Origin: Deroplatys truncata
Lineage: Eukaryota; Arthropoda; Insecta; Mantodea; Mantidae
Length of the DNA stretch: 64,000 nucleotides
Direction of reading: 5' to 3'
NCBI GenBank assembly: GCA_030765065.1
Contig: CM060975.1
Coordinates: forward strand, 162,908,993-162,972,992
Part shown: in pieces, positions 1-64,000 of the stretch
Layout: each line of letters opens with the position of its first letter
Position numbering within the stretch: position 1 is the stretch's first letter
Translations under genes and position numbers: made by a program
The notes under the pieces: model-generated
The model's database searches: none
Told to the model about the DNA's origin: nothing
What the model saw: the letters and a program-made list of their open reading frames with translations, nothing else

Positions 1-1180
1 AAAGCGCTAAAAGTTAGGCTACTTTGCCAATTTCCCTTAGTCGAAAAGTTGTGTCACGTCCAGGATTCAAACCAGGATTATTCAGCTTTATATGCTGTTG
101 CTCCAACCCTGAGTTACGTGATATATATATAGCATATGTATGTATATGCTAAGAGCATGTCGCAACTGCTGAAGGTTAGTACCTAAAGTAGTCATATAAA
201 GGTGTGCTTACATTGAACCTTTATGATGAAACAGTTATTATTCACATTTGAGATGTTAATATTGACAGAAATTTGCATAAGATAATATCTCTTACTAAAA
301 CTCCTTTGGAAACTAAAGTGGTACCTACTGTTGGTGGGGACAATGGTATAAAGCTAGCACACAAATCTGTTGTAATTGTATACAGCACTGGTGAATATAA
401 GCAATGAAACGCCAATTGGTGAGTGTAAGAGGACTTACTTGATGTAACAATTATATATTTTTGGCACTAACATAAGAGTATACATGGTTTACATTTTTCT
501 TCACTCTTATCGATTTATTGTAAGTATTAGTAACTATTAAATATAAATGTAGAAATATTTTTATAAAGTTGTTGCTTATAAAAATTACACTGTTTTTGTT
601 ACATAGCCATTTATATTTTATTACTAAGTTTACTATATAAAATTGCTGTAATGACAATATAAAAACTAATAATACCTCAATATGTGTTGCTGAATTAACA
701 TAACAGCTATCCAATTGTTATCCACCGAAGTAGTAGTTGGAATTAATGTTCAGATATCCAGTGATAAAATGACATGTACTCTTTAATTTTCTAAAATTAT
801 AACACACAGAGATACAATATTTAACACAAAATGTATTAAGACACACACACACATTTCATGCATTATTTCTATGTTAATATTTTGAAAGATGCAGTTGCAA
901 GGAGTATTTGCCTAGTGTTCCCCAACTGCTCTATTGCCATCCTGACAGCTCTTATTGCAGCTTTCCATACTTATCTGAAAAATATATTACATTTCACAAT
1001 GCAGTGTGTATAAAAAGTATGGAATATTACTTATAACTTCTTAAAATTTAATTTTTTATTTTGCTTTTCTTTCTTTTTAACCTGTTTCATGGAACAATAC
1101 TTTCAAAATTTGACATAATTCTTCTCCAGTTTAATGGGAGTAGGCCATGAAATTAAACAAAACACTATCACTAACCACAT
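1..1180. other. AT-rich intergenic DNA
   Basis: I see no supportable gene here. There is a short TA tract near 121-130 and a short CA tract near 842-853. Open frames are short, leucine/isoleucine-rich and typical of AT-rich non-coding DNA. The stretch around 1011-1060 may be the outer end of the neighbouring mariner-like relic, but I could not find a matching inverted repeat on the other side. Confidence 0.5.
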
Positions 1181-2212
1181 TTATAGTATATGCTCAAAAT
1201 GAGAACCATTCACAGCCAAACAATGCCCCAATCTATCATAAAAACAGTCCACTGTCTTTTTTGCAGTTCCATTTCATGTTGATTCTTCCTTTCTTGGTTT
1301 ATCCACATAACACTCTGGATTTCAAGTGACCCCAAAGGAAGAAATCCAGTGGGTTGAGGTCAGGTGATCTAGCTGGCCATTCTATGTGTTTTCTTCCCAT
1401 GCATTTAAAAGGGAATATTGCATTCCAAAAATCTCTTACATATCTTCCAAAATGTGCTGGTGACTGTGTTTTGAAACCATGCATTTTCCTGAAGGGCCCT
1501 ATCTTCACAGGTTATATCTATTTGCAGGCTGGGATAATATCATTGTGCAAATTTGTAGATATTCTTCAGAGTTTAAATTATCTTCTATGAAAAGTGGACC
1601 AATTAGGGTGCTTCCAATTGAACCACTCCATACATTAACTTTGAGGATGCTGTGTGTGCACTTTGGCCATCCAATGAGGGTTATGAGAAGACCAGTATCA
1701 ACAATTATGATAGTTGATAGTACCATTTAAATAAAAAGCTGCCTCACAAGAAAATATGATGTGCCTAATAAGCTCAGTATTTTGATTTGCCCTTTCAATT
1801 AAGGTTTCACAGAACTCTTTTCCTCAGTCAAAATCATATTTACTTAGTTCTTGCAAAAGCTGAATTTTGTGTGGATGCTATTTCTCGATTTCAACAAATT
1901 CCACACTGATTTATGACTCACACTGAATTCACATGTCACATCTCTAGTAGATTTATGCAGATCTTTTACAACTGAACAGCATATTGAGATCACTTTTTTG
2001 TCTTGTAATATTCTTTGATCTTCCAGATTTTGGTTCTTCTTATACTCTTCCACTTTCATAGAACTTTTTCACTTTTTTCAAAACTATTGATTGCATTATG
2101 TTTCTATTCTGATGTACTTCGTTAAACAAATCACATACCTCTTGTTGACTCTTCCTTAAATTCCTATAACCATCATTAGGACTTCTATTTTATTTTTACT
2201 GAGGAAAGCCAT
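1181..2212 (-). pseudogene. mariner-like (IS630/Tc1/mariner) transposase relic
   Basis: This is a decayed cut-and-paste transposase, read on the minus strand from a Met near 2212 to a stop at 1181-1183. An N-terminal helix-turn-helix region lies at about 2212-1850. A catalytic-core piece with VWSGSIGSTLIGPLF follows near 1650-1600. The third catalytic-acid block, with WPARSPDLNPLDFFLWGHLK, is at about 1380-1325. The end reads NGSHFEHIL. The reading frame changes several times and in-frame stops interrupt it, so no functional protein can be made. In this family the enzyme cuts at terminal inverted repeats and inserts at TA. I could not identify this copy's terminal repeats. The order of pieces is correct for a full-length family member, so this is an old, mutated copy rather than a fragment. 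Confidence 0.85.
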
Positions 2213-3362
2213 GTTCAAACATTTTCAGCTCAAGAATTAAAACTATTCATTGCTGAGTAGTGTTAGTGTTTTGTTTAATATCATGCCTATTACATATGAT
2301 ATTTTACATGCTTATGTGTCCATGAAGCTAGTTTAATAATTTAGTCGCAAAGAAAGAGTTGAATAGGTAAAATTTCTAGATATTCATATATAAAATTTTA
2401 CTGAGATTTGGAATATTAAATATTAAACTGGGGTGGCATTTAAAAAATCTGATGTGTTACACTCACATGACTTTCTCTACTCTTGTACAAACTATTTTTA
2501 CAAACGCTTATTCTCCATATGCTTCATGTTAATGGAGATATCGAGATGTCAATCTTATTGATAATTTTCTTGTAGATGCAAGGGGAATATGGTAGGTTTT
2601 AAGCGATAGTCAAATATTTTAATGCTGGTTGCTATGTGGCGCATTCCATTCTCCTTGCATGTCCAGGACATAAAAAAAATTCTGATGTGTTACACTCACA
2701 TGACTTTCTCTACTCTTGTACAATCTATTTTTACAAACGCTTATTCTCCATATGCTTCATGTTAATCGAGATATCGAGATGTCAATCTTATTGGTAATTT
2801 TCTTGTAGATGCAAGGGGAATATGGTAGCTTTTAAGCGATAGTCAAATATTTTAACGCTGGTTGCTATGTGGCGCATTCCATTCTCTTTGCATGTGCAGG
2901 ACATAAAAAAATGAATAACGAATTTGAGAAAAAGTATTGGAAAACTTAAGGAAATAACAAGCAATATCTCGAAAACGGTTCACTCAACAAAAGAAATGTA
3001 TATGACATAAGTTGTGTATTTTAACGCGATCTACATTTTTTGTGTAGTAACATTTTGTCTATCTCTTATGGTTTACCAGTTATGCAAAAGTCGTTCACAA
3101 TGAATACTTTTGGAGACATTCCCAGAAAATTCGAGATATACATTTCATTTCTCATGACATTATCTTAAACATATGATATTTTCATCAAAATCGTTAGAGC
3201 CATTTTAGAGAAAATTAAAATTGTCGAAAAATGTTCCATGTAAAAGGTAGTCTAGGGTGGGGGGATTTTCTTGAAAACCTTCGTGTCGCATCTCTGGAAG
3301 ATACTGAACCTAAATACCAAGTTTGGTGTTTATCCGACTCTTCGTTTTTGAGTTATGCTGTT

Positions 3363-3397
3363 CACAGACACACAGACACACACACACACACACACAG

Positions 3398-3426
<29 letters not shown>
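3363..3426. repeat. CA-rich microsatellite inside repeat unit
   Basis: A run of ACACAC with occasional AGAC interruptions lies in the body module of the second unit. Its frames give false Thr-His or Cys-Val proteins. Equivalent tracts are at about 4255-4339, 5167-5217 and 5817-5859. Confidence 0.9.
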
Positions 3427-3428
<2 letters not shown>

Positions 3429-4254
3429 CATGTTTTCAAAAATGCTTTTTTTGGATTCAGTAGGTCTCAAAACATGTATTTCCGGCGAAATCTCGGTATC
3501 GAATTTTTGGGTGGAATGCAATACTTCCCCTACTTACTATACGTAGTAGCGAAAGTAAAAATCTGATGTGTTACACTCACATGACTTTCTCTACTCTTGT
3601 ACAATCTAATTTTACAAACACCTATTCTCCATATGCTTCATGTTAAACGAGATATCGAGATGTCAAACTTATTGCTAATTTTCTTGTAGATGCAAGGGGA
3701 ATATGCTAGCTTTTAAGCGATAGTCAAATATTTTAATGCTGGTTGCTATGTGGCGCATTCCATTCTCTTTGCATGTCCAGGACATAAAAAAAATGAATAA
3801 CGAATTTGAGAAAAAGTATAAGTATTGGAAAATTTAAGGAAATAACAAGCAATATCTCGAAAACGGTTCACTCAACAAAAGAAATGTATATGACATAAGT
3901 TGTGTATTTTAACGCGATCTACATTTTTTGTGTAGTAAAATTTTGTCTATCTCTTATGGTTTACCAGTTATGCAAAAGTCGTTCACAATGAAGAATGCTT
4001 TTGGAGACATTCCCAGAAAATTGGAGATATACATTTCATTTCTCATGACATTATCTTAAACATATGATATTTTCATCAAAATCGTTAGAGCCATTTTTGA
4101 GAAAATTAAAATTTTCGAAAAATCTTCCATGTAAAGGGTAGTCTGGGGTGGGGGGATTTTCTTGAAAACCTTCGTGTCGCATCTCTGGAAGATACTGAAC
4201 CTAAATACCAAGTTTGGTGCGTCTCCGACTGTTCGTTTTTGAGTTATGCTGTTC

Positions 4255-4339
4255 ACAGACACACACACACACAGACACACACACAGACACACACACACAC
4301 AGACACACACACACACACACACACACAGACACACACACG
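4255..4339. repeat. CA/CAGA microsatellite inside repeat unit
   Basis: This is the longest of the four in-array CA tracts, with several CAGA interruptions. It follows the same TATGCTGTTCACAGAC junction as in the other units. Confidence 0.9.
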
Positions 4340-5996
4340 GACATGTTTCCAAAAATGCTTTTTTTGGATTCAGGAGGTCTCAAAACATGTATTTCCGGTG
4401 AAATCTCGGTATCGAATTTTTGGGTGGAATACAATACTTCCCCTACTTACTATACGTAGTAGAGAAAGTAAAAATCTGATGTGTTACACTCACATGACTT
4501 TCTCTACTCTTGTACAATCTATTTTTACAAACGCCTATTCACCATATGCTTCATATTAATCGAGATATCGAGATGTCAATCTTATTTGTAATTTTCTTGT
4601 AGATGCAAGGGGAATATGCTAGCTTTTAAGCGATAGTCAAATATTTTATCGCTGGTTGCTATGTGGGGCATTCCATTCTCTTTGCATGTCCAGAACATAA
4701 AAAAATGAATAACGAATTTGAGAAAAAGTATAAGTATTGGAAAATTTAAGGGAATAACAAGCAATATCTCGCAAACGGTTCACTCAACAAAAGAAATGTA
4801 TATGACATAACTTGTGTATTTTAACGCGATCTACATTTTTTGTGTAGTAAAATTTTGTCTATCTCTTATGGTTTACCAGTTATGAAAAAGTCGTTCATAA
4901 TGAAGAACACTTTTGGAGACATTCCCAGAAAATTCGAGATATCCATTTTATTTGTCATGACAATATCTTAAACATATGATATTTTAATCAAAATCGTTAG
5001 AGCCGTTTTTGAGAAAATTAAAATTTTCAAAAAATGTTCCATGTAAAGGGTAGTCTGGGTTGGGGGGATTTTCTTGAAAACCTTCGTGTCGCATCTCTGG
5101 AAGATACTGAACCTAAATACCAAGTTTGGTGCTTATCCGATTGTTCGTTTTTGAGTTATGCTGTTCACAGACACACACACAGACACACACACACACAGAC
5201 ACACAGACACACACACGGACATGTTTCTAAAAATGCTTTTTTTGGATTCAGGAGGTCTCAAAACGTGTATTTCCGGTGAAATCTCGGTATCGAATTTTTG
5301 GGTGGAATGCAATACTTCCCCTACTTACTATACGTAGTAGAGAAAGTAAAAATGAATAACGAATTTGAGAAAAAGTATAAGTATTGGAAAATTTAAGGGA
5401 ATAACAAGCAATATCTCGCAAACGGTTCACTCAACAAAAGAAATGTATATGACATAAATTGTGTATTTTAACGCGATCTACATTTTTCGTGTAGTAAAAT
5501 TTTGTCTATCTCTTATGGTTTACCAGTTATGAAAAAGTCGTTCATAACGAAGAATACTTTTGGAGACATTCCCAGAAAATTCGAGATATACATTTTATTT
5601 GTCATGACAATATCTTAAACATATGATATTTTAATCAAAATCGTTAGAGCCGTTTTTGAGAAAATTAAAATTTTCGAAAAATGTTCCATGTAAAGGGTAG
5701 TCTGGGGTGGGGGGATTTTCTTGAAAACCTTCGTGTCGCATCTCTGAAAGATACTGAACCTAAATACCAAGTTTGGTGTTTATCCGACTCTTCGTTTTTG
5801 AGTTATGCTGTTCACAGACACACATACAGACACACAGACACACAGACAGACACACACACGGACATGTTTCCAAAAATGCTTTTTTTGGATTCAGTGAGTC
5901 TCAAAACATGTATTTCCGGTGAAATCTCGGTATCGAAATTTTGGGTGGAATACAATACTTCCCCTACTTACTATACGTAGTAGAGAAAGTAAAAAT

Positions 5997-6640
5997 TAAC
6001 TTTACTGTCACACTCTCTATACCTGAATAGTACCTAAATGTTTTTTGAACACTGGTATTATATTAAAATAAGAACTGTTTTCCTGGCAAATATTTACCTC
6101 AAATTGCTCTTTAGCTTACAGCCAAGTTGTTAACATTTGGAGGGTTTTATCCTCTTCATCTTTAGGGAAACTGAACATTTGACATCCTGGCTGGAAGCCA
6201 GAGGCAATTTGTGGTGTCATAGTGTATGATTTATTTCATATAGCTTCTGTAAAAGAAATGTTTTTCTAGTATTAAAATTTAAGATGTTATAAGTGATATT
6301 CCAACTTCTTATATGCAAGGTATATTGTTAATATTTGATAAATGAAAGGAATAGGTTTAGTATCATGAGTTCCTATAAATGCTGTTAAAATGTCCTTCTG
6401 CTTCAAGAATTGAAATTGAGCTGCTGTTTGCTGCTCAAGGCTTATGCTTCCAAACAATGTGTTTCTCACTACCAAATTTGTAGGTACCTTTAATTGCTTT
6501 ACCAGGTCTGTTATTCCAACTTCTTTTTTCCTTCTTTTCTTTTCTTTTTTTTTTTTAATTCTACATAGTAATCACAGAAATGCTAAGCACTTTAATTATA
6601 ATGTAACAATCACTTGGAACTCAAGCACATAGCTGGAAAC
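5997..6640. other. AT-rich intergenic DNA
   Basis: I see nothing supportable here beyond a T-rich run near 6526-6557. No transposon motif or credible exon was recognised. Confidence 0.4.
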
Positions 6641-6704
6641 TGTAACGGTATTAATGTTATAAATTATTCAACATTATTGTAGCCCCACGTTGTGGTAGCC
6701 AATT
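6640..6704 (-). repeat. Extra primer-binding-site-like segment outside the left LTR
   Basis: ATTGTAGCCCCACGTTGTGG and the following TAGCCAATT, just left of the left LTR, match the sequence found just left of the right LTR at 10228-10256. For a minus-strand element this is where the primer-binding site and leader lie, so the left LTR also looks like the 5' LTR of a second, mostly missing element. No 5-bp target duplication is visible around 6705-11253. Confidence 0.6.
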
Positions 6705-7701
6705 TGATGCGGTATTACTTATAAAGTTTGTTTAAATCATGTGTTGAAGCCATCTTGTGACGTCATTCATTTGTTCGGTTTGTAGCTCCATCTGGTGTTA
6801 GCAATTTGCAGCAGTGTTCGTGTTCGTTTGAAAGAACGATATTGTTATCTTAATTAATTTTGGTTTACTGTCCTCCGGCTAGCTATTATTTCTCGGTCGA
6901 ACATGTCTCTTGATCAGGGTTGTGTAAACGGAAAGGAATCTTTTATCCAAAAAGAACACTGATGAAGAAATTTGTTTTATAATTTTATTGTCGAACACGT
7001 TCACTCTCACTTTTATACATTGATCTTTACACTCGCCAAACTGAAACTGTTATAATAACTTCTTACTGATCACTTTTAATCCACGTACTTCAACTTTTTG
7101 TATAATTAACCTTACAACACTTTAGATTATTCATAATTCTGCTGCGCGTAACTTGTGAATCGATACCCGACGTTTGCCGTACAAATACTTTCGACGAATT
7201 GGCTGACTGAAGACGACGTGTAGTGTACACAGATTTTTTATGAAATGGCCGACTGAAGGCGACGTGTAATGTATTTAGATTTTCGATGAACTGTCTGCGA
7301 TCTACCTCTGACTTGGCTTTTTATACACCCACTCCCCGATATGCCTAAAGATTATAACTGAGTTACTATTGGCTAATAAAACGCGCCAACATTAGCGTCT
7401 ATTTTAATATCCAATGAAAATTATGAATACATATGCTCTAGGGAGAAAATATTCTAGAAGTTTCTACCGAAAAACGCGCCAACATTACGTAACTTCCTCG
7501 TTTCCAATAATGATAAACAGCTCACCCCCTCGCTGCATTATTGCACGCTATTATTGTCAGTTTCAGTAAGGCAGTATAAACTTACTTCCCAACAATAATT
7601 ACAATCAACAAACATCTCAAATCAATGTCACATAATAATGCATATTCATACTATAATCATTATTTACATTTAAGTAATTTGTGATACAAATTACTGCATC
7701 A
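6705..7701 (-). repeat. 3' LTR (left copy)
   Basis: 997 bp, TGATGC...GCATCA. On the minus strand a TATAAAA box lies at about 7319-7325 and an AATAAA signal at 6984-6989, giving a conventional U3-R-U5 order. It is nearly identical to 10257-11253. Confidence 0.9.
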
Positions 7702-8440
7702 TATGCCCCACTAGAAACATAATTATAAATATTTACAACTTGTTTGGAAATTTTATAATTGGGTTTTTAGTCTCCTAAATCTTGGAACACACGCTATCAC
7801 TTTCACTTAACACTTCACACACATTTAACACACGACATATGTTTTGTTTTTTTTTATCTCGCCACTACTTACTGACTCTGGTTTAATGTGTTTTGACATT
7901 AATCTGACATTACAATTTTTATAGCAAATACTGTACCCTGAATTATTTAATTACTGCAATTTTTTTTTTTTTTTTTACTTTCTTGGATTGACAAAAATTT
8001 ATGCATTCAAGAGTTTTTGTAATTATTAAACATATTCACCAAAAATATTCACCTCTACACAAATATATTTACATATCTCTTAAATCTAGACAATGTTTCA
8101 CCTTTTCTGTTTGCTACATAAGTATTTTTTTTTGTTTTTTGTTTAAATTATTTTTACCCATTTTTGTTATTTTGTACTTTATTTTAACAATACTCTTGGA
8201 ATTGTATTTACGTACTTTTACTTTAATATCATATTAAGTTTCAATCTTTACGTTCTTAATCTCAAATACTGTTACAGTTACTAAAAATTTAATTTTTTTT
8301 AAATAAACATTTCTCTTTTTTTTTTATAATTTATTTCTCTTTTCAAATGACATATAAATAATTAACCCTCTTACGTTCCAATACATTGCTCTGCAAGTCA
8401 TCTTTAACTATCCAGCATTTACTTTACATCTCATTGCTAT
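7702..8440 (-). other. AT-rich 3' interior of the LTR element
   Basis: This 740-bp non-coding interval lies between the gag-like stop and the 3' LTR. It has long T tracts on the plus strand, for example near 7961-7976, and no pol domain that I can recognise. The polypurine tract would be AGTGGGGCATA on the minus strand, just before the LTR. Confidence 0.6.
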
Positions 8441-9681
8441 TTACCCTCCTGGATCAAATTGTGTGTGGCTAAACATTACTCGTAGCCGTATCCTAACCTT
8501 CAAATTTTTGTTCATGAATAACCTCTTGTATTCATATGAAATTTCGTCCCCTGATATAATTTGAAAACAATCTAAAGTTTCCTGAACAACAAATCTTTTA
8601 ACAACTGTCATTTTCAATTCTTCTACTATCTCTTTAATTTGAGAGTACTCTGACAAATCTGTACTAAACTGCACTGGACTGGAGTTTTCAATTTGAACAG
8701 CTTGATACTTGTTAATTTCAGAAATTAGCTTTTGATTATTTACAGGCAAAACTTTAACTTCATCAGATAATTTATTTCTCTGTGTTTCTGACTCCTTCTG
8801 AATTTCAAATATTTCCCCTCTGAAATTAACTTGCACCTGTATTAAATCTGCATTTGTAGCCTCCATCATTTCTCTTAACTCACTTGAAATGCTACTCATT
8901 CGGCTACCTAACTCTGTATAGTTTACATTAACATTTTCAAACTTAGTATTAACCTCATTTTTTGGTTATATATTTCCCTGCTAATGTCCAACATTTTCTT
9001 TGAAACTTCACCTATTTCATTTGCTATCATTTCTTGATTTTCATTTTTCATTCTAATCATGCTACTATCTAGTTCCATGAATTTCTTTTCAATTTCTTCC
9101 CTATTTTGATCTAATTTATGCTCTAATTTCTCATTACTCTTACCAATTTCTTCCCTTAATTGATCTGTAATACTCTTATCAATATCTTCCCTCAATTTCT
9201 CATTATTCTGAGTTAGTTTTTGTTCTAAACTCCTATCAATATCTTCCCTCAATTTCTCATTATTCTGAGTTAGTTTTTGTTCTAAACTCCTATCAATATC
9301 TTCCCTGTTTTGATCTATTTTCTTTTCTAATTTCTCATTATTCTTACAAATTTCTTCCCTTATACTCTGAGTTAATTTTTGTTCTAATTTCTCAATATTC
9401 TTACTACTATCTTCCCTGTTTTGTTCTACACTCTTATTTAGTATTTCACCAAAATTTCTTATCATTTCCATCATCGTACTAGCATCAAAATTAACATTTC
9501 CTGCTATTCTATTCTGACTTTCTGCACTAACATTTTCACCCTCAAATCCTACATTGTTTGGGCTATTATCTGTAACCTGTATTGAATTACAGCTAACTGT
9601 TACATTATCTCCCTCCATAATTATTTCTTCAATATTATTAGTAGCCATTATTTTCTTTATCCTACCACTCCTTAAGTACAT
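8441..9681 (-). CDS. Gag-like coiled-coil protein, split by one frameshift
   Basis: The frame starts MYLRSGRIKK at 9681 and runs to 8923. A second frame continues the same coiled coil from 8899 to a stop at 8441, after ...TQFDPGG. Reading through shows one shift at the run of six A (minus strand, 8958-8963), so the original product was about 410 residues. It is almost entirely charged heptads and predicted coiled coil. A 19-residue unit, NNEKLREDIDRSLEQKLTQ, is repeated exactly in tandem (57 bp each, about 9178-9291). There is no zinc knuckle. By position this is the structural gag protein of the LTR element. The shift could be a mutation, a sequencing error in the homopolymer, or programmed; I cannot tell which. 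Confidence 0.7.
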
Positions 9682-9985
9682 TTGAAGGTTACAATTTTGT
9701 TTTCTAAAAAAAAATTACGATACTCTGACCTTTGTGATGCTGTCTGTTGCTGTTACTTTGATGTCCAGCTTCCTGCCCCTCTCTCCTAGATTTGTATGTC
9801 GCTTCGATGAATCTGCGTCGTTTTGTTGTCCTGTAGTTTGAATTTCCCTGTTGCCTTGTAATCTCGGAATTACAATGTCCAATCATCCGCGTAGTCTGTC
9901 GTCCCTGTTGTTTCTGGAATCTGCGTCTTGTAGATCATTTCACTGCTGCATTCGTTCCACGTCCTGGTTCCTTTCCTGGTCACTC

Positions 9986-10256
9986 TGCCCCACGTTCTGG
10001 GTGCCAATTTGCGAGTGTATTATGTTGTTGTATTTAACATTATTGTAGCCCCACGTTGTGCGCCAATTTGTAGTAGTTTTTGTTTACGTAATATGTTTTT
10101 ACGTAAATTATTAGAACTTGAAGATCTTATATTGTGCTGCTTTTGTTTTGTTTGATTACATAATTTTAACTGCCCCACGTATGGTAGCCAATTTGTAGTG
10201 GTTTAATGTTAATGTATATTTAAAATTATTGTAGCCCCACGTTGTGGTAGCCAATT
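9986..10256 (-). repeat. Array of four primer-binding-site-like repeats
   Basis: Four versions of GCCCCACGT...GCCAATTTG occur at about 9986-10012, 10049-10070, 10172-10195 and 10234-10256. On the minus strand each reads TTGGC...ACGTGGGGC, and the last abuts the 5' LTR. That last copy is where tRNA-primed minus-strand DNA synthesis would begin. The spacing is irregular (about 60-120 bp) and the middle bases vary: GTTGTGCGCC, GTATGGTAGCC and GTTCTGGGTGCC. Confidence 0.7.
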
Positions 10257-11253
10257 TGATGCGGTATTACTTATAAAGTTTGTTTACATCATGTGTTGAA
10301 GCCATCTTGTGACGTCATTCATTTGTTCGGTTTGTAGCTCCATCTGGTGTTAGCAATTTGCAGCAGTGTTCGTGTTCGTTTGAAAGAATGATATTGTTAT
10401 CTTAATTAATTTTGGTTTACTGTCCTCCGGCTAGCTATTATTTCTCGGTCGAACATGTCTCTTGATCAGGGTTGTGTAAACGGAAAGGAATCTTTTATCC
10501 AAAAAGAACACTGATGAAGAAATTTGTTTTATAATTTTATTGTCGAACACGTTCACTCTCACTTTTATACATTGATCTTAACACTCGCCAAACTGAAACT
10601 GTTATAATAACTTCTTACTGATCACTTTTAATCCACGTACTTCAACTTTTTGTATAATTAACCTTACAACACTTTAGATTATTCATAATTCTGCTGCGCG
10701 TAACTTGTGAATCGATACCCGACGTTTGCCGTACAAATACTTTCGACGAATTGGCTGACTGAAGACGACGTGTAGTGTACACAGATTTTTTATGAAATGG
10801 CCGACTGAAGGCGACGTGTAATGTATTTAGATTTTCGATGAACTGCCTGCGATCTACCTCTGACTTGGCTTTTTATACACCCACTCCCCGATATGCCTAA
10901 AGATTATAACTGAGTTACTATTGGCTAATAAAACGCGCCAACATTAGCGTCTATTTTAATATCCAATGAAAATTATGAATACATATGCTCTAGGGAGAAA
11001 ATATTCCAGAAGTTTCTACCGAAAAACGCGCCAACATTACGTAACTTCCTCGTTTCCAATAATGATAAACAGCTCACCCCCTCGCTGCATTATTGCACGC
11101 TATTATTGTCAGTTTCAGTAAGGCAGTATAAACTTACTTCCCAACAATAATTACAATCAACAAACATCTCAAATCAATGTCACATAATAATGCATATTCA
11201 TACTATAATCATTATTTACATTTAAGTAATTTGTGATACAAATTACTGCATCA
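10257..11253 (-). repeat. 5' LTR (right copy)
   Basis: 997 bp, TGATGC...GCATCA. A minus-strand TATAAAA lies at 10871-10877 and AATAAA at 10536-10541. This copy would drive transcription leftward through the gag-like frame. It differs from the left LTR at only about five sites. Confidence 0.9.
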
Positions 11254-12235
11254 AAACCTTCATACAAACCTTTTTGGTAACATATAGAAGGATCTTAAAA
11301 AGAGTGCTTTTTTGGTGTTCAAAACCTCGTTTTTCACAAGTTTGTAAGTTCACTTTTTTTCAAGTACCATTAAAAAGATAAAGTTCTGAGAACCTTTTAC
11401 TTGTACAACTTTTAATGTAGAATGTCACCACAGTAGCTACGAAACTATATTTCTTTGTCTGTATGTCTGTCAGTCTTTCTCTTTGTCACTGTCTTCTTAT
11501 ATTTTCTGATTAAAGAATGAGTGTCATACAGTATACAGAATAAATTAATAATTGGAACCAAGAAGTATCATATAAAGGTTTCAATAATTCAAACATTTAT
11601 AAAGCTTCACTTATTTGTTTTCCTTATATATTAATGACTTGACCTTCCCAGGGCTATTATGACATATACAGAACATTTGTTCTCATGTAATTAATTACTG
11701 GAACTGTTTAACTTGCACCAAACACACCTTTGTTGTTGATCAGTCTCAGAATTTCCTGCTCCTCTCCATTTGGACTTTGAAGGTAAGGAAAAGAACACAC
11801 AACTTAGCATTCATATGTGCAGATTGGAAAAACCATGAGATGTCCTAGTTCAGGTTGGTTGAATTAGGTTTTTTACCTCCAGTTCTTTCAAAATTTAAGC
11901 CCTAGGGTTACCACTGAGACATCTCATTCAGTTTGCAAGTCTTGTTTATTTTAAGAATATTCTCTTTTCTTTTTACCTTTTGCTTTCTGCCATTTTAAAT
12001 TCCATGGCCTACTTTAAAAACTAGCTTTTTCTAGTGAACAGCAATATTCCAATTTTTATCAGCACTTCAGAAAAAAAAAGCATTTTATTTGTGATTTTGA
12101 AAATGGCAGTAGAGAGGATATATGTACCTGAGACTGAGAGAGATGAAGGAGGAGGGAAGTACATTCATGCAGTCTGGTACTGCTGTGTCTGCCAAACGAA
12201 GTTTTACATGATACTCAAATGATGGAGTAAAGGAA
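11254..12235. other. Unassigned DNA upstream of gene A
   Basis: This is single-copy-looking, AT-rich DNA with no transposon motif that I recognise. CTTTGAAG|GTAAGG near 11780 resembles a 5' splice donor, but no convincing ATG precedes it. GGATATATG near 12117 is a weak TATA-like string about 115 bp before the gene A Met. Confidence 0.4.
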
Positions 12236-12424
12236 ATGAAACTGAAAAAATGTTTGTTTCAGCTTGTATTGATGGTATTGTTGCTGTTTACCATAGCAAC
12301 ATGTGTTCCTACAGATCAGGACCCAACTGACCCTGACTCTGGTTCAGAATATTCACCAACAGATCTATCTGGCATTGGTATTAAATCAAAGCTACTCCTG
12401 AAGAAGCTTCTGCTGCTTGGTTAA
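12236..12424 (+). CDS. Gene A: small secreted cationic peptide precursor
   Basis: The frame encodes 62 residues from ATG 12236 (A at -3) to TAA 12422-12424. In order it has a signal peptide (MKLKKCLFQ, then a hydrophobic stretch of about 14 residues), an acidic Pro/Asp/Thr spacer with PTDQDPTDPD, and a C-terminal segment GIGIKSKLLLKKLLLLG directly before the stop. That segment is hydrophobic with four lysines, and its final Gly is the usual donor for C-terminal amidation. From residue 10 it aligns with gene B at 18.6 kb without gaps until the C-terminal segment. TTTGTTTCAG ends at 12262, exactly where gene B's exon begins. So either the coding exon starts at 12263 with an upstream first exon I cannot find, or A uses the in-frame Met at 12236. 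The layout suggests an antimicrobial, venom or signalling peptide; this is inference and no named family is recognised. Confidence 0.7.
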   Translation: MKLKKCLFQLVLMVLLLFTIATCVPTDQDPTDPDSGSEYSPTDLSGIGIKSKLLLKKLLLLG

Positions 12425-12760
12425 TTCTGTCATGAACAACATCAATCAAGTCATAATGAAAGTGGAACATTTTGAAATTATATTACCTGTTCATAAATGC
12501 TCTTTGTATGCATTTATTAATTTATTTAGCAGTAAATTGGTGCAACTTATCATGCAATAATTGTTCTGTGTTTCACATTCAAAGCATTATAAAAAATTAT
12601 AACTCAAATACCAATGTTGTGATGTTTATATAAACTAGTAATTTCAAAAAATAATAGTTATTTTAATTCCATGATGAACAGGAATGATACAGTTATAAGA
12701 AAATGGAACATTTTATTACACATACAATTATCTGTTTATAAATAAAGATTTTTACATATC
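12425..12760 (+). other. Gene A 3' UTR with internal duplication
   Basis: An AATAAA signal lies at 12741-12746, about 320 nt after the stop. The region contains an imperfect direct duplication: about 12452-12565 (TGGAACATTTT ... TTTATTTAGCA ... GCAACTTATCA) recurs at about 12690-12815 (TGGAACATTTT ... TTTATTTAGCA ... TAGCTTATCA). Its role is unknown. Confidence 0.55.
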
Positions 12761-12942
12761 TTTCTATGCTTTTATTTACTTATTTATTTAGCATAAAGTG
12801 GTATAGCTTATCACACTAAAACTATGCATTTTTTATGCCATAAGGAAATTGATTTGCTTAAAAATGCAGGGAAAAAACATTAATTTAAACCTAAAGATTT
12901 GAATAAATCTCTGCGTCTGCATCTTATTTCCAGAGTAGTTGG

Positions 12943-14269
12943 CAGGGCTGGATCAAGGGGAAGTTGAGCTATGACACCGCCCAGGGTAACAAAATCTTAA
13001 AACATGAACAAGATATGTGAAAATATGATGGAATCACAAATCATGCATAAAATATAGTGACTTTATGGACATTTTTTATTATGAAATTGGTGACAAATGA
13101 ATTTGGGTGATTTGAATGTGACCCTCATTGATGATCATTGTCAAAACATTCCATACTACATCAAATGTTCAACAATAAGCATCATGCTTATACACAGGAG
13201 TGTTTCAAGCAACTAGCTTTAGTTTATTTGCTTACATTGGTCACTGATGAACCTTTCAGGTCAGCTATCACCCTAGTGGTATCCTGAAAATTGGTGTTTG
13301 TGTGTTCAGTTACTTGTGTTGTTAGACTACTTTGTTAGTAACTACTGCTTTTAACTCTAGAGAAGCTCAATCGGAATCTTTGAACTAAATGCAATAAGAA
13401 GGCATGTCTATGGCTGATATACCTGAAATGAGCATCCCACCACACACAAACCTTTTTCTTCACTTAAAGAAGCAGAGATATTTCAGGGAAGCCTTAGCTC
13501 CTTGAACAAGGTCCTTCATGGTCTCAGATTTGAGTTTGAGATAATAAAAAGAGAAAAATAAAACTTCAAAGATACAATATTGTAACCTTAAGAGCATTAT
13601 TAAATACAAACTAAGAATTTGAGGGATATAGTTATGTTTGGCTGAAACATGGTTAAAAGCTGGCCATACCATATTCTGACCATAAGATAGAATTGAAAGC
13701 TTCATTAAGTCATCTGCAGGACTCTATTATTGCCTATGCTGAAACATCTCATTTTTTATGGCCACTTACTGCTCTGCAATTCAAGAAGATCTGGGGATTA
13801 CCATGAGGACATTAACCATGGACATTTCTACAGATGGTTTAAGGATCAATTATTCCCTAACATCCCATGTTATTGTTATGGACAGTGGCCCATACTACAT
13901 AATCTGAATAGATAGGTGCACATTAACAGTAACACTAAGTGCAAATGGTAGTATGCTCACTTGCCAATATGTGGCATGTAACATTTAATTTTATTTTGGT
14001 ATATTTTTAGTCTTTTAATCTCCTGATGAAGGGGTAAACTCAAAATAGTGAACTATTTTTATTGTGTAACTTTGTGTGTTTTATCTTTCACTCAGAAGTA
14101 TCTCATTGTTTCACCACATATATCTCTTCTTGAGTTTTATTCATTGATTATTCCTGCAAATATATATATGACTGACATTGCAGATAAAAATTATGTCTGA
14201 AAGTGTAAGGGGCTGGCACTTGCAATTATCTCATGGGGGGGGGAGGCAAAACTCTTGGAGCTGGCCCTG
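12943..14269. mobile_element. hAT-like DNA transposon with 8-bp target duplication
   Basis: The left end reads CAGGGCTGG and the right end GCTGGCCCTG, whose complement is CAGGGCCAGC. The flanks are GTAGTTGG (12935-12942) and GTAGTTGA (14270-14277), an 8-bp duplication with one mismatch. CAGGGC-type ends and 8-bp duplications are typical of hAT elements. No hAT transposase can be read inside, so this copy would be non-autonomous. A plus-strand DDE fragment of another transposon class lies within it. Confidence 0.65.
13730..13915 (+). pseudogene. DDE transposase fragment (Tc1/mariner-like superfamily)
   Basis: SGDYHEDINHGHFYRWFKDQ followed by LFPNIPCY resembles the block around the second catalytic acid of Tc1/mariner-type endonucleases, normally followed by VMDNAPYH. 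Here that block has degenerated to CYGQWPILHN. Only about 60 residues are readable, and the fragment sits inside the hAT-like element. It may be a captured or nested remnant. I am moderately confident of the superfamily and not of the subfamily. Confidence 0.5.
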
Positions 14270-14277
14270 GTAGTTGA

Positions 14278-15149
14278 TTAACATGGCCCATATCTGAGGA
14301 TAATAGAGGCCATCAAAATATTTGCATACATAACAATAATGCATGAAATTAGAACTGGGGTAAAAAAAACATGCAACTAAAATGAAGATGATGTAAAATC
14401 AGTTACAAAAGAACCTTGTTTATCTAGTCCTCATTAATTTGGATTCTTGCTTTATCTGGATTGATTTTTTGCTTACTTACTTTTGCTTCTCAAATGTAAC
14501 ACAAATTTGAAAGAAAAGAAACTTACACACTATTTCAGAAAATAAAAGTAAGTATATGTGTGCTTCATTTTCAAGTGTTCAACTTTCTTCTGCTAAACCA
14601 CTTGTATAATCTATTTCTTGCGGTTGCTCCATTATTACCACCAACAGTTTCTGGAAGCCATTGCACAAATACAGCTCCTCAGCACAATTAACTGTGGACT
14701 GCTCACTCTTCCACTGCTCATTAGTGTGAGAGGCTAAATACTGTGTCATATTTTCTGGTGAGCCTTCTTGTCCATGATTTGTTATTATTTTCCTATACGC
14801 CCCAACATAAAATGCTTTGTTTTATTGTTGGTTTATAAAAATTAATAAACCCATTAGAGAGGAAGAAATCTAGAAAATGTTGACAGCATACTGGAAAAAG
14901 TTTGGTAACTTACTGTTGCAAAAAATATTCCAAATAGTTATGTACATATGTTTTACTGCCCAGAATTCTGCATGATTCAATAATAAGATTCTGCCATCTG
15001 TAATAAGGTTAATTAATTTTGGATAATGCATTTACTGCTTACTTAATGACAGAACCTGTCTTTTTGGCAAAAAAGTGTCAATATTTAAGTTATAAGCACA
15101 AACTTTTTCAAGTATGGCAATAACACAGCCACTATTTAAGCATTAGGAG
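14278..15149. other. Unassigned AT-rich DNA
   Basis: I see no exon, transposon motif or structured RNA that I can support here. Confidence 0.35.
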
Positions 15150-15154
15150 TTGAA

Positions 15155-15225
15155 TTTTGGACATGTTACATTCGACCTACAACTGATGATGGAAGCTAAA
15201 GCTTCCAAAACATGTCCTTTATAAA
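15155..15225 (+). other. Hammerhead-like, Penelope-type terminal motif
   Basis: GGACATGT is followed by a short loop, CTGATGA, a hairpin GGAAGC-TAAA-GCTTCC, AAA, then ACATGTCC. The outer eight bases pair perfectly, and CTGATGA plus the helix resemble a hammerhead core, but GAAA is altered to AAAA. Penelope-like elements are known to carry hammerhead motifs in their terminal repeats. This copy looks degenerate and probably inactive. Confidence 0.5.
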
Positions 15226-16245
15226 TTACTCAGTAAAGAAAGCAAATATGTCCCAAATTCTACTTCTAATACTTCAATACCAAATTTTGCCTTCACTGTT
15301 ACAAAGCTTCTAAAAAATTAATATAGCCATTATTGGTAAATGCTATTCAGTGACAGAGAAATGTTTGAGACTCTGCCAGTCCATCTGATAGCGGACAGTG
15401 GAGTAAAAGGGAATGGGTTATTTTACATTTTTAATTTTTTAAATTTTTAATGTCCTTTAACCTGGTAGGTCTCATTGGATGATCTCATGTAACTTGTTTT
15501 CTGAGTTTGGATTTTAATTTAAAAAAAATATTGATGTCTTCAGTTGTCTTATTCCCTTATGCTTCATAACTAACTTATCTTTTAAATCAATCACTTCAAT
15601 ATATTCAAGAAATTTCAGTGACAACTTTCATAGATTCTAGTTTTCTGTATGTCAACTGGGAGTTTTTTTGAGATGCTGAATGTATCAGTGCTGTGAAGTG
15701 TAAACGCACGTAGCTTAAAGTTGCTTGACCATATTTATCTTTCAGGATAGAAAATCTCAGAGAAAAACGTTAAGGCAGCATATTTAACTTGAGAATGAAC
15801 CCAAGTACTTGCAAGAACAAACATATACCACATTCATTGCATAAGAAGACAAAGTCTAATTGACATCAAGTACATATTCTATTTATTTAACTCATAAACA
15901 GACAATTTTGTGTTAACTCTTAACAAGCAGATACTTTTATTATTATAAATGGACAAAATGTGGTCAATATCAAGCATATGTTGTATAATTTATTTTATAG
16001 GTAGGTAATATTTGTGATAGCTTTAACAAGCAGACAAACACCACTTTCATTATATAAACATAAAAAAACCTGGTGAACACCAAACATGTAATCCATCCAT
16101 CTACATTACAAGCACACAACTATTAGTTCCTGTAAACCTACTCCTAGATTTTAATTATTGTTATAGCAGTTAAAAGCTGGATGCTTGGAAATTCTATGCA
16201 GATTACATTGTTATTAAAAGTATCTATTTTTGTTTTTACGCTGCA
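15226..16245. other. Unassigned AT-rich DNA
   Basis: I see nothing supportable. The sequence is AT-rich without recognised repeats or coding signal. Confidence 0.35.
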
Positions 16246-16712
16246 AATAAAGAAAGAAAAGAGGTATTCTCAGAAAATTCAACATATACATTTCATTTGT
16301 TATGAAAACATTTTAAACATGTATTATTTTAATCAAAATCATAAGAGCCATTTTGAGAAAATTATCATTTTTGAAAAATGTTCCATGTAAAGCGTAGCTT
16401 GTGATGGAGGGGACTTTTTTTGAAAATCATTGTGTCACATCCTTGGAAGATGTTGAACATAAATATCAAGTTTGGTACTTGACCGACTTTTCACTTTTGA
16501 GTTATGCTGTTCACAGACAGACAGACAGACAGACAGACAGAAGATAGACATAGAGACCACACATATGGAACTTTTTTCTGAAAACACTTCTTCTGGGTTC
16601 AGCGGGCCTCAAAACACGAATTTCTGGTGAAATCTCGATGACGTATTTTTGAGTAGAATAGAATACTTCCTCTACTCACTGCAAAAACATAGCAGAAAGA
16701 CTAAAAATAATG
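16246..16712 (+). repeat. Diverged body module of the tandem repeat family
   Basis: It matches the 2.4-6 kb body module from TTCTCAGAAAATTC through GCCATTTTGAGAAAATTA and TGTTCCATGTAAAG to CTTCCTCTACTCACTG. It has many substitutions, and the CA tract is replaced by (GACA)n near 16515-16540. It is an older copy than the array. Confidence 0.75.
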
Positions 16713-16857
16713 ATAGAGACAGCCAAAATTAAGTTTTTAAGAAGTGTTACAGTGTTAAAGCTCTTAGATAAAAGAAAAGTGTAGGTGCTATTATGAATTA
16801 AACATTGCTTAAATTATGTCCTAAATAGAAATATGTAGCAATAATGGAAGGAACGTT

Positions 16858-17311
16858 TAAAAATCTGATGTGATACATTCACATTACTTTCTGTACCTTC
16901 TATCTTTATTAGTGGGTACACAAACTATTCTTACTAAAGCTTATTTTTCATCTACTACATTTTAATCCAAATAAACCTTTGCAAAAATAACTACATTACA
17001 CATTTTGTTATAGATTCAAAGAGAACAGTAATAGTCAAATGTTTAAGAACTGGACGTTATATGCTGGCCTTAAAATTCCATACTGTTTCCATGCAATTGC
17101 GAGAAACCACTGAAAATCAATGGGACTGTAAAAGAATTATAAGTATTGAACAATTTAAACCTTTAATAATGGATATCTCAGAAAATCTTCCAAGTAAAGG
17201 GCAGTTGGGGGTAAGGAGATTTTCTTGAAAATCTTCATGTCACATCCTTGGAACATACTGAACTCAAATATCAAGTTTGGTATTTATCCAACTTTTTGTT
17301 TTTGAGTTATG

Positions 17312-17369
<58 letters not shown>

Positions 17370-17508
17370 TCGTGTTTCCAAAAATGCTTTATTTGGATTC
17401 AGGGAGCCCTCAAAACATGTATTTCAGGTGAAATCTTGGTATCAAATTTTTGGGTGGAATGAAATACTTTCTCTACCTATTACATACATGGTAGAGAAAG
17501 TAAAAATA
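16858..17508 (+). repeat. Diverged head plus shortened body of the tandem repeat family
   Basis: It starts AAATCTGATGTGATACATTC and ends GGTAGAGAAAGTAAAAAT, like the array units. The middle of the body is deleted. A CA tract of about 56 bp fills 17312-17367. Confidence 0.8.
17312..17367. repeat. (CA)n microsatellite
   Basis: This is an uninterrupted CA run inside the diverged repeat unit, following GAGTTATGC as in the other units. It has no coding meaning. Confidence 0.95.
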
Positions 17509-18605
17509 TGATATAGATATACATCTGAATGCTAAACATCTGGTCATAGCCATTGTACACTGGAACTATTTTTTTGCCAAAGTAAGCATTTTTACTAATT
17601 TAGGAAGGCATTAATGTTTGCTAATAAGAACAACACAGATTCTGCATCACATATGCTCTCCATTCAAAATCAATTCTGTTCAATTGCTTCTTAGGGTTTT
17701 CTATGGTTACCCACCAAAATTGTTACATGTTTCAGTAAGACATAACAAAATATGATTTTACAAAATAAATTTTATTATACTCTTTTCAAAATTCCAGCCA
17801 GTGCATGTCAATCCATACTGTAGAATTTCATTTTCCAAGTTAATTAGAAAACACATTATTGTAACTATTACATGTATTTGAATGAACTAACATTTGAAAT
17901 ACAAAATAAAAATAAAGACAAAATAACAAGGAATTCTTAAACAAGAACTTCTCAAGGTCACACAGTGTTTAGTTTTATAATGCTACATAAAAATACTTAG
18001 CTTCATAATACAGCTTATTTTTTAAAATGTTGGTCCAGAGGTAAGTGTTGATACCAAACGGTAATGAAGTTAACTTTATAATGCAATTAGGTACATTGAA
18101 GTCAAATGGCTAAATTTTCAATACTTTTCCATGCTTTGTACATCATTAGAAAACCTTAGTTACCACAATAGAATGAATATTGCACAGAAGAAATATTAGG
18201 AATCATTGCTCCAAAAGTAAATATTGGAACTAAACGTTAAATAGTTTGCCTTTGGCTGCAAAGCTCCAGTACAAATGTAGTTGTTAAAAATAAAAGATTA
18301 ACACTATTTTGTTTTACCCCACAATGTTCATAATAGTATAATTACAAAAATGTAGTAACTACATTTATAACATATATATTTATAATTATAACCCCAAGGT
18401 ACAGTAGGTTAAGATTTAAACAGTTTTAGAAAATGACAATTACATTGAATTGTTGGTTTTCACTAAATGAATGAAAATTTGTAGCAACTTTAGAATTAGA
18501 TGTTTTAAGTGTACAGCATTTTTTGACAAATGAATACAGTGAAACACTGAGTTCTTAATATTAAGCCTAGGATTGCATAATTACGGAAAATAACATTAAT
18601 ATTAA
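17509..18605. other. AT-rich DNA downstream of gene B
   Basis: On the minus strand this is the 3' side of gene B and may hold its 3' UTR. A minus-strand AATAAA occurs near 17770, far from the stop. I saw no nearer canonical signal. Nothing else is recognised. Confidence 0.4.
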
Positions 18606-18758
18606 TTATCCAATAAGCAATTTCTTAATTTTCTTCTTAATTATGAAGCCAGAAGCATCAAGTGGTGACTGATTGGAACCAACATCTGGGTCTGTTGGAT
18701 CTTCATCTGTGGGCATGCTAAGCACCATTGCGAACACCGCCAATATTAAACATATTAC
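18606..18758 (-). CDS. Gene B terminal exon: small secreted cationic peptide precursor
   Basis: The minus strand has a T-rich tract and CAG (18761-18759), a strong 3' splice site. Then follow 50 codons and a stop at 18606-18608. The exon starts in phase 0 with a hydrophobic run of about 15 residues (VICLILAVFAMVLSM). Next come the acidic spacer PTDEDPTDPD, a linker VGSNQSPLDAS, and GFIIKKKIKKLLIG before the stop. The C-terminus carries five lysines among Ile/Leu/Phe and ends in Gly, as in amidated amphipathic peptides. Gene A has the same 15+10+11 residue spacing. The start codon must lie in an upstream exon, and the candidate at 46.6 kb fits in frame. The exon reads convergently with gene A, 6.2 kb away. 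Conservation of the spacer against divergence of the C-terminus suggests a diversifying peptide family; function is inferred only. Confidence 0.75.
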   Translation of the reverse strand, partial: VICLILAVFAMVLSMPTDEDPTDPDVGSNQSPLDASGFIIKKKIKKLLIG

Positions 18759-18961
18759 CTGAAAAAAAAAAGGAAAAATCGGGAATTGTATAAATTATGA
18801 CCTTTTCCTTACACTCGTTGTAGGTATGTGAATAAATAAACTGGTTAAGCTGTAAATGTAACAACCTGTGGATGCACACAGAAAAAAAATATTTTTTCCC
18901 TTTTTCTAAGTCCTCCAGTCCTACATAATAGAAATGAACACAGCCATATTGTTTTAACATA

Positions 18962-19198
18962 CAGGGTGAATCATTTAACTTGAGACCCTAAAATATCTTT
19001 AATTTGACCCTAATTGTAGGCTTCCATTTAAAAAAATAAATTGACCCTAAAATGACTATCATAACTCCTCCAAACAAAGCATGACTAATGGCATTTACTT
19101 TCCCCCATAATATCAAGCAACTTTTATCAAAGACAATTCTTTCTACAATGCTTAATTTTGGAGATATTGTACAGTCTCAACCTAAATGGTCCACCCTA
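18962..19198. mobile_element. MITE with CAGGGTG-type inverted ends
   Basis: The left end CAGGGTGAATCATTTAACTT and the complement of the right end, TAGGGTGGACCATTTAGGTT, are imperfect inverted repeats that both continue GAGAC. TA flanks both sides (18960-18961 and 19199-19200), as expected for a mariner-mobilised element. At 237 bp it has no coding capacity. A partial second copy lies at 60398-60555. Confidence 0.75.
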
Positions 19199-19200
19199 TA

Positions 19201-19440
19201 TAGTAATACTGTAAAATTCTACATAAACACATCATTTAGAATTCTTATTTGGGAAACTGAAGGCTGTTAATAATACTCTGTAAGAAATTTGATGGTAGCA
19301 TTGGTGGTGAAGATGACAACTGTACTAAACTTGTAAATCTTAGTACATTTTTAAGAGAATGTATTATTTGTATTTATCATTTATTCCTTTATGAGAAGCC
19401 TTAAACTGATGTATTTAAAACTTATTACAAGGATTCCTTT
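19201..19440. other. Unassigned spacer
   Basis: This is AT-rich DNA with no recognised feature between the MITE and the AAT microsatellite. Confidence 0.4.
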
Positions 19441-19493
19441 AATAATAATAATAATAATAACAACAATAATAATATAATAATAATAATAATAAT
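19441..19493. repeat. (AAT)n microsatellite
   Basis: This is an imperfect AAT run. Together with the AAT run at 19879-19922 it brackets the SINE, so the SINE probably landed in one AAT tract forming the tail of the LINE remnant on the right. Confidence 0.85.
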
Positions 19494-19498
19494 TCATT

Positions 19499-19876
19499 CA
19501 TTCATTACCTGTTTACCCTCCTCTTATGTAGGACTTACACCCCCAGGACTTACAAGCGGGTGCCTGGGGTCAGAGGCCCGTCGAGGAGCAGACACTCATG
19601 GATCAGACAGAGCACCCAGGATGGGTGATCAGCCCAATGCCTGGTATGGGATGAAGGAAAAAGATGAAACGAAATGTTGGTGAAATGGATGAAAGGAAAG
19701 GTGATGATGGAGCAGTTGGTGGAATGAATGGCGGGGGAAACCGGAGAACCCGGAGAAAACCCGCCCAGACGCCGCTTCGTCCACCACAAATCCCACATGC
19801 AGGTCCCTGGGATCGAACCCGGGCCGAGGCGGCGAGGTGGGAGGCGAGCGGTCTAACCACTCGGCCACGGCGCCGC
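19499..19876 (-). mobile_element. tRNA-derived SINE (family 1)
   Basis: On the minus strand the head carries an A box TGGCCGAGTGG (19857-19867) and a B box GGTTCGATCCC (19809-19819), the internal RNA polymerase III promoter of tRNA genes. A GC-rich body of about 300 bp follows, and the tail is (ATGA)n then (ATT)n. Resemblance to a Ser/Leu-type tRNA is limited to the promoter region. The element is transcribed by Pol III and mobilised by a LINE. The GC-rich body explains several overlapping false frames. Confidence 0.85.
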
Positions 19877-19877
19877 C

Positions 19878-19926
<49 letters not shown>

Positions 19927-20055
19927 ACTTTATTGTTTTACTAAGACATTTAGACATTTCATGTATTGGACTGCCTACAGGAATTGGCGTTAGCCACCTG
20001 CTAGGTGGGTAACCCATCTTATGTTACAAACTACATTATGCATTACTACTTTACG
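19877..20055 (-). mobile_element. LINE 3' end fragment with AAT tail
   Basis: On the minus strand the sequence ends AATAAAGTATTTG followed by (TTA)n, the simple-repeat tail style of the L2/CR1-like LINEs elsewhere in this window. Only about 140 bp of 3' UTR-like sequence precedes it. It is cut off by the transposon that begins at 20056. Confidence 0.5.
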
Positions 20056-23000
20056 CTACCTTAGGATCAGACTGACGTAACTACATGAATGCATGTTTTG
20101 AGATATTTAAGTTTTTAAGTTTGTGATGATGCTATATGTATATTAGCGTTGTTGAACACAAACTTTGTTGTGAAATTCGATAACCTAGTTCATTTGCCCA
20201 ATGATTGGCATTGATGTTTAGTTTTTAATAATAAATTATTAAGTAGATATTTAATATTTTAATAAAATGCGCTGTAGTTACGTCTCTTTGATCCTAAACA
20301 AATTACGATTTCCTGCTGCGACTCTATGGGTATTACAATCTTATAATGAAACTTCACACACTTTGTTGTTGTAAGACATTTTTATTAAAGCATAAAATAA
20401 ATGATAAACAAAATTACATTAATATTACACTGTTGTAATGGGAGTGAAGTGAGGAATAAAACTGATGGTACTTCTGTGGAATTATCCCTTTCTGGCATAA
20501 CTCTTTCAGATCGCATAGTTTCTCTTTGGTGCCTGGCAGGGGACTGTCATAGACAGGTTGTAATGCTAACTCGTCTGTTTGATTTCTTCTTCTGTGTCCA
20601 GCTCTTATGGTCTGCAACTCATGAAATTCTGCCTCATCGTAACAATACTTGAAATATATTTTGTATGGTTCACCCTTACGTATTACATCCATACAATTTT
20701 CAACAAGCTCACTGCTTCTCCTTTTTCATTCGTCTTTCTATTCCTAATTGTTTCTTTCTGAAGTTCAGTAAAGTTTACGAATTTCGTAGAATCCATCTCT
20801 ATGACAGTGTATCTCTTTGATGTCATGCGTACTACAATGAACCATCCTATAGGATCGAACACATCTACGTGCTTGCTCTAATTTTCTATGCAGACATGTA
20901 CAGAGTCCACTTCTATCTGTGAGTGGCCTGGTTCGAAAAACTGCTGATTTATTACTGGAATGTGCATATTCTGGACGGCATATAACAACATCGCACACAT
21001 GTTAATATTTAGGATTTGTCCACCACATGTATCTGAAAGTAGTGTTATTTCCTTTCCATTTGCAACATCTCTCAGAAGGTCCAAAACACACGATGCCCTT
21101 CTGTTGAACTCCTTTTCGCTGTTGACTCATCTCACATATTGGCTTGTAGTTTCATAAATTCAAAATTGTCAAGTTATAGACAAACAATTGTCTTTTATAA
21201 AACAAAGACTTGGAATTTGTCGTAGGACAGTACAGTACTGCCTCCAACTCATATTCTGCCATAACACATTCACCTTTTTTTTGCTTCATCCTTTTTCTTA
21301 TTCTTCATTTCTCGTGCAATTCTTTCTTCTTGATGTGATCATCGTTGTTTTTCTTTGTATTTTCATCTTCCTTCTCCATCTATATAAGATTAGAATATTT
21401 GAAACATCCATTGTTATACATGATCCAAATATTTAAATATCAGGTAAGTATTCCTTGTCAAACTTCTTCCTGGAATAATGAGATGGGAGAGCTGGAAGTT
21501 TCCGGATATGGTTTCTGATTTCCTCCTCCTTATCTTCCGGTGGTTTCCTACCAGGTGCATGGTGACCTCTTTTCTCCTTCTCTATTACATTGTGATCACC
21601 TCTTTTCTTAATGGTTGTCCTCACAAACGTTTCTGATATGTCAAAGGTAGTGAGGAAAAATTGCATAGGTACCTGAATTTTATCAAATCCTTTGACTAGG
21701 AAAAGATGTTTACTATTTTTTCTTCTAGAACGTTCTGATTGTGTTCAGATACTTTCCTTTCCATATCCATCAACTAATGAACTCAAATATTGTCTCTGAA
21801 GTTCAGTAGAACCAAGGTCCCAGAAAGCTTGATGGAGTTTTTGTCTATCATCGTTATTGAAATTATCATTACATTTTTGAATACACCTTGAACAACCGTT
21901 TCACGCACCCTTCGAGCTGGAAAATCTTGATTTGTGGTAGAAGTGTATGCTTTTCCCGACTGTCTATTAAGTCTTTTTTTTTTCTTTTCCATTCTTCCAT
22001 AACAACCCTCTTCTTTCTTTTCCTTGTAACGGGGTCTTCACTGAGTTTACCATTAGTTTCTTTAGATTCTGCAACCTGCTCTCTACATTTTCATTGACAT
22101 CCCTTCCTGTTGTTCATCATAGTTGGAATCTGTAATAAATTAATAATAAATGGTAGCTATAAACAAGCCTATTCGTAAACATAGGAATAAATATAGTTTT
22201 ATAAAAAGATAGTTCCCTAGGTTCTATGATGACTCACCCTTTCACACAGATCATCTAGCACAGGGTCTTTGCCTGAATTAGTATTATCCATTTCCATATA
22301 TTCTGCAACCTGAACCATGTTTACAGTAATAATGCCTCTCTGCGTCTGTAATACATTATATTCCAGATATAATCAGAAGAACTTTCAGAAGGTTATAAGA
22401 TCATCACTCTTCTCATCCAGGTAATTAGAATCGTCACTGGGTTCATTAACTGACTCAGGACTATTAATTTCCATAGATTGTGCCACCAGAACTCTGGCTT
22501 TCACATTAGGATTGACAACGCCCCTCTATACCTGTTCATCATTAGAATCTGTAATAAATGAATAATGTGTCTATAGTTTAGACCTCCAAAACACAATAAT
22601 AACAACCACAACAACAATAATAATAATAACAGGGTGTAGGAGTAATAGTAAATAGTCCAAAACCATAACATCACAATTATTAATCACCATTCTCACTTAG
22701 ATCACTTTTTGGCTCATAATCAGGACCAGTATCTGAGTCAGCTGCTGCTATAAATTCTCTAAACAATGCTTCTCCTTCCTCATCTTCTGATGTCCCACTG
22801 CCATAAACTATAAAATAACAAAGTACTGAATGGTTTAACTAAGTTACTCGTTTAAATGACAGCTCATATATAATTCATTTATTATTTCAATATCGTTTAA
22901 TAACTAACAAACATATATTTATTTATATTTTGTTCCAATGTATTTTATACTTACATTTATCATTATTTTCATTATTCTTCTGTTCGCTTACTAACTGAAC

Positions 23001-23578
23001 CATTCTTCTCCCTCTGGATTCCATAAGAGAGTTTCACTAACTTTTAAATCTACAAATGTAATGCTTGTGAGCTAAAAACACACTTCTAAACAATATTGCA
23101 TTAAATAACAAATTGCCTTTACATACATGCGCTTTCATGCAGGATTTGATGATGTGAACTCCTTCAAATGTGGAATTGTGTATGTAAAGGCAATAATTTA
23201 AAAAATAACAGGAAAATTACAGTGGTCGGTCACGTAGGCAGGAAGGATGAGACAAGCGTAAAAGCTTATCAGGTGTCAATAATAAAACAAAGCGTTGTGG
23301 TTCAGACAAATGTATCAGCTTTTACCAGTCTCTGATCCTTACCAAAATTATTATTTTGCAGATAGCGTTAGGGTCAGTCAAACGTAACAGCTTTTACGTT
23401 CCTTTGACACTCTCAAAAAGTAAGACATTGTAGTTACGTTGACGCTTAACTTTGACACTATTATAGCTAGAGATACGATTGTTTGATCGTAAGATAGAGC
23501 GCAATTTTCTGATTACGGAAGTAGTCGTAACTCAAAAACAGCAAAAATTGTAGTTATGTTAGTCTGATCCTAAGGTAG
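20056..23578 (-). mobile_element. 3.5-kb TIR DNA transposon
   Basis: The left end CTACCTTAGGATCAGACT and the complement of the right end are identical over 18 bases and continue as inverted repeats for about 30 bp with two mismatches (GACGTAACTACA against AACATAACTACA). Related subterminal motifs (GTAGTTACGT) recur inside both ends. No clear target duplication is seen. The interior holds a multi-exon transposase-like gene on the minus strand. The superfamily is uncertain. Confidence 0.8.
20414..23025 (-). pseudogene. Spliced transposase-like gene with SDTCGGQ motif, disrupted
   Basis: On the minus strand it starts MESRGRRMVQLVSEQ (ATG near 23023) and reaches a donor AAAT|GTAAGT. An acceptor near 22810 leads into an acidic exon with SGTSEDEEGEALFREF. 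A later basic region has SGKAYTST near 21950. A block with GRKPPEDKEEEIRNHI and LPALPSHYSRKKFD follows at 21580-21450. The core reads LLSDTCGGQ...NINMCAMLLYAVQ...FFEPGHSQIEVDSVH at 21035-20890, and the end reads LCQKGIIPQKYHQFY near 20450. Frames shift between pieces, so this copy is broken. The SDxCGGQN...GHxxxExDS signature belongs to an arthropod transposon protein family that I recognise by pattern only. The two Asp residues probably form part of a DDE/RNase H-type active site. Confidence 0.6.
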
Positions 23579-23589
23579 TTATCCTAGTT

Positions 23590-24061
23590 CTTATGTACAT
23601 ATTCATAAATTATTGCTCCTTTTCTCTTTTAACAGTCCATTTCCAATTAGTTTTTATATTTCCATTTTCAAGTCCATTTCCAAATCTCAGTTTCACTGCA
23701 TTCAAATACTAGTGTTGTACATCTTTCTTTCTTTCCTCACATAATGGGCATTCACCTTCTGGTTAGCCATTCTGTTGACCTTAGCCTCCATGATCCTGCC
23801 CTTAGCCATGAAATCCCCCTTTTTCTTTTTCATTGGTGTTGACTATAATACATTATATTACCTCTCTCTTTTCTAACTATTTTTCATTGAAACATAGAAT
23901 GTTAATGATCCCTTCTCTGTTACTTGACTGAACAACTTTTGTCTCTCAATATCTTATAAATTATCATTTAAATTCAGTATTTCAAAGCTCTCTCCATATC
24001 ATGCTTTTCTTGCTCTCTTTCCATTTAAGTTTGAGCAACTTTATTAGCTGTTGTTATTGGC
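23590..24061 (-). pseudogene. LINE reverse transcriptase C-terminal region (downstream part of a split LINE)
   Basis: On the minus strand, continuing from 25309-25900, a segment with LGLPITTANKVAQ leads to a Cys-rich end with CPLCEERK near 23750, as in LINE C-termini. The frame is broken by stops. The two parts are separated by the plus-strand LINE at 24062-25308, which landed in the older element just after the LYAAEIWGLEN block. Confidence 0.55.
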
Positions 24062-25308
24062 AACCCCAGAACTTCCTTGGAAAACATTCTGTGTACTAAA
24101 CCCACAACTTCTGACCCATACCTAGCAACATACCTTAAAAACCGGGTGCAATGCACAGAAATAAATTGGAAAAAAGATGACACTATACACACCACTAAAT
24201 CAGAGTATAATTTAATAAAATCGGGGGTACCTCAAGGATCAGTACTTGGACCTACACTTTTTTTTATCTATATAAATAATTTACCGGAACCGGAAAACAG
24301 CAAGGTGATCTCTTACGCAGACGATACATCTGTAATATGCTGGAGTGAAAGTAAAGAATGTTTAGAAGGTAAAATGACAAACACAATAGCTGAAATATCA
24401 CAGTATCTCCTACACAATGGACTAAAGTTAAATATAGGAAAAACAAAATTCATGACATTTCAAAACAATAATATAAATATAAACATTAACAATACTGCTT
24501 TAGAACAGGTAAGAAGCTATAAATTTCTGGGCATACATATAGAAGAAACTTTATCTTACAACATACACATAGAAATTGTCTGTAAAAAAAATGAACACAG
24601 GACTGTACCTATTGAGACAATTAGCAAAATACGGAGACACCAATATTCTTAAAACAGCATATTATGGCATCCTTTACCCACATCTAACATATGGTATTGA
24701 AATTTGGGGGGGACAAGTAAAACCAATATGGACAGATTATTAAAAATACAAAAAATGTGCATAAGAACTATGTTTAACCTTCGGTTTTGGCAATCCTGCC
24801 ATGAAACATCTATAACGCAAAACACCCTAACTGTAGTTTCACTGTATGTCTTTAAAACCATTATACTTGTTAAAGATATAAAGCAATTTAACATACTCAA
24901 TAAAGACTGTCATTCATATGATACGAGAGAGCAAACGAATACCATAGGGTAAGCACGAATAAAATGCAAACAAATAAAGACCCATATAAAATGGGAGGTA
25001 TACTATATAATAAATTACCATCTGCAATTAAGAATACCAGATATTCAAAATTTAAAACTGTCCTAAAATCATTCCTGATAGAGAAATGCTTGTATAATAT
25101 TACTGAATTATAATGGATATGTGTACTTATGTAAATATTATTAAGTAAACTGTATTAATCATTCCTGATAGAGAAATGTTATTAATTGAAATATAATGGA
25201 TATATATATATATGTGTGAGTGAGTGAGTGTGTGTGTGTGTAGCTATAATTGACAGTGTCAAATGTTCTTGTAGGAGTCTATTGACTGCAATAAAGTTAT
25301 TATTATTA
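24062..25308 (+). mobile_element. 5'-truncated L2/CR1-like LINE
   Basis: This LINE begins mid reverse transcriptase. One open segment (24077-24652) has the conserved GVPQGSVLGP and YADDT boxes, followed by LNIGKTKFM and KFLGIHIEETL. Decayed frames continue with LYPHLTYGIEIWG near 24690 and LYNKLPSAIKN near 25010-25040. The copy ends in ATAAAG(TTA)n at about 25290-25308. The 5' truncation and simple-repeat tail fit target-primed reverse transcription. It sits in opposite orientation inside an older LINE. Confidence 0.85.
24077..24652 (+). pseudogene. Reverse transcriptase fragment, YADD type
   Basis: 191 readable residues cover RT blocks around GVPQGSVLGPTLFFIYINNL and the catalytic SYADDTSV. 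These are palm motifs that coordinate the metal ions for DNA synthesis. Fingers, endonuclease and the N-terminal half are missing, and a frameshift near 24590 separates it from the thumb region. It is a 5'-truncated, dead LINE copy. Confidence 0.85.
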
Positions 25309-25900
25309 TTATTTTCAAGTCCCCATATTTCAGCAGCATATAACATTCAAGACTCAACCATTGAGTTACTTACTCATATGTACCCTTTTCAACCATTTCA
25401 CTTCAACTCTGAAATTTTATATAAACATCCTCTCACAACCATCATTGCTTCTTTCCCGTTTTCAATGCTGATCCCTTTTAATTCTCCCATTTATACTTAC
25501 TTCATGCTTCTATTTCAATTCATAAGTAAGAATACTCACATGCCAGTTTATGCTCATTACTTCCTTTCCTCCATTTCTCGTGTTTACTCAATTCACCTCC
25601 TTTCTGAAGTAGCACAATTTGTGTTTTTGCTCTGTTTACATTTAATTGAATTGAATCCCCATTTTGAATAGTACTTATCTATTTCTTGTAAAGAACATTT
25701 TAAGCCATTAACAGTAATAGAATCTGCTACCAAATCATCAGACCAGGGATTTGCATATTATGTATTACAGGCAAGAGATTATTGCTGTTTCTTATATTTT
25801 ATTGTATGTTGTCAATAAATAACTTAAATAAAACTAGAGTTAACTTGTAACCTTGTCTTAGTCATTTATCTTAGCACATAATCCAGAGTTTACAAAACTT
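25309..25900 (-). pseudogene. LINE reverse transcriptase relic (upstream part of a split LINE)
   Basis: On the minus strand the region reads LNVNRAKTQIVLLQKGGELS near 25640-25580, and LYAAEIWGLEN at the junction with the inserted LINE near 25345-25310. These are the post-catalytic RT blocks (NxxKT...KGG, FKYLG, YGAEIWG). Stops are frequent. It joins in sense with 23590-24061 once the inserted plus-strand LINE is set aside. Confidence 0.6.
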
Positions 25901-26016
25901 GGTAGAACAGAACATATAGAACACATGTAAAATTTCTTCTTGTGTGCTCTGAAACAACATATAATTGTTAATTAATTATGAAGATTTAGAAGCAAATAAC
26001 AGTGATGTGTCATAAT

Positions 26017-26174
26017 TTAAAATAAAGAGAGTTGAAGGTTGTTACACTACATCACTAAAACATGCTCCCATCATCAGCATGTTTTCAACTCAAAACATGT
26101 TTCTCCCGAAACGCGTTCAGGTAAGAACATTTTAGTGAAGTAGTGTAGCAACCTTCAATTCTCTTTATTTTAAA
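26017..26174. repeat. Penelope-type inverted terminal arms
   Basis: The left arm 26017-26063 (TTAAAATAAAGAGAGTTGAA ... GTTACACTACATCACTAAAA) is inverted at 26125-26174 with a few mismatches. Between them are a smaller hairpin CATGTTTT...AAAACATG and, on the minus strand, CTGATGATGGGAGCATG. The GTAGTGTWACAA element and the CTGATGATG/ACATG motif are shared with 15.2, 34.7 and 44.4 kb, pointing to one Penelope-like family. Confidence 0.6.
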
Positions 26175-26640
26175 ACATATAATTGCATTGTTTTACAGTG
26201 AAAAAGTTGTCATTTGGAGTTTTCCTTTCTAATTGGTGGCATAATATGGCTCTGCTTTTTTTGCATGCATAAATCTTATTTTGCAAACAGTCGTAAAATA
26301 GTTCATTGAATGCATTTTCTGCTTTCTGTTAATGATTAACTGCAATTGTCTTTCATCTGTAGTTTATTTTGTCCTCAAATCTTAGTTACCTCCTGCCAAT
26401 TGTTCATTGGGGCACAATAGGTATTCACTGAATCATTTACTTAGGTCTCTGGCATGTTACTGGAATTAATTCACAGTATGGATATTTTAAAAGCATCCAG
26501 AAAGTTACTTAAAGAAAACACTTTTCCATCACTTATTTCTGTGATCTATATATATATTGCAGTTTTAAGATGAGGCTACAGACAGGCTATATGCATAGCA
26601 TGTTGTACTTTTATGATGCACAACTGGCAGTGCATGACAC
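26175..26640. other. Unassigned AT-rich DNA
   Basis: I see no feature I can support in this stretch. Confidence 0.35.
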
Positions 26641-27250
26641 ATTCAAGGTTACCTTTATCAGCTGTGCTTCAGTTGCTGTTTTGTGTTCATGCTTTAAAGA
26701 CAATTGTGCATTTCAAAGGTGAAAGTTTATTCAAGACATCTGTGTTGTGTGTGATTTGCTTAAGAAAGTTAATGTCTTGTTATTAGTCCACTGCAATGGC
26801 TACCAACAAATTTATGCTTGAACAATTTTTATGTACCACACATATGTACAAATCAAATCATGTAGATCGGTGTGTACCCAATTTCAGAAGAAATTTCATG
26901 ATATTCCAATTTCAGGTAGAGAACTGCTAGATATCTGGTTAACAAGTTTAGGACAATGGGATCGCTCCACCTAAGAAATGAAAATGAGATGTTCTAATGC
27001 AGGAAAAAATTAACAAAATTGGGGTGAACCCTAAAATTTGTGGGGAACCCTAAAAAATAAAGTTTATAGGAACAATCCCCACACCATAGTTGAGCTTAAG
27101 GACAATATAAAAACTGAAATTATGAACGTTACTTATACATATGAATGGAAATTTCATCCAAAGATGCCAGGAATGTCTTCACGCAGATGCACACCACTTA
27201 TAGCAAGGTTGGTACTTATTATAGTGCATGTTACTATCACTTGTGAGTAA
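26640..27250 (+). pseudogene. Internally deleted mariner-like transposase
   Basis: In the plus direction an N-terminal DNA-binding part is followed directly by the C-terminal end. The N-terminal part has FRRKFHDIP-like text near 26885-26905 and a helix-turn-helix up to about 26970. The C-terminal end reads LWGTLKNKVYRNNPHTIVEL near 27038-27090 and runs to 27250. The whole catalytic middle (first two Asp residues) is missing, so it is an internal-deletion derivative that cannot make active enzyme. Confidence 0.65.
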
Positions 27251-28195
27251 TTAACATGAGAGTTACAGAACGAAAAAAAACCCGTGTGGAGTATGCACAT
27301 GTGTGATCTGTGGCCTCACCATAAAACGACTGTATATTGAATCCCATAATAAGAAATAGTGAACTAAGGTACATTGTCATGTTCTCTAGTTATTGAAATT
27401 CAGAGCAGTAGTAAAATAGAATATAATATCTTGCAGCACCAAAACTGAGAATAAGAATACTACAACAAAGTGCAGCTTTGGAATTCAGAAAGTCATTCAC
27501 CTTAAAAAGGAAAGAGAGTTTGGATTTCAGAATGGCTGATGACATAAAAAGTTTAACTTATTTTGATTATAAAATTAAAACTCAAAATGAGATAGAACAA
27601 GTCAAGTCCTTAATTTAAATAATGTTCACATACAGAAAGATGAAGGAAGAAAATATTAATATAATGCAGTCTGTGAGTGTAATATATATCATAAAGAAAG
27701 AACAAACTTGTTTTTCCATTCTGTACTATATATCCAATCACATGTCCAGGGACAGAGCAACAAAAAATAAAATTCAAAAAAGGATTTTGTTCTACAGGGA
27801 ACCCACCACATTATTGCTTTACAAAATATTTATAGTTCTTCATCAGTGGAATTTCTGTTTTCAAACCCAGAATAAAAAGCATCTCAAATTCTGAAATCTC
27901 CTTGTTTGTGGTAGATGAACGTGTTTCAAAGAAATATAGACTGATGTAGTAAATCTCATGCAGATTTTGAAATGACAAAGGAAACTTTAGTCTTTTATAA
28001 AGATATCTTGAATATAATATACATAGGATTAATAATATAAACACATTCTGCTATTTGTAACATAACTTTGTAATTTACTATACAGATTTAACATTTCATC
28101 AGTGTATAAGTGAGTTTACATAAAAAAGGAGGATGTTAGCTAAGTGCTCTCCATTAAAAAAAGAGTGCATAATAATAAATAAGTCGAATGGATTT
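27251..28195. other. Unassigned AT-rich DNA
   Basis: I recognise no transposon domain or host exon here. The open frames lack recognisable motifs. Confidence 0.35.
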
Positions 28196-28985
28196 TTTAA
28201 CATTCAACATGGGTAGTGCTTTGTTTTTCATACAGAACATGTTTACAAGTCTTCCTTTCATCATAAGCTGGCGCTGACTGGCATATCATCCTCAGAAGGT
28301 GGATGTACCTACATATGTATTTTGTGATTAAGCTTTTCTCAATCATTATGTAGGTAAAAGCCCATTAAGTCCTCTGTGCATTTGTGTTGAAAAGCTTTTA
28401 CAAAATTAATAGAATTGCCAATCTGTCAATGTATTTTATTAATTTGACTCTTCTTTATTTCAAATTCTTCCCAAAAATGTGTTGCAATGGCTGATTTTTC
28501 TACCTGTTTGATTTTTATGTTTCTGAAATGTTCTTTTAATATAACTTATATTGTCTGCTCAACTTAGAAGCTTTCACAATCTATGCAACTACTTTTGTAC
28601 ATAACTGAATTTTTGTTTAGGATTTTTTATCTTTATGATTTGCTTTGATCAGCAATACAATGTTTAACTTCTTTTTGGTATCAGTTTTATGTCTTAGTCC
28701 TTGAATATTTTATGGAATTTTCTTTATGTCCCTGACGAGATGTGACTTTTTTTTAAGCAGCTGTTTCTCTTCTTTGAGTATAGTAATTTCTTTTAACTTT
28801 TTGTATTTCATGAGCTTCTTTATGTTTTGATCCACCAGGTTCTTTTTGCACCCACTTTTTCTTATTGCATTTACTATTTCTTGTATTCTTGATCATATTT
28901 TGTTTAACCCAATGCAATATTTACCAATCTGTAGGTTAGGCTATTGGTCATTGTATTTTATTGTAAGCTATTTGTTTGTGGATGC
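28196..28985 (-). pseudogene. Penelope-like element: C-terminal linker/GIY-YIG region and terminal motif
   Basis: On the minus strand, blocks near 28920-28760 match the region after the Penelope reverse transcriptase (LIYRLVN-like text, then lysine-rich KKLK...ILKEE). Decayed endonuclease-like sequence follows to about 28290. After it come CTTCTGAGGATGAT and ATGATGAAAGGAAGA...AAACATGTTC (28275-28225), the same terminal hammerhead-like motif as at 44.4 kb. Penelope elements normally carry RT plus a GIY-YIG nuclease. This copy is full of stops and 5'-truncated. Confidence 0.55.
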
Positions 28986-29112
28986 CCTCTTTAATATACA
29001 GGGTGAGCAAGAAGTCCCCATACCCCCTAGTATCAAATGCTAATTGATTTATTTTAGCACAGTTCCATACACCTCCATGTTCTTCTTGGCATATTTTTGA
29101 GCATGTTCGGTG

Positions 29113-29480
29113 TTATAGTGAAAATGAATCCTCAACAATATTGCAAAGTTCTTTGTTTGTAGCATAATGATGTGCAGATACATGCGCCTTAATGACTCCC
29201 CATAACGAATTGTCAAGTGTGGTGAGGTCAGGACTTCTTGGTGGCCATTTCAAGGGAGCTGGTGTTGATGATGAACCACAACCTATCCACCATTCTGGAA
29301 AGTGTTCATTTAGGAACTTACACACTGCAAGAGCATAGTGAGGAGGTGCTCCATCTTGCTGCAACCATATGCGTTCTTTGAGGTTCCTTTCCTCAAGCTG
29401 AGGTATTAACCATGTTTATAACATGTGTAAATAATTTGTGCCATTCACAGTCCCCTCATAAAAGTACGGTCCAAGCAGAT
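29113..29480 (-). pseudogene. Mariner-like transposase, C-terminal half
   Basis: On the minus strand it reads LLGPYFYEGTVNGTNYLHML near 29480-29420, then a stop, then LIPQLEERN. The second catalytic acid lies in QQDGAPPHYALAV (29360-29325) and the third in WPPRSPDLTTLDNSLWG (29240-29190). This half continues directly from the segment at 33604-33816, on the far side of the LINE. At least one in-frame stop inactivates it. Confidence 0.85.
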
Positions 29481-29624
29481 GTGATTCCGATTCAGATTTA
29501 TTCACCAATTGTAAAAATTTACAAGGTTTCGTCAAGTAAAATTTAAAGAAGTATACATTATTAACCATTAATAATGGAGAGGTACTAATCTATATGCACA
29601 ATTTTAGCATTACAATTTTACATT

Positions 29625-29908
29625 TTAAGGATAACAATTTGTTTTTCCAGTTTTATACTCTTCCAATGTATAGAATGCGTTCTTAATTAGATATAACTTA
29701 ATTTGTTCGATTTTTGTTCGTTCTTCATCAGTTACTTTAATCCAGTGAGGTAAATGATTGTACAGATCTTTTGCCTTACTTTCAATATTTTTATTTTCAA
29801 GAGAGCCTCTTAATCTATTTCTAAAGTAGTTTTTCTTTGTTCTGGTATTATGTTCATGAGTATTTGTATTTTTGTCTTCTTTATAGGATTTTATAACATA
29901 TTTTAACA

Positions 29909-29976
<68 letters not shown>

Positions 29977-32628
29977 GGGCAGTGTTAGTATACCGAGTTT
30001 TTTAAAAGCGGATTTGCATGCGTTTCTCTTTGGATATTTTTAAGGATTCTAATTGCTCTTTTCTGCAGCCTAAATATTTTTAATATGTGTTTCTTCCCTG
30101 TTGATCCCCATAATATGATGCCATAACTCAAGTGTGAGTGCATAAATGCATAATATACTTGTGTTGTGCTCTCTTCATCCATGATTTGTTTGACCTGTTT
30201 TAGAATATATATACCCTTATTGAGTTTCTTAGAGAGTTTTTCTATATGTCTATATGTTCTTTCAGATTGTTATCTATGACAAGCCCTAAAAAGTTTGTTT
30301 CTCTAACTTGCCTAATTGGCTCACTTTTTATTTCTAAAGATATGCTAGCTTGTGTTTTGTTGTTTATACTGATTTGCATCCATTCTGTTTTTTTGTATTC
30401 AATGCCATTCCTAATTCTTCCAGGTATATAAGGACTGTCTCCAACAATGTATTTGCATTTTCTTGTAATTCTGCCCCTGTTTTGCCTGTAACAATAATTG
30501 TTGTGTCATCTGTGTATCCAATGGCTTGTCCACCTGCTTCCTGAATTTTTTTGAATAGGTTATTTATATATAAAATAAATAAATATGGCCCCAATTTTGA
30601 CCCTTGTGGTATGCCATAAGCTATATGTTTAAACAATGATTGGACTTTGATTAACTGTCCATCTCTGATATGCATTACTTCCACACATTGTTCTCTATTT
30701 ATTAAATACGATCTTAGCCAGTCTAATGGAATGCCTCTAATGCCATTGTTTTCAAGTATTACCATTAATTTTCCAATATCCACACAGTCGAAAGCTTTAG
30801 ACAGGTCAAGAAAAATTGCTGCCACTAATTCTGTTCTATTTAATGCTTTAATAATTATGTCATTTCCCTTACTTATTGCATGTATAGTCGATTTCATTTT
30901 TTGGAAGCCAAATTGGAACTCTGACACAATGTGAAATTTGTTACAGTACTTCTGGAGTTGTTCTAGAAACATTCCTTCCATCACTTTGGAAATAGCAGAG
31001 AATAGAGATATTGGCCGGTAATTTTCCAACATTTGTTTACACCCTTTTTGTTTGAATATAGGCCTAACTATCACTTTTTTAACCTATTTGGGAAAATTCC
31101 TGCATTAAAGCTTTCATTTATTATATGTGAGAGAGTTTCAGCTAGTTCCTGTTTGCAATATTTTACCATCTCATTTTAGTATTCATCTAGGCCACTGGAT
31201 TTCTTACATTTTAATGTATTAATTTGTTTAAGTACATCTTCTTTTGTGATTTCCCTGATTACCATAGAGTTACAAATGCTTCTATGATATGTAGCTTGAA
31301 GCCTTACTTTCTTAATCCCCAGATTTGTTATTATATTTACATAATAGTCATTAAATGCATTACTTACTTCTTCTGGATCTGATAATATCAAATCTTTTAT
31401 CACAATTTTAATATTTCCCCCCCCCCCCATTTTGCATTGTTTTCTTTCTGTACAGTTTTTATAATATTCCACGTTTTTTTTTTATTTTATTTTCAGCTTT
31501 TTGAAGAAGCCTTCTGTTATGTAACACATTTGCTTCATTTATTACTTTATTTAATATCTTTTTATAATTTTCAATGTATACATGTGATTTTTGGCTTAGC
31601 TTGGGAGGTTTTAAGCTATTTAGGAACTCCATTCTTTTTTTTGATTTATGTATGCCTCTCGTAGACCAATTGCTAGTTTTAGGTTTATTGCAAACTGCTT
31701 TGCATAATGGAAGTGATTTTTCTAAGCATGATGTTAATATGTTCATAAATTGCTCAAATTTATTGTGTACATTTGCTGTTTCGATTACTTCCCTCCATTC
31801 CATCAGACCAAGATTGAATCTTAAAGAGTTTAGTGTTTCTTTATTTACAATTCTTTTTACTTCCGTTAGTCTTTTTGCTTTTACCGTTAATGTTTTTATT
31901 GCTTCACTTTCTATTAATTGACCAAAATGGTCGCTAAGCCCCCCCTTAATTATGGATACTTTTAGATCATCCCTTCCCAAATTTGTATATACGTGATCAA
32001 TGCAAGTAGATGATAGATTTGTCACTCTTGTTGGCCCTGTTTTTATTAACTTTAAATTACTCCTTCTCATCACTTCTATCAATAAATTTTTCTTCATACT
32101 TTTTACCAGGATATCTATATTGAAATCACCTATTACAATAACTTTGTTATTTTTTATCAAATTATTTAGACATGACTCTAATTTACTTAAAAATTGCTTT
32201 TTATCTGCTTTAGGTGGACTGTAAACTCCTAATACAATGAGTTTTCCTTTCTTAAATATAATTTCAATTGCCGATAGTTCACAACACATCTCCTCAGAAT
32301 AAATACTACAGTCAATTTGCTTATACTTAATATCCCTCTGCACATATATTGTAACCCCACCACTTTTATGCATTTCTCTGCAGTAACTTGAAGCCAAAAC
32401 ATAATTTCCATAACAATTTGCCTCCATTTCATAACTTTTTAACCCATGTTCTGTAAAGATTAGTACATTTGGCTGTAGTTCTATGATTAAGTGTTTAATT
32501 GCTGCTCTTTTGTTAACTATATACTGTATGTTTTGATGGTAAACCCTAAAGTATTCCTGTTTTGACAAATGTTCATCTGTTTTGGCAAAATTTACGCAAT
32601 CATTTACCTCACCTTCCTGTGTTTCCAT
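29625..32628 (-). pseudogene. LINE ORF2: endonuclease-reverse transcriptase, several frameshifts
   Basis: The long first frame (32628-31459, 389 residues) is an EEP-type endonuclease. It has YHQNIQ at the start, then VYSPP and the catalytic-type VIGDFNID near residue 170, CIDHVYTN, and SDHFG near residue 230. RT follows in shifted frames. LENYRPISL, DLSKAFDCVD, YGIPQGSKLGP and the catalytic box GYTDDTT (normally YADD) lie in 31074-30364. Post-RT blocks SHLSYGIILWG (30130) and AIRILKN come before a (TA)n tract at 29912-29972. The C-terminal YNHLPHWIK and tail run to 29625. The enzyme nicks target DNA and copies its own RNA there. This copy needs about four frame corrections to read through. 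Confidence 0.8.
29912..29972. repeat. (TA)n microsatellite
   Basis: An uninterrupted TA run of about 60 bp sits within the C-terminal coding part of the LINE, expanded after or during its decay. It interrupts the ORF2 frame. Confidence 0.95.
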
Positions 32629-32681
32629 TTGAGTTACATTCTTCTTTCCTCCTGAGTGGTTTATTGCACATCCCCAAGGCT

Positions 32682-33143
32682 TTAGTTTCCCTGTCCCATA
32701 CAGAGATTTATTACATTTTTCATTACACTTGCTAGCTTGAAGGATCCCTTCCTATTTAAGTGTAGTCCATCTCTACCTAAGCAGTCCATTTCTATCTGTT
32801 TGTTAATATCTACATATATACACTTTAATGTCTCACAAACCCATCGTATGTTTCCATTTACCCTGTCTACATAAGTGTGGTTCACGTCCCTTCTTCTCAC
32901 AATACCGTTCACTAACACTCGCGATTTGGGATAATTCTCCTTTACACATCTTACTAAACTGTAAATTTCTCCCATAACCTCTTCTGGCGAGTTTGCATCT
33001 TTTAAATCGTTTGTGCCCGCGTGGAGAAGAATAAGTTTTGGATCACTGTGTTTGATTGTTTCTCGTTTTTCTATCACTTTTTCTAGCTGGCTTGACTTTA
33101 TACCGCTAAACACGTGCACTTTAGCGTAACCGTCCAAGTTCAC
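32682..33143 (-). CDS. LINE ORF1 SGNH-hydrolase-like domain
   Basis: 153 residues are open on the minus strand. LILLHAGTNDLKDANSPEE holds the block III G-x-N-D signature, and CLGRDGLHLNRKGSFKLA holds the C-terminal D-x-x-H pair of SGNH/GDSL esterases. The N-terminal strand with the nucleophile block would lie in the preceding frame (near 33150, ...VLGDCELGRL), where serine of GDS is Cys in this copy. ORF1 proteins of L2/CR1-type LINEs bind RNA and form particles with ORF2. The upstream part (33159-33341) is acidic and Glu/Lys-rich. One frame change separates it from this domain. Confidence 0.75.
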   Translation of the reverse strand: MNLDGYAKVHVFSGIKSSQLEKVIEKRETIKHSDPKLILLHAGTNDLKDANSPEEVMGEIYSLVRCVKENYPKSRVLVNGIVRRRDVNHTYVDRVNGNIRWVCETLKCIYVDINKQIEMDCLGRDGLHLNRKGSFKLASVMKNVINLCMGQGN

Positions 33144-33158
33144 AATCGCCTAACACCA

Positions 33159-33545
33159 CTATATCTTCTGCATTCCTGTTGCTAACTGATGTATGTGTTC
33201 GTTCTCTTCATCTTTTTTCTTTTCTACCGTTTCCAATGGATCTTCTCCTTTCTCGTCGCTCTCTGTAGATCCTAGCGTAGAAGACGCGCCACGTGGTCCT
33301 TGTTCTTTTACCGTGTCCGCATAAGATTTTCCTTCTTCCATGGTCTTGACTCTACTTCTCAGATTGCCATTTTCATTTTTAGCATTTTAATTTCTTCTTG
33401 TGCCTTTTTTAGATCCTTGTTAAGTATATCTATTATAGTATGTAAAGACGCTATCGTCTCAGTTTCCCGCGCGTCGTGGTTGTTTGTCGAAGTTGTCTTT
33501 TCTCGAGCCATCCTGTTCTGGATTTTGTTGTTTTCATTTGTGTAG
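33159..33545 (-). pseudogene. LINE ORF1 N-terminal coiled-coil/acidic region
   Basis: Minus-strand text has MAREKTTSTNNHD near 33510, then a lysine/glutamate-rich helical stretch. MEEGKSYADTVKEQGPRG leads into an acidic linker. This is the usual coiled-coil leader before the esterase-like domain in L2/CR1-type ORF1. A stop near 33365-33345 and a frame change near 33155 break it. Confidence 0.5.
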
Positions 33546-33603
33546 CTTTCTTGTCCTCTTGGTTTTAAATTTTTATTTCCTCCACTCGTAATTTTGACCT
33601 TTT

Positions 33604-34300
33604 CTATCTTTTTTCGTCGAAATTCTGTAGCTTACTACACGTCATCGCTGCCCATATCGTTACATGAGGCGGGTTCCTTTCTAACTCGACTGTGTAATGA
33701 GGATTTTCCTTGACCCAAAAGACAATATTTCTAGCATATGAGCTGCAATAAATCGCACATTCATCTGAAAACATAACCTTGGCAGGGTTCACTGCATTTG
33801 GAAACTGAGTTAACAAAGCATGGCATGCTAAAACATGCTCATTCCAGTCTCTATCCGATAACTCATTTACGAAGGTCTGTCAAAAAAGTCTGAGCTTAAG
33901 CTCTTTTTTCATGTGATCTCATGTTGTTGTCCTCAGTATACCGAGTTCCGAAGCACGTTTACGTGTCGACTTCATAGGAGATTTTTCAATTGAAAACAGA
34001 CACTCAGGCACATGTTTCTTCTCGTGTCTTCTTCTTTCCACTCTGTGGCCTGTCTTAAACACTGCCAAAAGCAAAAGCATGTCTTTCCCAATCCAGAAAT
34101 GTTGCTTTTTGCAGTGGAGCTTTATTAAATCTTTCCTGGAATGCTTCCATAATCTGTCTCATTGTCTGTCCTGTGTGTTGCTGTTCATGCACCCATACAC
34201 TTGTCACTATGACTGCTCACATCTGCCATAGCTACAGATTCAAATTCGACTGTGAAAACATGTAACCATGAATTCCAACAATTGATTCCGACAATTCATA
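33604..34300 (-). pseudogene. Mariner-like transposase, N-terminal half
   Basis: On the minus strand, VMFSDECAIYCSS holds the first catalytic Asp, followed by NIVFWVKENPHYTVELERNP and PHVTIWAAMTCSK, where the LINE inserted. Upstream (34250-33850) lies the degraded helix-turn-helix part. With 29113-29480 this makes one transposase in the correct order, with additional mutations. Confidence 0.8.
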
Positions 34301-34403
34301 AGAAGTATCATAGCTACATAGCATAATAACATTTGATACTACCAACCTGCATAATATTTGATACTTACAGAGGTACGGGCACTTTTCGCTCAACCTGTAC
34401 TTG

Positions 34404-34443
34404 TGTGTGCGTGCGTGTGTGTGTGTGTATTTTCTCCCTCATT

Positions 34444-34483
<40 letters not shown>

Positions 34484-34486
34484 TTT
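34404..34486. repeat. GT and (TTTC)n microsatellites
   Basis: A GT-rich run (34404-34428) and a (TTTC)n run (about 34443-34483) lie next to the end of the mariner element. They give false open frames only. Confidence 0.9.
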
Positions 34487-34695
34487 TCCCTTTCTTTCTT
34501 CTGAAAATACTGAACTCTAATTTGTTCATTTTATTAATAATCTTTAAATCCAAGAATGGTAGACAATTTTCAATTTTAGTTTTGTATTGTGAATTTGATG
34601 CTTTGCTCTTGGATATTCAACATTTTTAACTATCCTGGATATATAATTCACAATAAAATTGCTTTGGTGGACTTTGTGACAGTGATGTATCTATA

Positions 34696-34851
34696 ATTAG
34701 TAATTGTTGAGTCATTTGTAACACTACATCACTTACTTGTTTTTATCACGAATACATGTTTCAGGAGCTAATTGATTAGCTCCTGAAACATGTATTCGTG
34801 ATAAAAACAAGTAAGTAATGTAGTGTTACAAATGACTCAACAATTACTAAT
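34696..34851. repeat. 156-bp near-perfect palindrome (Penelope-type ends)
   Basis: Arms 34696-34772 and 34775-34851 are inverted copies with one mismatch in 77 and a 2-bp centre. Each arm ends inward with ACATGTTTCAGGAGCTAAT and outward with GTAGTGTTACAAATGACTCA. These are the family motifs seen at 26.0 kb. It looks like two Penelope-type termini fused head to head. The RNA would form one long hairpin. Confidence 0.85.
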
Positions 34852-34854
34852 ATC

Positions 34855-35530
34855 CTGGATATGTTTTTTGTTCACAATTACTAAAACATCATCAGTAAAA
34901 TGGTATCAGACCTTAAATATCCATGGAAATTCTTTTGTAACTTGTATTTTGAACTGACTTATGAAAAACTGATCAAAAGCAATAATAGCGGATTGCACAA
35001 AATACTTTCCTCCAAAACATGAAACCTGTTGGCTGATACACAACTTTATGAGTTCTAATAAGTCCTCCATTTCTGCCTTATTCAAATCTAGGTTAATAAC
35101 CAACTTTTTTGAGTTATATCACAAGTTTCTCATTGGAGATATTTGGAAACAACAAAAGACCCAAAGCATCCTCTACTGTTTGTGATAGGTTTCTGATCTT
35201 ATCCATTTATTTTGGTTAATGCCTAGTACATCAAACTTTAGAAAAATTTTAAATTCTATTCACAAACCACTTCGCCAAATTATATGTTGGAGCCTCTATT
35301 CTACTTCGGTTGGCCCATTTTATCATTTGTTTTGTGAATTTTAAGTAATCCAGAGTTTTGGAGTTGTGGGTTGCTGACTTCAAGCTTTAGTTTTTGCTTT
35401 TTGATGAGAAAATACTTCATGTTACTTGTGTTATTTATTGCCACTGAGAGCTTAACAGTCAGATTGCCTTTTATTTGTTTGAATTCTTCTTCAAACGCTA
35501 TCACTAACAGCAGAGGATACTTTGTTCTGC
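34855..35530 (-). pseudogene. Penelope-like reverse transcriptase fragment
   Basis: On the minus strand, NSGLLKIHKTNDKMGQP near 35355-35305 matches the LPKIHKP block of Penelope RTs, and GEVVCE-like text follows. Further on, MEDLLELIKLCISQQVSCFG and GKYFVQ (35075-35000) match the ELL.LC...F.F.GK.Y.Q block. Several stops occur. It adjoins the palindrome at 34.7 kb, which I read as this element's terminal repeat pair. Confidence 0.6.
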
Positions 35531-35922
35531 TTTAATGTTTGCTCTTTGATTCCAATTCAAAAATTTAGAACTCATTAAATTTGAAATAGCCAAATTTTTT
35601 CATGTTTGAAGGAAAGTATTATGGGTGATCCACTATCACTATTTTTGACCATTTGTTTTTCATGAGTTAGTTTGAAATGCAAGTTACAAAAGCTTTTCAT
35701 AGATGATTAAGGTTTGGTATTGCAACAACTGCAAATAAGAAACATCTCCATGAGCATTGAAGCTATTCCGCATCCAAGAGTAAAACATCAGATTCAAAAG
35801 AAACTGAAATAACAGTTATACACCTTTCTTGAACATAAAGATAACGTAAAAAAAAATAGACTAATTAGAGTTCAGCGTATTCAGAAAAAACATGAACACA
35901 CAGCCAGGAGTGAGCCAAAATT
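35531..35922. other. Unassigned AT-rich DNA
   Basis: No supportable feature was seen. It could hold decayed N-terminal Penelope sequence on the minus strand, but I cannot show that. Confidence 0.3.
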
Positions 35923-36465
35923 ATGATACCACTCAAACGGTATAAATATGTGATTATAAAGCATTCCCCAAACATCCCCCTTATACCTCTTTTGTTTATC
36001 CTATACATCCATGATATAACCGTATATACACCCACTGATACAAAAATTGTACAATGTGCAGATGACACTAGTGTCACAGCCAGCAGTGCCTTGAGCAAAA
36101 TATTGAATGAAAGCATAAACATCACAACTACCGAGCTATTGCTGTACTTTACAACGATAAATTTAAGTATAACTAAAACTAAATGTGAATTGATAACTTT
36201 TGGTAACAGAACCCTTAATGCACCTTTACAATTATATATTGACAATAAATTAGTAAATAATGCTGACAAAGTAGAGCTACTTGGTGTCACGCTCAATAAA
36301 ACATTATCCTTTACTCTGCATATTGATAAATTAGGATTAAAAATAAGTAAAAACCTATTTCTACGTAGATGTTTAAAGAATTACGTCCTTGCAGCAATTA
36401 TTAGTATAATTTATTTCTCTCTTTTCAGTCATATATTTCATATGGCATAGAAATATGGGGCAGTA

Positions 36466-36737
36466 CAGTTTGTGTAAATTGTCATGACAGTCCCCCACCC
36501 CTGAAGCATATATGCGCAATAGCACTGACCAGTGCACTTGCACAATAAGAGAGGTGGGGGCCAGTGTTCCGCCTGCTGCGAGCTCAAATGCAAGATAACC
36601 TTACATGTTTGTTTACAATGCGTTGTGTATGTGGCTGCCTCCGAGTTCTGATATCACTTGCTCCCCACCACTCTACCACTGCTCCTCATTTCTCCTCTAT
36701 TATGCTTATGGAGTGTCACGACATTTTACACAAGCTG
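36466..36737. mobile_element. MITE with CAG(T/C)TTGTGTAAA inverted ends
   Basis: The left end CAGTTTGTGTAAATTGTCAT and the complement of the right end, CAGCTTGTGTAAAATGTCGT, match at 17 of 20 positions and continue GACA. TA flanks both sides (36464-36465 and 36738-36739). The LINE reading frame text resumes immediately after it. GC is higher than in the surroundings. It has no coding capacity. Confidence 0.85.
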
Positions 36738-37338
36738 TACTTCTAAATCAAATTTAAATAAAATGTTTGTATTACAGAAAAGAGCAATCAGATATATGTC
36801 AAACTAAAAAATGCAAAACTTATGTAGGGAAGCCTTTTAAAAGCTAAAAATAATGATGTTATCAAATCTTTATATCTATAATACCATTTTATACATTATA
36901 AAATACAAATGTCCCATGCAAACAAATTCAAATGTACATGATCATAACACAAGAAATAAAAGTAATCTGGCTATCATGATGCACAGATTTAGTTTATATG
37001 AAAAGCTGCCTTAGTTATGCTGGTGTAAAATTCTATAATAGGCTGCCAGTAGAAGTAAAATGATTTGACAATTACAGAAAATTTAAATCTGCTTTGCAAT
37101 CTTACCTAATTGACAATGTTTTTTATCATTGAGGAATTTTTAAAATCAGTTAAAAGTTCAATTATTAATTCAATGCTATGTACTATCTAGCATCTTGTCT
37201 TATATACTTTAATTTTTTTTATCCATATAGAATATCATTTATACTAGGATTAGAATGCTTTAATATAATATATGTATATTTACATCTGATGACTTGCCAT
37301 TTTCAGCAATGCTCTGTGAAACACAAGGTGATAATAAA

Positions 37339-37466
<128 letters not shown>

Positions 37467-37604
37467 CCCATCTCTAGTCAACAATTAACTTCTGTTGTTT
37501 ATCTCTTCAAAAGATTATTATTGTTTCTTGTTGTGTTCCTATAGTTTATCTCAGCTTGACTCCCTGTTAGTACTGTTTTTAAAGCTTGCCTATAAATTTA
37601 ATTT

Positions 37605-37982
37605 GCAGGGAATTTCCAACAAGATGGTGCATCATCACATTATACCTGTACTGTTTGTACCTTTATCGATCACACATTTCCTGGTTGTGGTAGGCTATTG
37701 CATTGACCACAATCTGCAGACTTGACACCATGTGATTTCTGCTTATGGGGTATGATAAGGGAGCATGTGTATAACAGGAAAATGTGCAACATCAATGACC
37801 TAAAGGACCAGATACAGGAAGTGATATCATCCATTCCCCACAAAATGTGTATACATGCTTTCAATGCTACTGTTAATTGCTGGTTTCTATGTGTTGAGCA
37901 TGATGGTAAACAGGTTGAGACCTGCATTTGATGAATAGTAGATCCCTACCTTTTGAGTGGTAACGCAATTTTGGCTCACCTG
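37605..37982 (+). pseudogene. Mariner-like transposase C-terminal half and 3' inverted end
   Basis: FQQDGASSHYTCTVCTFI holds the second catalytic Asp. SADLTPCDFCLWGMIREHV is a mutated third-acid block (normally SPDLTPCDF). The frame ends HDGKQVETCI at 37931. The terminus TTTTGGCTCACCTG ends at 37982 and is followed by TA. The 5' half is missing, perhaps removed when the neighbouring LINE arrived. An in-frame stop lies near 37707. Confidence 0.75.
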
Positions 37983-37989
37983 TATATTA

Positions 37990-38970
37990 CAGAAGACAGC
38001 TACAGTTCAGTAGCTCAGAAACAAGAATTAATCAATAGCCTAATGTACAGACTGGTAGATTCTCTGTTGAGGAAAATAGAATGTGATCAAGAATGCAGAG
38101 AAATAGTAAATGTAGCAAGAAAAAATGGATACAGAAACACTAGTGAAAAAACAAAGATGTTCAAGAAACTCAAAAAGCTAAAAGCAATTACTACACTCAA
38201 AGAAGTAAAGAAACAACTATCTACAAAACAGTCAAATATCATGTGTGGGCATATTGAAAATTAGAATATTCAGGTACTGAAACAAGTTGAACGCTCTCCA
38301 TTTGGGTTTTTAGGACCTTTGGGGCAACTTCGTTTCACCAAATGTTGACTGGACTTAGTAGGAGAGCTTGTGATACCCCAGCAGCCAGGATTGATTCATA
38401 AACTTAATATAAAAAATTAAATATCAGGTCAAGAAAATCAAAGCAAATTGTAAAGTCAGAGAACCTCCCCCAAAAAATCAGATACCTACAAAATCAGTTG
38501 CAAGGATTTGGAAAAATTTAGATATACAAAATACATTAGATTGTGGGGAAAACTTGCTTACAGTGATAACACTAACAATAAAGTAACATTTGAGCAGTTT
38601 GTAATGTTTAAACAGCAGTTACTTAAGTATACAAGTGCTACAAATCAGGTTAAATATACATTTTAAGTAAGGAAAAAAGAAAACAAACAAACAAACAAAC
38701 AAAAACAACGTAGCCTTAAGATCAAATTAAAAGTAAATTCCAGGAATATAAAATTCAAACAGATAGTCATATCAACCTTTGCAACATTGGAAATAAGACA
38801 TGAAATAAGAAAAAAGAACCAACTTAATAAAATACATTGACAGATGGGTAGCTCTATCAACTTGAGAAAACCTTTCATACACAAACACAGAGAGGATTTA
38901 ATAAATTTTTATTTATTGACAAAAGAAACCTTGATCATAAAATATGTACATCTGCCACCTGAGGATGATT
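37990..38970 (+). pseudogene. Penelope-like element C-terminal part, interrupted
   Basis: QELINSLMYRLVDSLL and NVARKNGYRNTSEKTKM (38010-38150) match the post-RT linker of Penelope elements, and KLKAITTLKEVKKQL follows, as in the copy at 28.8 kb. A SINE-like fragment sits near 38282-38400. Endonuclease-region text resumes at 38720-38960 (RWVALSTLRKPFIHKHREDL, then LLTKETLIIKYVHLPPEDD), ending CACCTGAGGATGATT. There are many breaks. Confidence 0.55.
38282..38400 (-). mobile_element. Fragment of SINE family 2
   Basis: ACTTCGTTTCACCAAATGTT and GACTGGACTTAGTAGGAGAG resemble the 3' part of the SINE at 48.5 kb (TTGTTCCACCAAGCAATGG, CTGGACTTATTAGTTGACAG). It is short and diverged. Confidence 0.4.
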
Positions 38971-39049
38971 AGATTAGATTACGATGCATTCTGTAGGTTC
39001 TTTGATGGCCAAAAGGCATTGAACATAAAACAATTTTGCACATAAAATA

Positions 39050-40280
39050 CACTATGTGATCAAAAGTATCCGGACACCCCACAAACATATGTTTTTCATC
39101 TTAGGTGCATTGTGCTGCCACCTACTGCCTGGTACTCATTATCCGCGACCTCAATAGTCATTAGACATCGTGAAACAGGAGAATGGGATGCTCCATGAAC
39201 TCACAGACTTTGAACGTGGTCAGGTGATTGGGTGTCACTTGTGTCAGAAGTCTGTATGCAAGATTTCCACACTCCTAAACATCCCTAGGTACACTGTTTC
39301 TGATGTGATAGTGAAGTGGAAACGTAAGGGACATGTGCAGCACAAAAGCGTACAGGCCAACCTCGTCTGTTGACTGACAGAGACTGCCAACATTTGAAGA
39401 GGGTCGTAAAGAGTAATAGGCAGGCATCTATCCAGACCATCATACAGGAATTCCAAACTGCATCAGAATCCACTTCAAGTACTATGACAGTTAGGCATGA
39501 GGTGAGAAACCTTGGATTCCATGGTCGAGCGGCTGCTCATAAGCCACACATCATGCAGGAAAATGCCAAATGACGCCTCACTTGGTGTAAGGAGCGTCAA
39601 CATTACACGATTGAACAGTGGCAAAACATTGTCATGTTACACAATGTGGCGATCCAATGGCAGGGTGTGGGTATGGCGAATGCCCGGTGAACGTCATCTG
39701 CCAGCATGTGTAGTGCCAACAGTGAAATTTGGAGGTGGTGGTGTTATGGTATAGTCGTGTTTTTCCTGGAGGGGGCTTGCACCCCTTGTTGTTTTGCGTG
39801 GCATGATCACAGCACAGACCTACATTGATATTTTAAGCACCTTCTTGCTTCCCACTGTTAAAGAGCAATTTAGGGATGGCGATTGCATCTTTCAACATGA
39901 TTGAGCACCAGTTCATACTGCACGGGCTGTGGCAGAGTGGTTACACGACAATAATATCCCTGTAATGGACTGGCCTGCACAGAGTCCTGACTTGAATTCT
40001 ATAGCACACCTTTGGGATGTTTTGGAACGCCGACTTCATGCCAGGCCTCACCAACCTACATTGATACCTCTCCTCAGTTCTGCACTCCATGAAGAATGGG
40101 CTGCCATTCCCCAAGAAACCTTCCAGCACCTGATTGAAAGTATGCCTGTGAGAGTGAATGCTGTCATCGAGGCTATGGGTGGGCCATCATCATATTAACT
40201 TCCAGCATTACCGATGGAGGGTGCCACGAACTTGTACTTCATTTTCAGCCAGGTGTCCGGAAACTTTTGATAATGTAGTG
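39050..40280 (+). mobile_element. Tc1-like transposon with both inverted ends
   Basis: The left end is CACTATGTGATCAAAAGT and then ATCCGGACACC; the complement of the right end is CACTACATTATCAAAAGT and then TTCCGGACACC. That is 25 of 29 matched. TA flanks both ends (39048-39049 and 40281-40282). The 1.23-kb length is normal for non-truncated Tc1 elements. The ends look transposition-competent, but the transposase is broken. Confidence 0.92.
39170..40198 (+). pseudogene. Tc1-type transposase, frameshifted
   Basis: The N-terminal paired-type helix-turn-helix starts LTDFERGQVIGCHLCQKSVC and passes IPRYTVSDVIVKWKRKG. After a shift near 39360 comes MTDRDCQHLKRVVKSNRQAS and a second HTH. The catalytic part has FGGGGVMV near 39735-39755, an IFQHD-stop-APVHTA block (second Asp, with a stop after HD at 39901-39903), and MDWPAQSPDLNSIAHLWDVL with the third acid near 39990. 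The C-terminus GGPSSY ends at 40198. It has at least two frameshifts and two in-frame stops, so no enzyme is made. The normal size of about 340 residues is otherwise preserved. Confidence 0.9.
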
Positions 40281-40289
40281 TATATACAT

Positions 40290-40580
40290 AAAGTGCACTA
40301 TGTTTCAGATTATGCTGCTAAAAATATACAGTAAATACCCAATTACTACTACTTTGAAAGTTAGCATGGTTAGGTATTGAGTATAAAATGCACTTCGGTT
40401 AGCCTTTACAGTCTGTGACACTCAATATTTACATCTTTACTTATATGAAAAGATGGTCAAAATTCAGTATTAAGATAAAAATATCAAATATATATGTTAA
40501 ATATATTAAAGGTATTTCTTATTTGGCTTGATACAGTAACTTAGCATTGTAGGAATATGTAGTATACTAGAACTTAATTG
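40290..40580. other. Unassigned AT-rich DNA
   Basis: No feature was recognised. Part of it may be 3' UTR of the adjacent minus-strand LINE. Confidence 0.35.
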
Positions 40581-41097
40581 TCAACAGGTTAAATTGTGGT
40601 TTAAATAATCTTCTAGAGAGTAAAAATATTTATCACAGAGGTACTCTTTTAGGGAGGTTTTAAAAAATTTGAAACTGCTATTTTTCCTTGAGATTACTAG
40701 GGAGAGCATTATATATCTTAATTGTTTCATAGTAAACACCTTTCTGGAACCATGATAGTTTTGCATTTGGATGATGGATACTTCCCTTTTGCCCAGTGTT
40801 AAAGTTATGTACTTCTATGTTTGTAATAAAGTTATGTCGATTATTTGCATAAAATTTTAAAATAGAGACTATATAAACACAAGGTAAGGTTAGTATACCT
40901 AGTTTCTGAAATAGTTCTTAGCATGACTGCCTGTTATGAGTGTTGCAAATTATTCATATAACCTTCTTTTGAATTAGAAATATGCATTTACTATCCACTG
41001 AGTTGCTCCTGTAAATTGTTCCATATTCCATGATGGAATTAAAATAAGTAAAGTAAACTAACTTAAGCATATCAATTGAATGAAAGTTTACCAGAGT

Positions 41098-42130
41098 TCA
41101 AATGGCATAACATGCTGCATTAAGCTTAGATGTGATGTGGTTAATAAGTGATTTCCAATCTAAGTGCTTGTCTGCTAAAAGACCTAGAAATCTGACTTCA
41201 TTAGGTTGTTCCAATAATGAATCATTAATTCCTATTTCTACTTGGGTTTGTGGTGAGTGGTTAGTTATGAATTTGACTACTTTTGTTTTTTCAAGGTTTG
41301 TTGAAAGTTTGTTTGCTTTGAACCAGTCTGACATACAATTTAGGACATAATTTAATTTCATAACAACTCATTTAAATGTTTACTTGTCACTAGAACACTG
41401 GTGTCATTTGCAAACAGATATATACTAGCAATGTGCTTAATGTACAACGGGAAGTCATTTATGCAAATTAAAAATAACAGAGGTCGCAATATTGACCCTT
41501 GGGCAACTCCATGTTTTATTAATTTCCATTCTGAAGTGTTGTTATAGTACTGTTCGATGTTAATTTCTGCCCTTTGTTTTCTATCTTTTAGATAGGAGAT
41601 AAACCAATTTAAATTTTCATTTCTTATTCCATAGTACTGTAGTTTTGCTATCAAAATCTTGTGATTTACCCAGCCTTTGCTAGGTCACAAAAGATACCTC
41701 CCATATGTAAATTTTAATTTAATGCTGTTAATACTTCATGCGTAAGTTTGTAAGTTGCATTATTTGTTGGTATTCCTTTTCTAAAACTGAACTGTTCACT
41801 GACAAGTAGATTGTTATTTTCCATGTAATTATACAACCTGTTAAACATTACTTTCTTGAATACTTTTGAGAATACTGACAAGAGAGATATTGGTCTGTAG
41901 TTTGAAATATTGTCATGTTTGCCTTTTTTGAAGAGGGGTTTGACAGTTGAGTATTTTATTCTATCAGGAAATATTCCAGCCTTTAATGATTCATTGCATA
42001 AATAGCTAAGAGGAGTGCTTATTTGGCTTAAACATGCTTTTAGGACTTTATTTTTTATTTCATCATAACCAGAGGAATTTTTGGTCTTAAGAGAATTTAT
42101 TATACTATTAATTTCAGATGGTGTTGTCAT
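41098..42130 (-). pseudogene. LINE reverse transcriptase, fragmented
   Basis: In order on the minus strand: KTKNSSGYDEIKNKVLKAC, PLFKKGKHDNISNYRPISLL and FSFRKGIPTNNATYKL (42130-41714). After a break come LNWFISYLKDRKQRAEI, HGVAQGSILRPLLFLICIND and LFANDTSVLV (41654-41358). LFAND replaces the canonical YADD at the catalytic site, losing its first Asp. The thumb-region frame (41361-41098) has NLEKTKVVKF and VRFLGLLADKHLDW. This RT is dead by both sequence and frame. Confidence 0.8.
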
Positions 42131-42747
42131 ATTTATTTTAAATTCAGGGATTTTATCTACTAAGGAGGTTCTTAAGAAATTTAATGCTGATTCCTTGTTT
42201 CCATATTTTATGTTTAGTTTTTCTGTTATGTCCAGAAAGAAATTGTTAAAAATCTCCGCAACCTTCTGAGGTTCACTGATTACTTGAGTGCCTGTGTTTT
42301 GTATTATTGGGGGACTCTCTTGAGAGCACCTACCTGTTTCTGTATTTATTATGTTCCAAATGGTTTTATTTTATTATCTGAGTTTCATATCTGTTTATTA
42401 TCATGCAATATTTTTGCTGCTTTTATTGTTTCTTTGAGGAGTTTGCAATATTTCTTACAATAACGTTATAGGTTTGAGTTGTTATTATATTTAATTTCTT
42501 GATATAATTCTCTTTTGCATTTACAAGAAGTTTTAACACCTAACGTAAACCAGGAATTATTTCTCTTGTTGTTATGCACTTTGGTACATTTAACTGGAAA
42601 GCATGCTTCAAAATGAGTTTTGAAATGTTGTAGAAAACTGTTAAACTTGTCATTTACTCCCTAAATTTCATACATTTCATTCCAAGATTCTTGTTGGATT
42701 GATTGCTTAAAACATTTTTGATTACTTTCGTCTATTACTCTAGATTT

Positions 42748-43167
42748 CTAATAGTTATGCCTTGGTTTTAGCTTTAAAATTATTTCTTTAGTATGTAGTT
42801 CTTGTGTCTCATGATATGATAGGCCATTTGTGAATGGGATAATGGTATATGATTTTAATCTGTCTATGCTTATAAATACATTATCTATTGTAGTAGATGA
42901 GATATTTTGAATTCTTGTAGGGAAGTTTACTATGTGGGACATGTTGTATGTTGCAAATATAGAACTAACTTGATCTTTTCTAAGACTAGGAGTCAGATAA
43001 TCAATATTTATGTCACTGCAAATTATTAATTCTCTTTTAGGTTTGAACAGAAATTTTAAGATGCTTTCAAGTTGCTTTTTGAACACCTCATAATTACCCT
43101 TTGGTAATTGATATAGAACTACTATTATTAAATTTACCTCATGTATATCTAATTGAACCATACACAT
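42748..43167 (-). pseudogene. LINE endonuclease fragment
   Basis: 139 readable residues on the minus strand. LIIVVLYQLPKG equals the VYRPP block. LIICSDINIDYL equals the GDFNID catalytic block, with Gly-Asp-Phe altered to Cys-Ser-Asp. FPTRIQNISSTTIDNVFIS follows, then LSYHETQE where SDH is expected (His kept, Ser-Asp lost). Nicking activity is unlikely. Confidence 0.75.
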
Positions 43168-43649
43168 TTCTATGTCCTGTTCAATGCAAAACTTAATAAG
43201 ATTAATACTTTTATAAGGTACATCATCTCTTATAAATATACAGACACCCTCCCCCTTTATGTAAATTTTGTCTGGAAAATACTGCTCCTCAAGAGTACCC
43301 TTGTAATGAGATTGGTAAGAATTCTTGTTCTGTCAAATGATGTTCAGATAAGCAAAATACATGTGGCCATAGTTTTTTTTAAGCTACACCAAGGGAAAGT
43401 TCATCTATTTTGTTTCTTAGACCTCTTATGTTTTGGTGAAGTATGCAGAAAGAATTTCTATCATAATTTGTCTTTTCTGAGTTAATATTGTTTGTGTATA
43501 CCCCTGTATTTACATTTTATTTCTTTATGTTCTTTAAACAATTATTGCTGAGGGCCCTATTTAATCTATAAAAGCCCTATTTTGGCTGACAACAGGAATT
43601 CTATACCTAATTCTGTTAGCAATTAGCTGCATAAGCTGCGGATTTTTCT

Positions 43650-44340
43650 GGGTGTAAAAATCCTTAGCACGGCTTCCTTCGGAAGGGAATTAAAGCCAGT
43701 GGTCCTGTGTCAAGATTTACAGCACATAAAAGAACCTCAAGCCTGATAAAGAGGCCTCTGAGCAAAATTTCCGGTCTTTCATGCCCAATATAGAATGGGA
43801 CGCTAAGAACCATAGTAGTTAAAGAGTATCCATAAATAAAACTCAATTTATTTTGTGTAAGCTGCATTTTTTTATAATTAAGATGCAAACCATGAAATGT
43901 GTAACCATCCCATCCTATACCACTAACATCTATCATACCTATTTAAGATGCGATAGGACTCAACAAGGCACTCTCAAGTTGCAGATTCATATCCCTCACC
44001 CTCCTATGAATCTGCGGCCTGTCATACCTACAAAACAGTCCAACAAACCCCACATTTATATGGTTACTGGTCTTGCTGATGTCATATTGATTTTTTCAGT
44101 TATATAATTACGGTCTCTATCCAGGCTGTTCCCTGGCCCACCCACTATAATTTCATGATCCCTCTTAGTAAAACCAGAAGTTACTTTTATCAGATATTCG
44201 GTGACATAAGGAAAGCCCAACATTAGGTTTAACTGTACCTAATACATCAAAATCATTTCCCAAATCCTCTTTTAGCAGGGATGCTATGCCCCTCCCATGG
44301 CTACTCCCAAGTAACAAAATTGGTTTTTATGTAACCCTCA
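43650..44340 (-). pseudogene. LINE ORF1 SGNH-like relic
   Basis: On the minus strand, LGSSHGRGIASLLKED near 44318-44270 gives the GxSHG nucleophile block of the LINE-type SGNH fold. FCRYDRPQIHRRV is near 44025-43990, and the FHGLHLNYKK block (D/H pair region) is near 43880. Stops separate the blocks. It is comparable with the ORF1 at 32.7-33.1 kb. Confidence 0.6.
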
Positions 44341-44369
44341 TCTAAAACCTGCTCAGAGGGATTTGAGGA

Positions 44370-44460
44370 CTGTTCATCAGTTTCAAGTTGAAACTGATGA
44401 AAGTTATGACATTTGTAGTCAGCTGATGATGAAAGGAAGATCCTTTGAAACATGTTCCGA
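44370..44460 (+). other. Penelope-type terminal motif: hairpin plus hammerhead-like core
   Basis: CATCAGTTTCAA-G-TTGAAACTGATG (44375-44399) is a perfect 12-bp hairpin. It is followed by CTGATGATG, a helix AAAGGA-AGA-TCCTTT and GAAACATGTTCC (44412-44450). CTGATGA and GAAA are both intact hammerhead core strings. The same text occurs on the minus strand at 28275-28225. Confidence 0.5.
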
Positions 44461-46620
44461 ATGAACAGGTAGGTACCATGAAGTTGAATGTTAAACTCTG
44501 TGTTAGCTTATTAATTACTTCACTAACTTCCCAAGTAAGAAAATGTGGGAAAATAATATTAAAGCTTGAAAAAAATAAATACCATGGTAAACAATAATAC
44601 TAAATATTAAGAAGCATATTAAGAAGAGTGTATATGTAGCCTCTTCTAGAAAAAAAAAATCTGATTTTTTAACTGTAGTAGAATATAATGAAAGATGAAA
44701 CTTATCCTCAGATGGTTCAATATAAATATAAATTGTCCAAACTAAAGTATTATGAAAAAGAATTGTTTGATAATTTAACAAAAAGAGTACTCTTCCTTGA
44801 AATAAAATAAATAAGCTTATTATAAAACAAATATTTGCAGTTTTATTGACTTTTGAAGAAAGGCTTGTTAATTATTTATGGTGCCGTAATATCCTGCATC
44901 TGTTTCAAACTATATGGGGAGCTTTACACCCTGAATAGCATATGGCCTAAACAAAGGCATGTGTTACAACCATTTTCACTGTAGAATGCTATTTATGTAC
45001 CTAGCTCAGACTTTGTTTCTTTGTTTTTATTATAATGGCTCTTATAGAATCTTGCCTAGCACTGGAATGTGCTTTCTAAGGCATACAAACTGAAACTATA
45101 TAATGCTAGCATTTTCTTTTCCCTCAGTAGAGGCTCAGACATCCCCTTATAAGTGGGATCAGTATCATTACTATTTACTATTTTAAATGTGTTTAAAGTG
45201 CAATATATGCTTTATAAATGCATAGTAAATTAGTCAGTGGTAATAAAGAGTTCACTGTTTCTAGTCACAGAGTTTGCAAAGCACTGAGTTCTTCTTGTGA
45301 ACTAGGTCTTCTGTTAACCAGTGTGCGATGTATAGTATTTTAAATCTTACACTTTATATATATATATTATTTTTGGTAATTCCTATTTATACCTTTTATA
45401 CCTGAAATTTCAAGAAAATTTCCAAGCATATTCATAACAAGTAATCAAAAAATATGTATCAAAATCCAATAAAAATCAGCAATTTGAAAGTTTATTAACC
45501 TGATTAAGTTATCTTAATTTCCATTTTAAAATTTTTTCAAAATATTCTATAAATAGGAACGTACCAATTTTTTTAGCAGTAAAAGTTTAAAACCAGGTGT
45601 AACTTTGTAAACTAAGAACAGTCATGAAATTTAAACATTTTGAATCATCTGTATATCCCTTAAAAATAATTTTGTAAAGTTCCATCATTATAGTCAGTCC
45701 CTTAATATTAAAATTTCAATTGGAGTAAAATATAGGAGTATTATGTATTTCTCAACCTCAACTTGGAGTAGCAATAGACGATGCTTAAGCATATTACTCT
45801 GATTTTTCATTAAGAGTGCATGGAAAAACAAAACCAATGCTGTATACATGTCCCATGCAACTCAGATACTCTGAAAGAAAAATTAAGAGAAACTATAGAC
45901 AGGGCCAAATAGCAGGCAACTTAAATATTGGATCCTCAGTTTAGGGTGGTACATTATACATGTAACATTCATTTCAACTGATATTTTACCAGCTTTACAT
46001 ATGTGTACTGAAGACTATTTATTGCACAGAAACCTCTTTAATAGCCTTCATCAAGCGTTTGCCAATAGGTATGGACAATAGTATTGTAGGGAGTCTATGG
46101 GAAGAAGAAGCCTGTTAATAATTAACGTTTATGTAACTAACACATTTTGTTTTTCTTTATGGTTTAATAAAGACCACAACTGGTAATGTAATTTTATAGA
46201 ATACCTATATAGAGAGACAACATTTAATTACGTGTGTGCATCCAGTAACTGTTCTACCTATTTTAATTACATTATGTTTCACTATTGAAAAGTTTCATTT
46301 CCTCTTGGAAATATACTACTACATGGTAAATCCAACATTCTCAAATAAGTGGTTTTATCAGGATCTGGATTTTTCATAGTCTCTAACTTTGCTCCTCTTT
46401 CATGGAATATTAAAAATTGTTAGATATTTAAAAACTATGATTCCAAAGAAAATATAAAACACTTTAAAAGTTCACATTTTATGCTAATCTCAGGAACTAT
46501 TTCACCACTTTCGGCAATAACTGTTTCCAGTATTTATAATATTGGCAATAGTATAAGGAGATAATGCATAACGATGCTATAATTGCTTCTATTCCATATT
46601 AAGACTTGTGTTTAACCATT
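44461..46620. other. AT-rich DNA, possible intron of gene B
   Basis: No transposon or exon was recognised in about 2.1 kb. If the first exon at 46.6 kb belongs to gene B, this is the start of its long intron. Confidence 0.4.
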
Positions 46621-46627
46621 TACTCAC

Positions 46628-46705
46628 CATACAGAACTTCACTGCCATGGTTGTAAAAGCAGTCACTACTGGAGAGTGATTGTCAGAACAGATGAAGATG
46701 AGCTA
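46628..46705 (-). CDS. Candidate first exon of a secreted-peptide gene (gene B)
   Basis: On the minus strand, ATG at 46648-46646 opens MAVKFCM, which ends exactly at a consensus donor, G|GTGAGT (46627-46622). A Met-x-x-Lys start followed by hydrophobic residues is a typical signal-peptide N-terminus. The donor is phase 0, as is the acceptor of the gene B exon at 18758, whose hydrophobic run would complete the signal sequence. The 5' UTR would be about 50 nt, down from the TATA box at 46728-46733. The weakness is distance: the intron would be about 27.9 kb, though it is filled with transposons. No other minus-strand second exon was seen between them. Confidence 0.45.
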
Positions 46706-46727
46706 GGTAATGTCAAAAATCCATGCA

Positions 46728-46733
46728 TATATA
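46728..46733 (-). promoter_or_regulatory. Candidate TATA box
   Basis: CTATATATG on the minus strand lies about 80 bp upstream of the candidate start codon at 46648. That would place a transcription start near 46700, giving a compact promoter and a short 5' UTR. AT-rich sequence makes chance matches common. Confidence 0.35.
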
Positions 46734-46739
46734 GTAAAT

Positions 46740-48033
46740 ATCTAGTTCATACTTTCACTCCAACTCCCATTATATAACAGTTATTTCTCATATAGTTCTG
46801 GAATGCCATTCACTACTTTCCCTGAGTATTATTTTAAATGGAGGTCAAAGATAAGTATAGCACATGATTAGGAAAGGAACTGAAAGTTTAAAGATATTTG
46901 TGTAGATAGACACTTACCTACTTTTGCCAGCACAGCTTGTGTGTAATTACAGACAGCATATTATTTCCAAGAATCTTAATTAGCAACTCTATTCAACATA
47001 AGTGATGCTTTTGATTTTGAACTATACTTAAATAAAATCACTTTCAAATTTAATGAATAGCATAAAAGAGGAGGATGAAGTGGGGGAAGTCAGTATAAAT
47101 GTTGAAAATTAGTTGAAAAAGCATCCATTTTTCTGAGGACAAGCTTTTAAATGCAGCATTCAAGTTGTATGAACCAGGAAAATAGTAATCTTAACTTGGC
47201 TATAAAGGTTATAAAGGTAGAATTTTCATTCATAACTGGCCATGAAGATGGAATATCAGCAGTGTCACAATGCTGATATTTGATTATTGTACAATTGAAG
47301 CAATTATGACTGATTCTGTTACAAACTAAGTAATTGTGTTAAGAATTGTTTTAAATATTCAAAAGAGAAATACCTGCAGAATTGCTTTTAAAAAATTCAA
47401 TATACTAACACTACCTTGGCTATACATATACAAATGTCTAAAATATGTTGTAAAATCCATAAAGAAGACAAAAGTATGAATGTTCATAAACATAACTTCA
47501 TAAGCATTCATTAACTTGAATAAAGAAAAACTTCTTTAGAAAACAGATTAACAGGCTCATTAGAAAATAAATGCATTGAAAGCGATGCATAAGATTTATA
47601 CCATCATTCACCTCATTGGAATGAGGAAGCAACAAAAATAAAACAAACTAAGTGTTATCTTATTAACAATGCCTTTATACAGTAGAAGAATATAAAATAG
47701 CAAAAGCAAAGAATGCTTAACTTATTAAAAGTTTATACTAAAATTATACATACAGATTATGCACCAGGGGATGCACCTCTCCTTATATTTATGGTTAAAT
47801 TATAACTTTTTGTGTAGTTTATTTTGCATGATGAAAACTTTGTAAAATCATTACAATGATTAAATCAGTGAATAAATCTGAATCTAAATCTGAATTTGGC
47901 TATTGTAATCATCAAATACTACAATATTGTTTCTATGTAAAGGAACATATAGTTTTTACCTGCTACTCATGTAACTGGTTGCCAAGAAATATGTATTCAT
48001 AACTCATGTGATGGGAACCAACACATTCTTAAA

Positions 48034-48035
<2 letters not shown>
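46740..48035. other. Unassigned AT-rich DNA upstream of the candidate first exon
   Basis: No gene or transposon was recognised. It could contain distal regulatory sequence of the peptide gene, but nothing specific is visible. Confidence 0.35.

Positions 48036-48038
<3 letters not shown>

Positions 48039-48075
<37 letters not shown>
48039..48075. repeat. (GA)n microsatellite
   Basis: An uninterrupted AG run of 37 bp. Confidence 0.95.
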
Positions 48076-48079
<4 letters not shown>

Positions 48080-48474
48080 TATTTTTGTAACTTTATTTGT
48101 GGTAACCTCAAAATGTTTATTTGTGCTGAAATCTTGATAAGGTGTATTTTGATATTATATTTTTTTTATTAAATTCAATACTTTCTGTGTGTTGAATGCC
48201 TGTTTTTATTGCTAAGACAACATAGACAATGATGAACCCATAGCCTTTGGTCAAAAGGTAATTTGATATTAATATTTTCAGGAGGATACTACAAAAAGCC
48301 ACACTAGTGCCTTGTTACAGTGAGGAATCAAATACTGGTATGCATGTTAGCTGCTGGCCAGCATATAAAATAAAGCTGTTACATGAGCTACATCTACGGT
48401 ACTTGGGACATAGCATAATTATGTTTTTAAACAATGATACATCAACATTTATATATTTTTTGCTTTAGAAGTTA

Positions 48475-48775
48475 TTGTTTCAACACTTCCTATATGGCCA
48501 ATGACCTTCAGGGAAACTTTGTTCCACCAAGCAATGGCTGGACTTATTAGTTGACAGCACCCAGCAGGTGGTGTGTGTTACCTCCAATGGTAAGGTGATA
48601 ATGAGGATGGTGATGGTACAAGAGCACATCACTTTTAGCATGCACCCTGAACCATGCTGGGCCTTGGGGATACTCACATGAGCTAGTCAGAAGCTTGGAT
48701 AGGACTGACTTAAAATCATTACCCCAGAGTCAAGAATTGAGTCACACCCTCATAACAAAAGCCATGGACAAAACC
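48475..48775 (-). mobile_element. SINE family 2, diverged copy
   Basis: On the minus strand the body reads CCCAAGGCCCAGCATGG, then CACCATCCTCATTATCACCT, and the end CCTGAAGGTCATTGGCCATA. This matches the copy at 60055-60380 throughout. The tRNA-like head is decayed (B-box position CTCAATTCTTGAC). Confidence 0.7.
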
Positions 48776-48829
48776 ACTTAGCTTCTCCAGCACCCAACTT
48801 TAGAAGTAACCTACTAATAAAAATTTAAG

Positions 48830-49255
48830 GAATCAAGAGCAATTCAGCCAGGTTTACATGGGCGAATGTAAATCACCACAGTACCTAGCTGCAAACTCAG
48901 CTTTACCTGTGCAATATAAAAGGTTTGGAATTTTTTGCAAGCTTTTATGTCTTTAGTCAATGAATGGAGTTTAGCTTCCTGCACTGTCATTGGCTGGAAC
49001 CCAGTGTACCACTTGAGCGGTCTTGCATCCAAGTGGTGACCAAGCCCAATACTGTTAACTTGTCAGTTGCTTGTGTGGCTGTCAAGTAAGGCAGGCCAGC
49101 TGACAGCAAAGCAGGATAGGATTTGGTTATGGGTGTGAGGAATATCAAAACCAACAAATGTGTGGGGCACCGCTGAATGGTCACTCATCCAGCCAGTGAC
49201 CCAGCCCAATGATGTGTGAATGATGGAGTGATAGCCTTAAGTCAGATGTCCTAAG
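48830..49255 (-). repeat. Moderately GC-rich unassigned repeat next to the Jockey-like LINE
   Basis: On the minus strand it contains GGGCTGGGTCACTGGCTGG and a similar TGGGCTTGGTCACCACTTGG about 140 bp later. It may be 3' UTR of the Jockey-like LINE or an older SINE body. I cannot separate the two. Confidence 0.4.
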
Positions 49256-51305
49256 GCATATTTTGATAAACGGTAACTCTTCCTTCTTCTGATGCCCTAT
49301 GGTGGTTGCGACCCAGAGTATTCACCAGCTGATTTGGGATGGGTGGCAAGGGATCTCTCACGCACCATGTCCACGATATATTGGAGTCCGGAGTAGGTAT
49401 GTAGGATGTGAGATGGGAATCTATGCCCTGAATCATAGATCGTCCTTAGCGCCGTGTTCTGTACGGTCTGCAGCTTTCGGATGGTGGTCGCTGCCAGTAA
49501 TCCTCAGACCTCGCAGTCATACAGAATCAGGGGCGGGACAATTGCCTGATACAGACGTAGTTTTAGATAAGTAGGCATGCTGGGATAGATACAGGATACA
49601 ACTGTCTGAGTGCGGTGTGGCCGAGACCGACCTTTGCCCTGACAAGTGGAGTGAAAGTGAGCCCGCGGTCGAGTAGGATATTTGGCGAGGAAATTCTCCT
49701 CCGCAGCAACATCAGAGACCGCTCCGGCCACCAGCGACGGACTTTGCCCAGGATAAGGGGAGAGCTCTTTCCCGGGCTGATGGCCATTCTCCACCTCTCA
49801 TTCCACCTGCCGATAGCCTGGAGCTGTCGCTGTAGTGGAGGGAAACAGAAGCGGACATTTTTGTTCTGCGCCATTATGAGGACGTCGTCCGCATACTGAC
49901 ACGTAGCAATCCTGGGCTTCTTTGGGAAGTCAGACATGTAGACCGCAAATAGAAGCGGAGACAGTACCCTGCCTTCCGGGATTCTCGCCGCTATGGGTCT
50001 GACTGCTTAAACTTTTCCTTCCATTCACTCGGAATTTGCGGTCTCGTAGGAAACTACTTATCAGTGCAAGATAGCGAGGAGGGATATCTGCTTCCTTGAG
50101 TTCGTACAAAAGGCCTTGGAGCCACGTAATGACGAAGGTCTTCTCTACGTCTAGCAATACCGCGAGGCCTTGGAGTTTTCACGGAAATCCAGGGTAGCCT
50201 TTTCGGCCAATCGCAGTAACTGTAAGGTTGTGGAGTGTCCATGGCGAAAATCAAACTGATGATCCGAAGGAGATGCTTCTCAAAGATGGGGTGAGGCGGG
50301 ACAGAAGCAACAATTCAACAATTTTTGAGACGGTCGGGAGCAGGCTAATGGAGTGATAATTACATGGAAAGACCGGATCCTTGCCGGGTTTCAAGATACA
50401 CACCACTCTCTTCCTTCCAACAAGTTGGAAAGTGACGAAGATGTAGACACGCATTGAAAATCCTCATCAAGTGAACGACGGTCTTGCCGGGGAGGTGCTG
50501 GAGCATGGACGCCGTTACGCCATCATGTCGGGGGATTTGCTTGGGTTTATTCTTCGGGGTTCGGAAGTCACCTGTTTCGGGGCGACTATAGGAAGGTGGA
50601 TCTTCCTGTGGAGTGGTTGTGGTTCCTCATAGAGGTTCCACAGTCGCTTCCAAGAGGTCAGTGAAGTCTTTATACTAGGGGTCCTCCCGAGGTTCGAATT
50701 ATCATTCCAGATAGTCTGCAAACACTGTGGCATTCTCGTGGGGCTCAAAGGCGAGGCTCCCCCGAATGCCATGTAATGGATGCTGGTACTGAGTTTCATC
50801 CTTCCTGAAGGATTTAATCATCCGCCAGGGTTTCTTTTCCTGCAGGTTTACGTTTTTAATTGTGTTTTCCCAGATTACCTTTCTATGCTCACGGAGCAGT
50901 CGCCTTGCCAGGTTTTTGAACCCCTGGTATACTGCCCATACCCTTGGAGGGCGAAAACGCTGCCATAGCTTCCGGACAGTTGCCTTGGCATTTAGCAGCT
51001 TTCGGAATTCATTAGGAATTGTTTCCAGGTTTGGGTTGTCAGAAGAGATGTAGTATATGTGCGCATAGTGCATTTAGTGTGTGTTGGGAGAAGTCCGCTG
51101 CGCCGCTTCCAGCGTCTCAATGGAATCAATGCAAGGTCGCGTGTCTACAGACGGCTACGACGGTTCAGTTATACAACGACTGCATCCCGTCTACCTTATT
51201 TATCCACTCTGGGTTGACCAGGGCTGTCACATCAACTTTGGAGTCTACCGGAACAGGACCATGATCAGACTCCAGCTCGTTGACCGCCGAGAGCTCTAAA
51301 TGAAA
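49256..51305 (-). mobile_element. Jockey-like LINE, 3' portion, minus strand
   Basis: The GC-rich minus-strand sequence starts inside the endonuclease (FHLELSAVNELESDHGPVPV, 51300-51240, the SDH block). It passes a pre-RT region (51073-50702), the RT start VVCILKPGKDPVFP...YHSISLLPTVSKI near 50400-50330, and FAVLLDVEKTF near 50150. Next come SDFPKKPRIATCQYADDVLI (catalytic YADD, near 49910) and LLDRGLTFTPLVRAKVGLGH near 49680. The end is LRLYQAIVPPLILYDCEV near 49560-49510. Frameshifts are present. The adjoining plus-strand block 51306-51865 is the missing 5' part, inverted. Confidence 0.85.
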
Positions 51306-51861
51306 TGTAATGTTTTTGATGATCACCACAGCGGAACCAGACCACCAACCAATACTGCAAAGCCAACTACAAGGACAGCAACCACCGTCAGCACGGCATC
51401 GGAGCTCCAAACCACAACGGCCCCTTTTTCCGCCTTTGGAGACACCATTTCACAAGATTTGGAAGAATTCTGAGTGGTAACTCCGCGGTTCGCTGAACTC
51501 ATTAAAAAGGTTCTCCCTGCGCTAAGGAATTGCAAGATGCAGATCTCAAACCGTAATTAAACCCTATACAGAAACACAAGAGTTCTGTTTGAAACGCTGG
51601 AGCTTCTGTTCCCGAGCTCCGCCACGTAATTGCCTCCAGACTCGTCCGAAGGCCATTGCGAGCAGCATTTTGGAACGCTAACGGATTATGGAGACACTAC
51701 CCCAGCGTAGTTGAGTTTGTGCATTCCTATGGAATTGAAATTCTAATGGTCTGCGAAACGCATCTGGTACTAACTTCTCGCTGCTAAGTTATGTCACCCA
51801 TCGGTCATATCGAGTTGGCTGATCGGGGGGAAGCGGTACTGCAATCTTCATTCACAATCAC

Positions 51862-51865
<4 letters not shown>
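51306..51865 (+). mobile_element. Inverted 5' portion of the Jockey-like LINE
   Basis: The plus strand reads the end of ORF1 (KRFSLR near 51510, with an ORF1-type stop), then the endonuclease start: FWNANGLWRHYPS near 51670-51710, VEFVHSYGIEILMVCETHLV near 51711-51770, and the YVTHRSYRV block near 51788-51820. These normally lie upstream of the endonuclease end found on the other strand at 51300. The RNA-5' ends of both pieces meet at about 51305, the arrangement expected from twin priming. The copy ends against a CA microsatellite. Confidence 0.75.

Positions 51866-51944
<79 letters not shown>
51866..51944. repeat. (CA)n microsatellite
   Basis: About 79 bp of CA, at the outer edge of the inverted LINE segment. 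It may mark the target site. Confidence 0.95.
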
Positions 51945-51946
<2 letters not shown>

Positions 51947-53918
51947 GTTCCTCTCCACCACCCCCTAACAGCATATGGAAGCTTGTGCCATGACTTTCTA
52001 TTGACAGGCTAGTCACATTATTGATAGTGGTTTACAACTCTCCTGATCATGGCTTCTATGAAGCAGGCTACATCACCCTACTAATAAAATTTTTTCTAAA
52101 GTGTTTATTTTAGAACTACATAATTTAATTAGTTATTAAAGCTTTTATAGAAGAAGTTCATTACTTCAGTGCTTAGATTATTTGTGCCAGTTTTCAGTGA
52201 TATTCATTTTATATAAAGAGTGAAGTATTATTATTTAGGTTTGTTGTCATTAATTAGTTAAGAATATGGAAATTCTAAGGATTCTTAGTTATGGCATTCT
52301 GCTGGAACACATAGCAAACATTTACTTATTTTGAAAATGTTTGTGCTCTAGGTCAGGGTTTGCCAAGCTATGGCCCGGGGTCAAACCTGACCTGCAAGCT
52401 ACTTTTGTTTGCGCTGCTTACAATATTAAAAAATATAAATAAAAAGAAATGTTGTCCCTTGTTTTATTAGATTAATTTATTCATGAATTTCAAATGATTA
52501 AATAAAGTGAAGCGCTTAGATTTTTAATTGATATACAGAATAATGATCTACTGAAGGACATATACAAGGAAGGTAATTTGGTTGATTTTCACAACTGTCT
52601 GCTGAATGACATATTTCTTCATTTGAAAGGCTTTGTTACATGAGGACTATATTAGTGTTTGCATCAACCTGAAACAACATTTTCAAAAATGAAATACATC
52701 AAATCAAAATATGTTTGCTATGACTGATAAACGTTTACAGTCTGTTTTATGATAGGCAACCCAAAATTAGAACCATAAATGTCTGCAATTACAGCACATA
52801 AAAGTCAGTTTCATTTTTCTCATTGAATATGAACTGCTATTGATGTAAACATGCTTCATGTAAATTGCTTATGTCTATATATTGCCTATGAGTTACATCG
52901 TCATGAGACTATGAATGAAAGACTAATCACTTAGTAAGTGTTTAATTACATCAGTTCTTAATATGTAAGTCTAGATTTTAATTCAGTAAGACACGTGTCT
53001 GAAAACTAATCTGATCTGTGTTTCTTGTGCTTGCAAATTTGTTGTTCTTAACTTAAATTTATGTGACTTTTGTCTGTGATTCATTCTCTAATGGTTAATG
53101 TGGCCACTGTAATAACCCAGCTCTAGGTGATTTAAACCATTCTGAAATATTTAGGTTATTGACTGCTAAAACTGAGTAAAAGCAGACTAAGGATTTAAAA
53201 GGCCTGAGTATTAGAACATGAGCATGCCGGAGTTGTTAGAAGGTATGTATTAAAACTTTCCATTGTTATTTTTACTCCAGAAGGAATGGGTATAAAATAA
53301 AGGTTAAATATATTCCTTTATTATTCCATTTAATATTCATAGGTGTTATGGTGTAGTGACCGAGCATTCGAAGAATGCTGTCAAACAAGCAGAACACAGA
53401 GTGAAACAGAAAACAATTTGATCTTGCTCATAATGGTATAATATTTATATGATACTTATTTTTTTAATTGTCATTTTATCAAATACTGCAGATATGTGCA
53501 GCATATCCAATATCAAAACTTCTGAGTAAGCTTTATTCTTTAACATATATATGCAGTGAAGGTTCTGATGCCTAAACCTTTTAATAACCTTTGTATAAGT
53601 AGGTTTTGCTGTATTTATTAAATAATGTAATCAAGATCACTGTCAATGTTGAGTAAATACATAAAAACAGAAAGCTGTATCAGCATAACATCGGAAGCAG
53701 CACATCACGATTTATAATCAATTGAGAAGATGAATTCTCTTTATGACTATAGATTGTATCACTGTTGCACCTTATAAAATCACATACATTTTCTTGGTAA
53801 TGTGAGTCATGTGCTGCAAAAGGAGTAAGAATACTGTTAGGAATTCTCCATTATAATCTAGCTTGTGAACATCCATCTGATACACTGATGAGACATTAAG
53901 TTTAATACAGAAATTTTT
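51945..53918. other. AT-rich DNA with a hAT-like end
   Basis: CAGGGTTTGCCAAGCTATGG at 52354 resembles the terminus of hAT/Charlie-type elements, but I could not find the other end. The rest shows nothing supportable. Confidence 0.4.
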
Positions 53919-54060
53919 TTAAAATAGGGTAATTAGTAAAGAATTAAGGCCCTCAAGATTCCCTGATTTAAATGTATACCATTTTAATCTATGGAGGAAC
54001 TTAAAAACTAAAATGCATGCAAAAAGACCCTTTACATTGGACGAATTGGATATTAATCTG

Positions 54061-54381
54061 TATGTGGGTAGGAGGATTATTCCGTATGTGGGTAGGAGGT
54101 ATGAAATGTTAAGAAACTTACAGAATTCGGGTTTCAACCTTGTAACATCAAGGGCCCTAAGCCACAAGGCATAGCCGAGGGATGTTTTTTTAGAAGAAGA
54201 GGAGTGGAGCAGCTGTGAAGCGACAACAGGGCATAGCTGTAGGATCTACACATTTAAATTTGAATGAGAAGCCAGGATGCTACACAATCAATTCTGCATA
54301 TTAAAATGCCCTGATTCCGTAAAAGTTTCTTAACATTTCATACCTCCTACCCACATACGGAATAATCCTCCTACCTGCATA
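54061..54381. repeat. Inverted repeat inside the Polinton segment
   Basis: 54061-54119 and 54323-54381 are inverted copies of about 59 bp with very few mismatches, separated by about 200 bp. Each arm itself contains a 24-bp direct repeat (TATGTGGGTAGGAGGATTAT, then TCCG). On the minus strand it gives the repeated peptide IIPYVGRR. Origin unknown; a duplication-inversion is likely. Confidence 0.75.
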
Positions 54382-55053
54382 TGGAATAATGTCCAAATTA
54401 AAAGACAATATCAGGTGAGAAATACTTAGTTTGAGATATTGAACTCTCAAGTGTGAATGAAAATTTCCTGAGAGGATGCCAGAAATGTGTTGATAGAAGA
54501 CAACATTTCCAACATCTCTTATGATAAAGTATGTATAATAAACTGTAACTATGAGAACATGAGTGGTTGTGAGAATGTTATAACTGTTTTGGCAGGAGTG
54601 TGAGCTGAATAGGCCTGCATGCAAGCAGCCATGTGGTGGCCACAGTATGAAAGAAAAGCAGTATAATACTAAATTTCCGTCCTTATGCACAGCAAGCCAA
54701 TGCATCCCAGGATTAGTAACAGTATTCAAGTCAACTATAATTCTCTCTTTATGTAACGGTTTCAATGGTAGAGTGTGAATCATGTAAACTCCTTTAAAAT
54801 GTGGAAGATTCAAAAGTCTCACATATCTTTCAATATCTGCACCATTTAATTTTTTTGTGGGGGGAATAATCTCTTCAAGAACAGATGATTGCGCAGTGTT
54901 TGAGATCCCAAAGAAGAAATTTTTGGAGCAGATAAAAGATACATTGATATGCTTACGTCTGTCATTGTGATGCAAATAACATCTCACATATGACTGTAAG
55001 GTTAAGGATGAAGCTATACTTAGGGATTGCATACAAAAATCACAATACAGCAC
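54301..55053 (-). pseudogene. Polinton-type cysteine protease relic
   Basis: The open minus-strand frame holds LNLPHFKGVYMIHTLPLKP near 54820-54760. The GMHWLAVHKDGN block, with the catalytic His, lies near 54705-54670. Family members are adenain-like maturation proteases of about 200 residues with a His-Asp/Glu-Cys triad. The expected YFDSFG block is altered to YCFSFILWPP, and I cannot place the catalytic Cys with confidence. Neighbouring Polinton genes support the assignment. The C-terminal end runs into the inverted repeat at 54.3 kb. Confidence 0.65.
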
Positions 55054-55629
55054 AAAGCTTCGATGTCACATTTAGTCAAATATCTATTGGAATGAGATTT
55101 TTAAAATAACATATTGATCAGCAAGACAAGACTGAAGGTGCTAATGGATTCTGGAATGATCTGATGTACCTGACATAAACATATATTACAGACTATGTGA
55201 AACTTTTGAACTCCACTCCCTGACACTGTTGGTAACTTTTCTTTCTGAAACAGAAGAATAATGGATATAGCCAATTCTATAGAAGATATGAATTCTTCCA
55301 AATCTTGACACATCATGTTGGGAAAAAATGTGCAGAATTACAGAAACATACAGCTTCAATGCCTAGAGAGATGTTGTACTGCTTATCAGTGGTCTTCTAA
55401 AGCAACTGAGAGGTGAAATGATTATAACTTGCAAATAATACCTCCCAAAGGAATCTCACTAAGTTAATACATATATGCTAATAACAGGACTTGACATCTA
55501 CCATAAGTCACTGGTAAATGGAGACAGTTCCATAAACACATTTCCTCAGTCCGGCACAAGACTGACATGATAGTTGAAATTAAACAATGTTTAAACAGAA
55601 ATTAAACATTGATAAATATCTTGTTCCTA

Positions 55630-56480
55630 TCTTAATGGGAGATAAGCTAACCTTCATAGCTCCAGATGATCGTAGTAGGGTGGGGCATACTCTTAACAAT
55701 TGAAATGATAATTTCCTATAAATTTAATTAAAGGAGTAGGGACCCTCATTTCAGGGTGGACATCAATAGTGATGCTATCAAGTTAAAACAATCTATAGCA
55801 CAGCATACTAAGGCTATCAGAGAAAAATTACATTCTCTAAATAGTCTTAGGTTCAAAACCCACATATAATGTCTGAGATTGTTCAATCTGTAACTACACC
55901 ATTGAATGCTATGCTAAAGTGTAAAGAAGGAGAAGATAAAACTAAAGAAAAAAAAGAAGAGGAAGTAAGTGATATTGTATCATATTTACAGAAAGTTTGC
56001 AGGTTATGGAGAATGAACTAGGCACAACCTATGGAGTCTGTTATGAAAATGGTGTTATTTTTTAGAAAATAAGATTTTTAGATTCAATGGTGACTATTAT
56101 ATTCGAGCGAGGAGTGGCCATTATAAAACTAACCCTGGATTACTAGAATGATCTTCAAGTGAGTGTGTAATGAAGATGATCTTGATACATATTCCAAATA
56201 GTGCCCTATTTCACTAGAGGAGTTACACATATAGTGGCTGCGTGAAGTCCACTCCAGTTTTAAATGTAAAATCATTATCAAGAAGTAGTCTCTATTAAAA
56301 CAGATTCAGGAGTCTAATGGAGAGAGCTATGCAACAATACCTACTGATTACATTTATTGGTCTGATATAAACGTGCTGGTGAATCATATGAGGCTACTTA
56401 TAGTTTTGCAAGAAGCAGGGAACGGAATCATTCATCTGAGGTTAATGAAATTTTACACAAACTGAGATCTTCTAAGATTA
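55630..56480 (+). pseudogene. Polinton accessory ORF with GTPGLW-like block
   Basis: Plus-strand text includes IREKLHSLNSLR near 55820, then a Lys/Glu-rich stretch. YYIRARSGHYKTNPGLLE near 56085-56145 is a degenerate version of the YKGTPGLWELL block seen in a Polinton ORF next to the integrase. The frame is broken repeatedly. Its role in the element is unknown to me. Confidence 0.5.
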
Positions 56481-56509
56481 GATCATGATATGATAAAAAC
56501 AACTTCCAA

Positions 56510-57349
56510 GGAATTACATACTCCCACTCAAAGGAATTTTCTTCATAGAAAAGTCATAACTAAGGGAATTCACGACTTTGTACAGATCCATCTGATAAAA
56601 ATGATTCATATGTACATAAAAATAAAAATATTGATTGAAGGACAAGATTGGTGTTAAAGTAACAGAAGCAAGGAAGCTCATATTAAGAGAAATGGGTATG
56701 CCTCCAAAATACATCCAGTCTGTTAATGGGACAGAGTTTTCTAACAAACCATTCAAACAATTAATGAAGAAACATAACATCAATCATTATAGTACTTTCA
56801 GCATTGTTAAAGCAGCAGCTGTGGAGCATCTAAATTGTAAGATAGTGAACATGCTCTACAGGAAATTTCTGGGCTAAAGCTTCTGTAAGTAATTGGATCT
56901 CTTACTGAGAGTAATTGATACATATAACAATACCTATCGTTCAGAAGTATGGATGCATCCTAAAGATGTCATCAGCAATGCCTCCTTCTCACCATTTATA
57001 ATCAACAGCAACATAGGGGGAGAAGAAGAGATGGAAATTCAAATTCAGTAAACATGTAAGGATATCTAAGCATAAGACTCACTTCCAGAAGAGATATACA
57101 GCTAATTAGAGTACAGAGGTTTTCATTAGAAAAGTGAACACTACAGTACCACCTAAATAACTACATCATACAAGATAGTGAAGGAAATGACATTCATGGA
57201 GGATTGTGTGCATATGAGTTATTAAAAGAAAATTACCCTGACACCTTTTTAGTTGAGAAAATGTTAAAGAGGAGAGGAAATGAAGTTCATGTTAAATGGT
57301 TACGTCTTCCTAAATCTGAATGGAAAGATAACACAAATAATTTACTGTA
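56510..57349 (+). pseudogene. Polinton integrase with C-terminal chromodomain, broken
   Basis: The start resembles the KELHTPTQRNFLHRK zinc-binding-side block near 56507-56550. The rve core (56635-56877) keeps MPPKYIQSVNGTEFSN (second catalytic region, with Asp of the usual DNG altered to Asn's neighbour Val-Asn-Gly). It also keeps INHYSTFSIVKAAAVEHLNC with the catalytic Glu. Later, VRISKHKTHFQKRY-like text near 57060 leads to a chromodomain end, DTFLVEKMLKRRGNEVHVKW (57241-57300), and a stop at 57347-57349. The frame shifts at several points. In Polintons this enzyme inserts the element and makes 6-bp target duplications. Confidence 0.7.
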
Positions 57350-57647
57350 ATGTGTATGTTCATTAAAGAAACAATATAACTGAACTCTGATCTGTTTCTT
57401 ATTGTTACCTATGCTCCCATCTCTAGGATAAGTACAACAATGAGAAAATAAGATAAAACAACCACATGTATTATATTGGTTTAATAACACAAGTATTCCC
57501 TTCACCCTCAATGTTTCAAGTACTGTAAATTGATATAAAACACTCAACTCTTAATGTTTCAAATACTTATTTACATTTAATTCTTTATTTACATTCACAT
57601 CTATATAAATCACCATCAGATTATCTTTCTTCAGAATATTGTTTTAC

Positions 57648-59900
57648 TTACAGGTTCACTTTACTACACGCAGTCATGTTCAAGTTACAGAAATTGCATA
57701 ATGCCTCCAAGCATGTCTTATGTAATCCTTTGAGAGTATAATGTTTGTCAATATGTCCGCATAATCTTTTCTTATTCAGTTTCACAGTATAGACTTTGTG
57801 TTTATAGCTACTGAACATCCTTTGTGTGGAATAGTGGATTTTATTCATATCATTAAGACATGACTTGTAATCTTCAAATCAGATTGTATGCATTGCATTC
57901 TTGCTTATTCCTTTGGTTTTCTTTACAACTTGTCCATAATACTGGAAAATGTATACGTTAGGTCTTAGGCTTATATAATACTTACTCATTATACAGCTGG
58001 CAAGTTGATCTTTAAATAAGTCTATAACCTTCTTGTCAGCTTGCGGTATTCTGCATTAGAAATACATAAAAAACCAGACTTATATATATATATATAGGTT
58101 TATTATATATCAGTTTATTCATGAGGACTTCCTCTTTTGTCAGTTTGATGCCTAATAGAACCTCTGCAAATATTACGTGTCTCACAAAATTTTAATGTGA
58201 AATGAGTTTATAAGCCTGATCTCAAAAGGAGACAAGATGAAAGTTGGTATGATTATGAACATATTCAACAATCTTACCATAAACAGACTTATTCATTAAT
58301 TTATATAAATTCTGCCTAAACTTGGATGTCTCTTTTGTACGTAATTAGAATTTGAATCAATAAAAAAATCTAAGCCAATCAGACTGATTATGCAACTCTG
58401 TGTATTTGTTTTATTGTCACACCTAATTGCATGCACTGCTGCAAGTTTTGGTAATGTTAAACATGATTACGTTTATGCACTAGTGCAGCTAACAGTTTCT
58501 TGTATTCACCATTTGGTGATATTTCGATCAGTGGACACAGTGCTAAGTCACTATGCATATCGTGTATTTAGATGAATATGTATAATCTATATCCACTTCC
58601 AATATGTAGTTGATCTTTGATTCAGATGGGATGGATAGCAAATCTGCATTTTTTATTTCATCAGAATTTAACTATCTATATCCACCATATGGCTGAGGTT
58701 TCAACATTACATGATCATATAGAATATTTTCATATAGATGTAATAAATATTAATCAGATTCTGATTTATCATAATTTGATAAGTATTTGTTTTTTGCCTT
58801 GATGTATCACTGGGATAAACTACACATGCTGTCCCTGATGCCAGCTTTGAAAACCTGAAGTATCTCTTTATAAGTAAGCAACAAGAGTTTTATACCCATT
58901 ATTTTAAGTATTGCATCGAATGCTAAACCTAGTAATATAAAATAATGGGTAGGATCCAAACTGTACATTTATAATGCAGATCTCTGAAACTGTTTAATAT
59001 GTCAGCAAATAATAAAGTATTGGTTTTCAGATACAAGTCACTCTATTCACCTAGATTAGAAATATCAAATGTTTCTCATACATTACAAACATGACAATAC
59101 TCATCAGCAATTATTTCTTCAAAGTATGTAATCTCAGGTAGTTTTGTTTCCTGAAGTTTTTCTGTGGAATCAACATATGCATACAGAAATACACCCTTAC
59201 GTTGATGAGAGTTTGATGGTCCAAGGTTTTATATTCATTATTTCGTCATCAGATAACATATCAGCTAGATTTATTAAGTTATCCTTCATGAATAATATGT
59301 AACCAAGAATCTAAGTAAATTGATCTGTATGTCTTACTGAATAAGAGATATTTCTCAGTAATCTGAGAAATGCATGATATTGGTTGGTTGTCATATCCTA
59401 AATGACGCACTATGAAATAAGTATAGCAATTTGATAGACAATGAAAATATATCAGCATGGAATTTGGAAGTTTTCTATTTCAGTTACACAAGTTATAAAT
59501 CACCCTCATGAATTCTCCCTTAAGATGGGAATGATTGCAAATTTTGATATTGTTTGCACTATAGTTTGCAGATATGACAATGAGATGCATTATTAAATGC
59601 ACTTTCCTGTTCTTCATCCATGTTTAGTTTATATATATATTGGAATATACTAGTGTATCGATTATATTGCAATGACTTTCAATTCATTTATGAATTCTCT
59701 GACTGCATTCAGTCCTCAAAACAGTTTGAATTTTGAGAGCAACTGATCATGCCTACACATCAATTTCAATGCTGTAGACATGACATTGTGAGGTTATAAA
59801 TCATGACCACGTATTTGAACAGGATGCTTGAAACAACTGTACTTTCATCAGAATTATTTCTATATCTACATAAATCATAAATGAAACCGGAAAAGCTTTA
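57648..59900 (-). pseudogene. Polinton family B DNA polymerase relic
   Basis: On the minus strand the C-terminal text FSSYKHKVYTVKLNKKRLCG (57815-57755) matches the end of Polinton polymerases. Upstream, NYILEVDIDYIH near 58600-58560 and EYKKLLAALVHKRNHV with NLQQCMQLGV near 58500-58420 match successive polymerase blocks. The rest to about 59900 is too decayed to place the exonuclease and YxDTD motifs. Many stops occur. Known members are about 1000 residues, so the interval length fits. Confidence 0.65.
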
Positions 59901-60054
59901 GAATATGCTTTAAATTGCATGATTGTCATACATCCCCTCTGGCAGCATTACAATATTTTGTTCATTCTTACATTTGAAACAATGCTTAGTTGGCAATTCT
60001 TCCTTTGTGAAATGTTTCTAACAGTCATTGCATATGTTGTCATCTCTAATGCTC

Positions 60055-60380
60055 CCCATATATGGCATATGACCTTCAGGGGTTACCTCATTCCATCAAG
60101 CGATGACTGGGCCCATTTCTGAGGTGGAGGCATTCAGAGGGCAGTGTCTGTTACCTCTGATGGTAAAATGATGATGAGGATGGCAGTAGAATGAGAGAGC
60201 CTACAGCTTCGACTGTGGACTCCGAATTATGTTGGGCCTTGAGGATACTCCACATGAGCAAGTCAGAGGTGAAGGCGTGGCCAGGAGCCGACTTCAAATC
60301 GTCACTCCAGCCGGGAATTGAACCCCGGATCCTCAGAACGAGAGCCGGAAATAAAAACACTACACTACCTGGTGCCCTTT
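60055..60380 (-). mobile_element. SINE family 2, better-preserved copy
   Basis: On the minus strand, head GGTAGTGTAGTG (A-box-like) and GGGGTTCAATTCCCGGC (B box, near 60310-60326) show a tRNA origin. The body TCAAGGCCCAACATAATTCG and the 3' end CCTGAAGGTCATATGCCATA follow. It is related to the copies at 48.5 and 38.3 kb. Confidence 0.8.
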
Positions 60381-60397
60381 ATTGTATGTATACTCAC

Positions 60398-60555
60398 ACA
60401 CACTATAAAATGACCATCATAACGTCCTTCAAACAAAACACGACTAATGACATTTACTTTCCCACATAATATCAAGGAACTTTTATTAAAGACGTTTCTT
60501 TCTATAACGCTTAGTTTTGGAGATATTGTAGTCTCAACTTAAATGGTCCACCCTG
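60398..60555. mobile_element. Partial MITE, same family as 18962-19198
   Basis: AAAATGACCATCATAAC...GTCTCAACTTAAATGGTCCA ending CCCTG matches the right two thirds of the MITE at 19 kb. The left end is missing, cut near the SINE. A GT microsatellite (60556-60580) follows. Confidence 0.75.
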
Positions 60556-60580
60556 TGTATGTGTGTGTGTGTGTGTGTGT

Positions 60581-61140
60581 ATGTTTCACATCAAGATAGC
60601 TGACTTCTTAGTAAACATGGTAAGTCTGAAATTAAAGTGTAATATGATCTATGTTCTTTTCATTTCGTAAAAGATTGACATGTGTCTCCTACATATTCTC
60701 AGTTTGATATAATGGAACAATGAATACATTTTGTAAAACATATACTGAAATGGATATACTTAAGTTTTGCTGTTCTAAACTTTCAATCTGATTTAGACCC
60801 ACCAGGAATTATATGTCATTCAGATTAAACTCCTCAGATATTCTGTATTTTGAATATGCCAACATATGGTACTGTGACGGTTATAAAATTATTTTAACAC
60901 ATTTTGATAAATAAGATTCTATAAAGTGAGATATTGAGGACAAACTTTAAGTAACTCCAGGAAATTGTCTTTAGCTTTCTTGCGCGTCATTTCCCAGATG
61001 TTGAAGCAAGCAGAGATTAGGTGACACACTTCACGCCTGACACGTGGGTGAGATACGTAATTTCTGCTGACATACGCTTACATCAGTTATCACCTAGGCA
61101 CTATAGCATTTTGTCGGGTATTTAAACTTAGGATTTTTGA
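60581..61140. other. Unassigned DNA
   Basis: No recognised transposon or gene. The last 150 bp are less AT-rich and contain several CpG (GCGCGTCA, CACGTGGG, GATACGTAA), unlike the repeats around. Confidence 0.35.
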
Positions 61141-61141
61141 C

Positions 61142-61143
<2 letters not shown>

Positions 61144-61174
<31 letters not shown>
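61144..61174. repeat. (CT)n microsatellite
   Basis: An uninterrupted CT run of about 31 bp inside a CpG-containing stretch. Such runs are common near insect promoters, but nothing ties this one to a gene. Confidence 0.9.
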
Positions 61175-61175
<1 letters not shown>

Positions 61176-61404
61176 ACCAACCACGTGCAAGCAGGAATCT
61201 TTGCTGGCCCATTTCTTAAATTTTTATTTGCAATTTCGACTAGGCCCAATGAAGATGGACCGCCGGACCTCCTCTGCCACATACCCGTACCCAGAAAAAA
61301 AAATATCAGTGGGGATTTTCCATAACAATGTTTAAACTTAACAATATCCTACACAGTTACCAGGCATCTACCCTATATAGACGTTATGTGGACAAGAAAA
61401 TTGT

Positions 61405-61596
61405 TTGGAGACATTATACAGAGAGGGGAAACTCACCAGAATGAAGATGTTCCACCTTACAGCACAAAACGCCAGACTGCTTCGAAAACTGGTACAGTGG
61501 GCTTTAAATGTTTTTTCCGATTGGCCAAGGGGTGTAGATGAAGAGGGGGAAGAAATTTCTTCTCGACTAGTCATGCCTGGCTATAGCCAACAGTAA
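61405..61596 (+). CDS. Small open frame of unknown status
   Basis: A 63-codon frame starts METLYREGKLTRMKMFHLTA, has mixed composition, and ends RLVMPGYSQQ then TAA. Composition is more balanced than surrounding false frames and the DNA is not recognisably a transposon. There is no signal peptide, motif or splice support. It could be part of a host exon or chance. I do not recognise it. Confidence 0.2.
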   Translation: METLYREGKLTRMKMFHLTAQNARLLRKLVQWALNVFSDWPRGVDEEGEEISSRLVMPGYSQQ

Positions 61597-61639
61597 GTGC
61601 CGGTCGTCTCAAAGGTCACATTTATTTCTGTATGCTCAT

Positions 61640-62630
61640 ATAATTCAGCGACCTGACTCTACGAGGAAAAACAAATCAAATAGTTTTCGCTTTACTAGAA
61701 CTATTCAAGCGAAAAAAATTAACATTTTCTTTGTATAATATGTTGTTTAAAAATAAAATGTTACAACTCTTTATGCGGGTGCTACACAAGTTTAAGATTC
61801 AGTAATTTTCGTGAGAAACAAGGTTTGCATAATGTATATCTTGTTTTTAACGTTTGTTGCTAGTAATAAATAATAATATTATATAATAATAGTTTCATAA
61901 TTATCACCTATAGAACTTTCTACGCGTAGTCCGAGGGCATTTATTTACCTTGAATATAAGTTCGTTTTGCGTTTTAATTGTCATAGATATTGATCACAAC
62001 GTTCAGCGTTAAGTGTGTAGTTCCATACGGTTGCCACATTCAGTTCTGATAATATTCAAGTAATGTTTTAAAAATATGGAAGCAAATGTAATATTAATGT
62101 GAAACTGTTAAAGCAGTTTGGGAACAATTAACTGCAACATTAAATTTTCTTCAAAATGAGATATATTTTGCGTTTGTTACTGAAGAACGAATAAAGATTG
62201 TTTTATTTGAAACACAATTCCCCTTACACACACACTCACAAGAGAAAAGAAGAAAAACTGTGCCAGTCGTATAGTGGACGTAGAGTAAAAACACCTATTT
62301 AGGTATTGTATGCAAAAGGAGAAAATGTTAATAGATGCTAGGAAACAACGTTTAGCGCAAAATATGCAGTTTCTATATAGCTGTTACAATTTTCAATTTC
62401 TCAATGCATTAACGCGATGACACATTCTGTCGTTTGCAGAATACATCTTTTGAAGAACACAGGTCAACAGTGATTTTGCTGTTTTAGATATTCAGGTCTT
62501 TTTATAGTAATTTTCATGTCCTAATTGCAAAAATGAAGTCCATATGGTTGTATCACATACCATTTCTTTCAAAATTAATATGTTTCATTTTTATTTATTT
62601 GTGTATCTTTTATGTCATTCAAAATGAAGA
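61640..62630. other. Unassigned AT-rich DNA
   Basis: Nothing supportable was seen in about 1 kb before the final repeat units. Confidence 0.35.
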
Positions 62631-62639
62631 AGACTTAAA

Positions 62640-64000
62640 AGGTTCTTCTCAGTAAGTTCAAAATATATATTTCGTTTGTCATGAAAATATTTTAAACAGA
62701 GAGTATTTTAATCAAAATCATTAGGGCCATTTTTAAGATAATAAATTTCAAAAAAATTTCATGTAAAGGGTTGTTCAGGATGGGGGAGATTTTCTTGAAA
62801 ATCTTGTCACATCTTTGGAAGATACTGAACTTAAATATAAAGTTTGTTATTTAACCGACTTTTCGCTTTGGATTTATGTTGTTCACAGACACGCAGGCAT
62901 ATGGAGCTTTTGCTATAAAACATGTGTTGCATTCACATGACTTTCTCTACTCACTCTTCAACAAACTATTGTTACAACGCTTATTTTGCATCTATGTCAT
63001 GTTAATACCAATACACCTTCATCACTTATTTTCACAATCGTTGTAGCTATAACCAGAACGTATTAAGCTAAAGCGAAAGCCAAATCCCTCAAAGCTGATC
63101 GCTATGTGATAGCTTTGGATTGGTTGGCTACGGAGGGGACTCGGCACTGATCCACATAGTGGATATTGTGCCTACGCCCCACAAGGGGGCGTCTCCGGGA
63201 GGAAGGATGGGGCGAGACAAGACACCGGGCGTGCGGAACCAGGAAAAACGGTACAGGAATGGCAGGATCCCTAAGTTTTCAGATAGAGACTCCCCGTCAG
63301 ACGGACATGCAGACCAGGGACCCCACCCAGCACAGAAGGTGTCCAACACCCTTCAAGGAAGTTAGGATACTCCCGACAGCCAGCCGAAAGCTGAGGGACG
63401 GAGAATGTGACAAAAAGCACACTGTGCCACACTGCACCGAAACACCATCGCCGACACTTCCAACCCTGAAAGAGACCAACGGATGGAAGATGAGGAAATT
63501 AGAAATTAGAATGGAGATGAAATGGAGGTTCGGAAATTCGGGGATATGAGAATCCTTCCCAGCACCGCCTGGCGGCCCGAGAACCCCCCCCCAAAAAAAA
63601 CCTATGGGTCAGGAAGGTTGGCCAGAGGAATCCAAACCACGACCTCCCGATTACGAGCCACAGACGTGATAGCTTTGAAATTCTGTTCTCTTTGTATGAA
63701 CACGAGAAAGAACGAAAGCAAGAAACAAACAAACAAACAAAGAAAAATAATAGCTATTTGCAGTTGGGAGAAGTATACAGTATTTGAAAATTCAAACTAA
63801 TAACAAAAAAACTTTCAGAATAGGTAAAATATAAAAGTTATTTGATATAAATTTTGTGCTTTAACAAGATCTACAATTGTTGTGCAATAAGATTTTGTCT
63901 CTCTCTTACGATTTTCTAATTATCAAAAGTCATTGACAATAGACTAATTTACAGATTATTACTAGAAAATAAAAGATATATGTACATTCTATTTATCATG
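62640..64000 (+). repeat. Diverged tandem-repeat units at the window end
   Basis: 62640-62915 matches the body module (TTCTCAGTAAGTTC, AATCAAAATCATTAGGGCC, GGATGGGGGAGATTTTCTTG). 62916-63105 matches a head module (GTGTTGCATTCACATGACTT). After a SINE, 63678-64000 resumes in head and next body (TGTTCTCTTTGTATGAAC, AACAAGATCTACAATTG, ATTTTGTCTCTCTCTTACG). The order is body-head-[SINE]-head end-body, so this is a second, older array running off the window. Confidence 0.8.
63118..63665 (-). mobile_element. GC-rich SINE-like insertion with exact 12-bp target duplication
   Basis: GTGATAGCTTTG occurs at 63106-63117 and again at 63666-63677, bracketing 548 bp of GC-rich DNA. The flanking repeat unit is continuous once this is removed. 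On the minus strand the start (GTCTGTGGCTCGTAATCGGG, GGTCGTGGTTTGGATTCC) resembles the anticodon and T arms of a tRNA, lacking the A-box part. The body has no coding motif. It is a 5'-truncated tRNA-derived retroposon. Its GC content makes several false frames. Confidence 0.8.

What the first reader, a model, noticed from the sequence alone, without database searches (positions are those of the whole stretch)
12236..18758. Two paralogous genes for short secreted, lysine-rich, Gly-terminated peptides
Seen: the 12263-12424 (+) and 18758-18606 (-) exons align codon for codon over 36 residues (15 hydrophobic, 10 in PTDxDPTDPD, 11 linker). They then diverge into GIGIKSKLLLKKLLLLG and GFIIKKKIKKLLIG, both immediately before a stop. 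Known: amidated amphipathic antimicrobial and venom peptides are often made as signal peptide, acidic spacer, cationic segment and C-terminal Gly. Inference: this is an undescribed arthropod peptide family with a conserved spacer and a fast-changing effector segment. They are the only host-type genes I can support in the window.
Basis: partly seen in the sequence, partly recalled or inferred. Interest (0 to 1): 0.88.

Follow-up and report, generated by a model that had tools for sequence, protein, structure and literature searches.

The report
Ancient insect family of secreted peptides
Two neighbouring insect genes encode tiny secreted peptides with a lysine- and leucine-rich, glycine-ended tail, and unnamed relatives with the same tail turn up in termites, thrips, flies, mosquitoes and perhaps dragonflies, pointing to an old and so far unstudied insect peptide family.

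Summary
Exons A (12263-12424, +) and B (18758-18606, -) are paralogous last coding exons: 18 of 37 codons give the same residue, dN/dS is about 0.40. They are the only two matches found in the 4.29-Gb genome. Architecture: signal peptide, acidic spacer, Lys/Leu tail, Gly-stop, no cysteine. Relatives: 18 termite-type proteins (one named, Zootermopsis nevadensis), thrips (E 3.6e-8), many Diptera and, weakly, a dragonfly. A profile from fly-type sequences alone ranks B and A first and second of 1507 window frames. No Pfam family reaches its cut-off; no relevant paper found.

'Conserved spacer, fast-changing effector' is true only near home: from the window or termites to flies the spacer falls to shuffled level while the tail persists. 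The tails show no more amphipathic order than shuffles. Before the tail there is no dibasic site (0 of 112), no dipeptide ladder (0 of 112) and rarely a spider-type site (6 of 112). I favour an amidated, self-neutralised defence peptide; signalling is the main rival. Expression, amidation and activity are untested.

The parts
12263..12424 (+). Gene A, last coding exon: rest of signal peptide, acidic spacer, Lys/Leu tail, Gly, stop
   Evidence: termite-type profile E 8.2e-21, fly-type profile E 7.9e-6 in the window
12251..12262 (+). Putative 3' splice site of A (TGTTTGTTTCAG)
   Evidence: Sequence; the same in-frame Gln (CAG) stands before the exon in termite-type P0007, P0009, P0012, P0015
12236..12262 (+). 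Alternative unspliced start of A: ATG in frame with the exon, giving MKLKKCLFQ before LVLMVLLL
   Evidence: not distinguished from the spliced form
18606..18758 (-). Gene B, last coding exon: same architecture, shorter tail
   Evidence: termite-type profile E 1.3e-20, fly-type profile E 5e-7 in the window
18759..18776 (-). Putative 3' splice site of B (long T tract then CAG)
   Evidence: Sequence; no in-frame ATG in the 12 codons before it
22955..22972 (-). Tentative exon 1 of B: ATG AAA ATA ATG ATA AAT (MKIMIN) followed by GTAAGT
   Evidence: Only candidate in 20 kb upstream; 0 in the two opposite-strand controls; only match of a strict pattern in 208,000 strand-bases; with a looser donor there is a second, unrelated match in the window. 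Not proven

Best explanation
A and B are two divergent paralogues of an old insect gene family that makes a cysteine-free secreted peptide of about 36-45 residues. Shown by sequence: a hydrophobic N-terminal segment; an X-Pro start of the mature part; an acidic spacer; a Lys/Leu tail that ends in Gly-stop; an exon boundary inside the signal peptide. Inferred: a short exon 1 supplies the start Met, signal peptidase cuts before X-Pro, and the terminal Gly is turned into an amide by the insect amidating enzymes. The acidic half then roughly cancels the basic tail while the peptide is made and stored. Outside the cell the tail acts on negatively charged membranes, most likely of microbes, either within the whole peptide once the halves separate or after an unidentified protease removes the spacer. 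The tail is the part under lasting selection; of the spacer mainly the charge is kept.
For: Gly-stop in 112 of 118; in those 112 the spacer charge is -2 to -8 and the tail charge +3 to +7, spacer K/R is 0 in 96 and 1 in 16, mature length 36-45 in 111. Net charge of the amidated whole is -2 to +2 in 26 of 27 representatives; the exception, P0087 (+4), is mis-split by the rule. Wide alignment of 56: K45, K46, G50 of B invariant; P16, P32, K41, L44, L47, L48 at 90% or more. AlphaFold2: signal helix, loose spacer, tail helix (B mean pLDDT 67.5; P0028 72.6). Short amidated Lys/Leu peptides are commonly membrane-active (recalled).
Against: No amphipathic order beyond shuffles. No usual release site before the tail in most of 112. 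The tail keeps its residue order across orders, which a purely generic membrane agent would not need. No expression, infection or activity data. Exon 1 not found for A.
Confidence: 0.45

Rival explanations
1. A peptide hormone or neuromodulator: an amidated ligand whose C-terminus (KKLLxx-amide) is read by residue order by a receptor not yet paired.
For: Tail order kept from Polyneoptera-like insects to flies without amphipathic excess; Gly-stop for amidation; two copies only in this genome.
Against: No dibasic site in the spacer of any of 112, whereas passages on Polyneoptera neuropeptide precursors describe KR-type sites flanking most of them (PMC7179676, passages); not met by the terms searched in two neuropeptide surveys (main text only). 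The tails themselves hold KK pairs, so cutting inside the tail is not excluded.
Confidence: 0.25
2. An uncleaved structural or physical peptide: the acidic and basic halves pair within or between molecules, forming a coat or gel on cuticle, gut, egg or glandular surfaces.
For: Near-neutral whole, narrow mature length (36-45 in 111 of 112) and no usual cleavage site.
Against: A charge-pairing role alone does not explain the invariant KK and terminal Gly. No data on tissue.
Confidence: 0.2
3. The two exons are decayed relics: the family is real but A, B or both are no longer expressed here.
For: No exon 1 found for A in 52 kb, only a tentative one for B.
Against: Both frames are open, keep the splice acceptor and Gly-stop, differ by dN/dS about 0.4 and match the termite-type profile at about 1e-20.
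Confidence: 0.1

Closest known systems
Unnamed proteins L798_12526 (Zootermopsis nevadensis, P0006) and ONE63_010512 (Megalurothrips usitatus, P0019)
   Same: Same family: DPTDPD-type spacer, SPxDLS linker, Lys/Leu tail, Gly-stop
   Different: Window tails are shorter or differently spaced; neither protein has a described function in the records seen
Unnamed dipteran proteins, e.g. Drosophila takahashii P0069, Anopheles ziemanni P0046 (record calls it AGAP012528-PA-like), Phlebotomus papatasi P0035, AAEL015144-PA P0087
   Same: Signal, X-Pro start in most, acidic spacer, KLKKLKKLLFLG-type tail, Gly-stop
   Different: Spacer sequence unrelated to the window's beyond composition (31% vs 28% shuffled)
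Linear cytolytic peptides of spider venom
   Same: Signal, propeptide, linear mature peptide, often C-terminal Gly/amide (passages of PMC9788040)
   Different: No sequence relation seen; quadruplet-like motif in 6 of 112 only; not a venom distribution
Melittin and mastoparan precursors of bees and wasps (recalled)
   Same: Signal, acidic propiece, cationic peptide, terminal Gly for amide (recalled)
   Different: No X-P/X-A dipeptide ladder: 0 of 112 by a test of the first three dipeptides
Mirror-symmetrical antimicrobial peptides of fungi and insects (PMC13357843, search listing and start of abstract only)
   Same: Small secreted peptides found by genome reading
   Different: That abstract describes about 85 residues with three disulphide bridges; here there is no cysteine in the mature part of 112 of 112

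Membership tests
The L798_12526 / ONE63_010512 insect peptide family (as gathered here) | Profile match independent of the window | tested here: met
   Termite-type profile: A 8.2e-21, B 1.3e-20; fly-type profile: B 5e-7, A 7.9e-6, third best frame 0.26 of 1507; part-wise shuffles reach A's exon score in 1 of 1000 and B's in 0 of 1000
The L798_12526 / ONE63_010512 insect peptide family (as gathered here) | Lys/Leu tail with KK and terminal Gly-stop | tested here: met
   Both window exons; K45, K46, G50 invariant in 56; the 56 were chosen from sequences ending in Gly, so the Gly count is by selection there; 112 of 118 overall
The L798_12526 / ONE63_010512 insect peptide family (as gathered here) | Phase-0 intron after about six codons | tested here: inconclusive
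   CAG acceptor at the same place; exon 1 tentative for B, not found for A
The L798_12526 / ONE63_010512 insect peptide family (as gathered here) | C-terminal amide | not testable with these tools
   Only the Gly-stop is seen
Amphipathic-helix antimicrobial peptides | Helical moment above that of shuffled sequence | tested here: not met
   0 of 10 tails; 0 of 8 cores at the 5% level
Amphipathic-helix antimicrobial peptides | Antimicrobial activity | not testable with these tools
   No assay data
Spider-type linear venom peptides | Processing quadruplet motif (Arg at -1, Glu at -2 to -4) before the mature peptide | tested here: not met
   Window A and B: no Arg at all; 6 of 112 of the family have a loose version allowing Asp
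Melittin/mastoparan-type precursors | Successive X-P or X-A dipeptides | tested here: not met
   0 of 112 (test of the first three dipeptides only)
Insect neuropeptide precursors | Dibasic site before the bioactive peptide | tested here: not met
   0 of 112 in the spacer; tails hold KK pairs
Any Pfam family | Score at the curated cut-off | tested here: not met
   3 forms of A and B (best E 0.18) and 10 relatives (best E 0.051): none at cut-off

The most novel reading that the evidence does not exclude
An unstudied amidated peptide system shared by insects from dragonflies to flies, in which the C-terminal KKLLxx-amide is read by residue order (a receptor, or a specific lipid or cell-wall target) and the acidic half is a charge shield almost free of sequence; it would be present in Drosophila and mosquitoes yet unnamed.
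Probability: 0.3. Interest if true: 0.82.

Novelty: new variant of a known kind. Interest (0 to 1): 0.62.

Why it matters
Small, cysteine-free, single-peptide genes are easily missed by domain libraries: none of 13 queries (3 forms of A and B, 10 relatives) reached a Pfam cut-off. If the family is as old as its spread suggests, its function can be tested directly in Drosophila and mosquitoes with gene removals and synthetic peptide. It also offers a case where the cationic tail keeps its residue order over a long time while the spacer keeps mainly its charge, the reverse of a fast-changing effector behind a conserved spacer.

Tried and rejected
Other collections: viral contigs gave one tblastn match, L001; frame 1 around it holds stops and no family feature, so I treat it as chance. 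Genome contigs gave none. Amphipathicity as the selected property: rejected. A coding 5' extension in P0007, P0009 and P0012: set aside, since fly models show MKFLxx where unspliced fragments show FQ or LQ, which reads as an intron end; I had no DNA of those proteins to test it. Exon 1 of A: no candidate in 12 kb or 52 kb under the filters used. Match of B's candidate exon 1 in A's upstream DNA: only short matches of 14 bases or fewer in the part of the list seen (output cut by the script). Venom: rejected on distribution. No named hit came from beetles, moths, bees or bugs, but this is not claimed as loss: the search needs shared 5-residue words and scored only 7979 and 7975 candidates in the second and third searches.

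Limits. The third search's query (A4) held a thrips and three fly-type sequences, so its E-values are not independent; one search is the independent check. For A in its longer open frame the fly-profile score is 22.5, which 2 of 1000 decoys reach; for the exon alone it is 24.1, which 1 of 1000 reaches. The window's own species was not identified. Searches of the own genome with P0010 and P0028 never ran.
Full report
What is there. The window lies at G000:C1:162908993-162972992 of a 4.29-Gb genome held as 818 contigs. Exon A (12263-12424, +) and exon B (18758-18606, -) converge, 6.2 kb apart. Each starts after a pyrimidine-rich stretch ending in CAG and ends in Gly-stop. Searched with B, the whole genome gives 2 matches, B and A (E up to 0.001); searched with A, the same 2 (E up to 10; 2 of 2 first-look candidates scored). 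The tool warns that such counts can be lower bounds.

Is it more than chance. A finds B in the window at E 4.4e-13, the next hit being 0.15. Over 37 gap-free codons 18 residues agree, 7 through different codons. Differences fall 16/7/21 on codon positions (second-position deficit p 0.008, chi-square p 0.03), dN/dS is 0.44/1.12, and blastn of the two surroundings gives no convincing match. I read this as a pair of protein-coding paralogues under purifying selection, not a recent DNA duplication.

Relatives. A two-sequence profile found 11 proteins among 13 candidates, one of them Zootermopsis nevadensis L798_12526. A second profile of 11 sequences found 22: 18 termite-type proteins, the thrips protein ONE63_010512 at 3.6e-8, and three at E 1.5-3.5 ending in KLKKLKKLLFG or KIKKLKKLLFLG. 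A third profile from those three plus the thrips protein found 112. Of the 94 sequences I group as fly-type, 40 carry species names, all Diptera by my own knowledge of the genera; 54 carry none. Frankliniella fusca (P0031) is a second named thrips. Ladona fulva, a dragonfly, is only at E 0.22 there.

Independent check. Because the third query already held thrips and fly-type sequences, I built a profile from 90 fly-type sequences alone. It ranks B (5e-7) and A (7.9e-6) first and second of 1507 open frames of the window, the third being 0.26. With the database size set to 3000 it finds 17 of 18 termite-type proteins at 1.8e-6 or better and the other, P0018, at 4.8e-5; the three thrips-type proteins at 1.1e-6 or better; and Ladona at 3.6e-7. 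Shuffling signal, spacer and tail apart, 1 of 1000 decoys of A and 0 of 1000 of B score as high as the exon. So much of the match is composition, but order adds to it; the link from the window to flies rests mainly on the chain through termites and thrips.

Anatomy. Of 118 sequences (116 found, 2 of the window) 112 end in Gly. The six dropped are P0004, P0054, P0086, P0088, P0093 and P0115: five have the Gly but run on past it (P0115 by one Lys), and P0088 lacks it. Among the 112, spacer K/R is 0 in 96 and 1 in 16, spacer charge -2 to -8, tail charge +3 to +7, mature length 36-45 in 111 (the split follows a simple rule and misplaces P0087, which has no X-Pro start). No cysteine in the mature part of any of the 112. 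The X-Pro proline is kept at 90% or more in an alignment of 56.

Intron. Termite-type P0007, P0009 and P0012 read KFQ-VVV, and P0015 FQ-AIV, where A reads tttCAG-CTT. Fly models read MKFLLL-S (P0069) or MKFLIV-T (P0055), where unspliced-looking ones read FQ-S (P0080), LQ-T (P0066) and FQ-T (P0060). I infer a phase-0 intron after about six codons, shared by flies and termite-like insects. For B one candidate exon 1 (MKIMIN, then GTAAGT) lies 4.2 kb upstream, with none in two opposite-strand controls; it is the only match of a strict pattern in 208,000 strand-bases, while a looser donor gives one other match in the window. For A none was found in 52 kb, but an in-frame ATG at 12236 gives a plausible signal peptide without splicing.

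What evolves. Identity of spacer and of tail (last 15 residues), shuffled level in brackets, for 2 window, 5 termite-type, 3 thrips-type and 17 fly-type representatives: A-B 67% (35) and 53% (38); window-termite 73% (34) and 57% (42); termite-termite 89% (37) and 80% (46); window-thrips 53% (32) and 57% (46); termite-thrips 56% (33) and 72% (50); window-fly 31% (28) and 59% (42); termite-fly 29% (28) and 68% (45); fly-fly 41% (27) and 75% (51).

How it may work. AlphaFold2 gives a signal helix, a poorly ordered spacer and a tail helix at low to moderate confidence (B mean pLDDT 67.5, pTM 0.30; Bradysia P0028 72.6, pTM 0.33). The tail's helical moment is not above shuffles in any of 10, nor notable in any of 8 cores against all permutations, Ladona ranking 460 of 462. 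No dibasic pair lies in the spacer of any of 112, 6 have a loose form of the spider quadruplet motif, none a three-step dipeptide ladder (motif as defined in passages of PMC9788040). I therefore favour a self-neutralised, amidated, membrane-directed defence peptide at 0.45, with a receptor ligand (0.25) and an uncleaved physical role (0.2) left open.

Known or not. A and B reach no Pfam cut-off, nor do ten relatives. PDB: 0 chains at E up to 10 for A1, one at 0.15 for A5. In the held PMC library, tail and spacer strings and two gene ids gave no relevant paper (the one hit is a diagnostics tool). Topical searches listed nothing on the family as far as titles and abstract starts show (one search listed 15 of 95). 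Two neuropeptide surveys were searched by term in the main text (PMC4237046; PMC7179676) and do not hold the termite id. Most subscription papers and all supplements are outside this, so 'undescribed' is limited to it.

Noticed in passing
window 2443-6096, with related stretches at 16261-17482: Tandem-like array of repeats about 0.65-0.9 kb apart (93-98% alike), with copies about 77-85% alike again between genes A and B.
   Followed up: no
window 6651-6950 and 10203-10502: Direct repeats 97% alike, 3552 bases apart, flanking long open frames at 8441-9714 (-) rich in coiled-coil-like repeats with only a weak apolipoprotein match; looks like a mobile element with terminal repeats. Described only.
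   Followed up: partly
window 30364-33149 (-): Frames matching reverse transcriptase, endonuclease and a GDSL-type esterase, as in a non-LTR element with an esterase first frame.
   Followed up: partly
window 24035-24652 (+), 41714-42370 (-), 49563-50006 (-): Further reverse-transcriptase fragments; the last lies in a G+C-rich island at 48-52 kb (45-49% against about 33%). The match at 41714-42370 is below Pfam's cut-off.
   Followed up: no
P0031 (Frankliniella fusca), P0017: Family members carry names that do not fit them: 'Acid-sensing ion channel 1' and 'aspartate/methionine/tyrosine aminotransferase'.
   Followed up: no
P0061/P0063 (Teleopsis dalmanni), P0077/P0081 (Drosophila grimshawi): Pairs of unlike paralogues with near-adjacent gene numbers, as if small clusters with two tail types recur in the family, as in this window.
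   Followed up: no
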